Assembly (NCBI GenBank): GCA_037893245.1
Contig: JBAIAA010000865.1
Coordinates: 1,550,001 to 1,614,000 of the forward strand
Direction of reading: 5' to 3'
Length of the DNA stretch: 64,000 nt
Origin: Crossaster papposus
Taxonomy: Eukaryota > Echinodermata > Asteroidea > Velatida > Solasteridae
In this document: positions 1-64,000 of the stretch, piece by piece
Numbering within the stretch: position 1 is the first letter of the stretch
Layout: each line of letters opens with the position of its first letter
Position numbers and translations under genes: made by a program
Notes under the pieces: generated by a model
What the model was told of the DNA's origin: nothing
The model's input: the letters and a program-made list of their open reading frames with translations, nothing else
The model's database searches: none

Positions 1-3000
1 AGGTAGAAGACAGAGATAGAGTATATCCACGTATTTGAACCACACCTCACTCAGCCTGCTCAGAAGGAAGAGCAGAGGTAGAAGACAGAGATAGAGTATA
101 TCCACGTGTCTGATATACACCTCACTCAGCCTGCTCAGAAGGAGCAGCAGAGGTAGAAGACAGAGATAGAGTTTATCCACGTGTCTCACTCAACCTGCTC
201 AGAAGGAACAGTAGAGGTAGAAGACAGAGATAGAGTATATCCACGTGTTTGAACCACACCTCACTCAGCCTGCTCAGAAGGAAGAGCAGAGGTAGAAGAC
301 AGAGATAGAGTATATCCACGTGTCTGATATACACCTCACTCAGCCTGCTCAGAAGGAGCAACAGAGGTAGAAGACAGAGATAGAGTATATCCACGTGTCT
401 GATCTACACCTCACTCAGCCTGCTCAGTAGGAACAGCAGAGGTAGAAGACAGAGATAGAGTATATCCACGTGTCTGATCTACACTTCCTTCAGCCTGCTC
501 AGAAGGAACAGCAGAGGTAGAAGACAGAGATAGAGTATATCCACGTGTCTGATCTACACCTCACTCAGCCTGCTCAGAAGGAACAGCAGAGGTAGAAGAC
601 AGAGATAGAGTATATCCACGTGTCTGATCTACACCTCACTCAGCCTTCTCAGAAAGGAACAGCAGAGGTAGAAGACAGATATATAGTATATCCACGTGTC
701 TCACTCATCCTGCTCAGAAGGAACAGCAGAGGTAGAAGACAGAGATAGAGTATATCCCCGTGTCTGATCTACACCTCACTCAGCCTGCTCAGAAGGAACA
801 GCAGAGGTAGAAGACAGAGATAGATTATATCCACGTGTCTGATCTACACCTCACTCAGCCTGCTCAGAAGGAACAGCAGAGGTAGAAGACAGAGATAGAG
901 TATATCCACGTGTCTGATCTACATCTCACTCAGCCTGCTCAGAAGGAACAGCAGAGGTAAAATACAGAGATAGAGTATATCCAGGTGTCTCACTCAGCCT
1001 GCTCAGAAGGAACAGCAGAGGTAGAAGACAGAGATAGAGTATATCCACGTGTCTGATCTACACCTCACTCAGCCTGCTCAGAAGGAACAGCAGAGGTAGA
1101 AAACAGAGATAGAGTATATCCACGTGTCTGATCTACACCTCGCTCAGCCTGCTCAGAAGGAACAGCAGAGGTAAAAGACAGAGATATAGTATATCCACGT
1201 GTCTCACTCAGCCTGCTCAGAAGGAACAGCAGAGGTAGAAGACAGAGATAGAGTATATCCACGTGTCTCACTCAGCCTGCTCAGAAGGAACAGCAGAGGT
1301 AGACGACAGAGATAGAGTATATCCACGTGTCTGATCTACACCTCACTCAGCCTGCTCAGAAGGAACAGCGGAGGTAGAAGACATAGATGGAGTATATCCA
1401 CGTGTCTGATCTACACCTCACTCAGCCTGCTCAGAAGGAACAGCAGAGGTAGAAGACAGAGATAGAGTATATCCACGTGTCTCACTCAGCCTGCTCAGAA
1501 GGAACAGCAGAGGTAGAAGACAGAGATAGAGTATATCCACCTGTCTGATCTACACCTCACTCAACCTGCTCAGAAGGAACAGCAGAGGTAGAAGACAGAT
1601 ATATAGTATATCCACGTGTCTCACTCAGCCTGCTCAGAAGGAACAGCAGAGGTAGAAGACAGATATATAGTATATCCACGTGTCTCACTCAGCCTGCTCA
1701 GAAGGAACAGCAGAGGTAGAAGACAGAGATAGATTATATCCACGTGTCTGATCTACACCTCACTCAGCCTGCTCAGAAGGAACAGCAGAGGTAGAAGACA
1801 GAGATAGAGTATATCCACGTGTCTGATCTACATCTCACTCAGCCTGCTCAGAAGGAACAGAAGAGGTAAAATACAAAGATAGAGTATATCCACGTGTCTC
1901 ACTCAGCCTGCTCAGAAGGAACAGCAGAGGTAGAAGACAGAGATAGAGTATATCCACGTGTCTGATCTACACATCACTCAGCCTGCTCAGAAGGGACAGC
2001 AGAGGTAGAAGACAGAGATAGAGTATATCCCCGTGTCTGATCTACACCTCACTCAGCCTGCTCAGAAGGAACAGCAGAGGTAGAAGACAGATATATAGTA
2101 TATCCACGTGTCTCACTCATCCTGCTCAGAAGAAACAGCAGAAGTAGAAGACAGAGATAGAGTATATCCACGTGTCTGATATACACCTCACTCAGCCTGC
2201 TCAGAAGGGACAGCAGAGGTAGAAGACACAGATAAATTATATCCACGTGTCTGATCTACACCTCACTCAGCCTGCTCAGAGGAACAGCAGAGGTAGAAGA
2301 CAGAGATAGAGTATATCCACGTGTCTGATCTACACCTCACTCAGCCTGCTCAGAAGGAACAGCAGAGGTACAAGACAGAGATATAGTATATCAACGTGTC
2401 TCAATCAGCCTGCTCAGAAGGAACAGCAGAGGTAGAAGACAGAGATAGAGTATATCCACGTGTCTCACTCAGCCTGCTCAGAAGGAACAGCAGAGGTAGA
2501 CGACAGAGATAGAGTATATCCACGTGTCTGATCTACACCTCACTCAGCCTGCTCAGAAGGAGCAGCAGAGGTAGAAGACATAGATGGAGTATATCCACGT
2601 GTCTGATCTACACCTCACTCAGCCTGCTCAGAAGGAACAGCAGAGGTGGAAGACAGAGATAGAGTTTATCCACGTGTCTCACTCAACATGCTCAGAAGGA
2701 ACAGCAGAGGTAGAAGACAGAGATAGAGTATATCCACGTGTTTGAACCACACCTCACTCAACCTGCTCAGAAGGAAGAGCAGAGGTAGAAGACAGAGATA
2801 GAGTATATCCACGTGTCTGATATATACCTCACTCAGCCTGCTCAGAAGGAGCAGCAGAGGTAGAAGACAGAGATAGAGTTTATCCACGTGTCTCACTCAA
2901 CCTGCTCAGAAGGAACAGCAGAGGTAGAAGACAGAGATAGAGTATATCCACGTGTCTGATATACACCTCACTCAGCCTGCTCAGAAGGAGCAACAGAGGT

Positions 3001-3212
3001 AGAAGACAGAGATAGAGTATATCCACGTGTCTGATCTACACCTCACTCAGCCTGCTCAGAAGGAACAGCAGAGGTAGAAGACAGAGATAGAGTATATCCA
3101 CGTGTCTGATCTACACTTCACTCAGCCTGCTCAGAAGGAACAGCAGAGGTAGAAGACAGAGATAGAGTATATCCACGTGTCTGATCTACACCTCACTCAG
3201 CCTGCTCAGAAG
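1..3212 (+). repeat. Segmental duplication of offset 7,104/7,029, copy 1 (cut by window start)
   Basis: This stretch matches 7,105-10,241 unit by unit. The offset is 7,104 bp at the 76-bp unit (641 versus 7,745) and 7,029 bp further right. The 75-bp difference is one complete unit, the agattatatcc unit near 1,707-1,800, present here and absent from the partner. Homology ends at about 3,213, where a gaaggaac/gaagaaac difference is followed by aggtaaaat against aggtagaag. The left end is not visible. Confidence 0.85.
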
Positions 3213-4971
3213 GAACAGCAGAGGTAAAATACAGAGATAGAGTATATCCACGTGTCTCACTCAGCCTGCTCAGAAGGAACAGCAGAGGTAGAAGACAGAG
3301 ATAGAGTATATCCACGTGTCTGATCTACACCTCACTCAGCCTGCTCAGAAGGAACAGCAGAGGTAGAAGACAGAGATAGAGTATATCCACGTGTCTGAAC
3401 TACACCTCACTCAGCCTGCTCAGAAGGAACAGCAGAGGTAGAAGACAGAAATAGAGTATATCCACGTGTCTCACTCAGCCTGCTCAGAAGGAACAGCAGA
3501 GGTAGAGGACAGATATAGAGTATATCCACGTGTCTCACTCAGCCTGCTCAGAAGGAACGGCAGAGGTAGAAGACAGAGATAGAGTATATCCACGTGTCTC
3601 ACTCAGCCTGCTCAGAAGGAACAGCAGAGGTAGAAGACAGAGATAGAGTATATCCACTTGTCTGATCTACACCTCACTCAGCCTGCTCAGAAGGAACAGC
3701 AGAGATAGAAGACAGAAATAGAGTATATCCACGTGTCTGATCTACACCTCACTCAGCCTGCTCAGAAGAAACAGCAGATGTAGAAGACATAGATATAGTA
3801 TATCCACGTGTCTCACTCAGCCTGCTTAGAAGGAACAGCAGAGATAGAAGACAGAGATAGAGTATATCCACGTGTCTGATCTACACCTCACTCAGCCTGC
3901 TCAGAAGGAACAGCAGAGGTGGAAGACAGAGATAGAGTTTATCCACGTGTCTCACTCAACATGCTCAGAAGGAACAGCAGAGGTAGAAGACAGAGATAGA
4001 GTATATCCACGTATTTGAACCACACCTCACTCAGCCTGCTCAGAAGGAAGAGCAGAGGTAGAAGACAGAGATAGAGTATATCCACGTGTCTGATATACAC
4101 CTCACTCAGCCTGCTCAGAAGGAGCAGCAGAGGTAGAAGACAGAGATAGAGTTTATCCACGTGTCTCACTGAACCTGCTCAGAAGGAACAGTAGAGGTAG
4201 AAGACAGAGATAGAGTATATCCACGTGTTTGAACCACACCTCACTCAGCCTGCTCAGAAGGAAGAGCAGAGGTAGAAGACAGAGATAGAGTATATCCACG
4301 TGTCTGATATACACCTCACTCAGCCTGCTCAGAAGGAGCAACAGAGGTAGAAGACAGAGATAGAGTATATCCACGTGTCTGATCTACACCTCACTCAGCC
4401 TGCTCAGTAGGAACAGCAGAGGTAGAAGACAGAGATAGAGTATATCCACGTGTCTGATCTACACTTCATTCAGCCTGCTCAGAAGGAACAGCAGAGGTAG
4501 AAGACAGAGATAGAGTATATCCACGTGTCTGATCTACACCTCACTCAGCCTGCTCAGAAGGAGCAGCAGAGGTAGAAGACATAGATGGAGTATATCCACG
4601 TGTCTGATCTACACTTCATTCAGCCTGCTCAGAAGGAACAGCAGAGGTAGAAGACAGATATAGAGTATATCCACGTGTCTCACTCAGCCTGCTCAGAAGG
4701 AACGGCAGAGGTAGAAGACAGAGATAGAGTATATCCACGTGTCTCACTCAGCCTGCTCAGAAGGAACAGCAGAGGTAGAAGACGGAGATAGAGTATATCC
4801 ACTTGTCTGATCTACACCTCACTCAGCCTGCTCAGAAGGAACAGCAGAGATAGAAGACAGAAATAGAGTATATCCACGTGTCTGATCTACACCTCACTCA
4901 GCCTGCTCAGAAGAAACAGCAGATGTAGAAGACATAGATATAGTATATCCACGTGTCTCACTCAGCCTGCT
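3118..4971 (+). repeat. Segmental duplication of offset 1,979, copy 1
   Basis: This matches 5,097-6,950 at a constant 1,979-bp offset, including rare variants: cacttgtctg, gaaatagag, agatgtagaagacatag and the gtttgaacc/gatatacacc pair. The match breaks on the left at 3,117 (acttc against gtctc) and on the right at 4,972 (tgctc against tgctt). The rare agatgtagaagacatag unit makes the pairing unambiguous. Confidence 0.82.
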
Positions 4972-5096
4972 CAGAAGGAACAGCAGAGGTAGAAGACAGA
5001 GATAGAGTATATCCACGTGTCTGATCTACACCTCACTCAGCCTGCTCAGAAGGAACAGCAGAGGTAAAATACAGAGATAGAGTATATCCACGTGTC

Positions 5097-6950
5097 TCAC
5101 TCAGCCTGCTCAGAAGGAACAGCAGAGGTAGAAGACAGAGATAGAGTATATCCACGTGTCTGATCTACACCTCACTCAGCCTGCTCAGAAGGAACAGCAG
5201 AGGTAAAATACAGAGATAGAGTATATCCACGTGTCTCACTCAGCCTGCTCAGAAGGAACAGCAGAGGTAGAAGACAGAGATAGAGTATATCCACGTGTCT
5301 GATCTACACCTCACTCAGCCTGCTCAGAAGGAACAGCAGAGGTAGAAGACAGAGATAGAGTATATCCACGTGTCTGAACTACACCTCACTCAGCCTGCTC
5401 AGAAGGAACAGCAGAGGTAGAAGACAGAAATAGAGTATATCCACGTGTCTCACTCAGCCTGCTCAGAAGGAACAGCAGAGGTAGAGGACAGATATAGAGT
5501 ATATCCACGTGTCTCACTCAGCCTGCTCAGAAGGAACGGCAGAGGTAGAAGACAGAGATAGAGTATATCCACGTGTCTCACTCAGCCTGCTCAGAAGGAA
5601 CAGCAGAGGTAGAAGACAGAGATAGAGTATATCCACTTGTCTGATCTACACCTCACTCAGCCTGCTCAGAAGGAACATCAGAGATAGAAGACAGAAATAG
5701 AGTATATCCACGTGTCTGATCTACACCTCACTCAGCCTGCTCAGAAGAAACAGCAGATGTAGAAGACATAGATATAGTATATCCACGTGTCTCACTCAGC
5801 CTGCTTAGAAGGAACAGCAGAGATAGAAGACAGAGATAGAGTATATCCACGTGTCTGATCTACACCTCACTCAGCCTGCTCAGAAGGAACAGCAGAGGTG
5901 GAAGACAGAGATAGAGTTTATCCACGTGTCTCACTCAACATGCTCAGAAGGAACAGCAGAGGTAGAAGACAGAGATAGAGTATATCCACGTATTTGAACC
6001 ACACCTCACTCAGCCTGCTCAGAAGGAAGAGCAGTGGTAGAAGACAGAGATAGAGTATATCCACGTGTCTGATATACACCTCACTCAGCCTGCTCAGAAG
6101 GAGCAGCAGAGGTAGAAGACAGAGATAGAGTTTATCCACGTGTCTCACTGAACCTGCTCAGAAGGAACAGTAGAGGTAGAAGACAGAGATAGAGTATATC
6201 CACGTGTTTGAACCACACCTCACTCAGCCTGCTCAGAAGGAAGAGCAGAGGTAGAAGACAGAGATAGAGTATATCCACGTGTCTGATATACACCTCACTC
6301 AGCCTGCTCAGAAGGAGCAACAGAGGTAGAAGACAGAGATAGAGTATATCCACGTGTCTGATCTACACCTCACTCAGCCTGCTCAGTAGGAACAGCAGAG
6401 GTAGAAGACAGAGATAGAGTATATCCACGTGTCTGATCTACACTTCATTCAGCCTGCTCAGAAGGAACAGCAGAGGTAGAAGACAGAGATAGAGTATATC
6501 CACGTGTCTGATCTACACCTCACTCAGCCTGCTCAGAAGGAGCAGCAGAGGTAGAAGACATAGATGGAGTATATCCACGTGTCTGATCTACACTTCATTC
6601 AGCCTGCTCAGAAGGAACAGCAGAGGTAGAAGACAGATATAGAGTATATCCACGTGTCTCACTCAGCCTGCTCAGAAGGAACGGCAGAGGTAGAAGACAG
6701 AGATAGAGTATATCCACGTGTCTCACTCAGCCTGCTCAGAAGGAACAGCAGAGGTAGAAGACGGAGATAGAGTATATCCACTTGTCTGATCTACACCTCA
6801 CTCAGCCTGCTCAGAAGGAACAGCAGAGATAGAAGACAGAAATAGAGTATATCCACGTGTCTGATCTACACCTCACTCAGCCTGCTCAGAAGAAACAGCA
6901 GATGTAGAAGACATAGATATAGTATATCCACGTGTCTCACTCAGCCTGCT
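5097..6950 (+). repeat. Segmental duplication of offset 1,979, copy 2
   Basis: This is the partner of 3,118-4,971. Small differences (cagtggtag near 6,033, aacatcagag near 5,673) show independent mutation since the duplication. Immediately after its right edge the sequence continues as a copy of 5,806 onward at an offset of 1,145 bp, so the junction near 6,951 is a recombination point inside a 64-bp unit. Confidence 0.82.
5800..6540 (+). repeat. Segmental duplication of offset 1,145, copy 1
   Basis: This block repeats at 6,945-7,685 at a constant 1,145-bp offset. It is identified by the rare ctgcttagaag tail (5,801), the caacatgctc unit and the gtttgaacc/gatatacacc pair. The right limit is where ggagcagcag here meets ggaacagcag in the partner. 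Confidence 0.78.
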
Positions 6951-7685
6951 TAGAAGAAACAGCAGAGATAGAAGACAGAGATAGAGTATATCCACGTGTC
7001 TGATCTACACCTCACTCAGCCTGCTCAGAAGGAACAGCAGAGGTGGAAGACAGAGATAGAGTTTATCCACGTGTCTCACTCAACATGCTCAGAAGGAACA
7101 GCAGAGGTAGAAGACAGAGATAGAGTATATCCACGTATTTGAACCACACCTCACTCAGCCTGCTCAGAAGGAAGAGCAGAGGTAGAAGACAGAGATAGGG
7201 TATATCCACGTGTCTGATATACACCTCACTCAGCCTGCTCAGAAGGAGCAGCAGAGGTAGAAGACAGAGATAGAGTTTATCCACGTGTCTCACTCAACCT
7301 GCTCAGAAGGAACAGTAGAGGTAGAAGACAGAGATAGAGTATATCCACGTGTTTGAACCACACCTCACTCAGCCTGCTCAGAAGGAAGAGCAGAGGTAGA
7401 AGACAGAGATAGAGTATATCCACGTGTCTGATATACACCTCACTCAGCCTGCTCAGAAGGAGCAACAGAGGTAGAAGACAGAGATAGAGTATATCCACGT
7501 GTCTGATCTACACCTCACTCAGCCTGCTCAGTAGGAACAGCAGAGGTAGAAGACAGAGATAGAGTATATCCACGTGTCTGATCTACACTTCATTCAGCCT
7601 GCTCAGAAGGAACAGCAGAGGTAGAAGACAGAGATAGAGTATATCCACGTGTCTGATCTACACCTCACTCAGCCTGCTCAGAAGG
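6945..7685 (+). repeat. Segmental duplication of offset 1,145, copy 2
   Basis: This is the partner of 5,800-6,540, carrying the same ctgcttagaag tail at 6,946 and the same order of variants. A private change gatagggtata near 7,195 distinguishes it. From 7,105 the same bases also match the start of the window, so this block bridges two duplications. Confidence 0.78.
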
Positions 7686-10241
7686 AACAGCAGAGGTAGA
7701 AGACAGAGATAGAGTATATCCACGTGTCTGATCTACACCTCACTCAGCCTTCTCAGAAAGGAACAGCAGAGGTAGAAGACAGATATATAGTATATCCACG
7801 TGTCTCACTCATCCTGCTCAGAAGGAACAGCAGAGGTAGAAGACAGAGATAGAGTATATCCACGTGTCTGATCTACACCTCACTCAGCCTGCTCAGAAGG
7901 AACAGCAGAGGTAGAAGACAGAGATAGATTATATCCACGTGTCTGATCTACACCTCACTCAGCCTGCTCAGAAGGAACAGCAGAGGTAGAAGACAGAGAT
8001 AGAGTATATCCACGTGTCTGATCTACATCTCACTCAGCCTGCTCAGAAGGAACAGCAGAGGTAAAATACAGAGATAGAGTATATCCAGGTGTCTCACTCA
8101 GCCTGCTCAGAAGGAACAGCAGAGGTAGAAGACAGAGATAGAGTATATCCACGTGTCTGATCTACACCTCACTCAGCCTGCTCAGAAGGAACAGCAGAGG
8201 TAGAAGACAGAGATAGAGTATATCCACGTGTCTGATCTACACCTCACTCAGCCTGCTCAGAAGGAACAGCAGAGGTAAAAGACAGAGATATAGTATATCC
8301 ACGTGTCTCACTCAGCCTGCTCAGAAGGAACAGCAGAGGTAGAAGACAGAGATAGAGTATATCCACGTGTCTCACTCAGCCTGCTCAGAAGGAACAGCAG
8401 AGGTAGACGACAGAGATAGAGTATATCCACGTGTCTGATCTACACCTCACTCAGCCTGCTCAGAAGGAACAGCGGAGGTAGAAGACATAGATGGAGTATA
8501 TCCACGTGTCTGATCTACACCTCACTCAGCCTGCTCAGAAGGAACAGCAGAGGTAGAAGACAGAGATAGAGTATATCCACGTGTCTCACTCAGCCTGCTC
8601 AGAAGGAACAGCAGAGGTAGAAGACAGAGATAGAGTATATCCACCTGTCTGATCTACACCTCACTCAACCTGCTCAGAAGGAACAGCAGAGGTAGAAGAC
8701 AGATATATAGTATATCCACGTGTCTCACTCAGCCTGCTCAGAAGGAACAGCAGAGGTAGAAGACAGATATATAGTATATCCACGTGTCTCACTCAGCCTG
8801 CTCAGAAGGAACAGCAGAGGTAGAAGACAGAGATAGAGTATATCCACGTGTCTGATCTACATCTCACTCAGCCTGCTCAGAAGGAACAGCAGAGGTAAAA
8901 TACAAAGATAGAGTATATCCACGTGTCTCACTCAGCCTGCTCAGAAGGAACAGCAGAGGTAGAAGACAGAGATAGAGTATATCCACGTGTCTGATCTACA
9001 CATCACTCAGCCTGCTCAGAAGGGACAGCAGAGGTAGAAGACAGAGATAGAGTATATCCACGTGTCTGATCTACACCTCACTCAGCCTGCTCAGAAGGAA
9101 CAGCAGAGGTAGAAGACAGATATATAGTATATCCACGTGTCTCACTCATCCTGCTCAGAAGAAACAGCAGAAGTAGAAGACAGAGATAGAGTATATCCAC
9201 GTGTCTGATATACACCTCACTCAGCCTGCTCAGAAGGGACAGCAGAGGTAGAAGACACAGATAAATTATATCCACGTGTCTGATCTACACCTCACTCAGC
9301 CTGCTCAGAGGAACAGCAGAGGTAGAAGACAGAGATAGAGTATATCCACGTGTCTGATCTACACCTCACTCAGCCTGCTCAGAAGGAACAGCAGAGGTAC
9401 AAGACAGAGATATAGTATATCCACGTGTCTCAATCAGCCTGCTCAGAAGGAACAGCAGAGGTAGAAGACAGAGATAGAGTATATCCACGTGTCTCACTCA
9501 GCCTGCTCAGAAGGAACAGCAGAGGTAGACGACAGAGATAGAGTATATCCACGTGTCTGATCTACACCTCACTCAGCCTGCTCAGAAGGAACAGCAGAGG
9601 TAGAAGACATAGATGGAGTATATCCACGTGTCTGATCTACACCTCACTCAGCCTGCTCAGAAGGAACAGCAGAGGTGGAAGACAGAGATAGAGTTTATCC
9701 ACGTGTCTCACTCAACATGCTCAGAAGGAACAGCAGAGGTAGAAGACAGAGATAGAGTATATCCACGTGTTTGAACCACACCTCACTCAGCCTGCTCAGA
9801 AGGAAGAGCAGAGGTAGAAGACAGAGATAGAGTATATCCACGTGTCTGATATATACCTCACTCAGCCTGCTCAGAAGGAGCAGCAGAGGTAGAAGACAGA
9901 GATAGAGTTTATCCACGTGTCTCACTCAACCTGCTCAGAAGGAACAGCAGAGGTAGAAGACAGAGATAGAGTATATCCACGTGTCTGATATACACCTCAC
10001 TCAGCCTGCTCAGAAGAAGCAACAGAGGTAGAAGACAGAGATAGAGTATATCCACGTGTCTGATCTACACCTCACTCAGCCTGCTCAGAAGGAACAGCAG
10101 AGGTAGAAGACAGAGATAGAGTATATCCACGTGTCTGATCTACACTTCACTCAGCCTGCTCAGAAGGAACAGCAGAGGTAGAAGACAGAGATAGAGTATA
10201 TCCACGTGTCTGATCTACACCTCACTCAGCCTGCTCAGAAG
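7105..10241 (+). repeat. Segmental duplication of offset 7,104/7,029, copy 2
   Basis: This is the partner of 1-3,212, one 75-bp unit shorter between about 8,750 and 8,830. Scattered single-base differences are visible, such as ccccgtg near 755 against ccacgtg here and gtaaaagac against gtagaagac variants. It is therefore not an assembly echo of the first copy. Its left part overlaps the end of the 1,145-bp-offset duplication, so several events are superimposed. Confidence 0.83.
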
Positions 10242-10436
10242 AAACAGCAGAGGTAGAAGACAGAGATAGAGTATATCCACGTGTCTGATCTACACCTCAC
10301 TCAGCCTTCTCAGAAAGGAACAGCAGAGGTAGAAGACAGATATATAATATATCCACGTGTCTCACTCATCCTGCTCAGAAGGAACAGCAGAGGTAGAAGA
10401 CAGAGATAGAGTATATCCACGTGTCTGATCTACACC
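10147..10436 (+). repeat. 290-bp four-monomer tandem duplication, copy 1
   Basis: The block is four units (75+76+64+75 bp) containing a gaagaaac unit, a 76-bp cagccttctc unit, a 64-bp tataatatatcc unit and a canonical unit. It is followed directly by a second copy at exactly 290 bp (cagcctt at 10,302 and 10,592). The same 290-bp doubling exists near 15,185/15,475 and 18,623/18,913, so it predates the larger duplications that carried it. Confidence 0.8.
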
Positions 10437-10764
10437 TCACTCAGCCTGCTCAGAAGGAACAGCAGAGGTAGAAGACAGAGATAGAGTATATCCACGTGTC
10501 TGATCTACACCTCACTCAGCCTGCTCAGAAGAAACAGCAGAGGTAGAAGACAGAGATAGAGTATATCCACGTGTCTGATCTACACCTCACTCAGCCTTCT
10601 CAGAAAGGAACAGCAGAGGTAGAAGACAGATATATAATATATCCACGTGTCTCACTCATCCTGCTCAGAAGGAACAGCAGAGGTAGAAGACAGAAATAGA
10701 GTATATCCACGTGTCTGATCTACACCTCACTCAGCCTGCTCAGAAGGAACAGCAGAGGTAGAAG
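10437..10764 (+). repeat. 290-bp four-monomer tandem duplication, copy 2
   Basis: This is the second copy of the preceding four-unit block, with homology continuing a little past one period. It is distinguished by cagaaatag near 10,694. It ends where agattatatcc replaces agagtatatcc. Confidence 0.75.
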
Positions 10765-11309
10765 ACAGAGATAGATTATATCCACGTGTCTGATCTACAC
10801 CTCACTCAGCCTGCTCAGAAGGAACAGCAGAGGTAGAAGACAGAGATAGAGTATATCCACGTGTCTGATCTACATCTCACTCAGCCTGCTCAGAAGGAAC
10901 AGCAGAGGTAAAATACAGAGATAGAGTATATCCAGGTGTCTCACTCAGCCTGCTCAGAAGGAACAGCAGAGGTAGAAGACAGAGATAGAGTATATCCACG
11001 TGTCTGATCTACACCTCACTCAGCCTGCTCAGGAGGAACAGCAGAGGTAGAAGACAGAGATAGAGTATATCCACGTGTCTGATCTACACCTCACTCAGCC
11101 TGCTCAGAAGAAACAGCAGAGGTAGAAGACAGAGATAGAGTATATCCACGTGTCTGATCTACACCTCACTCAGCCTTCTCAGAAAAGAACAGCAGAGGTA
11201 GGAGACAGATATATAATATATCCACGTGTCTCACTCATCCTGCTCAGAAGGAACAGCAGAGGTAGAAGACAGAGATAGAGTATATCCACGTGTCTGATCT
11301 ACACCTCAC

Positions 11310-12036
11310 TCAGCCTGCTCAGAAGGAACAGCAGAGGTAGAAGACAGAGATAGATTATATCCACGTGTCTGATCTACACCTCACTCAGCCTGCTCAGAAG
11401 GAACAGCAGAGGTAGAAGACAGAGATAGAGTATATCCACGTGTCTGATCTACATCTCACTCAGCCTGCTCAGAAGGAACAGCAGAGGTAGACGACAGAGA
11501 TAGAGTATATCCACGTGTCTGATCTACACCTCACTCAGCCTGCTCAGAAGGAGCAACAGAGGTAGAAGACAGAGATAGATTATATCCACGTGTCTGATCT
11601 ACACCTCACTCAGCCTGCTCAGAAGGAACAGCAGAGGTAGAAGACAGAGATAGAGTATATCCACGTGTCTGATCTACACCTCACTCAGCCTGCTCAGAAG
11701 GAACAGCAGAGGTAGAAGACAGATATATAGTATATCCACGTGTCTCACTCATCCTGCTCAGAAGGAACAGCAGAAGTAGAAGACAGAGATAGAGTATATC
11801 CACGTGTCTGATATACACCTCACTCAGCCTGCTCAGAAGGAACAGCAGAGGTAGAAGACACAGATAAATTATATCCACGTGTCTGATCTACACCTCACTC
11901 AGCCTGCTCAGAGGAACAGCAGAGGTAGAAGACAGAGATAGAGTATATCCACGTGTCTGATCTACACCTCACTCAGCCTGTTCAGAAGGAACAGCAGAGG
12001 TAAAAGACAGAGATATAGTATATCCACGTGTCTCAC
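11310..12036 (+). repeat. 727-bp ten-monomer tandem duplication, copy 1
   Basis: Ten units (two of 64, seven of 75 and one of 74 bp, summing to 727) include agattatatcc, acgacagag, gagcaacag, agatatatag, aagtagaag and acacagataaatt variants, and a rare tgttcag tail. The whole block repeats at once at +727. Confidence 0.78.
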
Positions 12037-12763
12037 TCAGCCTGCTCAGAAGGAACAGCAGAGGTAGAAGACAGAGATAGATTATATCCACGTGTCTGAT
12101 CTACACCTCACTCAGCCTGCTCAGAAGGAACAGCAGAGGTAGAAGACAGAGATAGAGTATATCCACGTGTCTGATCTACATCTCACTCAGCCTGCTCAGA
12201 AGGAACAGCAGAGGTAGACGACAGAGATAGAGTATATCCACGTGTCTGATCTACACCTCACTCAGCCTGCTCAGAAGGAGCAACAGAGGTAGAAGACAGA
12301 GATAGATTATATCCACGTGTCTGATCTACACCTCACTCAGCCTGCTCAGAAGGAACAGCAGAGGTAGAAGACAGAGATAGAGTATATCCACGTGTCTGAT
12401 CTACACCTCACTCAGCCTGCTCAGAAGGAACAGCAGAGGTAGAAGACAGATATATAGTATATCCACGTGTCTCACTCATCCTGCTCAGAAGGAACAGCAG
12501 AAGTAGAAGACAGAGATAGAGTATATCCACGTGTCTGATATACACCTCACTCAGCCTGCTCAGAAGGAACAGCAGAGGTAGAAGACACAGATAAATTATA
12601 TCCACGTGTCTGATCTACACCTCACTCAGCCTGCTCAGAGGAACAGCAGAGGTAGAAGACAGAGATAGAGTATATCCACGTGTCTGATCTACACCTCACT
12701 CAGCCTGTTCAGAAGGAACAGCAGAGGTAAAAGACAGAGATATAGTATATCCACGTGTCTCAC
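12037..12763 (+). repeat. 727-bp ten-monomer tandem duplication, copy 2
   Basis: This is the direct continuation of the first copy at a constant 727-bp offset, carrying the same rare tgttcag tail near 12,707. I saw no clear difference between the two copies by eye, which suggests a young event. After it the array switches to the cacatcac/gaagggac variants. Confidence 0.78.
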
Positions 12764-13140
12764 TCAGCCTGCTCAGAAGGAACAGCAGAGGTAGAAGACA
12801 GAGATAGAGTATATCCACGTGTCTGATCTACACATCACTCAGCCTGCTCAGAAGGGACAGCAGAGGTAGAAGACAGAGATAGAGTATATCCACGTGTCTG
12901 ATCTACACCTCACTCAGCCTGCTCAGAAGGAACAGCAGAGGTAGAAGACAGATATATAGTATATCCACGTGTCTCACTCATCCTGCTCAGAAGAAACAGC
13001 AGAAGTAGAAGACAGAGATAGAGTATATCCACGTGTCTGATATACACCTCACTCAGCCTGCTCAGAAGGGACAGCAGAGGTAGAAGACACAGATAAATTA
13101 TATCCACGTGTCTGATCTACACCTCACTCAGCCTGCTCAG

Positions 13141-14482
13141 AGGAACAGCAGAGGTAGAAGACAGAGATAGAGTATATCCACGTGTCTGATCTACACCTCA
13201 CTCAGCCTGCTCAGAAGGAACAGCAGAGGTACAAGACAGAGATATAGTATATCCACGTGTCTCACTCAGCCTGCTCAGAAGGAACAGCAGAGGTAGAAGA
13301 CAGAGATAGAGTATATCCATGTGTCTCACTCAGCCTGCTCAGAAGGAACAGCAGAGGTAGACGACAGAGATAGAGTATATCCACGTGTCTGATCTACACC
13401 TCACTCAGCCTGCTCAGAAAGAACAGCAGAGGTAGAATACATAGATGGAGTATATCCACGTGTCTGATCTACACCTCACTCAGCCTGCTCAGAAGGAACA
13501 GCAGAGGTGGAAGACAGAGATAGAGTATATCCACGTGTTTGAACCACACCTCACTCAGCCTGCTCAGAAGGAACAGCAGAGGTAGACGACAGAGATAGAG
13601 TATATCCACGTGTCTGATCTACACCTCACTCAGCCTGCTCAGAAGGAGCAACAGAGGTAGAAGACAGAGATAGAGTATATCCACGTGTCTGATCTACACC
13701 TCACTCAGCCTGCTCAGAAGGAACAGCAGAGGTAGAAGACAGAGATAGAGTATATCCACGTGTCTGATCTACACTTCACTCAGCCTGCTCAGAAGGAACA
13801 GCAGAGGTAGACTACAGAGATAGAGTATATCCACGTGTCTGATCTACACCTCACTCAGCCTGCTCAGAAGGAACAGCAGAGGTAGAATACATAGATGGAG
13901 TATATCCACGTGTCTGATCTACACCTCACTCAGCCTGCTCAGAAGGAACAGCAGAGGTGGAAGACAGAGATAGAGTATATCCACGTGTTTGAACCACACC
14001 TCACTCAGCCTGCTCAGAAGGAACAGCAGAGGTAGACGACAGAGATAGAGTATATCCACGTGTCTGATCTACACCTCACTCAGCCTGCTCAGAAGGAGCA
14101 ACAGAGGTAGAAGACAGAGATAGAGTATATCCACGTGTCTGATCTACACCTCACTCAGCCTGCTCAGAAGGAACAGCAGAGGTAGAAGACAGAGATAGAG
14201 TATATCCACGTGTCTGATCTACACTTCACTCAGCCTGCTCAGAAGGAACAGCAGAGGTAGAAGACAGAGATAGAGTATATCCACGTGTCTGATCTACACC
14301 TCACTCAGCCTTCTCAGAAAGGAACAGCAGAGGTAGAAGACAGATATATAATATATCCACGTGTCTCACTCATCCTGCTCAGAAGGAACAGCAGAGGTAG
14401 AAGACAGAGATAGAGTATATCCACGTGTCTGATCTACACCTCACTCAGCCTGCTCAGAAGGAACAGCAGAGGTAGAAGACAG
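13141..14482 (+). repeat. Ancestral-looking block repeated at +9,360 (copy 1, ctcag form)
   Basis: This block matches 22,501-23,842 at a constant 9,360-bp offset, shown by the rare cagaaagaac tail (13,415 and 22,775) and the same order of acgac, atacatagatgg, gtttgaacc and gagcaacag units. It is a direct left-domain counterpart of the HOR core. Its 76-bp unit still reads ctcagccttc, whereas the partner at 23,664 reads ctaagccttc. Confidence 0.82.
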
Positions 14483-17412
14483 AGATAGATTATATCCACG
14501 TGTCTGATCTACACCTCACTCAGCCTGCTCAGAAGGAACAGCAGAGGTAGAAGACAGAGATAGAGTATATCCACGTGTCTGATCTACATCTCACTCAGCC
14601 TGCTCAGAAGGAACAGCAGAGGTAGAAGACAGAGATAGAGTATATCCACGTGTTTGAACCACACCTCACTCAGCCTGCTCAGAAGGAAGAGCAGAGGTAG
14701 AAGACAGAGATAGAGTATATCCATGTGTCTGATATATACCTCACTCAGCCTGCTCAGAAGGAGCAGCAGAGGTAGAAGACAGAGATAGAGTTTATCCACG
14801 TGTCTCACTCAACCTGCTCAGAAGGAACAGCAGAGGTAGAAGACAGAGATAGAGTATATCCACGTGTCTGATATACACCTCACTCAGCCTGCTCAGAAGA
14901 AGCAACAGAGGTAGAAGACAGAGATAGAGTATATCCACGTGTCTGATCTACACCTCACTCAGCCTGCTCAGAAGGAACAGCAGAGGTAGAAGACAGAGAT
15001 AGAGTATATCCACGTGTCTGATCTACACTTCACTCAGCCTGCTCAGAAGGAACAGCAGAGGTAGAAGACAGAGATAGAGTATATCCACGTGTCTGATCTA
15101 CACCTCACTCAGCCTGCTCAGAAGAAACAGCAGAGGTAGAAGACAGAGATAGAGTATATCCACGTGTCTGATCTACACCTCACTCAGCCTTCTCAGAAAG
15201 GAACAGCAGAGGTAGAAGACAGATATATAATATATCCACGTGTCTCACTCATCCTGCTCAGAAGGAACAGCAGAGGTAGAAGACAGAGATAGAGTATATC
15301 CACGTGTCTGATCTACACCTCACTCAGCCTGCTCAGAAGGAACAGCAGAGGTAGAAGACAGAGATAGAGTATATCCACGTGTCTGATCTACACCTCACTC
15401 AGCCTGCTCAGAAGAAACAGCAGAGGTAGAAGACAGAGATAGAGTATATCCACGTGTCTGATCTACACCTCACTCAGCCTTCTCAGAAAGGAACAGCAGA
15501 GGTAGAAGACAGATATATAATATATCCACGTGTCTCACTCATCCTGCTCAGAAGGAACAGCAGAGGTAGAAGACAGAGATAGAGTATATCCACGTGTCTG
15601 ATCTACACCTCACTCAGCCTGCTCAGAAGGAACAGCAGAGGTAGAAGACAGAGATAGATTATATCCACGTGTCTGATCTACACCTCACTCAGCCTGCTCA
15701 GAAGGAACAGCAGAGGTAGAAGACAGAGATAGAGTATATCCACGTGTCTGATCTACATCTCACTCAGCCTGCTCAGAAGGAACAGCAGAGGTAAAATACA
15801 GAGATAGAGTATATCCAGGTGTCTCACTCAGCCTGCTCAGAAGGAACAGCAGAGGTAGAAGACAGAGATAGAGTATATCCACGTGTCTGATCTACACCTC
15901 ACTCAGCCTGCTCAGGAGGAACAGCAGAGGTAGAAGACAGAGATAGAGTATATCCACGTGTCTGATCTACACCTCACTCAGCCTGCTCAGAAGAAACAGC
16001 AGAGGTAGAAGACAGAGATAGAGTATATCCACGTGTCTGATCTACACCTCACTCAGCCTTCTCAGAAAGGAACAGCAGAGGTAGAAGACAGATATAGAGT
16101 ATATCCACGTGTCTGATCTACACCTCACTCAGCCTGCTCAGAAGGAGCAACAGAGGTAGAAGACAGAGATAGATTATATCCACGTGTCTGATCTACACCT
16201 CACTCAGCCTGCTCAGAAGGAACAGCAGAGGTAGAAGACAGAGATAGAGTATATCCACGTGTCTGATCTACACCTCACTCAGCCTGCTCAGAAGGAACAG
16301 CAGAGGTAGAAGACAGATATATAGTATATCCACGTGTCTCACTCATCCTGCTCAGAAGGAACAGCAGAAGTAGAAGACAGAGATAGAGTATATCCACGTG
16401 TCTGATATACACCTCACTCAGCCTGCTCAGAAGGAACAGCAGAGGTAGAAGACACAGATAAATTATATCCACGTGTCTGATCTACACCTCACTCAGCCTG
16501 CTCAGAGGAACAGCAGAGGTAGAAGACAGAGATAGAGTATATCCACGTGTCTGATCTACACCTCACTCAGCCTGCTCAGAAGGAACAGCAGAGGTAGAAT
16601 ACATAGATGGAGTATATCCACGTGTCTGATCTACACCTCACTCAGCCTGCTCAGAAGGAACAGCAGAGGTGGAAGACAGAGATAGAGTATATCCACGTGT
16701 TTGAACCACACCTCACTCAGCCTGCTCAGAAGGAACAGCAGAAGTAGAAGACAGAGATAGAGTATATCCACGTGTCTGATATACACCTCACTCAGCCTGC
16801 TCAGAAGGAACAGCAGAGGTAGAAGACACAGATAAATTATATCCACGTGTCTGATCTACACCTCACTCAGCCTGCTCAGAGGAACAGCAGAGGTAGAAGA
16901 CAGAGATAGAGTATATCCACGTGTCTGATCTACACCTCACTCAGCCTGCTCAGAAGGAACAGCAGAGGTAAAAGACAGAGATATAGTATATCCACGTGTC
17001 TCACTCAGCCTGCTCAGAAGGAACAGCAGAGGTAGAAGACAGAGATAGAGTATATCCACGTGTCTGATCTACACATCACTCAGCCTGCTCAGAAGGGACA
17101 GCAGAGGTAGAAGACAGAGATAGAGTATATCCACGTGTCTGATCTACACCTCACTCAGCCTGCTCAGAAGGAATAGCAGAGGTAGAAGACAGATATATAG
17201 TATATCCACGTGTCTCACTCATCCTGCTCAGAAGAAACAGCAGAAGTAGAAGACAGAGATAGAGTATATCCACGTGTCTGATATACACCTCACTCAGCCT
17301 GCTCAGAAGGGACAGCAGAGGTAGAAGACACAGATAAATTATATCCACGTGTCTGATCTACACCTCACTCAGCCTGCTCAGAGGAACAGCAGAGGTAGAA
17401 GACAGAGATAGA
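13975..17412 (+). repeat. 3,438-bp tandem duplication, copy 1
   Basis: The offset to the second copy is 3,438 bp from the gtttgaacc unit (13,987 versus 17,425) through 16,078. It becomes 3,727 bp because four units (64+75+75+75 = 289 bp) are missing here near 16,080. It then becomes 3,353 bp because five units (four of 75 plus one of 74 = 374 bp) are extra here between about 16,590 and 16,970. All changes are whole-unit steps. Confidence 0.82.
14603..16078 (+). repeat. About 1.5-kb block repeated from 9,720 (copy 2 of 3)
   Basis: The order of variants is identical to 9,720-11,195, including the internal 290-bp duplication (76-bp units 290 bp apart near 15,185 and 15,475). It ends at a chimeric unit near 16,080 where four units present in the third copy (around 19,520-19,810) are missing. 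Confidence 0.75.
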
Positions 17413-20400
17413 GTATATCCACGTGTTTGAACCACACCTCACTCAGCCTGCTCAGAAGGAACAGCAGAGGTAGACGACAGAGATAGAGTATATCCACGTG
17501 TCTGATCTACACCTCACTCAGCCTGCTCAGAAGGAGCAACAGAGGTAGAAGACAGAGATAGAGTATATCCACGTGTCTGATCTACACCTCACTCAGCCTG
17601 CTCAGAAGGAACAGCAGAGGTAGAAGACAGAGATAGAGTATATCCACGTGTCTGATCTACACTTCACTCAGCCTGCTCAGAAGGAACAGCAGAGGTAGAA
17701 GACAGAGATAGAGTATATCCACGTGTCTGATCTACACCTCACTCAGCCTTCTCAGAAAGGAACAGCAGAGGTAGAAGACAGATATATAATATATCCACGT
17801 GTCTCACTCATCCTGCTCAGAAGGAACAGCAGAGGTAGAAGACAGAGATAGAGTATATCCACGTGTCTGATCTACACCTCACTCAGCCTGCTCAGAAGGA
17901 ACAGCAGAGGTAGAAGACAGAGATAGATTATATCCACGTGTCTGATCTACACCTCACTCAGCCTGCTCAGAAGGAACAGCAGAGGTAGAAGACAGAGATA
18001 GAGTATATCCACGTGTCTGATCTACATCTCACTCAGCCTGCTCAGAAGGAACAGCAGAGGTAGAAGACAGAGATAGAGTATATCCACGTGTTTGAACCAC
18101 ACCTCACTCAGCCTGCTCAGAAGGAAGAGCAGAGGTAGAAGACAGAGATAGAGTATATCCACGTGTCTGATATATACCTCACTCAGCCTGCTCAGAAGGA
18201 GCAGCAGAGGTAGAAGACAGAGATAGAGTTTATCCACGTGTCTCACTCAACCTGCTCAGAAGGAACAGCAGAGGTAGAAGACAGAGATAGAGTATATCCA
18301 CGTGTCTGATATACACCTCACTCAGCCTGCTCAGAAGAAGCAACAGAGGTAGAAGACAGAGATAGAGTATATCCACGTGTCTGATCTACACCTCACTCAG
18401 CCTGCTCAGAAGGAACAGCAGAGGTAGAAGACAGAGATAGAGTATATCCACGTGTCTGATCTACACTTCACTCAGCCTGCTCAGAAGGAACAGCAGAGGT
18501 AAAAGACAGAGATAGAGTATATCCACGTGTCTGATCTACACCTCACTCAGCCTGCTCAGAAGAAACAGCAGAGGTAGAAGACAGAGATAGAGTATATCCA
18601 CGTGTCTGATCTACACCTCACTCAGCCTTCTCAGAAAGGAACAGCAGAGGTAGAAGACAGATATATAATATATCCACGTGTCTCACTCATCCTGCTCAGA
18701 AGGAACAGCAGAGGTAGAAGACAGAGATAGAGTATATCCACGTGTCTGATCTACACCTCACTCAGCCTGCTCAGAAGGAACAGCAGAGGTAGAAGACAGA
18801 GATAGAGTATATCCACGTGTCTGATCTACACCTCACTCAGCCTGCTCAGAAGAAACAGCAGAGGTAGAAGACAGAGATAGAGTATATCCACGTGTCTGAT
18901 CTACACCTCACTCAGCCTTCTCAGAAAGGAACAGCAGAGGTAGAAGACAGATATATAATATATCCACGTGTCTCACTCATCCTGCTCAGAAGGAACAGCA
19001 GAGGTAGAAGACAGAGATAGAGTATATCCACGTGTCTGATCTACACCTCACTCAGCCTGCTCAGAAGGAACAGCAGAGGTAGAAGACAGAGATAGATTAT
19101 ATCCACGTGTCTGATCTACACCTCACTCAGCCTGCTCAGAAGGAACAGCAGAGGTAGAAGACAGAGATAGAGTATATCCACGTGTCTGATCTACATCTCA
19201 CTCAGCCTGCTCAGAAGGAACAGCAGAGGTAAAATACAGAGATAGAGTATATCCAGGTGTCTCACTCAGCCTGCTCAGAAGGAACAGCAGAGGTAGAAGA
19301 CAGAGATAGAGTATATCCACGTGTCTGATCTACACCTCACTCAGCCTGCTCAGGAGGAACAGCAGAGGTAGAAGACAGAGATAGAGTATATCCACGTGTC
19401 TGATCTACACCTCACTCAGCCTGCTCAGAAGAAACAGCAGAGGTAGAAGACAGAGATAGAGTATATCCACGTGTCTGATCTACACCTCACTCAGCCTTCT
19501 CAGAAAGGAACAGCAGAGGTAGAAGACAGATATATAATATATCCACGTGTCTCACTCATCCTGCTCAGAAGGAACAGCAGAGGTAGAAGACAGAGATAGA
19601 GTATATCCACGTGTCTGATCTACACCTCACTCAGCCTGCTCAGAAGGAACAGCAGAGGTAGAAGACAGAGATAGATTATATCCACGTGTCTGATCTACAC
19701 CTCACTCAGCCTGCTCAGAAGGAACAGCAGAGGTAGAAGACAGAGATAGAGTATATCCACGTGTCTGATCTACATCTCACTCAGCCTGCTCAGAAGGAAC
19801 AGCAGAGGTAGACGACAGAGATAGAGTATATCCACGTGTCTGATCTACACCTCACTCAGCCTGCTCAGAAGGAGCAACAGAGGTAGAAGACAGAGATAGA
19901 TTATATCCACGTGTCTGATCTACACCTCACTCAGCCTGCTCAGAAGGAACAGCAGAGGTAGAAGACAGAGATAGAGTATATCCACGTGTCTGATCTACAC
20001 CTCACTCAGCCTGCTCAGAAGGAACAGCAGAGGTAGAAGACAGATATATAGTATATCCACGTGTCTCACTCATCCTGCTCAGAAGGAACAGCAGAAGTAG
20101 AAGACAGAGATAGAGTATATCCACGTGTCTGATATACACCTCACTCAGCCTGCTCAGAAGGAACAGCAGAGGTAGAAGACACAGATAAATTATATCCACG
20201 TGTCTGATCTACACCTCACTCAGCCTGCTCAGAGGAACAGCAGAGGTAGAAGACAGAGATAGAGTATATCCACGTGTCTGATCTACACCTCACTCAGCCT
20301 GCTCAGAAGGAACAGCAGAGGTAAAAGACAGAGATATAGTATATCCACGTGTCTCACTCAGCCTGCTCAGAAGGAACAGCAGAGGTAGAAGACAGAGATA

Positions 20401-20709
20401 GAGTATATCCACGTGTCTGATCTACACATCACTCAGCCTGCTCAGAAGGGACAGCAGAGGTAGAAGACAGAGATAGAGTATATCCACGTGTCTGATCTAC
20501 ACCTCACTCAGCCTGCTCAGAAGGAACAGCAGAGGTAGAAGACAGATATATAGTATATCCACGTGTCTCACTCATCCTGCTCAGAAGAAACAGCAGAAGT
20601 AGAAGACAGAGATAGAGTATATCCACGTGTCTGATATACACCTCACTCAGCCTGCTCAGAAGGGACAGCAGAGGTAGAAGACACAGATAAATTATATCCA
20701 CGTGTCTCA
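17413..20709 (+). repeat. 3,438-bp tandem duplication, copy 2
   Basis: This copy retains the four units missing from copy 1 (around 19,520-19,810) and lacks its five extra units. The left junction lies near 17,397-17,424, where a canonical head meets a gtttgaacc centre. The match ends near 20,710, where a 64-bp join replaces the 75-bp form. Confidence 0.8.
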
Positions 20710-20968
20710 CTCAGCCTGCTCAGAAGGAACAGCAGAGGTAGAAGACAGAGATAGAGTATATCCATGTGTCTCACTCAGCCTGCTCAGAAGGAACAGCAGA
20801 GGTAGAAGACAGAGATAGAGTATATCCACGTGTCTGATCTACACCTCACTCAGCCTGCTCAGAAGGAACAGCAGAGGTACAAGACAGAGATATAGTATAT
20901 CCACGTGTCTCACTCAGCCTGCTCAGAAGGAACAGCAGAGGTAGAAGACAGAGATAGAGTATATCCAT
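19257..20968 (+). repeat. 1,712-bp tandem duplication, copy 1
   Basis: The copy begins within a 64-bp unit just after ccaggtgtctc and runs to about 20,968. The next copy starts at once at +1,712 (caggagg 19,351 versus 21,063). Both contain the agatatatag, aagtagaag, acacagataaatt and ccatgtgtctc units in the same order. It overlaps the right part of the 3,438-bp duplication, so it is the later event. Confidence 0.8.
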
Positions 20969-22690
20969 GTGTCTCACTCAGCCTGCTCAGAAGGAACAGC
21001 AGAGGTAGAAGACAGAGATAGAGTATATCCACGTGTCTGATCTACACCTCACTCAGCCTGCTCAGGAGGAACAGCAGAGGTAGAAGACAGAGATAGAGTA
21101 TATCCACGTGTCTGATCTACACCTCACTCAGCCTGCTCAGAAGAAACAGCAGAGGTAGAAGACAGAGATAGAGTATATCCACGTGTCTGATCTACACCTC
21201 ACTCAGCCTTCTCAGAAAGGAACAGCAGAGGTAGAAGACAGATATATAATATATCCACGTGTCTCACTCATCCTGCTCAGAAGGAACAGCAGAGGTAGAA
21301 GACAGAGATAGAGTATATCCACGTGTCTGATCTACACCTCACTCAGCCTGCTCAGAAGGAACAGCAGAGGTAGAAGACAGAGATAGATTATATCCACGTG
21401 TCTGATCTACACCTCACTCAGCCTGCTCAGAAGGAACAGCAGAGGTAGAAGACAGAGATAGAGTATATCCACGTGTCTGATCTACATCTCACTCAGCCTG
21501 CTCAGAAGGAACAGCAGAGGTAGACGACAGAGATAGAGTATATCCACGTGTCTGATCTACACCTCACTCAGCCTGCTCAGAAGGAGCAACAGAGGTAGAA
21601 GACAGAGATAGATTATATCCACGTGTCTGATCTACACCTCACTCAGCCTGCTCAGAAGGAACAGCAGAGGTAGAAGACAGAGATAGAGTATATCCACGTG
21701 TCTGATCTACACCTCACTCAGCCTGCTCAGAAGGAACAGCAGAGGTAGAAGACAGATATATAGTATATCCACGTGTCTCACTCATCCTGCTCAGAAGGAA
21801 CAGCAGAAGTAGAAGACAGAGATAGAGTATATCCACGTGTCTGATATACACCTCACTCAGCCTGCTCAGAAGGAACAGCAGAGGTAGAAGACACAGATAA
21901 ATTATATCCACGTGTCTGATCTACACCTCACTCAGCCTGCTCAGAGGAACAGCAGAGGTAGAAGACAGAGATAGAGTATATCCACGTGTCTGATCTACAC
22001 CTCACTCAGCCTGCTCAGAAGGAACAGCAGAGGTAAAAGACAGAGATATAGTATATCCACGTGTCTCACTCAGCCTGCTCAGAAGGAACAGCAGAGGTAG
22101 AAGACAGAGATAGAGTATATCCACGTGTCTGATCTACACATCACTCAGCCTGCTCAGAAGGGACAGCAGAGGTAGAAGACAGAGATAGAGTATATCCACG
22201 TGTCTGATCTACACCTCACTCAGCCTGCTCAGAAGGAACAGCAGAGGTAGAAGACAGATATATAGTATATCCACGTGTCTCACTCATCCTGCTCAGAAGA
22301 AACAGCAGAAGTAGAAGACAGAGATAGAGTATATCCACGTGTCTGATATACACCTCACTCAGCCTGCTCAGAAGGGACAGCAGAGGTAGAAGACACAGAT
22401 AAATTATATCCACGTGTCTCACTCAGCCTGCTCAGAAGGAACAGCAGAGGTAGAAGACAGAGATAGAGTATATCCATGTGTCTCACTCAGCCTGCTCAGA
22501 AGGAACAGCAGAGGTAGAAGACAGAGATAGAGTATATCCACGTGTCTGATCTACACCTCACTCAGCCTGCTCAGAAGGAACAGCAGAGGTACAAGACAGA
22601 GATATAGTATATCCACGTGTCTCACTCAGCCTGCTCAGAAGGAACAGCAGAGGTAGAAGACAGAGATAGAGTATATCCATGTGTCTCACT
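20969..22690 (+). repeat. 1,712-bp tandem duplication, copy 2
   Basis: This is the second copy at a constant 1,712-bp offset, ending near 22,690 where gtagacgac replaces gtagaagac. The pair appeared near-identical by eye. Confidence 0.8.
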
Positions 22691-23842
22691 CAGCCTGCTC
22701 AGAAGGAACAGCAGAGGTAGACGACAGAGATAGAGTATATCCACGTGTCTGATCTACACCTCACTCAGCCTGCTCAGAAAGAACAGCAGAGGTAGAATAC
22801 ATAGATGGAGTATATCCACGTGTCTGATCTACACCTCACTCAGCCTGCTCAGAAGGAACAGCAGAGGTGGAAGACAGAGATAGAGTATATCCACGTGTTT
22901 GAACCACACCTCACTCAGCCTGCTCAGAAGGAGCAGCAGAGGTAGACGACAGAGATAGAGTATATCCACGTGTCTGATCTACACCTCACTCAGCCTGCTC
23001 AGAAGGAGCAACAGAGGTAGAAGACAGAGATAGAGTATATCCACGTGTCTGATCTACACCTCACTCAGCCTGCTCAGAAGGAACAGCAGAGGTAGAAGAC
23101 AGAGATAGAGTATATCCACGTGTCTGATCTACACTTCACTCAGCCTGCTCAGAAGGAACAGCAGAGGTAGACGACAGAGATAGAGTATATCCACGTGTCT
23201 GATCTACACCTCACTCAGCCTGCTCAGAAGGAACAGCAGAGGTAGAATACATAGATGGAGTATATCCACGTGTCTGATCTACACCTCACTCAGCCTGCTC
23301 AGAAGGAACAGCAGAGGTGGAAGACAGAGATAGAGTATATCCACGTGTTTGAACCACACCTCACTCAGCCTGCTCAGAAGGAACAGCAGAGGTAGACGAC
23401 AGAGATAGAGTATATCCACGTGTCTGATCTACACCTCACTCAGCCTGCTCAGAAGGAGCAACAGAGGTAGAAGACAGAGATAGAGTATATCCACGTGTCT
23501 GATCTACACCTCACTCAGCCTGCTCAGAAGGAACAGCAGAGGTAGAAGACAGAGATAGAGTATATCCACGTGTCTGATCTACACTTCACTCAGCCTGCTC
23601 AGAAGGAACAGCAGAGGTAGAAGACAGAGATAGAGTATATCCACGTGTCTGATCTACACCTCACTAAGCCTTCTCAGAAAGGAACAGCAGAGGTAGAAGA
23701 CAGATATATAATATATCCACGTGTCTCACTCATCCTGCTCAGAAGGAACAGCAGAGGTAGAAGACAGAGATAGAGTATATCCACGTGTCTGATCTACACC
23801 TCACTCAGCCTGCTCAGAAGGAACAGCAGAGGTAGAAGACAG
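22501..23842 (+). repeat. Block repeated from 13,141 (copy 2, first ctaag form)
   Basis: This is the partner of 13,141-14,482. It contains the leftmost ctaagccttc unit in the window (23,664). It also has ggagcagcag near 22,931 and acgac near 23,172 where copy 1 has ggaacagcag and the private actac. Nearly all units of this class further right carry ctaag, so this block sits at the founding edge of the HOR core. Confidence 0.82.
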
Positions 23843-26118
23843 AAATAGAGTATATCCACGTGTCTGGTCTACACCTCACTCAGCCTGCTCAGAAGGAACA
23901 GCAGCGGTACAAGACAGAGATATAGTATATCCACGTGTCTCACTCAGCCTGCTCAGAAGGAACAGCAGAGGTAGAAGACAGAGATAGAGTATATCCACGT
24001 GTCTCACTCAGCCTGCTCAGAAGGAACAGCAGAGGTAGACGACAGAGATAGAGTATATCCACATGTCTGATCTACACCTCACTCAGCCTGCTCAGAAGGA
24101 GCAACAGAGGTAGAAGACAAAGATAGAGTATATCCACGTGTCTGATCTACACCTCACTCAGCCTGCTCAGAAGGAACAGCAGAGGTAGAAGACAGAGATA
24201 GATTATATCCACGTGTCTGATCTACACCTCACTCAGCCTGCTCAGAAGGAACAGCAGAGGTAGAAGACAGAGATAGAGTATATCCACGTGTCTGATCTAC
24301 ATCTCACTCAGCCTGCTCAGAAGGAACAGCAGAGGTAAAATACAGAGATAGAGTATATCCAGGTGTCTCACTCAGCCTGCTCAGAAGGAACAGCAGAGGT
24401 AGAAGACAGAGATAGAGTATATCCACGTGTCTGATCTACACCTCACTCAGCCTGCTCAGGAGGAACAGCAGAGGTAGAAGACAGAGATAGAGTATATCCA
24501 CGTGTCTGATCTACACCTCACTCAGCCTGCTCAGAAGGAACAGCAGAGGTAGAAGACAGATATATAGTATATCCACGTGTCTCACTCATCCTGCTCAGAA
24601 GGAACAGCAGAAGTAGAAGACAGAGATAGAGTATATCCACGTGTCTGATATACACCTCACTCAGCCTGCTCAGAAGGAACAGCAGAGGTAGAAGACACAG
24701 ATAAATTATATCCACGTGTCTGATCTACACCTCACTCAGCCTGCTCAGAGGAACAGCAGAGGTAGAAGACAGAGATAGAGTATATCCACGTGTCTGATCT
24801 ACACCTCACTCAGCCTGCTCAGAAGGAACAGCAGAGGTAAAAGACAGAGATATAGTATATCCACGTGTCTCACTCAGCCTGCTCAGAAGGAACAGCAGAG
24901 GTAGAAGACAGAGATAGAGTATATCCACGTGTCTGATCTACACATCACTCAGCCTGCTCAGAAGGGACAGCAGAGGTAGAAGACAGAGATAGAGTATATC
25001 CACGTGTCTGATCTACACCTCACTCAGCCTGCTCAGAAGGAACAGCAGAGGTAGAAGACAGATATATAGTATATCCACGTGTCTCACTCATCCTGCTCAG
25101 AAGAAACAGCAGAAGTAGAAGACAGAGATAGAGTATATCCACGTGTCTGATATACACCTCACTCAGCCTGCTCAGAAGGGACAGCAGAGGTAGAAGACAC
25201 AGATAAATTATATCCACGTGTCTGATCTACACCTCACTCAGCCTGCTCAGAGGAACAGCAGAGGTAGAAGACAGAGATAGAGTATATCCACGTGTCTGAT
25301 CTACACCTCACTCAGCCTGCTCAGAAGGAACAGCAGAGGTACAAGACAGAGATATAGTATATCCACGTGTCTCACTCAGCCTGCTCAGAAGGAACAGCAG
25401 AGGTAGAAGACAGAGATAGAGTATATCCACGTGTCTCACTCAGCCTGCTCAGAAGGAACAGCAGAGGTAGACGACAGAGATAGAGTATATCCACGTGTCT
25501 GATCTACACCTCACTCAGCCTGCTCAGAAGGAACAGCAGAGGTAGAATACATAGATGGAGTATATCCACGTGTCTGATCTACACCTCACTCAGCCTGCTC
25601 AGAAGGAACAGCAGCGGTACAAGACAGAGATATAGTATATCCACGTGTCTCACTCAGCCTGCTCAGAAGGAACAGCAGAGGTAGAAGACAGAGATAGAGT
25701 ATATCCACGTGTCTCACTCAGCCTGCTCAGAAGGAACAGCAGAGGTAGACGACAGAGATAGAGTATATCCACGTGTCTGATCTACACCTCACTCAGCCTG
25801 CTCAGAAGGAGCAACAGAGGTAGAAGACAGAGATAGAGTATATCCACGTGTCTGATCTACACCTCACTCAGCCTGATCAGAAGGAACAGCAGAGGTAGAA
25901 GACAGAGATAGAGTATATCCACGTGTCTGATCTACACTTCACTCAGCCTGCTCAGAAGGAACAGCAGAGGTAGAAGACAGAGATAGAGTATATCCACGTG
26001 TCTGATATACACCTCACTCAGCCTGCTCAGAAGAAACAGCAGAGGTAGAAGACAGAGATAGAGTATATCCATGTGTCTGATCTACACCTCACTAAGCCTT
26101 CTCAGAAAGGAACAGCAG
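23843..26118 (+). repeat. Mixed array between the first ctaag unit and the first 21-mer HOR
   Basis: The stretch holds the same units in irregular order. It includes the cggtacaag 64-bp units (23,905 and 25,614), the agatatatag/aagtagaag/acacagataaatt run (24,543-24,720 and 25,045-25,222) and the rare gcctgatcag tail at 25,871. Its last part is the end of the first copy of the roughly 6-kb super-repeat. No gene or foreign sequence was found. Confidence 0.75.
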
Positions 26119-27649
26119 AGGTAGAAGACAGATATATAATATATCCACGTGTCTCACTCATCCTGCTCAGAAGGAACAGCAGAGGTAGAAGACAGAGATA
26201 GAGTATATCCACGTGTCTGATCTACACCTCACTCAGCCTGCTCAGAAGGAACAGCAGAGGTAGAAGACAGATATATAGTATATCCACGTGTCTCACTCAT
26301 CCTGCTCAGAAGAAACAGCAGAAGTAGAAGACAGAGATAGAGTATATCCACGTGTCTGATATACACCTCACTCAGCCTGCTCAGAAGGGACAGCAGAGGT
26401 AGAAGACACAGATAAATTATATCCACGTGTCTGATCTACACCTCACTCAGCCTGCTCAGAGGAACAGCAGAGGTAGAAGACAGAGATAGAGTATATCCAC
26501 GTGTCTGATCTACACCTCACTCAGCCTGCTCAGAAGGAACAGCAGAGGTACAAGACAGAGATATAGTATATCCACGTGTCTCACTCAGCCTGCTCAGAAG
26601 GAACAGCAGAGGTAGAAGACAGAGATAGAGTATATCCACGTGTCTCACTCAGCCTGCTCAGAAGGAACAGCAGAGGTAGACGACAGAGATAGAGTATATC
26701 CACGTGTCTGATCTACACCTCACTCAGCCTGCTCAGAAGGAACAGCAGAGGTAGAATACATAGATGGAGTATATCCACGTGTCTGATCTACACCTCACTC
26801 AGCCTGCTCAGAAGGAACAGCAGAGGTGGAAGACAGAGATAGAGTATATCCACGTGTTTGAACCACACCTCACTCAGCCTGCTCAGAAGGAACAGCAGAG
26901 GTAGACGACAGAGATAGAGTATATCCACGTGTCTGATCTACACCTCACTCAGCCTGCTCAGAAGGAACAGCAGAGGTAGAAGACAGAGATAGAGTATATC
27001 CACGTGTCTGATCTACACTTCACTCAGCCTGCTCAGAAGGAACAGCAGAGGTAGACGACAGAGATAGAGTATATCCACGTGTCTGATCTACACCTCACTC
27101 AGCCTGCTCAGAAGGAACAGCAGAGGTAGAATACATAGATGGAGTATATCCACGTGTCTGATCTACACCTCACTCAGCCTGCTCAGAAGGAACAGCAGAG
27201 GTGGAAGACAGAGATAGAGTATATCCACGTGTTTGAACCACACCTCACTCAGCCTGCTCAGAAGAAACAGCAGAGGTAGACGACAGAGATAGAGTATATC
27301 CACGTGTCTGATCTACACCTCACTCAGCCTGCTCAGAAGGAGCAACAGAGGTAGAAGACAGAGATAGAGTATATCCACGTGTCTGATCTACACCTCACTC
27401 AGCCTGCTCAGAAGGAACAGCAGAGGTAGAAGACAGAGATAGAGTATATCCACGTGTCTGATCTACACTTCACTCAGCCTGCTCAGAAGGAACAGCAGAG
27501 GTAGAAGACAGAGATAGAGTATATCCACGTGTCTGATCTACACCTCACTCAGCCTGCTCAGAAGAAACAGCAGAGGTAGAAGACAGAGATAGAGTATATC
27601 CACGTGTCTGATCTACACCTCACTAAGCCTTCTCAGAAAGGAACAGCAG
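26119..27649 (+). repeat. 21-mer HOR, 1,531 bp, copy 1
   Basis: Register runs from ctaag unit to ctaag unit (26,092 to 27,623). It has the same unit order as 38,646-40,176 and 62,460-63,990. Relative to the 13-mer it contains an additional agatatatag/aagtagaag/acacagataaatt block and a second acgac-atacatagatgg-gtttgaacc run. A private gaagaaac tail occurs near 27,264. Confidence 0.88.
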
Positions 27650-28592
27650 AGGTAGAAGACAGATATATAATATATCCACGTGTCTCACTCATCCTGCTCA
27701 GAAGGAACAGCAGAGGTAGAAGACAGAGATAGAGTATATCCACGTGTCTGATCTACACCTCACTCAGCCTGCTCAGAAGGAACAGCAGAGGTAGAAGACA
27801 GAGATAGAGTATATCCACGTGTCTGATCTACACCTCACTCAGCCTGCTCAGAAGGAACAGCAGCGGTACAAGACAGAGATATAGTATATCCACGTGTCTC
27901 ACTCAGCCTGCTCAGAAGGAACAGCAGAGGTAGAAGACAGAGATAGAGTATATCCACGTGTCTCACTCAGCCTGCTCAGAAGGAACAGCAGAGGTAGACG
28001 ACAGAGATAGAGTATATCCACGTGTCTGATCTACACCTCACTCAGCCTGCTCAGAAGGAACAGCAGAGGTAGAATACATAGATGGAGTATATCCACGTGT
28101 CTGATCTACACCTCACTCAGCCTGCTCAGAAGGAACAGCAGAGGTGGAAGACAGAGATAGAGTATATCCACGTGTTTGAACCACACCTCACTCAGCCTGC
28201 TCAGAAGGAACAGCAGAGGTAGACGACAGAGATAGAGTATATCCACGTGTCTGATCTACACCTCACTCAGCCTGCTCAGAAGGAGCAACAGAGGTAGAAG
28301 ACAGAGATAGAGTATATCCACGTGTCTGATCTACACCTCACTCAGCCTGCTCAGAAGGAACAGCAGAGGTAGAAGACAGAGATAGAGTATATCCACGTGT
28401 CTGATCTACACTTCACTCAGCCTGCTCAGAAGGAACAGCAGAGGTAGAAGACAGAGATAGAGTATATCCACGTGTCTGATCTACACCTCACTCAGCCTGC
28501 TCAGAAGAAACAGCAGAGGTAGAAGACAGAGATAGAGTATATCCACGTGTCTGATCTACACCTCACTAAGCCTTCTCAGAAAGGAACAGCAG
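27650..28592 (+). repeat. 13-mer HOR, 943 bp, copy 1
   Basis: The interval between ctaag units is exactly 943 bp (27,623 to 28,566). Unit order is as described for 33,956-34,898. It is followed by a gtgtctcaatcag unit and the irregular part of the super-repeat. Confidence 0.9.
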
Positions 28593-31500
28593 AGGTAGAA
28601 GACAGATATATAATATATCCACGTGTCTCACTCATCCTGCTCAGAAGGAACAGCAGAGGTAGAAGACAGAGATAGAGTATATCCACGTGTCTGATCTACA
28701 CCTCACTCAGCCTGCTCAGAAGGAACAGCAGAGGTAGAAGACAGAGATAGAGTATATCCACGTGTCTGATCTACACCTCACTCAGCCTGCTCAGAAGGAA
28801 CAGCAGCGGTACAAGACAGAGATATAGTATATCCACGTGTCTCACTCAGCCTGCTCAGAAGGAACAGCAGAGGTAGAAGACAGAGATAGAGTATATCCAC
28901 GTGTCTCAATCAGCCTGCTCAGAAGGAACAGCAGAGGTAGACGACAGAGATAGAGTATATCCACGTGTCTGATCTACACCTCACTCAGCCTGCTCAGAAG
29001 GAACAGCAGAGGTAGAAGACATAGATGGAGTATATCCACGTGTCTGATCTACACCTCACTCAGCCTGCTCAGAAGGAACAGCAGAGGTAGAAGACAGAGA
29101 TAGAGTATATCCACGTGTCTGATCTACACTTCACTCAGCCTGCTCAGAAGGAACAGCAGAGGTAGAAGACAGAGATAGAGTATATCCACGTGTCTGATCT
29201 ACACCTCACTCAGCCTGCTCAGAAGGAACAGCAGAGGTAAAAGACAGAGATATAGTATATCCACGTGTCTCACTCAGCCTGCTCAGAAGGAACAGCAGAG
29301 GTAGAAGACAGAGATAGAGTATATCCACGTGTCTGATCTACACCTCACTCAGCCTGCTCAGAAGAAACAGCAGAGGTAGAAGACAGAGATAGAGTATATC
29401 CACGTGTCTGATCTACACCTCACTCAGCCTTCTCAGAAAGGAACAGCAGAGGTAGAAGACAGATATATAATATATCCACGTGTCTCACTCATCCTGCTCA
29501 TAAGGAACAGCAGAGGTAGAAGACAGAGATAGAGTATATCCACGTGTCTGATCTACACCTCACTCAGCCTGCTCAGAAGGAACAGCAGAGGTAGAAGACA
29601 GAGATAGATTATATCCACGTGTCTGATCTACACCTCACTCAGCCTGCTCAGAAGGAACAGCAGAGGTAGGAGACAGAGATAGAGTATATCCACGTGTCTG
29701 ATCTACATCTCACTCAGCCTGCTCAGAAGGAACAGCAGAGGTAAAATACAGAGATAGAGTATATCCAGGTGTCTCACTCAGCCTGCTCAGAAGGAACAGC
29801 AGAGGTAGAAGACAGAGATAGAGTATATCCACGTGTCTGATCTACACCTCACTCAGCCTGCTCAGGAGGAACAGCAGAGGTAGAAGACAGAGATAGAGTA
29901 TATCCACGTGTCTGATCTACACCTCACTCAGCCTGCTCAGAAGGAACAGCAGAGGTAGAAGACAGATATATAGTATATCCACGTGTCTGATCTACACCTC
30001 ACTCAGCCTGCTCAGAGGAACAGCAGAGGTAGAAGACAGAGATAGAGTATATCCACGTGTCTGATCTACACCTCACTCAGCCTGCTCAGAAGGAACAGCA
30101 GAGGTAAAAGACAGAGATATAGTATATCCACGTGTCTCACTCAGCCTGCTCAGAAGGAACAGCAGAGGTAGAAGACGGAGATAGAGTATATCCACGTGTC
30201 TGATCTACACATCACTCAGCCTGCTCAGAAGGGACAGCAGAGGTAGAAGACAGAGATAGAGTATATCCACGTGTCTGATCTACACCTCACTCAGCCTGCT
30301 CAGAAGGAACAGCAGAGGTAGAAGACACAGATAAATTATATCCACGTGTCTGATCTACACCTCACTCAGCCTGCTCAGAGGAACAGCAGAGGTAGAAGAC
30401 AGAGATAGAGTATATCCACGTGTCTGATATACACCTCACTCAGCCTGCTCAGAAGGAACAGCAGAGGTAGAAGACACAGATAAATTATATCCACGTGTCT
30501 GATCTACACCTCACTCAGCCTGCTCAGAGGAACAGCAGAGGTAGAAGACAGAGATAGAGTATATCCACGTGTCTGATCTACACCTCACTCAGCCTGCTCA
30601 GAAGGAACAGCAGAGGTAAAAGACAGAGATATAGTATATCCACGTGTCTCACTCAGCCTGCTCAGAAGGAACAGCAGAGGTAGAAGACACAGATAGAGTA
30701 TATCCACGTGTCTGATCTACACATCACTCAGCCTGCTCAGAAGGGACAGCAGAGGTAGAAGACAGAGATAGAGTATATCCACGTGTCTGATCTACACCTC
30801 ACTCAGCCTGCTCAGAAGGAACAGCAGAGGTAGAAGACAGATATATAGTATATCCACGTGTCTCACTCATCCTGCTCAGAAGAAACAGCAGAAGTAGAAG
30901 ACAGAGATAGAGTATATCCACGTGTCTGATATACACCTCACTCAGCCTGCTCAGAAGGGACAGCAGAGGTAGAAGACACAGATAAATTATATCCACGTGT
31001 CTGATCTACACCTCACTCAGCCTGCTCAGAGGAACAGCAGAGGTAGAAGACAGAGATAGAGTATATCCACGTGTCTGATCTACACCTCACTCAGCCTGCT
31101 CAGAAGGAACAGCAGAGGTACAAGACAGAGATATAGTATATCCACGTGTCTCACTCAGCCTGCTCAGAAGGAACAGCAGAGGTAGAAGACAGAGATAGAG
31201 TATATCCACGTGTCTCACTCAGCCTGCTCAGAAGGAACAGCAGAGGTAGACGACAGAGATAGAGTATATCCACGTGTCTGATCTACACCTCACTCAGCCT
31301 GCTCAGAAGGAACAGCAGAGGTAGAATACATAGATGGAGTATATCCACGTGTCTGATCTACACCTCACTCAGCCTGCTCAGAAGGAACAGCAGAGGTGGA
31401 AGACAGAGATAGAGTATATCCACGTGTTTGAACCACACCTCACTCAGCCTGCTCAGAAGGAACAGCAGAGGTAGACGACAGAGATAGAGTATATCCACGT

Positions 31501-31994
31501 GTCTGATCTACACCTCACTCAGCCTGCTCAGAAGGAGCAACAGAGGTAGAAGACAGAGATAGAGTATATCCACGTGTCTGATCTACACCTCACTCAGCCT
31601 GCTCAGAAGGAACAGCAGAGGTAGAAGACAGAGATAGAGTATATCCACGTGTCTGATCTACACTTCACTCAGCCTGCTCAGAAGGAACAGCAGAGGTAGA
31701 CGACAGAGATAGAGTATATCCACGTGTCTGATCTACACCTCACTCAGCCTGCTCAGAAGGAACAGCAGAGGTAGAATACATAGATGGAGTATATCCACGT
31801 GTCTGATCTACACCTCACTCAGCCTGCTCAGGAGGAACAGCAGAGGTGGAAGACAGAGATAGAGTATATCCACGTGTTTGAACCACACCTCACTCAGCCT
31901 GCTCAGAAGGAACAGCAGAGGTAGACGACAGAGATAGAGTATATCCACGTGTCTGATCTACACCTCACTAAGCCTTCTCAGAAAGGAACAGCAG
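28593..31994 (+). repeat. Irregular part of super-repeat copy A
   Basis: This stretch of 3,402 bp contains ctcag-form 76-bp units (near 29,423), ccaggtg, caggagg and acacagataaatt units and a rare gctcataagg tail at 29,501. The counterpart in copy B (34,899-37,927) is 373 bp shorter. Here the run of 74/75-bp units near 29,950-30,480 is doubled, and one unit near 29,960 is chimeric (agatatatag head with gatctacacc centre). Confidence 0.78.
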
Positions 31995-32712
31995 TGGTAG
32001 AAGACAGATATATAATATATCCACGTGTCTCACTCATCCTGCTCAGAAGGAACAGCAGAGGTAGAAGACAGAGATAGAGTATATCCACGTGTCTGATCTA
32101 CACCTCACTCAGCCTGCTCAGAAGGAACAGCAGAGGTAGAAGACAGAGATAGAGTATATCCACGTGTCTGATCTACACCTCACTCAGCCTGCTCAGAAGG
32201 AACAGCAGCGGTACAAGACAGAGATATAGTATATCCACGTGTCTCACTCAGCCTGCTCAGAAGGAACAGCAGAGGTAGAAGACAGAGATAGAGTATATCC
32301 ACGTGTCTCACTCAGCCTGCTCAGAAGGAACAGCAGAGGTATACGACAGAGATAGAGTATATCCACGTGTCTGATCTACACCTCACTCAGCCTGCTCAGA
32401 AGGAGCAACAGAGGTAGAAGACAGAGATAGAGTATATCCACGTGTCTGATCTACACCTCACTCAGCCTGATCAGAAGGAACAGCAGAGGTAGAAGACAGA
32501 GATAGAGTATATCCACGTGTCTGATCTACACTTCACTCAGCCTGCTCAGAAGGAACAGCAGAGGTAGAAGACAGAGATAGAGTATATTCACGTGTCTGAT
32601 CTACACCTCACTCAGCCTGCTCAGAAGAAACAGCAGAGGTAGAAGACAGAGATAGAGTATATCCACGTGTCTGATCTACACCTCACTAAGCCTTCTCAGA
32701 AAGGAACAGCAG
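31995..32712 (+). repeat. 10-mer HOR, 718 bp, copy 1
   Basis: Ten units (three of 64, six of 75 and one of 76 bp) make this the 943-bp HOR lacking three 75-bp units (225 bp: atacatagatgg, gtttgaacc and an acgac unit). Its first unit begins with the rare tggtagaag, shared only with the copy at 37,928. It carries private changes gtatacgac and tattcacg. Confidence 0.88.
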
Positions 32713-33955
32713 AGGTAGAAGACAGATATATAATATATCCACGTGTCTCACTCATCCTGCTCAGAAGGAACAGCAGAGGTAGAAGACAGAGATACAGTAT
32801 ATCCACGTGTCTGATCTACACCTCACTCAGCCTGCTCAGAAGGAACAGCAGAGGTACAAGACAGAGATATAGTATATCCACGTGTCTCACTCAGCCTGCT
32901 CAGAAGGAACAGCAGAGGTAGAAGACAGAGATAGAGTATATCCACGTGTCTCACTCAGCCTGCTCAGAAGGAACAGCAGAGGTAGACGACAGAGATAGAG
33001 TATATCCACGTGTCTGATCTACACCTCACTCAGCCTGCTCAGAAGGAACAGCAGAGGTAGAATACATAGATGGAGTATATCCACGTGTCTGATCTACACC
33101 TCACTCAGCCTGCTCAGAAGGAACAGCAGAGGTGGAAGACAGAGATAGAGTATATCCACGTGTTTGAACCACACCTCACTCAGCCTGCTCAGAAGGAACA
33201 GCAGAGGTAGACGACAGAGATAGAGTATATCCACGTGTCTGATCTACACCTCACTCAGCCTGCTCAGAAGGAACAGCAGAGGTAGAAGACAGAGATAGAG
33301 TATATCCACGTGTCTGATCTACACTTCACTCAGCCTGCTCAGAAGGAACAGCAGAGGTAGACGACAGAGATAGAGTATATCCACGTGTCTGATCTACACC
33401 TCACTCAGCCTGCTCAGAAGGAACAGCAGAGGTAGAATACATAGATGGAGTATATCCACGTGTCTGATCTACACCTCACTCAGCCTGCTCACAAGGAACA
33501 GCAGAGGTGGAAGACAGAGATAGAGTATATCTACGTGTTTGAACCACACCTCACTCAGCCTGCTCAGAAGGAACAGCAGAGGTAGACGACAGAGATAGAG
33601 TATATCCACGTGTCTGATCTACACCTCACTCAGCCTGCTCAGAAGGAGCAACAGAGGTAGAAGACAGAGATAGAGTATATCCACGTGTCTGATCTACACC
33701 TCACTCAGCCTGCTCAGAAGGAACAGCAGAGGTAGAAGACAGAGATAGAGTATATCCACGTGTCTGATCTACACTTCACTCAGCCTGCTCAGAAGGAACA
33801 GCAGAGGTAGAAGACAGAGATAGAGTATATCCACGTGTCTGATCTACACCTCACTCAGCCTGCTCAGAAGAAACAGCAGAGGTAGAAGACAGAGATAGAG
33901 TATATCCACGTGTCTGATCTACACCTCACTAAGCCTTCTCAGAAAGGAACAGCAG
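32713..33955 (+). repeat. 17-mer HOR, 1,243 bp
   Basis: This is the 21-mer with one contiguous four-unit block missing (64+75+74+75 = 288 bp). The agatatatag/aagtagaag/acacagataaatt run present in the other 21-mers is absent after the second unit, near 32,815. Other changes are private (gatacagta near 32,793, cacaagg near 33,490, tctacgtg near 33,530). A short plus-strand open frame at 32,667-32,921 crosses its start and is an artefact of the repeat. Confidence 0.88.
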
Positions 33956-34121
33956 AGGTAGAAGACAGATATATAATATATCCACGTGTCTCACTCATCC
34001 TGCTCAGAAGGAACAGCAGAGGTAGAAGACAGAGATAGAGTATATCCACGTGTCTGATCTACACCTCACTCAGCCTGCTCAAAAGGAACAGCAGAGGTAG
34101 AAGACAGAGATAGAGTATATC

Positions 34122-34127
34122 CACGTG
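34122..34127. promoter_or_regulatory. CACGTG palindrome (E-box/G-box-like), exemplar of one per monomer
   Basis: The palindrome CACGTG lies about 28 bases into nearly every unit, whether 75 or 64 bp. It is the core of E-box sites bound by basic helix-loop-helix factors in animals and fungi, and of the plant G-box. Binding here is untested. It also supplies the main CpG of each unit. Sporadic units lose it (ccaggtg near 24,360, ccatgtg near 20,965, ccacttg near 3,655, ccaagtg near 45,751, ccccgtg near 53,086). Conservation may simply reflect homogenisation of the array. Confidence 0.45.
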
Positions 34128-34139
34128 TCTGATCTACAC
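34125..34139. other. Short inverted repeat GTGT/ACAC spanning the 11-bp indel site
   Basis: In 75-bp units GTGT is followed seven bases later by ACAC, able to form a four-base-pair hairpin. The 11 bases missing from 64-bp units (gatctacacct) include the whole ACAC arm. The element is short and weak, but its position coincides with the deletion that separates the two unit classes. The gtttgaacc variant keeps the arms while changing the loop. A functional role is not shown. Confidence 0.4.
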
Positions 34140-34149
34140 CTCACTCAGC

Positions 34150-34169
34150 CTGCTCAGAAGGAACAGCAG
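34150..34169. other. Inverted repeat CTGCT/AGCAG at the monomer end
   Basis: CTGCT and AGCAG flank a ten-base loop (cagaaggaac) at the tail of the unit, and an extra CC/GG pair with one bulged base can extend the stem. Both arms are well conserved, but the loop is where the 74-bp (loss of one A) and 76-bp (gain of one A) indels occur. A transcript from either strand could fold here once per unit; transcription is not shown. Confidence 0.4.
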
Positions 34170-34233
34170 CGGTACAAGACAGAGATATAGTATATCCACG
34201 TGTCTCACTCAGCCTGCTCAGAAGGAACAGCAG

Positions 34234-34297
34234 AGGTAGAAGACAGAGATAGAGTATATCCACGTGTCTCACTCAGCCTGCTCAGAAGGAACAGCAG
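34234..34297 (+). repeat. Exemplar of the 64-bp short monomer
   Basis: This unit is identical in plan to the 75-bp form but lacks the 11-bp block gatctacacct after cacgtgtct, so cacgtgtct joins directly to cactcagcc. The block ends in ct and is preceded by ct, a 2-bp direct repeat consistent with replication slippage. Short units sit at fixed places in the HORs (three in the 943-bp 13-mer, four in the 1,531-bp 21-mer). The loss therefore looks old and is now spread by HOR amplification, not recurrent. Because 64 is not a multiple of three, each short unit shifts the reading frame. Confidence 0.95.
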
Positions 34298-34447
34298 AGG
34301 TAGACGACAGAGATAGAGTATATCCACGTGTCTGATCTACACCTCACTCAGCCTGCTCAGAAGGAACAGCAGAGGTAGAATACATAGATGGAGTATATCC
34401 ACGTGTCTGATCTACACCTCACTCAGCCTGCTCAGAAGGAACAGCAG

Positions 34448-34522
34448 AGGTGGAAGACAGAGATAGAGTATATCCACGTGTTTGAACCACACCTCACTCA
34501 GCCTGCTCAGAAGGAACAGCAG
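34448..34522 (+). repeat. Exemplar of the gtttgaacc variant 75-bp monomer
   Basis: This unit starts aggtggaag and has cacgtgtttgaaccacacc where canonical units have cacgtgtctgatctacacc. The cluster of clustered substitutions next to CACGTG makes it the most divergent 75-bp class that recurs regularly. It marks one fixed place in the 943-bp HOR (eighth of 13 units) and also occurs in the 1-10 kb domain. On the minus strand the change replaces the in-frame TAG with TGG, which is one of the two reasons short open frames appear. Confidence 0.88.
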
Positions 34523-34822
34523 AGGTAGACGACAGAGATAGAGTATATCCACGTGTCTGATCTACACCTCACTCAGCCTGCTCAGAAGGAGCAACAGAGG
34601 TAGAAGACAGAGATAGAGTATATCCACGTGTCTGATCTACACCTCACTCAGCCTGCTCAGAAGGAACAGCAGAGGTAGAAGACAGAGATAGAGTATATCC
34701 ACGTGTCTGATCTACACTTCACTCAGCCTGCTCAGAAGGAACAGCAGAGGTAGAAGACAGAGATAGAGTATATCCACGTGTCTGATCTACACCTCACTCA
34801 GCCTGCTCAGAAGAAACAGCAG

Positions 34823-34898
34823 AGGTAGAAGACAGAGATAGAGTATATCCACGTGTCTGATCTACACCTCACTAAGCCTTCTCAGAAAGGAACAGCAG
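34823..34898 (+). repeat. Exemplar of the 76-bp ctaag/agaaagg monomer (last unit of the HOR)
   Basis: This unit has two diagnostic changes. One is cactaagccttctc in place of cactcagcctgctc. The other is an inserted A giving cagaaaggaac, which makes the unit 76 bp. I used it as the end of the HOR register. In the left part of the window the corresponding units read cactcagccttctc, with the same inserted A but without the C-to-A change. The A insertion and the cttctc change are therefore shared across the array, and ctaag is a later change restricted to the right part. Confidence 0.9.
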
Positions 34899-37800
34899 AG
34901 GTAGAAGACAGATATATAATATATCCACGTGTCTCACTCATCCTGCTCAGAAGGAACAGCAGAGGTAGAAGACAGAGATAGAGTATATCCACGTGTCTGA
35001 TCTACACCTCACTCAGCCTGCTCAGAAGGAACAGCAGAGGTAGAAGACAGAGATAGAGTATATCCACGTGTCTGATCTACACCTCACTCAGCCTGCTCAG
35101 AAGGAACAGCAGCGGTACAAGACAGAGATATAGTATATCCACGTGTCTCACTCAGCCTGCTCAGAAGGAACAGCAGAGGTAGAAGACAGAGATAGAGTAT
35201 ATCCACGTGTCTCAATCAGCCTGCTCAGAAGGAACAGCAGAGGTAGACGACAGAGATAGAGTATATCCACGTGTCTGATCTACACCTCACTCAGCCTGCT
35301 CAGAAGGAACAGCAGAGGTAGAAGACATAGATGGAGTATATCCACGTGTCTGATCTACACCTCACTCAGCCTGCTCAGAAGGAACAGCAGAGGTAGAAGA
35401 CAGAGATAGAGTATATCCACGTGTCTGATCTACACTTCACTCAGCCTGCTCAGAAGGAACAGCAGAGGTAGAAGACAGAGATAGAGTATATCCACGTGTC
35501 TGATCTACACCTCACTCAGCCTGCTCAGAAGGAACAGCAGAGGTAAAAGACAGAGATATAGTATATCCACGTGTCTCACTCAGCCTGCTCAGAAGGAACA
35601 GCAGAGGTAGAAGACAGAGATAGAGTATATCCACGTGTCTGATCTACACCTCACTCAGCCTGCTCAGAAGAAACAGCAGAGGTAGAAGACAGAGATAGAG
35701 TATATCCACGTGTCTGATCTACACCTCACTCAGCCTTCTCAGAAAGGAACAGCAGAGGTAGAAGACAGATATATAATATATCCACGTGTCTCACTCATCC
35801 TGCTCATAAGGAACAGCAGAGGTAGAAGACAGAGATAGAGTATATCCACGTGTCTGATCTACACCTCACTCAGCCTGCTCAGAAGGAACAGCAGAGGTAG
35901 AAGACAGAGATAGATTATATCCACGTGTCTGATCTACACCTCACTCAGCCTGCTCAGAAGGAACAGCAGAGGTAGAAGACAGAGATAGAGTATATCCACG
36001 TGTCTGATCTACATCTCACTCAGCCTGCTCAGAAGGAACAGCAGAGGTAAAATACAGAGATAGAGTATATCCAGGTGTCTCACTCAGCCTGCTCAGAAGG
36101 AACAGCAGAGGTAGAAGACAGAGATAGAGTATATCCACGTGTCTGATCTACACCTCACTCAGCCTGCTCAGGAGGAACAGCAGAGGTAGAAGACAGAGAT
36201 AGAGTATATCCACGTGTCTGATCTACACCTCACTCAGCCTGCTCAGAAGGAACAGCAGAGGTAGAAGACAGATATATAGTATATCCACGTGTCTCACTCA
36301 TCCTGCTCAGAAGGAACAGCAGAAGTAGAAGACAGAGATAGAGTATATCCACGTGTCTGATATACACCTCACTCAGCCTGCTCAGAAGGAACAGCAGAGG
36401 TAGAAGACACAGATAAATTATATCCACGTGTCTGATCTACACCTCACTCAGCCTGCTCAGAGGAACAGCAGAGGTAGAAGACAGAGATAGAGTATATCCA
36501 CGTGTCTGATCTACACCTCACTCAGCCTGCTCAGAAGGAACAGCAGAGGTAAAAGACAGAGATATAGTATATCCACGTGTCTCACTCAGCCTGCTCAGAA
36601 GGAACAGCAGAGGTAGAAGACAGAGATAGAGTATATCCACGTGTCTGATCTACACATCACTCAGCCTGCTCAGAAGGGACAGCAGAGGTAGAAGACAGAG
36701 ATAGAGTATATCCACGTGTCTGATCTACACCTCACTCAGCCTGCTCAGAAGGAACAGCAGAGGTAGAAGACAGATATATAGTATATCCACGTGTCTCACT
36801 CATCCTGCTCAGAAGAAACAGCAGAAGTAGAAGACAGAGATAGAGTATATCCACGTGTCTGATATACACCTCACTCAGCCTGCTCAGAAGGGACAGCAGA
36901 GGTAGAAGACACAGATAAATTATATCCACGTGTCTGATCTACACCTCACTCAGCCTGCTCAGAGGAACAGCAGAGGTAGAAGACAGAGATAGAGTATATC
37001 CACGTGTCTGATCTACACCTCACTCAGCCTGCTCAGAAGGAACAGCAGAGGTACAAGACAGAGATATAGTATATCCACGTGTCTCACTCAGCCTGCTCAG
37101 AAGGAACAGCAGAGGTAGAAGACAGAGATAGAGTATATCCACGTGTCTCACTCAGCCTGCTCAAAAGGAACAGCAGAGGTAGACGACAGAGATAGAGTAT
37201 ATCCACGTGTCTGATCTACACCTCACTCAGCCTGCTCAGAAGGAACAGCAGAGGTAGAATACATAGATGGAGTATATCCACGTGTCTGATCTACACCTCA
37301 CTCAGCCTGCTCAGAAGGAACAGCAGAGGTGGAAGACAGAGATAGAGTATATCCACGTGTTTGAACCACACCTCACTCAGCCTGCTCAGAAGGAACAGCA
37401 GAGGTAGACGACAGAGATAGAGTATATCCACGTGTCTGATCTACACCTCACTCAGCCTGCTCAGAAGGAGCAACAGAGGTAGAAGACAGAGATAGAGTAT
37501 ATCCACGTGTCTGATCTACACCTCACTCAGCCTGCTCAGAAGGAACAGCAGAGGTAGAAGACAGAGATAGAGTATATCCACGTGTCTGATCTACACTTCA
37601 CTCAGCCTGCTCAGAAGGAACAGCAGAGGTAGACGACAGAGATAGAGTATATCCACGTGTCTGATCTACACCTCACTCAGCCTGCTCAGAAGGAACAGCA
37701 GAGGTAGAATACATAGATGGAGTATATCCACGTGTCTGATCTACACCTCACTCAGCCTGCTCAGAAGGAACAGCAGAGGTGGAAGACAGAGATAGAGTAT

Positions 37801-37927
37801 ATCCACGTGTTTGAACCACACCTCACTCAGCCTGCTCAGAAGGAACAGCAGAGGTAGACGACAGAGATAGAGTATATCCACGTGTCTGATCTACACCTCA
37901 CTAAGCCTTCTCAGAAAGGAACAGCAG
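34899..37927 (+). repeat. Irregular part of super-repeat copy B
   Basis: This 3,029-bp stretch is the counterpart of 28,593-31,994. It shares the gctcataagg tail (35,807, offset 6,306 bp) and ccaggtg, caggagg and gaagggac units. It lacks the 373-bp doubled run of copy A. It ends in the tggtagaag-type boundary shared with copy A. Confidence 0.8.
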
Positions 37928-38645
37928 TGGTAGAAGACAGATATATAATATATCCACGTGTCTCACTCATCCTGCTCAGAAGGAACAGCAGAGGTAGAAG
38001 ACAGAGATAGAGTATATCCACGTGTCTGATCTACACCTCACTCAGCCTGCTCAGAAGGAACAGCAGAGGTAGAAGACAGAGATAGAGTATATCCACGTGT
38101 CTGATCTACACCTCACTCAGCCTGCTCAGAAGGAACAGCAGCGGTACAAGACAGAGATATAGTATATCCACGTGTCTCACTCAGCCTGCTCAGAAGGAAC
38201 AGCAGAGGTAGAAGACAGAGATAGAGTATATCCACGTGTCTCACTCAGCCTGCTCAGAAGGAACAGCAGAGGTAGACGACAGAGATAGAGTATATCCACG
38301 TGTCTGATCTACACCTCACTCAGCCTGCTCAGAAGGAGCAACAGAGGTAGAAGACAGAGATAGAGTATATCCACGTGTCTGATCTACACCTCACTCAGCC
38401 TGATCAGAAGGAACAGCAGAGGTAGAAGACAGAGATAGAGTATATCCACGTGTCTGATCTACACTTCACTCAGCCTGCTCAGAAGGAACAGCAGAGGTAG
38501 AAGACAGAGATAGAGTATATCCACGTGTCTGATCTACACCTCACTCAGCCTGCTCAGAAGAAACAGCAGAGGTAGAAGACAGAGATAGAGTATATCCAAG
38601 TGTCTGATCTACACCTCACTAAGCCTTCTCAGAAAGGAACAGCAG
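37928..38645 (+). repeat. 10-mer HOR, 718 bp, copy 2
   Basis: This copy has the same length and order as 31,995-32,712, including the tggtagaag start and the gcctgatcag tail at 38,398 (offset 5,933 bp). A private ccaagtg change near 38,597 removes the palindrome from one unit. Confidence 0.88.
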
Positions 38646-40176
38646 AGGTAGAAGACAGATATATAATATATCCACGTGTCTCACTCATCCTGCTCAGAAG
38701 GAACAGCAGAGGTAGAAGACAGAGATAGAGTATATCCACGTGTCTGATCTACACCTCACTCAGCCTGCTCAGAAGGAACAGCAGAGGTAGAAGACAGATA
38801 TATAGTATATCCACGTGTCTCACTCATCCTGCTCAGAAGAAACAGCAGAAGTAGAAGACAGAGATAGAGTATATCCACGTGTCTGATCTACACCTCACTC
38901 AGCCTGCTCAGAAGGGACAGCAGAGGTAGAAGACACAGATAAATTATATCCACGTGTCTGATCTACACCTCACTCAGCCTGCTCAGAGGAACAGCAGAGG
39001 TAGAAGACAGAGATAGAGTATATCCACGTGTCTGATCTACACCTCACTCAGCCTGCTCAGAAGGAACAGCAGAGGTACAAGACAGAGATATAGTATATCC
39101 ACGTGTCTCACTCAGCCTGCTCAGAAGGAACAGCAGAGGTAGAAGACAGAGATAGAGTATATCCACGTGTCTCACTCAGCCTGCTCAGAAGGAACAGCAG
39201 AGGTAGACGACAGATATAGAGTATATCCACGTGTCTGATCTACACCTCACTCAGCCTGCTCAGAAGGAACAGCAGAGGTAGAATACATAGATGGAGTATA
39301 TCCACGTGTCTGATCTACACCTCACTCAGCCTGCTCAGAAGGAACAGCAGAGGTGGAAGACAGAGATAGAGTATATCCACGTGTTTGAACCACACCTCAC
39401 TCAGCCTGCTCAGAAGGAACAGCAGAGGTAGACGACAGAGATAGAGTATATCCACGTGTCTGATCTACACCTCACTCAGCCTGCTCAGAAGGAACAGCAG
39501 AGGTAGAAGACAGAGATAGAGTATATCCACGTGTCTGATCTACACTTCACTCAGCCTGCTCAGAAGGAACAGCAGAGGTAGACGACAGAGATAGAGTATA
39601 TCCACGTGTCTGATCTACACCTCACTCAGCCTGCTCAGAAGGAACAGCAGAGGTAGAATACATAGATGGAGTATATCCACGTGTCTGATCTACACCTCAC
39701 TCAGCCTGCTCAGAAGGAACAGCAGAGGTGGAAGACAGAGATAGAGTATATCCACGTGTTTGAACCACACCTCACTCAGCCTGCTCAGAAGGAACAGCAG
39801 AGGTAGACGACAGAGATAGAGTATATCCACGTGTCTGATCTACACCTCACTCAGCCTGCTCAGAAGGAGCAACAGAGGTAGAAGACAGAGATAGAGTATA
39901 TCCACGTGTCTGATCTACACCTCACTCAGCCTGCTCAGAAGGAACAGCAGAGGTAGAAGACAGAGATAGAGTATATCCACGTGTCTGATCTACACTTCAC
40001 TCAGCCTGCTCAGAAGGAACAGCAGAGGTAGAAGACAGAGATAGAGTATATCCACGTGTCTGATCTACACCTCACTCAGCCTGCTCAGAAGAAACAGCAG
40101 AGGTAGAAGACAGAGATAGAGTATATCCACGTGTCTGATCTACACCTCACTAAGCCTTCTCAGAAAGGAACAGCAG
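38646..40176 (+). repeat. 21-mer HOR, 1,531 bp, copy 2
   Basis: The ctaag units at 38,619 and 40,150 are exactly 1,531 bp apart. The order is as in 26,119-27,649, but the aagtagaag unit has the canonical gatctacacc instead of gatatacacc. That removes the minus-strand open frame found at the same place in most other copies. Confidence 0.88.
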
Positions 40177-41697
40177 AGGTAGAAGACAGATATATAATAT
40201 ATCCACGTGTCTCACTCATCCTGCTCAGAAGGAACAGCAGAGGTAGAAGACAGAGATAAAGTATATCCACGTGTCTGATCTACACCTCACTCAGCCTGCT
40301 CAGAAGGAACAGCAGAGGTAGAAGACAGAGATAGAGTATATCCACGTGTCTGATCTACACCTCACTCAGCCTGCTCAGAAGGAACAGCAGCGGTACAAGA
40401 CAGAGATATAGTATATCCACGTGTCTCACTCAGCCTGCTCAGAAGGAACAGCAGAGGTAGAAGACAGAGATAGAGTATATCCACGTGTCTCACTCAGCCT
40501 GCTCAGAAGGAACAGCAGAGGTAGACGACAGAGATAGAGTATATCCACGTGTCTGATCTACACCTCACTCAGCCTGCTCAGAAGGAACAGCAGAGGTACA
40601 AGACAGAGATATAGTATATCCACGTGTCTCACTCAGCCTGCTCAGAAGGAACAGCAGAGGTAGAAGACAGAGATAGAGTATATCCACTTGTCTCACTCAG
40701 CCTGCTCAGAAGGAACAGCAGAGGTAGACGACAGATATAGAGTATATCCACGTGTCTGATCTACACCTCACTCAGCCTGCTCAGAAGGAACAGCAGAGGT
40801 AGAATACATAGATGGAGTATATCCACGTGTCTGATCTACACCTCACTCAGCCTGCTCAGAAGGAACAGCAGAGGTGGAAGACAGAGATAGAGTATATCCA
40901 CGTGTTTGAACCACACCTCACTCAGCCTGCTCAGAAGGAACAGCAGAGGTAGACGACAGAGATAGAGTATATCCACGTGTCTGATCTACACCTCACTCAG
41001 CCTGCTCAGAAGGAACAGCAGAGGTAGAAGACAGAGATAGAGTATATCCACGTGTCTGATCTACACTTCACTCAGCCTGCTCAGAAGGAACAGCAGAGGT
41101 AGACGACAGAGATAGAGTATATCCACGTGTCTGATCTACACCTCACTCAGCCTGCTCAGAAGGAACAGCAGAGGTAGAATACATAGATGGAGTATATCCA
41201 CGTGTCTGATCTACACCTCACTCAGCCTGCTCAGAAGGAACAGCAGAGGTGGAAGACAGAGATAGAGTATATCCACGTGTTTGAACCACACCTCACTCAG
41301 CCTGCTCAGAAGGAACAGCAGAGGTAGACGACAGAGATAGAGTATATCCACGTGTCTGATCTACACCTCACTCAGCCTGCTCAGAAGGAGCAACAGAGGT
41401 AGAAGACAGAGATAGAGTATATCCACGTGTCTGATCTACACCTCACTCAGCCTGCTCAGAAGGAACAGCAGAGGTAGAAGACAGAGATAGAGTATATCCA
41501 CGTGTCTGATCTACACTTCACTCAGCCTGCTCAGAAGGAACAGCAGAGGTAGAAGACAGAGATAGAGTATATCCACGTGTCTGATCTACACCTCACTCAG
41601 CCTGCTCAGAAGAAACAGCAGAGGTAGAAGACAGAGATAGAGTATATCCACGTGTCTGATCTACACCTCACTAAGCCTTCTCAGAAAGGAACAGCAG
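40177..41697 (+). repeat. 21-mer HOR, 1,521 bp, alternative composition
   Basis: Twenty-one units with five of 64, fifteen of 75 and one of 76 bp sum to 1,521. It lacks the 74-bp acacagataaatt unit and instead repeats the gtacaag and following 64-bp units (near 40,594 and 40,658, the second with cacttgtc). The ends match the HOR register, so this looks like an unequal-exchange hybrid of a 13-mer and a 21-mer. Confidence 0.85.
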
Positions 41698-42640
41698 AGG
41701 TAGAAGACAGATATATAATATATCCACGTGTCTCACTCATCCTGCTCAGAAGGAACAGCAGAGGTAGAAGACAGAGATAAAGTATATCCACGTGTCTGAT
41801 CTACACCTCACTCAGCCTGCTCAGAAGGAACAGCAGAGGTAGAAGACAGAGATAGAGTATATCCACGTGTCTGATCTACACCTCACTCAGCCTGCTCAGA
41901 AGGAACAGCAGCGGTACAAGACAGAGATATAGTATATCCACGTGTCTCACTCAGCCTGCTCAGAAGGAACAGCAGAGGTAGAAGACAGAGATAGAGTATA
42001 TCCACGTGTCTCACTCAGCCTGCTCAGAAGGAACAGCAGAGGTAGACGACAGAGATAGAGTATATCCACGTGTCTGATCTACACCTCACTCAGCCTGCTC
42101 AGAAGGAACAGCAGAGGTAGAATACATAGATGGAGTATATCCACGTGTCTGATCTACACCTCACTCAGCCTGCTCAGAAGGAACAGCAGAGGTGGAAGAC
42201 AGAGATAGAGTATATCCACGTGTTTGAACCACACCTCACTCAGCCTGCTCAGAAGGAACAGCAGAGGTAGACGACAGAGATAGAGTATATCCACGTGTCT
42301 GATCTACACCTCACTCAGCCTGCTCAGAAGGAGCAACAGAGGTAGAAGACAGAGATAGAGTATATCCACGTGTCTGATCTACACCTCACTCAGCCTGCTC
42401 AGAAGGAACAGCAGAGGTAGAAGACAGAGATAGAGTATATCCACGTGTCTGATCTACACTTCACTCAGCCTGCTCAGAAGGAACAGCAGAGGTAGAAGAC
42501 AGAGATAGAGTATATCCACGTGTCTGATCTACACCTCACTCAGCCTGCTCAGAAGAAACAGCAGAGGTAGAAGACAGAGATAGAGTATATCCACGTGTCT
42601 GATCTACACCTCACTAAGCCTTCTCAGAAAGGAACAGCAG
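41698..42640 (+). repeat. 13-mer HOR, 943 bp, copy 3
   Basis: The ctaag units at 41,671 and 42,614 are exactly 943 bp apart, with unit order as in the reference copy. It shares gataaagta near 41,777 with the preceding 21-mer (near 40,256), which indicates that the two are recent relatives. Confidence 0.9.
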
Positions 42641-43028
42641 AGGTAGAAGACAGATATATAATATATCCACTTGTCTCACTCATCCTGCTCAGAAGGAACA
42701 GCAGAGGTAGAAGACAGAGATAGAGTATATCCACGTGTCTGATCTACACCTCACTCAGCCTGCTCAGAAGGAACAGCAGAGGTAGAAGACAGAGATAGAG
42801 TATATCCACGTGTCTGATCTACACCTCACTCAGCCTGCTCAGAAGGAACAGCAGCGGTACAAGACAGAGATATAGTATATCCACGTGTCTCACTCAGCCT
42901 GCTCAGAAGGAACAGCAGAGGTAGAAGACAGAGATAGAGTATATCCACGTGTCTCAATCAGCCTGCTCAGAAGGAACAGCAGAGGTAGACGACAGAGATA
43001 GAGTATATCCACGTGTCTGATCTACACC

Positions 43029-46000
43029 TCACTCAGCCTGCTCAGAAGGAACAGCAGAGGTAGAAGACAGAGATAGAGTATATCCACGTGTCTTATCAGC
43101 CTGCTCAGAAGGAACAGCAGAGGTAGAAGACAGAGAGAGAGTATATCCACGTGTCTGATCTACACCTCACTCAGCCTGCTCACAAGGAACAGCAGAGGTA
43201 GAATACAGAGATAGAGTATATCCACGTGTCTCACTCAGCCTGCTCAGAAGGAACAGCAGAGGTAGAAGACAGAGATAGAGTATATCCACGTGTCTCACTC
43301 AGCCTGCTCAGAAGGAACAGCAGAGGTAGAAGACTGAGATAGAGTATATACACGTGTCTGATCTACACCTAACTCAGCCTGCTCAGAAGGAACAGCAGAG
43401 GTAGAAGACAGATATAGAGTATATCCACGTGTCTCACTCAGCCTGCTCAGAAGGAACAGCAGAGTAGAATACAGAGATAGAGTATATCCACGTGTCTGAT
43501 CTACTCCTCACTCAGCCTGCTCAGAAGGAACAGCAGAGGTAGAAGACAGAGATAGAGTATATCCACGTGTCTGATCTACACCTCACTCAGCCTGCTCAGA
43601 AGGAACAGCAGAGGTAGAAGACAGAGATAGAGTATATCCACGTGTCTGATCTACACTTCACTCAGCCTGCTCAGAAGGAACAGCAGAGGTAGAAGACAGA
43701 GATAGAGTATATCCACGTGTCTGATCTACACCTCACTCAGCCTGCTCAGAAGGAACAGCAGAGGTAGAATACATAGATGGAGTATATCCACGTGTCTGAT
43801 CTACACCTCACTCAGCCTGCTCAGAAGGAACAGCAGAGGTGGAAGACAGAGATAGAGTATATCCACGTGTTTGAACCACACCTCACTCAGCCTGCTCAGA
43901 AGGAACAGCAGAGGTAGACGACAGAGATAGAGTATATCCACGTGTCTGATCTACACCTCACTCAGCCTGCTCAGAAGGAGCAACAGAGGTAGAAGACAGA
44001 GATAGAGTATATCCACGTGTCTGATCTACACCTCACTCAGCCTGCTCAGAAGGAACAGCAGAGGTAGAAGACAGAGATAGAGTACATCCACGTGTCTGAT
44101 CTACACTTCACTCAGCCTGCTCAGAAGGAACAGCAGAGGTAGAAGACAGAGATAGAGTATATCCACGTGTCTGATCTACACCTCACTCAGCCTGCTCAGA
44201 AGAAACAGCAGAGGTAGAAGACAGAGATAGAGTATATCCACGTGTCTGATCTACACCTCACTAAGCCTTCTCAGAAAGGAACAGCAGAGGTAGAAGACAG
44301 ATATATAATATATCCACGTGTCTCACTCATCCTGCTCAGAAGGAACAGCAGAGGTAGAAGACAGAGATAGAGTATATCCACGTGTCTGATCTACACCTCA
44401 CTCAGCCTGCTCAGAAGGAACAGCAGAGGTAGAAGACAGAGATAGAGTATATCCACGTGTCTGATCTACACCTCACTCAGCCTGCTCAGAAGGAACAGCA
44501 GCGGTACAAGACAGAGATATAGTATATCCACGTGTCTCACTCAGCCTGCTCAGAAGGAACAGCAGAGGTAGAAGACAGAGATAGAGTATATCCACGTGTC
44601 TCACTCAGCCTGCTCAGAAGGAACAGCAGAGGTAGACGACAGAGATAGAGTATATCCACGTGTCTGATCTACACCTCACTCAGCCTGCTCAGAAGGAACA
44701 GCAGAGGTAGAATACATAGATGGAGTATATCCACGTGTCTGATCTACACCTCACTCAGCCTGCTCAGAAGGAACAGCAGAGGTGGAAGACAGAGATAGAG
44801 TATATCCACGTGTTTGAACCACACCTCACTCAGCCTGCTCAGAAGGAACAGCAGAGGTAGACGACAGAGATAGAGTATATCCACGTGTCTGATCTACACC
44901 TCACTCAGCCTGCTCAGAAGGAGCAACAGAGGTAGAAGACAGAGATAGAGTATATCCACGTGTCTGATCTACACCTCACTCAGCCTGCTCAGAAGGAACA
45001 GCAGAGGTAGAAGACAGAGATAGAGTATATCCACGTGTCTGATCTACACTTCACTCAGCCTGCTCAGAAGGAACAGCAGAGGTAGAAGACAGAGATAGAG
45101 TATATCCACGTGTCTGATCTACACCTCACTCAGCCTGCTCAGAAGAAACAGCAGAGGTAGAAGACAGAGATAGAGTATATCCACGTGTCTGATCTACACC
45201 TCACTAAGCCTTCTCAGAAAGGAACAGCAGAGGTAGAAGACAGATATATAATATATCCACATGTCTCACTCATCCTGCTCAGAAGAAACAGCAGAGGTAG
45301 AAGACAGAGATAGAGTATATCCACGTGTCTGATCTACACCTCACTCAGCCTGCTCAGAAGGAACAGCAGAGGTAGAAGACAGAGATAGAGTATATCCACG
45401 TGTCTGATCTACACCTCACTCAGCCTGCTCAGAAGGAACAGCAGCGGTACAAGACAGAGATATAGTATATCCACGTGTCTCACTCAGCCTGCTCAGAAGG
45501 AACAGCAGAGGTAGAAGACAGAGATAGAGTATATCCACGTGTCTCAATCAGCCTGCTCAGAAGGAACAGCAGAGGTAAACGACAGAGATAGAGTATATCC
45601 ACGTGTCTGATCTACACCTCACTCAGCCTGCTCAGAAGGAACAGCAGAGGTAGAAGACATAGATGGAGTATATCCACGTGTCTGATCTACACCTCACTCA
45701 GCCTGCTCAGAAGGAACAGCAGAGGTGGAAGACAGAGATAGAGTATATCCAAGTGTTTGAACCACACCTCACTCAGCCTGCTCAGAAGGAAGAGCAGAGG
45801 TAGAAGACAGAGATAGAGTATATCCACGTGTCTGATATACACCTCACTCAGCCTGCTCAGAAGGAACAGCAGAGGTAGAAGACACAGATAAATTATATCC
45901 ACGTGTCTGATCTACACCTCACTCAGCCTGCTCAGAGGAACAGCAGAGGTAGAAGACAGAGATAGAGTATATCCACGTGTCTGATCTACACCTCACTCAG

Positions 46001-46454
46001 CCTGCTCAGAAGGAACAGCAGAGGTAAAAGACAGAGATATAGTATATCCACGTGTCTCACTCAGCCTGCTCAGAAGGAACAGCAGAGGTAGAAGACAGAG
46101 ATAGAGTATATCCACGTGTCTGATCTACACATCACTCAGCCTGCTCAGAATGGACAGCAGAGGTAGAAGACAGAGATAGAGTATATCCACGTGTCTGATC
46201 TACACCTCACTCAGCCTGCTCAGAAGGAACAGCAGAGGTAGAAGACAGATATATAGTATATCCACGTGTCTCACTCATCCTGCTCAGAAGAAACAGCAGA
46301 AGTAGAAGACAGAGATAGAGTATATCCACGTGTCTGATATACACCTCACTCAGCCTGCTCAGAATGGACAGCAGAGGTAGAAGACAGAGATAGAGTATAT
46401 CCACGTGTCTGATCTACACCTCACTCAGCCTGCTCAGAAGGAACAGCAGAGGTA
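43029..46454 (+). repeat. 3.4-kb segment repeated at +5,178, copy 1
   Basis: The segment contains several rare landmarks: gtcttatcag (43,091), gagagagagta, gactgagatag with atacacg, gcagagtagaatac and gtacatcc (44,083). All recur at exactly +5,178. It includes one 943-bp HOR (44,288-45,230). By eye only about three differences separate the copies (43,029; 45,286; 45,578), so the event is recent. Confidence 0.88.
44288..45230 (+). repeat. 13-mer HOR, 943 bp, copy 4
   Basis: The ctaag units at 44,261 and 45,204 are 943 bp apart, with the reference unit order. It lies inside the +5,178 segment. Confidence 0.9.
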
Positions 46455-48206
46455 GAAGACAGATATATAGTATATCCACGTGTCTCACTCATCCTGCTCA
46501 GAAGGAACAGCAGAGGTAGAATACATAGATGGAGTATATCCACGTGTCTGATCTACACCTCACTCAGCCTGCTCAGAAGGAACAGCAGAGGTAGAAGACA
46601 GAGATAGAGTATATCAACGTGTCTGATCTACACCTCACTAAGCCTTCTCAGAAAGGAACAGCAGAGGTAGAAGACAGATATATAATATATCCACGTGTCT
46701 CACTCATCCTGCTCAGAAGGAACAGCAGAGGTAGAAGACAGAGATAGAGTATATCCACGTGTCTGATCTACACCTCACTCAGCCTGCTCAGAAGGAACAG
46801 CAGAGGTAGAAGACAGAGATAGAGTATATCCACGTGTCTGATCTACACCTCACTCAGCCTGCTCAGAAGGAACAGCAGCGGTACAAGACAGAGATATAGT
46901 ATATCCACGTGTCTCACTCAGCCTGCTCAGAAGGAACAGCAGAGGTAGAAGACAGAGATAGAGTATATCCACGTGTCTCAATCAGCCTGCTCAGAAGGAA
47001 CAGCAGAGGTAGACGACAGAGATAGAGTATATCCACGTGTCTGATCTACACCTCACTCAGCCTGCTCAGAAGGAACAGCAGAGGTAGAAGACATAGATGG
47101 AGTATATCCACGTGTCTGATCTACACCTCACTCAGCCTGCTCAGAAGGAACAGCAGAGGTAGAAGACAGAGATAGAGTATATCCACGTGTCTGATCTACA
47201 CTTCACTCAGCCTGCTCAGAAGGAACAGCAGAGGTAGAAGACAGAGATAGAGTATATCCACGTGTCTGATCTACACCTCACTCAGCCTGCTCAGAAGGAA
47301 CAGCAGAGGTAAAAGACAGAGATATAGTATATCCACGTGTCTCACTCAGCCTGCTCAGAAGGAACAGCAGAGGTAGAAGACAGAGATAGAGTATATCCAC
47401 GTGTCTGATCTACACATCACTCAGCCTGCTCAGAATGGACAGCAGAGGTAGAAGACAGATATAGAGTATATCCACGTGTCTGATCTACACCTCACTCAGC
47501 CTGCTCAGAAGGAACAGCAGAGGTAGAAGACAGATATATAGTATATCCACGTGTCTCACTCATCCTGCTCAGAAGAAACAGCAGAAGTAGAAGACAGAGA
47601 TAGAGTATATCCACGTGTCTGATATACACCTCACTCAGCCTGCTCAGAAGGGACAGCAGAGGTAGAAGACACAGATAAATTATATCCACGTGTCTGATCT
47701 ACACCTCACTCAGCCTGCTCAGAGGAACAGCAGAGGTAGAAGACAGAGATAGAGTATATCCACGTGTCTGATCTACACCTCACTCAGCCTGCTCAGAAGG
47801 AACAGCAGAGGTACAAGACAGAGATAGAGTATATCCACGTGTCTTATCAGCCTGCTCAGAAGGAAAAGAAGAGGTAGAAGATAGAGATAGAGTATATTCA
47901 CGTGTCTGATCTACACCTCACTCAGCCTGCTCAGAAGGAACAGCAGAGGTAGAAGACAGATATAGAGTATATCCACGTGTCTGATCTACACCTCACTCAG
48001 CCTGTTCATAAGGAACAGCAGAAGTAGAAGACAGAGATAGAGTATATCCACGTGTCTCACTAAGCCTGCTCAGAAGGAACAGCAGACGTGCACGACAGAG
48101 ATAGAGTGTATCCACGTGTCTGATCTACACCTCACTCAGCCTGCTCAGAAGGAACAGCAGAGGTAGAAGACAGAGATAGAGTATATCCACTTGTCTGATC
48201 TACACC
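46455..48206 (+). repeat. Interval between the two +5,178 copies
   Basis: About 1.75 kb of the same family. It contains a ctaag unit (46,638), gaatggac tails, a gtcaatcag-type unit, and then a stretch near 47,840-48,200 with many private variants (gtcttatcag with aaaagaag, tgttcata, cagacgtgcacgac, gagtgtatcc, cacttgtc, acacccc). That last stretch is a small island of divergence ahead of the second copy. Confidence 0.75.
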
Positions 48207-49465
48207 CCACTCAGCCTGCTCAGAAGGAACAGCAGAGGTAGAAGACAGAGATAGAGTATATCCACGTGTCTTATCAGCCTGCTCAGAAGGAACAGCAGAG
48301 GTAGAAGACAGAGAGAGAGTATATCCACGTGTCTGATCTACACCTCACTCAGCCTGCTCACAAGGAACAGCAGAGGTAGAATACAGAGATAGAGTATATC
48401 CACGTGTCTCACTCAGCCTGCTCAGAAGGAACAGCAGAGGTAGAAGACAGAGATAGAGTATATCCACGTGTCTCACTCAGCCTGCTCAGAAGGAACAGCA
48501 GAGGTAGAAGACTGAGATAGAGTATATACACGTGTCTGATCTACACCTAACTCAGCCTGCTCAGAAGGAACAGCAGAGGTAGAAGACAGATATAGAGTAT
48601 ATCCACGTGTCTCACTCAGCCTGCTCAGAAGGAACAGCAGAGTAGAATACAGAGATAGAGTATATCCACGTGTCTGATCTACTCCTCACTCAGCCTGCTC
48701 AGAAGGAACAGCAGAGGTAGAAGACAGAGATAGAGTATATCCACGTGTCTGATCTACACCTCACTCAGCCTGCTCAGAAGGAACAGCAGAGGTAGAAGAC
48801 AGAGATAGAGTATATCCACGTGTCTGATCTACACTTCACTCAGCCTGCTCAGAAGGAACAGCAGAGGTAGAAGACAGAGATAGAGTATATCCACGTGTCT
48901 GATCTACACCTCACTCAGCCTGCTCAGAAGGAACAGCAGAGGTAGAATACATAGATGGAGTATATCCACGTGTCTGATCTACACCTCACTCAGCCTGCTC
49001 AGAAGGAACAGCAGAGGTGGAAGACAGAGATAGAGTATATCCACGTGTTTGAACCACACCTCACTCAGCCTGCTCAGAAGGAACAGCAGAGGTAGACGAC
49101 AGAGATAGAGTATATCCACGTGTCTGATCTACACCTCACTCAGCCTGCTCAGAAGGAGCAACAGAGGTAGAAGACAGAGATAGAGTATATCCACGTGTCT
49201 GATCTACACCTCACTCAGCCTGCTCAGAAGGAACAGCAGAGGTAGAAGACAGAGATAGAGTACATCCACGTGTCTGATCTACACTTCACTCAGCCTGCTC
49301 AGAAGGAACAGCAGAGGTAGAAGACAGAGATAGAGTATATCCACGTGTCTGATCTACACCTCACTCAGCCTGCTCAGAAGAAACAGCAGAGGTAGAAGAC
49401 AGAGATAGAGTATATCCACGTGTCTGATCTACACCTCACTAAGCCTTCTCAGAAAGGAACAGCAG

Positions 49466-50408
49466 AGGTAGAAGACAGATATATAATATATCCACGTGTC
49501 TCACTCATCCTGCTCAGAAGGAACAGCAGAGGTAGAAGACAGAGATAGAGTATATCCACGTGTCTGATCTACACCTCACTCAGCCTGCTCAGAAGGAACA
49601 GCAGAGGTAGAAGACAGAGATAGAGTATATCCACGTGTCTGATCTACACCTCACTCAGCCTGCTCAGAAGGAACAGCAGCGGTACAAGACAGAGATATAG
49701 TATATCCACGTGTCTCACTCAGCCTGCTCAGAAGGAACAGCAGAGGTAGAAGACAGAGATAGAGTATATCCACGTGTCTCACTCAGCCTGCTCAGAAGGA
49801 ACAGCAGAGGTAGACGACAGAGATAGAGTATATCCACGTGTCTGATCTACACCTCACTCAGCCTGCTCAGAAGGAACAGCAGAGGTAGAATACATAGATG
49901 GAGTATATCCACGTGTCTGATCTACACCTCACTCAGCCTGCTCAGAAGGAACAGCAGAGGTGGAAGACAGAGATAGAGTATATCCACGTGTTTGAACCAC
50001 ACCTCACTCAGCCTGCTCAGAAGGAACAGCAGAGGTAGACGACAGAGATAGAGTATATCCACGTGTCTGATCTACACCTCACTCAGCCTGCTCAGAAGGA
50101 GCAACAGAGGTAGAAGACAGAGATAGAGTATATCCACGTGTCTGATCTACACCTCACTCAGCCTGCTCAGAAGGAACAGCAGAGGTAGAAGACAGAGATA
50201 GAGTATATCCACGTGTCTGATCTACACTTCACTCAGCCTGCTCAGAAGGAACAGCAGAGGTAGAAGACAGAGATAGAGTATATCCACGTGTCTGATCTAC
50301 ACCTCACTCAGCCTGCTCAGAAGAAACAGCAGAGGTAGAAGACAGAGATAGAGTATATCCACGTGTCTGATCTACACCTCACTAAGCCTTCTCAGAAAGG
50401 AACAGCAG
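49466..50408 (+). repeat. 13-mer HOR, 943 bp, copy 5
   Basis: The ctaag units at 49,439 and 50,382 are 943 bp apart. This is the +5,178 counterpart of copy 4, with the same unit order. Confidence 0.9.
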
Positions 50409-50625
50409 AGGTAGAAGACAGATATATAATATATCCACATGTCTCACTCATCCTGCTCAGAAGGAACAGCAGAGGTAGAAGACAGAGATAGAGTATATCC
50501 ACGTGTCTGATCTACACCTCACTCAGCCTGCTCAGAAGGAACAGCAGAGGTAGAAGACAGAGATAGAGTATATCCACGTGTCTGATCTACACCTCACTCA
50601 GCCTGCTCAGAAGGAACAGCAGCGG

Positions 50626-51630
50626 TACAAGACAGAGATATAGTATATCCACGTGTCTCACTCAGCCTGCTCAGAAGGAACAGCAGAGGTAGAAGACAGA
50701 GATAGAGTATATCCACGTGTCTCAATCAGCCTGCTCAGAAGGAACAGCAGAGGTAGACGACAGAGATAGAGTATATCCACGTGTCTGATCTACACCTCAC
50801 TCAGCCTGCTCAGAAGGAACAGCAGAGGTAGAAGACATAGATGGAGTATATCCACGTGTCTGATCTACACCTCACTCAGCCTGCTCAGAAGGAACAGCAG
50901 AGGTGGAAGACAGAGATAGAGTATATCCAAGTGTTTGAACCACACCTCACTCAGCCTGCTCAGAAGGAAGAGCAGAGGTAGAAGACAGAGATAGAGTATA
51001 TCCACGTGTCTGATATACACCTCACTCAGCCTGCTCAGAAGGAACAGCAGAGGTAGAAGACACAGATAAATTATATCCACGTGTCTGATCTACACCTCAC
51101 TCAGCCTGCTCAGAGGAACAGCAGAGGTAGAAGACAGAGATAGAGTATATCCACGTGTCTGATCTACACCTCACTCAGCCTGCTCAGAAGGAACAGCAGA
51201 GGTAAAAGACAGAGATATAGTATATCCACGTGTCTCACTCAGCCTGCTCAGAAGGAACAGCAGAGGTAGAAGACAGAGATAGAGTATATCCACGTGTCTG
51301 ATCTACACATCACTCAGCCTGCTCAGAATGGACAGCAGAGGTAGAAGACAGAGATAGAGTATATCCACGTGTCTGATCTACACCTCACTCAGCCTGCTCA
51401 GAAGGAACAGCAGAGGTAGAAGACAGATATATAGTATATCCACGTGTCTCACTCATCCTGCTCAGAAGAAACAGCAGAAGTAGAAGACAGAGATAGAGTA
51501 TATCCACGTGTCTGATATACACCTCACTCAGCCTGCTCAGAATGGACAGCAGAGGTAGAAGACAGAGATAGAGTATATCCACGTGTCTGATCTACACCTC
51601 ACTCAGCCTGCTCAGAAGGAACAGCAGAGG
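50626..51630 (+). repeat. 1,005-bp tandem duplication, copy 1
   Basis: The block runs from a gtacaag 64-bp unit through a ccaagtgtttgaacc unit, the acacagataaatt unit and a gaatggac tail. It repeats directly at +1,005 (50,626 versus 51,631). Only this block and its relatives carry the ccaagtg loss in the gtttgaacc unit (also near 45,751). Confidence 0.82.
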
Positions 51631-52547
51631 TACAAGACAGAGATATAGTATATCCACGTGTCTCACTCAGCCTGCTCAGAAGGAACAGCAGAGGTAGAAG
51701 ACAGAGATAGAGTATATCCACGTGTCTCAATCAGCCTGCTCAGAAGGAACAGCAGAGGTAGACGACAGAGATAGAGTATATCCACGTGTCTGATCTACAC
51801 CTCACTCAGCCTGCTCAGAAGGAACAGCAGAGGTAGAAGACATAGATGGAGTATATCCACGTGTCTGATCTACACCTCACTCAGCCTGCTCAGAAGGAAC
51901 AGCAGAGGTGGAAGACAGAGATAGAGTATATCCAAGTGTTTGAACCACACCTCACTCAGCCTGCTCAGAAGGAAGAGCAGAGGTAGAAGACAGAGATAGA
52001 GTATATCCACGTGTCTGATATACACCTCACTCAGCCTGCTCAGAAGGAACAGCAGAGGTAGAAGACACAGATAAATTATATCCACGTGTCTGATCTACAC
52101 CTCACTCAGCCTGCTCAGAGGAACAGCAGAGGTAGAAGACAGAGATAGAGTATATCCACGTGTCTGATCTACACCTCACTCAGCCTGCTCAGAAGGAACA
52201 GCAGAGGTAAAAGACAGAGATATAGTATATCCACGTGTCTCACTCAGCCTGCTCAGAAGGAACAGCAGAGGTAGAAGACAGAGATAGAGTATATCCACGT
52301 GTCTGATCTACACATCACTCAGCCTGCTCAGAATGGACAGCAGAGGTAGAAGACAGAGATAGAGTATATCCACGTGTCTGATCTACACCTCACTCAGCCT
52401 GCTCAGAAGGAACAGCAGAGGTAGAAGACAGATATATAGTATATCCACGTGTCTCACTCATCCTGCTCAGAAGAAACAGCAGAAGTAGAAGACAGAGATA
52501 GAGTATATCCACGTGTCTGATATACACCTCACTCAGCCTGCTCAGAA
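51631..52547 (+). repeat. 1,005-bp tandem duplication, copy 2
   Basis: This is the partner of the preceding block. The match ends near 52,548, where gaagggac replaces gaatggac and the acacagataaatt head replaces acagagatagag. Confidence 0.82.
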
Positions 52548-53779
52548 GGGACAGCAGAGGTAGAAGACACAGATAAATTATATCCACGTGTCTGATCTAC
52601 ACATCACTCAGCCTGCTCAGAGGAACAGCAGAGGTAGAAGACAGAGATAGAGTATATCCACGTGTCTGATCTACACCTCACTCAGCCTGCTCAGAAGGAA
52701 CAGCAGAGGTACAAGACAGAGATATAGTATATCCACGTGTCTCACTCAGCCTGCTCAGAAGGAACAGCAGAGGTAGAAGACAGAGATAGAGTATATCCAC
52801 GTGTCTCACTCAGCCTGCTCAGAAGGAACAGCAGAGGTAGACGACAGAGATAGAGTATATCCACGTGTCTGATCTACACCTCACTCAGCCTGCTCAGAAG
52901 GAGCAACAGAGGTAGAAGACAGAGATAGAGTATATCCACGTGTCTGATCTACACCTCACTCAGCCTGCTCAGAAGGAACAGCAGAGGTAGAAGACAGAGA
53001 TAGAGTATATCCACGTGTCTGATCTACACTTCACTCAGCCTGCTCAGAAGGAACAGCAGAGGTAGAAGACAGAGATAGAGTATATCCCCGTGTCTGATCT
53101 ACACCTCACTCAGCCTGCTCAGAAGAAACAGCAGAGGTAGAAGACAGAGATAGAGTATATCCACGTGTCTGATCTACACCTCACTCAGCCTTCTCAGAAA
53201 GGAACAGCAGAGGTAGAAGACAGATATATAATATATCCACGTGTCTCACTCATCCTGCTCAGAAGGAACAGCAGAGGTAGAAGACAGAGATAGAGTATAT
53301 CCACGTGTCTCATCTACACCTCACTCAGCCTGCTCAGAAGTAACAGCAGAGGTAGAAGACAGAGATAGATTATATCCACGTGTCTGATCTACACCTCACT
53401 CAGCCTGCTCAGAAGGAACAGCAGAGGTAGAAGACAGAGATAGAGTATATCCACGTGTCTGATCTACATCTCACTCAGCCTGCTCAGAAGGAACAGCAGA
53501 GGTAAAATACAGAGATAGAGTATATCCAGGTGTCTCACTCAGCCTGCTCAGAAGGAACAGCAGAGGTAGAAGACAGAGAGAGAGTATATCCACGTGTCTG
53601 ATCTACACCTCACTCAGCCTGCTCAGGAGGAACAGCAGAGGTAGAAGACAGAGATAGAGTATATCCACGTGTCTGATCTACACCTCACTCAGCCTGCTCA
53701 GAAGGAACAGCAGAGGTAGAAGACAGATATATAGTATATCCACGTGTCTCACTCATCCTGCTCAGAAGGAACAGCAGAA
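51983..53779 (+). repeat. 1,797-bp tandem duplication, copy 1
   Basis: The offset to the next copy is constant at 1,797 bp. Landmarks are gaatggac (52,331/54,128), tatatccccgtg (53,086/54,883) and gtctcatctac (53,311/55,108). It overlaps the 1,005-bp duplication on its left. Private changes here are gaagtaac near 53,338 and gagagagagta near 53,578. Confidence 0.84.
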
Positions 53780-55685
53780 GTAGAAGACAGAGATAGAGTA
53801 TATCCACGTGTCTGATATACACCTCACTCAGCCTGCTCAGAAGGAACAGCAGAGGTAGAAGACACAGATAAATTATATCCACGTGTCTGATCTACACCTC
53901 ACTCAGCCTGCTCAGAGGAACAGCAGAGGTAGAAGACAGAGATAGAGTATATCCACGTGTCTGATCTACACCTCACTCAGCCTGCTCAGAAGGAACAGCA
54001 GAGGTAAAAGACAGAGATATAGTATATCCACGTGTCTCACTCAGCCTGCTCAGAAGGAACAGCAGAGGTAGAAGACAGAGATAGAGTATATCCACGTGTC
54101 TGATCTACACATCACTCAGCCTGCTCAGAATGGACAGCAGAGGTAGAAGACAGAGATAGAGTATATCCACGTGTCTGATCTACACCTCACTCAGCCTGCT
54201 CAGAAGGAACAGCAGAGGTAGAAGACAGATATATAGTATATCCACGTGTCTCACTCATCCTGCTCAGAAGTAACAGCGGAAGTAGAAGACAGAGATAGAG
54301 TATATCCACGTGTCTGATATACACCTCACTCAGCCTGCTCAGAAGGGACAGCAGAGGTAGAAGACACAGATAAATTATATCCACGTGTCTGATCTACACC
54401 TCACTCAGCCTGCTCAGAGGAACAGCAGAGGTAGAAGACAGAGATAGAGTATATCCACGTGTCTGATCTACACCTCACTCAGCCTGCTCAGAAGGAACAG
54501 CAGAGGTACAAGACAGAGATATAGTATATCCACGTGTCTCACTCAGCCTGCTCAGAAGGAACAGCAGAGGTAGAAGACAGAGATAGAGTATATCCACGTG
54601 TCTCACTCAGCCTGCTCAGAAGGAACAGCAGAGGTAGACGACAGAAATAGAGTATATCCACGTGTCTGATCTACACCTCACTCAGCCTGCTCAGAAGGAG
54701 CAACAGAGGTAGAAGACAGAGATAGAGTATATCCACGTGTCTGATCTACACCTCACTCAGCCTGCTCAGAAGGAACAGCAGAGGTAGAAGACAGAGATAG
54801 AGTATATCCACGTGTCTGATCTACACTTCACTCAGCCTGCTCAGAAGGAACAGCAGAGGTAGAAGACAGAGATAGAGTATATCCCCGTGTCTGATCTACA
54901 CCTCACTCAGCCTGCTCAGAAGAAACAGCAGAGGTAGAAGACAGAGATAGAGTATATCCACGTGTCTGATCTACACCTCACTCAGCCTTCTCAGAAAGGA
55001 ACAGCAGAGGTAGAAGACAGATATATAATATATCCACGTGTCTCACTCATCCTGCTCAGAAGGAACAGCAGAGGTAGAAGACAGAGATAGAGTATATCCA
55101 CGTGTCTCATCTACACCTCACTCAGCCTGCTCAGAAGGAACAGCAGAGGTAGAAGACAGAGATAGATTATATCCACGTGTCTGATCTACACCTCACTCAG
55201 CCTGCTCAGAAGGAACAGCAGAGGTAGAAGACAGAGATAGAGTATATCCACGTGTCTGATCTACATCTCACTCAGCCTGCTCAGAAGGAACAGCAGAGGT
55301 AAAATACAGAGATAGAGTATATCCAGGTGTCTCACTCAGCCTGCTCAGAAGGAACAGCAGAGGTAGAAGACAGAGATAGAGTATATCCACGTGTCTGATC
55401 TACACCTCACTCAGCCTGCTCAGGAGGAACAGCAGAGGTAGAAGACAGAGATAGAGTATATCCACGTGTCTGATCTACACCTCACTCAGCCTGCTCAGAA
55501 GGAACAGCAGAGGTAGAAGACAGATATATAGTATATTCACGTGTCTCACTCATCCTGCTCAGAAGGAACAGCAGAAGTAGAAGACAGAGATAGAGTATAT
55601 CCACGTGTCTGATATACACCTCACTCAGCCTGCTCAGAAGGAACAGCAGAGGTAGAAGACACAGATAAATTATATCCACGTGTCT
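53780..55685 (+). repeat. 1,797-bp tandem duplication, copy 2
   Basis: This is the second copy, with homology running about 100 bp past one period to near 55,685, where a 64-bp join replaces the 75-bp form. Private changes are gaagtaacagcgg near 54,270 and tattcacg near 55,534. Confidence 0.82.
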
Positions 55686-58600
55686 CACTCAGCCTGCTCA
55701 GAAGGAACAGCAGAGGTAGAAGACAGAGATAGAGTATATCCACGTGTCTCACTCAGCCTGCTCAGAAGGAACAGCAGAGGTAGACGACAGAGATAGAGTA
55801 TATCCACGTGTCTGATCTACACCTCACTCAGCCTGCTCAGAAGGAACAGCAGAGGTAGAAGACATAGATGGAGTATATCCACGTGTCTGATCTACACCTC
55901 ACTCAGCCTGCTCAGAAGGAACAGCAGAGTTGGAAGACAGAGATAGAGTATATCCACGTGTTTGAACCACACCTCACTCAGCCTGCTCAGAAGGAAGAGC
56001 AGAGGTAGAAGACAGAGATAGAGTATATCCACGTGTCTGATATATACCTCACTCAGCCTGCTCAGAAGGAGCAGCAGAGGTAGAAGACAGAGATAGAGTT
56101 TATCCACGTGTCTCACTCAACCTGCTCAGAAGGAACAGCAGAGGTAGAAGACAGAGATAGAGTATATCCACGTGTTTGAACCACACCTCACTCAGCCTGC
56201 TCAGAAGGAAGAGCAGAGGTAGAAGACAGAGATAGAGTATATCCACGTGTCTGATATACACCTCACTCAGCCTGCTCAGAAGGAGCAACAGAGGTAGAAG
56301 ACAGAGATAGAGTATATCCACGTGTCTGATCTACACCTCACTCAGCCTTCTCAGAAAGGAACAGCAGAGGTAGAATACAGATATATAGTATATCCACGTG
56401 TCTCACTCATCCTGCTCAGAAGGAACAGCAGAGGTAGAAGACAGAGATAGAGTATATCCACGTGTCTGATCTACACCTCACTCAGCCTGTTCAGAAGGAA
56501 CAGCAGAGGTAGAAGACAGAGATAGATTATATCCACGTGTCTGATCTACACCTCACTCAGCCTGCTCAGGAGGAACAGCAGAGGTAGAAGACAGAGATAG
56601 AGTATATCCACGTGTCTGATATACACCTCACTCAGCCTGCTCAGAAGGAACAGCAGAGGTAGAAGACACAGATAAATTATATCCACGTGTCTGATCTACA
56701 CCTCACTCAGCCTGCTCAGAGGAACAGCAGAGGTAGAAGACAGAGATAGAGTATATCCACGTGTCTGATCTACACCTCACTCAGCCTGCTCAGAAGGAAC
56801 AGCAGAGGTAAAAGACAGAGATATAGTATATCCACGTGTCTCACTCAGCCTGCTCAGAAGGAACAGTAGAGGTAGAAGACAGAGATAGAGTATATCCACG
56901 TGTCTCACTCAGCCTGCTCAGAAGGAACAGCAGAGGTAGACGACAGAGATAGAGTATATCCACGTGTCTGATCTACACCTCACTCAGCCTGCTCAGAAGG
57001 AACAGCAGAGGTAGAAGACATAGATAGAGTATATCCACGTGTCTGATCTACACCTCACTCAGCCTGCTCAGAAGGGACAGCAGAGGTAGAAGACAGAGAT
57101 AGAGTATATCCACGTGTCTCACTCAGCCTGCTCAAAAGGAACAGCAGAGGTAGAAGACAGATATAGAGTATATCCACGTGTCTCACTCATCCTGCTCAGA
57201 AGGAACAGCAGAGGTAGAAGACAGAGATAGAGTATATCCACGTGTCTCACTCAGCCTGCTCAGAAGGAACAGCAGAGGTAGAAGACAGAGATAGAGTATA
57301 TCCACCTGTCTGATCTACACCTCACTCAACCTGCTCAGAAGGAACAGCAGAGGTAGAAGACAGAGATAAAGTATATCCACGTGTCTCACTCAGACTGCGC
57401 AGAAGGAACAGCAGAGGTAGAAAACAGAGATATGGTATATCTACGTGTCTCACTCAGCCTGCTCATAAGGAACAGCAGAGGTAGAAGACAGAGATAGAGT
57501 ATATCCACGTGTCTGATCTACACCTCAGAAGGAACAGCAGAGATAGAAGACAGAGATAGAGTATATCCACGTGTCTGATCTACACCTCACTCAGCCTGCT
57601 CAGAAGGAACAGCAGAGGTAGAAGACAGAGATAGATTATATCCACGTGTCTGATCTACACCTCACTCAGCCTGCTCAGAAGGAACAGCAGAGGTAGAAGA
57701 CAGAGATAGAGTATATCCACGTGTCTGATCTACACCTCACTCAGCCTGCTCAGAAGGAACAGCAGAGGTAAAATACAGAGATAGAGTATATCCACGTGTC
57801 TCACTCAGCCTGCTCAGAAGGAACAGCAGAGGTAGAATACAGAGATAGAGTATATCCACGTGTCTGATCTACACCTCACTCAGCCTGCTCAGAAGGAACA
57901 GCAGAGGTAGAAGACAGATATATAGTATATCCACGTGTCTCACTCATCCTGCTCAGAAGGAACAGCAGAAGTAGAAGAAAGAGATAGAGTATATCCACGT
58001 GTCTGATATACACCTCACTCAGCCTGCTCAGAAGGAACAGCAGAGGTAGAAGACACAGATAAATTATATCCACGTGTCTGATCTACACCTCACTCAGCCT
58101 GCTCAGAGGAACAGCAGAGGTAGAAGACAGAGATAGAGTATATCCACGTGTCTGATCTACACCTCACTCAGCCTGCTCAGAAGGAACAGCAGAGGTAAAA
58201 GACAGATATATAGTATATCCACGTGTCTCACTCAGCCTGCTCAGAAGAAACAGCAGAGGTAGAAGACAGAGATAGAGTATATCCACGTGTCTGATCTACA
58301 CCTCACTCAGCCTGTTCATAAGAAACAGCAGAGGTAGAAGACAGATATAGAGTATATCCACGTGTCTCACTCAGCCTGCTCAGAAGGAACAGCAGAGGTA
58401 CAAGACAGAGATAGAGTATATCCACGTGTCTGATCTACACCTCACTCAGCCTGCTCAGAAGGAACAGCAGAGGTAGAAGATAGATAGAGTATATTCACGT
58501 GTCTCACTCAGCCTGCTCAGAAGGAACAGCAGAGGTAGAAGACAGAGATAGAGTTTATACACGTGTCTCACTCAACCTGCTCAGAAGAAACAGCAGAGGT

Positions 58601-60372
58601 AGAAGACAGATATAGAGTATATCCACGTGTCTGATCTACACCTCACTCAGCCTGCTCAGAAGGAACAGCAGAGGTAGAAGACAGAGATAGAGTATATCCA
58701 CGTGTCTGATCTACATCTCACTCAGCCTGCTCAGAAGGAACAGCAGAGGTAAAATACAAAGATAGAGTATATCCACGTGTCTCACTCAGCCTGCTCAGAA
58801 GGAACAGCAGAGGTAGAAGACAGAGATAGAGTATATCCACGTGTCTGATCTACACATCACTCAGCCTGCTCAGAAGGAACAGCAGAGGTAGAAGACAGAG
58901 ATAGAGTATATCCACGTGTCTGATCTACACCTCACTCAGCCTGCTCAGAAGGAACAGCAGAGGTAGAAGACAGATATATAGTATATCCACGTGTCTCACT
59001 CATCCTGCTCAGAAGGAACAGCAGAAGTAGAAGACAGAGATAGAGTATATCCACGTGTCTGATATACACCTCACTCAGCCTGCTCAGAAGGGACAGCAGA
59101 GGTAGAAGATACAGATAAATTATATCCACGTGTCTGATCTACACCTCACTCAGCCTGCTCAGAGGAACAGCAAAGGTAGAAGACAGAGATAGAGTATATC
59201 CACGTGTCTGATCTACACCTCACTCAGCCTGCTCAGAGGGAACAGCATAGGTACAAGACAGAGATATAGTATATCCACGTGTCTCACTCAGTCTGCTCAG
59301 AAGGAACAGCAGAGGTAGAAGACAGAGATAGAGTATATCCACGTGTCTCACTCAGCCTGCTCAGAAGGAACACCAGAGGTAGAAGACAGAGATAGAGTAT
59401 ATCCACGTGTCTAATCTACACCTCACTCAGCCTGCTCAGAAGGAACAGCAGAGGTAAAATACAGAGATAGAGTATATCCACGTGTCTCACTCAGCCTGCT
59501 CAGAAGGAACAGCAGTGGTAGAAGACAGAGATAAATTATATCAACGTGTCTGATCTACACCTCACTCAGCCTGCTCAGAAGGAACAGCAGAGGTAAAAGA
59601 CAGAGATAAAGTATATCCACGTGTCTGATCTACACCTCACTCAGCCTGCTCAGAAGGAACAGCAGAGGTAAAATACAGAGATAGAGTATATCCACGTGTC
59701 TCACTCAGCCTGCTCAGAAGGAACAGCAGAGGTAGAAAACAGAGATAGAGTATATCCACGTGTCTGATCTACACCCCACTCAGCCTGCTCAGAAGGAACA
59801 GCAGAGGTAGAAGACAGAGATAGAGTATATCCACGTGTCTGAACTACACCTCACTCAGCCTGCTCAGAAGGAACATCAGAGGTAGAAGACAGAAATAGAG
59901 TATATCCACGTGTCTCACTCAGCCTGCTCAGAAGGAACAGCAGAGGTAGGAGACAGATATATAGTATATCCACGTGTCTCACTCAGCCTGCTCAGAAGGA
60001 ACAGCAGAGGTAGAAGACAGAGATAGAGTATATCCACGTGTCTGATCTACATCTCACTCAGCCTGCTCAGAAGGAACAGCAGAGGTAAAATACAAAGATA
60101 GAGTATATCCACGTGTCTCACTCAGCCTGCTCAGAAGGAACAGCAGAGGTAGAAGACAGAGATAGAGTATATCCACGTGTCTGATCTACACTTCACTCAG
60201 CCTGCTCAGAAGGAACAGCAGAGGTAGAAGACAGAGATAGAGTATATCCACGTGTCTGATCTACACCTCACTCAGCCTGCTCAGAAGAAACAGCAGAGGT
60301 AGAAGACAGAGATAGAGTATATCCACGTGTCTGATCTACACCTCATTAAGCCTTCTCAGAAAGGAACAGCAG
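55686..60372 (+). repeat. Degenerate island without HOR order
   Basis: Units of the same family, but with many variants seen nowhere else in the window: gactgcgcag (57,393), atatggtatatctacg (57,431), gaaagagatag (57,977), gaagatagatagag (58,475), gtttatacacg (58,553), gcatagg, gcaaagg and gtctaatc. One unit at 57,479-57,540 is 62 bp through loss of 13 bp in its tail. A short gtttgaacc/gatatacacc run (55,950-56,320) resembles the left domain at 1-400. No gene was found. Confidence 0.8.
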
Positions 60373-61089
60373 AGGTAGAAGACAGATATATAATATATCC
60401 ACGTGTCTCACTCATCCTGCTCAGAAGGAACAGCAGAGGTAGAAGACAGAGATAGAGTATATCCACGTGTCTGATCTACACCTCACTCAGCCTGCTCAGA
60501 AGGAACAGCAGAGGTAGAAGACAGAGATAGAGTATATCCACGTGTCTGATCTACACCTCACTCAGCCTGCTCAGAAGGAACAGCAGCGGTACAAGACAGA
60601 GATATAGTATATCCACGTGTCTCACTCAGCCTGCTCAGAAGGAACAGCAGAGGTAGAAGACAGAGATAGAGTATATCCACGTGTCTCACTCAGCCTGCTC
60701 AGAAGGAACAGCAGAGGTAGACGACAGAGATAGAGTATATCCACGTGTCTGATCTACACCTCACTCAGCCTGCTCAGAAGGAGCAACAGAGGTAGAAGAC
60801 AGAGATAGAGTATATCCACGTGTCTGATCTACACCTCACTCAGCCTGCTCAGAAGGAACAGCAGAGGTAGAAGACAGAGATAGAGTATATCCACGTGTCT
60901 GATCTACACTTCACTCAGCCTGCTCAGAAGGAACAGCAGAGGTAGAAGACAGAGATAGAGTATATCCACGTGTCTGATCTACACCTCATCAGCCTGCTCA
61001 GAAGAAACAGCAGAGGTAGAAGACAGAGATAGAATATATCCACGTGTCTGATCTACACCTCACTAAGCCTTCTCAGAAAGGAACAGCAG
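60373..61089 (+). repeat. 10-mer HOR, 717 bp
   Basis: The register runs from a cattaag unit (60,346, a further change of the ctaag marker) to the ctaag unit at 61,063. It has the composition of the 718-bp 10-mer minus one base (acctcatcagcc near 60,986). It marks the return of ordered HOR sequence after the degenerate island. Confidence 0.85.
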
Positions 61090-62459
61090 AGGTAGAAGAC
61101 AGATATATAATATATCCACGTGTCTCACTCATCCTGCTCAGAAGGAACAGCAGAGGTAGAAGACAGAGATAGAGTATATCCACGTGTCTGATCTACACCT
61201 CACTCAGCCTGCTCAGAAGGAACAGCAGAGGTAGAAGACAGATATATAGTATATCCACGTGTCTCACTCATCCTGCTCAGAAGAAACAGCAGAAGTAGAA
61301 GACAGAGATAGAGTATATCCACGTGTCTGATATACACCTCACTCAGCCTGCTCATAAGGGACAGCAGAGGTAGAAGACACAGATAAATTATATCCACGTG
61401 TCTGATCTACACCTCACTCAGCCTGCTCAGAGGAACAGCAGAGGTAGAAGACAGAGATAGAGTATATCCACGTGTCTGATCTACACCTCACTCAGCCTGC
61501 TCAGAAGGAACAGCAGAGGTACAAGACAGAGATATAGTATATCCACGTGTCTCACTCAGCCTGCTCAGAAGGAACAGCAGAGGTAGAAGACAGAGATAGA
61601 GTATATCCACGTGTCTCACTCAGCCTGCTCAGAAGGAACAGCAGAGGTAGACGACAGAGATAGAGTATATCCACGTGTCTGATCTACACCTCACTCAGCC
61701 TGCTCAGAAGGAACAGCAGAGGTAGAATACATAGATGGAGTATATCCACGTGTCTGATCTACACCTCACTCAGCCTGCTCAGAAGGAACAGCAGAGGTGG
61801 AAGACAGAGATAGAGTATATCCACGTGTTTGAACCACACCTCACTCAGCCTGCTCAGAAGGAACAGCAGAGGTAGACGACAGAGATAGAGTATATCCACG
61901 TGTCTGATCTACACCTCACTCAGCCTGCTCAGAAGGAGCAACAGAGGTAGAAGACAGAGATAGAGTATATCCACGTGTCTGATCTACACCTCACTCAGCC
62001 TGCTCAGAAGGAACAGCAGAGGTAGAAGACAGAGATAGAGTATATCCACGTGTCTCACTCAGCCTGCTCAGAAGGAACAGCAGAGGTAGACGACAGAGAT
62101 AGAGTATATCCACGTGTCTGATCTACACCTCACTCAGCCTGCTCAGAAGGAGCAACAGAGGTAGAAGACAGAGATAGAGTATATCCACGTGTCTGATCTA
62201 CACCTCACTCAGCCTGCTCAGAAGGAACAGCAGAGGTAGAAGACAGAGATAGAGTATATCCACGTGTCTGATCTACACTTCACTCAGCCTGCTCAGAAGG
62301 AACAGCAGAGGTAGAAGACAGAGATAGAGTATATCCACGTGTCTGATCTACACCTCACTCAGCCTGCTCAGAAGAAACAGCAGAGGTAGAAGACAGAGAT
62401 AGAGTATATCCACGTGTCTGATCTACACCTCACTAAGCCTTCTCAGAAAGGAACAGCAG
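61090..62459 (+). repeat. 19-mer HOR, 1,370 bp
   Basis: Nineteen units (five of 64, one of 74, twelve of 75 and one of 76 bp) sum exactly to 1,370. The second acgac-atacatagatgg-gtttgaacc run of the 21-mer is replaced by a 64-bp unit and an acgac/gagcaacag unit near 62,020-62,160. Confidence 0.87.
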
Positions 62460-63990
62460 AGGTAGAAGACAGATATATAATATATCCACGTGTCTCACTC
62501 ATCCTGCTCAGAAGGAACAGCAGAGGTAGAAGACAGAGATAGAGTATATCCACGTGTCTGATCTACACCTCACTCAGCCTGCTCAGAAGGAACAGCAGAG
62601 GTAGAAGACAGATATATAGTATATCCACGTGTCTCACTCATCCTGCTCAGAAGAAACAGCAGAAGTAGAAGACAGAGATAGAGTATATCCACGTGTCTGA
62701 TATACACCTCACTCAGCCTGCTCAGAAGGGACAGCAGAGGTAGAAGACACAGATAAATTATATCCACGTGTCTGATCTACACCTCACTCAGCCTGCTCAG
62801 AGGAACAGCAGAGGTAGAAGACAGAGATAGAGTATATCCACGTGTCTGATCTACACCTCACTCAGCCTGCTCAGAAGGAACAGCAGAGGTACAAGACAGA
62901 GATATAGTATATCCACGTGTCTCACTCAGCCTGCTCAGAAGGAACAGCAGAGGTAGAAGACAGAGATAGAGTATATCCACGTGTCTCACTCAGCCTGCTC
63001 AGAAGGAACAGCAGAGGTAGACGACAGAGATAGAGTATATCCACGTGTCTGATCTACACCTCACTCAGCCTGCTCAGAAGGAACAGCAGAGGTAGAATAC
63101 ATAGATGGAGTATATCCACGTGTCTGATCTACACCTCACTCAGCCTGCTCAGAAGGAACAGCAGAGGTGGAAGACAGAGATAGAGTATATCCACGTGTTT
63201 GAACCACACCTCACTCAGCCTGCTCAGAAGGAACAGCAGAGGTAGACGACAGAGATAGAGTATATCCACGTGTCTGATCTACACCTCACTCAGCCTGCTC
63301 AGAAGGAACAGCAGAGGTAGAAGACAGAGATAGAGTATATCCACGTGTCTGATCTACACTTCACTCAGCCTGCTCAGAAGGAACAGCAGAGGTAGACGAC
63401 AGAGATAGAGTATATCCACGTGTCTGATCTACACCTCACTCAGCCTGCTCAGAAGGAACAGCAGAGGTAGAATACATAGATGGAGTATATCCACGTGTCT
63501 GATCTACACCTCACTCAGCCTGCTCAGAAGGAACAGCAGAGGTGGAAGACAGAGATAGAGTATATCCACGTGTTTGAACCACACCTCACTCAGCCTGCTC
63601 AGAAGGAACAGCAGAGGTAGACGACAGAGATAGAGTATATCCACGTGTCTGATCTACAAATCACTCAGCCTGCTCAGAAGGAGCAACAGAGGTAGAAGAC
63701 AGAGATAGAGTATATCCACGTGTCTGATCTACACCTCACTCAGCCTGCTCAGAAGGAGCAGCAGAGGTAGAAGACAGAGATAGAGTATATCCACGTGTCT
63801 GATCTACACTTCACTCAGCCTGCTCAGAAGGAACAGCAGAGGTAGAAGACAGAGATAGAGTATATCCACGTGTCTGATCTACACCTCACTCAGCCTGCTC
63901 AGAAGAAACAGCAGAGGTAGAAGACAGAGATAGAGTATATCCACGTGTCTGATCTACACCTCACTAAGCCTTCTCAGAAAGGAACAGCAG
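62460..63990 (+). repeat. 21-mer HOR, 1,531 bp, copy 3
   Basis: I counted all 21 units: four of 64, one of 74, fifteen of 75 and one of 76 bp. The ctaag units at 62,433 and 63,964 are exactly 1,531 bp apart. Private changes are ctacaaatc near 63,656 and ggagcagcag near 63,757. A new repeat starts at 63,991 and leaves the window. Confidence 0.92.
62738..62811 (+). repeat. Exemplar of the 74-bp monomer (acacagataaatt ... cagaggaac)
   Basis: This unit carries gaagacacagataaattata in the head and a 1-bp deletion in the tail (cagaggaac for cagaaggaac), giving 74 bp. In the copies I traced, the acacagataaatt head goes with the cagaggaac tail or its close relatives, and the unit follows one containing gatatacacc. 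It is present from the left domain to the right edge, so it predates the separation of the domains. Confidence 0.85.
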
Positions 63991-64000
63991 AGGTAGAAGA

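Follow-up and report, generated by a model that had tools for sequence, protein, structure and literature searches.

A 13-unit block repeated within a megabase-scale satellite array: block-wise turnover without a lasting higher-order period

Human alpha satellite is built on a monomer of ~171 bp, is known for its CENP-B box and iterates one fixed n-unit block many times. A higher-order repeat (HOR) array in this strict sense is recognised by identity that returns at n, 2n and 3n units. In Arabidopsis, the CEN178 arrays have irregular HORs made of 178-bp units, and their occupancy by CENH3 is known. A broader definition is that of TRASH, in which HORs are block pairs of equal unit number that match position by position (PMC10199239, in excerpt). 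Megabase satellites with macro-dyad symmetry and thousands of conserved inversion sites have been described in Tribolium madens (PMC13081366, in excerpt). In Populus, HOR structure was also reported for arrays that have no CENH3 peak and are hence called non-centromeric (PMC12046899, in excerpt). For satellite turnover, the excerpted part of PMC8997354 considers two models, unequal exchange and break-induced replication.

The DNA studied here is a stretch of 64,000 bp (the window) at positions 1,550,001-1,614,000 of contig C865, in a genome of 1.02 Gb. Its closest match is found in the irregular HORs of CEN178, with which it has in common multi-unit block pairs of many lengths and spacings, high within-position identity, the absence of a lasting period and megabase arrays. 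CEN178 is a plant satellite of 178-bp units with known CENH3 occupancy, whereas this array mixes units of 64 bp with units of 75 bp. The comparison with alpha satellite is more divided. Instead of many iterations of one fixed block, ~2 and at most 3.03 tandem copies were seen, and unit length is 64 or 75 bp, not 171 bp. A CENP-B box, searched with up to one mismatch allowed, had 0 matches in the window, which is not excluding by itself since alpha monomers do not all carry the box. Shared with human alpha satellite are block-wise homogenisation, layered domains and copy-number change between haplotypes (PMC11062924 and PMC8997354, in excerpt). As far as strand switches and paired satellites are concerned, the closest system is Tribolium madens, which likewise has megabase arrays, two intermingled satellites and strand switches inside the arrays (PMC13081366, in excerpt); here, in contrast to the thousands of conserved sites, one switch was located on C865 and one on a second contig, C142, with unlike junctions. 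The Populus arrays outside the centromere are another HOR-bearing satellite like this one (PMC12046899, in excerpt).

The whole window (1..64000, + strand) is a single satellite of head-to-tail units. Among the 888 units into which it was cut, a length of 75 bp is commonest (570 units), followed by 64 bp (238), 76 bp (40) and 74 bp (33), with 7 units of other lengths; the 64-bp consensus is without 11 bp (GATCTACACCT) of the 75-bp unit. There are 183 distinct unit sequences, and the mean identity over all unit pairs is 0.944. CpG is scarce in the window (observed/expected 0.27), and 842 of its 963 CpGs sit inside a CACGTG palindrome that occurs once per unit. Decay of this CpG to TG or CA is rare (10 of 888 window units and 24 of 2082 other units), and the array thus shows no evident sign of CpG methylation in the germline. 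The palindrome was considered as a specially conserved box, which is not supported: among the 75-bp unit types of the window its C and G rank 37th and 57th of 75 positions, and in the other samples they rank 28th and 48th, ranks which are even flattered, as the anchor used for cutting the units contains the box. A strand-asymmetric spectrum of changes was also observed: per site of the unit strand, G to T changes outnumber C to A changes by a factor of 2.8-3.3, and the excess is present in oppositely oriented arrays as well (the window and the samples from L031 onward).

The array is a non-coding, megabase-scale satellite. A coding tandem repeat was dismissed with 0 ORFs of at least 100 aa in the window, where the longest stop-to-stop frame in six frames has 92 codons. 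A structured RNA was dismissed with no Rfam match at the gathering threshold in window positions 30000-38000 and a consensus unit that folds no better than shuffles (z -0.82), and a phage or plasmid origin of the array with no match. Telomeric repeats had 0 matches within the window, and five 20-24-mers of the unit, searched literally in paper texts, gave no match.

The preliminary description of this DNA had reported five exact copies of a 943-bp, 13-unit HOR (Table 1). All five were found at their given starts, with 13 units each; they are exact in length and unit order, while their sequences are off by 0-2 bases. The unit lengths run 64, 75, 75, 64, 64, seven times 75 and 76 in every copy, and the unit types follow the same order, give or take one base per unit. 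In the comparison set beforehand as decisive, units at the same position of the block have an identity of 0.9991 (130 pairs) and units at different positions 0.9469 (1560 pairs), so that the copies form an HOR in the broad TRASH sense, for which blocks need at least 3 units with close similarity at each position. Chance is excluded by the longest exactly repeated run, which comprises 30 units against 3-4 in all 60 of 60 shuffles of the unit order. When 943-bp windows were taken every 50 bp (n = 1262), 86 had at least five copies at no more than two mismatches, and 83 of these 86 have one of the five copies no more than 943 bp from their start. The 13-unit block is thus the dominant, most repeated block in the window. 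Its boundaries at 33956-34898 are an arbitrary phase, and the near-identical stretches around the copies extend to 1.9-3.3 kb. Consecutive copies are spaced by 6306, 7742, 2590 and 5178 bp. At an offset of 943 bp, 12,066 of the 64,000 bp are tandemly related; each copy lies within a tandem run of 1.84-2.03 copies when counted by bases, and three tandem runs of the block reach 2.15 copies when counted by units.

Table 1. Copies of the 13-unit block, larger duplications and a less homogenised island (positions in the window).
Feature	Position	Strand	Remarks
Copy 1 of the 943-bp, 13-unit block	27650..28592	+	1 mismatch against copy 2
Copy 2 of the 943-bp, 13-unit block (reference)	33956..34898	+	
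Copy 3 of the 943-bp, 13-unit block	41698..42640	+	2 mismatches against copy 2
Copy 4 of the 943-bp, 13-unit block	44288..45230	+	1 mismatch against copy 2
Copy 5 of the 943-bp, 13-unit block	49466..50408	+	1 mismatch against copy 2; one more tandem copy at the matching site of C142
Duplication, offset 6306	26606..36152	+	26606-29846 again at 32912-36152; 3240 bp, 5 mismatches; holds copies 1 and 2
Duplication, offset 5178	43102..51555	+	43102-46377 again at 48280-51555; 3275 bp, 2 mismatches; holds copies 4 and 5
Duplication, offset 2590	41056..45539	+	41056-42949 again at 43646-45539; 1893 bp, 5 mismatches; holds copies 3 and 4
24-unit, 1712-bp tandem duplication	19344..22653	+	1597 bp mismatch-free
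21-unit, 1521-bp tandem duplication	39133..41984	+	1330 bp, 1 mismatch
Island of less homogenised units	56001..60000	+	recurrent 2-unit words 0.28 and 0.11

Larger duplications account in part for the five copies, and three of them hold copies in pairs (Table 1). Blocks of 4-48 units were duplicated likewise in ten stretches, among those listed, and no block of 2-99 units exceeded 2.25 tandem copies in the ten stretches tested. Tandem tracts number 28 in the window, and those with at least two copies take in 26% of its units. Exact repeated runs of at least 3 units take in 713 of the 888 units, those of at least 5 units 631 and those of at least 13 units 285, and runs of at least 8 units were found at 53 different shifts. 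A steady fall of similarity with distance is absent, the exact fraction in the window being 0.021-0.031 up to shift 400, 0.024 up to 600 and 0.019 beyond. Outside the less homogenised island, the fraction of recurrent 2-unit words in the 2-kb bins of the window is 0.57-0.96.

Contig C142 is near-collinear with the window from 8,838 to ~61,960 (about 52 kb). Unit-level alignment matched 643 units, of which 580 are identical. Over 46,018 bp it counts 72 substitutions (0.16%), and it contains 13 unit indels of 63 to 4242 bp that total 12,777 bp. A base-level chain of the same two sequences has 48 mismatches in 44,105 bp; the two counts differ as the two procedures pair different units. The unit alignment yields whole-unit indels by design and proves nothing on the frame by itself. 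An independent sign that the unit frame was kept through the indels is provided by the uniform length of the units, as all 1027 in the window and sample L045 and all 726 in C142 measure 62-76 bp, with one oddity of 67 bp. Four matched unit pairs are unequal in length (by 11, 10, 8 and 1 bp), and these account at least partly for the jumps of 11, -131 and -1 bp, not whole units, in the base-level chain.

C142 holds seven copies of the block against five in the window. The five of the window appear in the same order at 1416058, 1422364, 1430237, 1432827 and 1437942, and two additional ones at 1438885 and 1442289, the step from 1437942 to 1438885 being exactly 943 bp. Two of the spacings, 6306 and 2590 bp, are the same as in the window, and the other two are 7873 and 5115 bp versus 7742 and 5178 bp. 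At the site of copy 5, the tandem run comprises 3.03 copies in C142 compared with 2.03 in the window, and the strings of unit types differ by one additional 13-unit block. This means that the block itself was the step of a copy-number change and that the array turns over block-wise. The multi-unit indels were also compared with shifted sequence, the one with the 13-unit copy falling outside this set because of a sequence gap there. For none of those compared was the best match at a distance of its own length, so many may represent deletions, or exchange with remote units. A 39-mer over one of the block's unit junctions has 87 occurrences genome-wide, all in C142 (39) and C865 (48); as 33 of them are in the window, it is a marker for a pair of units rather than for the block as a whole.

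On a larger scale, satellite was sampled from four contigs, C30, C124, C142 and C865, and the genome-wide lists of places run to at least about 100 entries. At every sampled point, ends included, C865 (1.72 Mb) and C142 (1.89 Mb) are satellite, which makes megabase arrays of both by sampling along the contigs. A core 14-mer occurs 312,964 times in the genome at a density of 10.6-11.5 per kb of sampled array, from which roughly 27-30 Mb of satellite is estimated. Unit types present in the window and absent from the C124 and C30 samples, taken as window-private, make up 33-64% of the units in the C865 samples at 765-850 kb and 1,500-1,624 kb and 0-10% in those at 1,000-1,400 kb or beyond 1,624 kb. 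Two homogenised domains of C865 thus share private units, and the three samples between them (1,000, 1,200 and 1,400 kb) differ. The right domain edge is abrupt and lies near C865:1,623.7 kb, 9.7 kb past the window; the proportion of 64-bp units there jumps from ~0.3 to 0.6.

On C124 the satellite starts directly after non-satellite DNA (within 1,600,601-1,601,000), and from this edge to the contig end (4.14 Mb) the samples show the satellite, on one strand or the other, apart from two at 3.2-3.3 Mb, in which relatives of a 199-bp satellite were seen. The satellite edge on C124 is not visibly decayed, and the non-satellite flank, from 1,600,001 on, has short AT-rich subrepeats and a 148-residue frame that is open at its start. 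On C30, at ~409 kb, the 64/75-bp satellite abuts this second satellite of 199 bp, present there in 3 copies with 98% matches (sample L070). We also note that C8, a contig of at least 5.2 Mb, has COX1-like genes with long open frames that lack internal stops, and is possibly a bacterial contig in the assembly.

The preliminary description took the copies for a fixed HOR, homogenised in multi-unit blocks and best known from primate alpha satellite. If the block were indeed the fixed repeat unit of a regular, alpha-satellite-like HOR, seen in the window in a decayed or young state, peaks would be needed at shifts of 13, 26 and 39 units. The five copies with the same unit order and high within-position identity agree with this, as do the additional tandem copy in C142 and the position of 943 bp as the strongest base-level shift of the window between 400 and 19,999 bp, the ten shifts that rank above it all being of 353 bp or less. 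At shift 13, the fraction of identical unit pairs is 0.071 compared with 0.027 +/- 0.005 in shuffles (n = 200, largest 4.7%), and at shift 39 it is also raised, to 0.058. At shift 26, however, it is 0.019, which is background level, and shifts 194 (0.075), 87 (0.074) and 442 (0.072) slightly exceed shift 13. Base identity drops from 0.379 at 943 bp to 0.299 at 1886 and 0.272 at 2829 bp, near the median of 0.261. The runs hold ~2 copies in the window and 3.03 in C142, and the five copies together occupy only 7.4% of the window. A regular HOR is therefore very unlikely, and a fixed HOR as organiser of the array is not supported; what survives of the claim, and of the likeness to alpha satellite, is block-wise homogenisation, as seen in the one-copy difference between C142 and the window, while regularity was overstated. 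The array is an HOR under the broad TRASH definition and is not an HOR array under the strict alpha-satellite one. Still more improbable is that the repeats are assembly artefacts of collapsed or duplicated reads. Megabase satellites are hard to assemble, and both C865 and C142 begin and end within satellite; yet a second contig with substitutions of its own holds all five copies in the same order, and the copies differ from each other by single bases.

Whether C142 and C865 are alleles is a separate matter. They may instead belong to two different chromosomes, or to separate places of a single array, and have in common a segment that was exchanged recently. The single strand switches located on the two contigs, at C865:611,670 (sample L095) and C142:486,173 (sample L123), have unlike junctions, and that of C865 is unique in the genome within 2 mismatches; a shared junction, which was sought as proof of allelism, was not found. 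Outside the collinear core, C142:1,468-1,473 kb fits window positions 57-59 kb best among the stretches compared, and C865 at 765-850 kb is rich in window-private units while C142 at 560 kb has much fewer. Set against these are the divergence of 0.11-0.16% over 44-46 kb, the unit-pair variant private to the two contigs, the finding of one switch on each by sampling and a broadly similar order of domains, so non-allelic origin is regarded as a doubtful but serious possibility. As to function, we consider it somewhat probable that the array would be (peri)centromeric heterochromatin of an asterozoan echinoderm, a guess made, for the (peri)centromere, from its size and its neighbours. For the host, the mitochondrial COX1 on contig C1841 scores highest with genetic code 9 (507.6 bits, compared with 491.0, 483.2 and 482.9 bits for codes 21, 5 and 13), and an ND1-like frame is placed upstream of COX1 in antisense; both suggest an echinoderm from the branch of starfish and brittle stars. 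Large size, an edge to non-satellite DNA and an adjoining second satellite are a frequent look of centromeric regions, and all three speak against a pericentromeric, heterochromatic or sex/B-chromosome block that has no kinetochore function and is shaped by the same exchange process. Such a block is nonetheless conceivable, at less than even odds, since the satellite was seen on few contigs only and HOR structure is not specific to centromeres; the non-centromeric HOR arrays described in the excerpted text of PMC12046899 imply that HOR structure alone is no proof of a centromere. A more specific proposal is a centromere satellite whose 64/75-bp units hold CACGTG on one helix face for a putative bHLH-type centromere protein. 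By arithmetic only, with 10.5 bp per turn, a 64-bp unit makes 6.1 turns and a 75-bp unit 7.1, and the 11-bp difference of about one helix turn would leave CACGTG on nearly the same face. Against it, CACGTG is not unusually conserved among the 75-bp types, and units of 74 and 76 bp occur; the proposal is extremely unlikely.

Taken together, we favour, with a probability of roughly 0.8, an irregular, layered satellite array that turns over by out-of-register exchange, in which blocks are duplicated or deleted in the unit frame. Block repeats, a kept unit frame, a difference of one block copy and the lack of a lasting period are what was observed; how the units recombined, and in which order, would be as follows. 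When replication or recombination leaves a break, neighbouring units, ~94% alike, may pair out of register, and repair that respects the unit frame would then duplicate or delete blocks that range from a few units to a few dozen. The route could be unequal sister exchange or break-induced replication, the data favouring neither. The 943-bp block of 13 units was presumably doubled in tandem and then spread to five places, partly via the larger duplications, and its copy number would have changed since the window and C142 parted. Later exchange events would nest with earlier ones.

These results bear on how such arrays are read. A few identical multi-unit blocks are not equal to a fixed HOR, the test for which is identity that recurs at multiples of the block length. 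Two near-collinear contigs provide a view of satellite turnover at unit resolution: at a substitution level of 0.16%, 13 unit indels amount to 12.8 kb over about 50 kb, and the 13-unit block went from 2 to 3 tandem copies between the window and C142, or the reverse. Among the matches listed in open-licence PMC there were no papers on echinoderm centromeric satellites, which is a weak kind of absence. If centromeric, the array would give sequence for a phylum in which such arrays seem little described.
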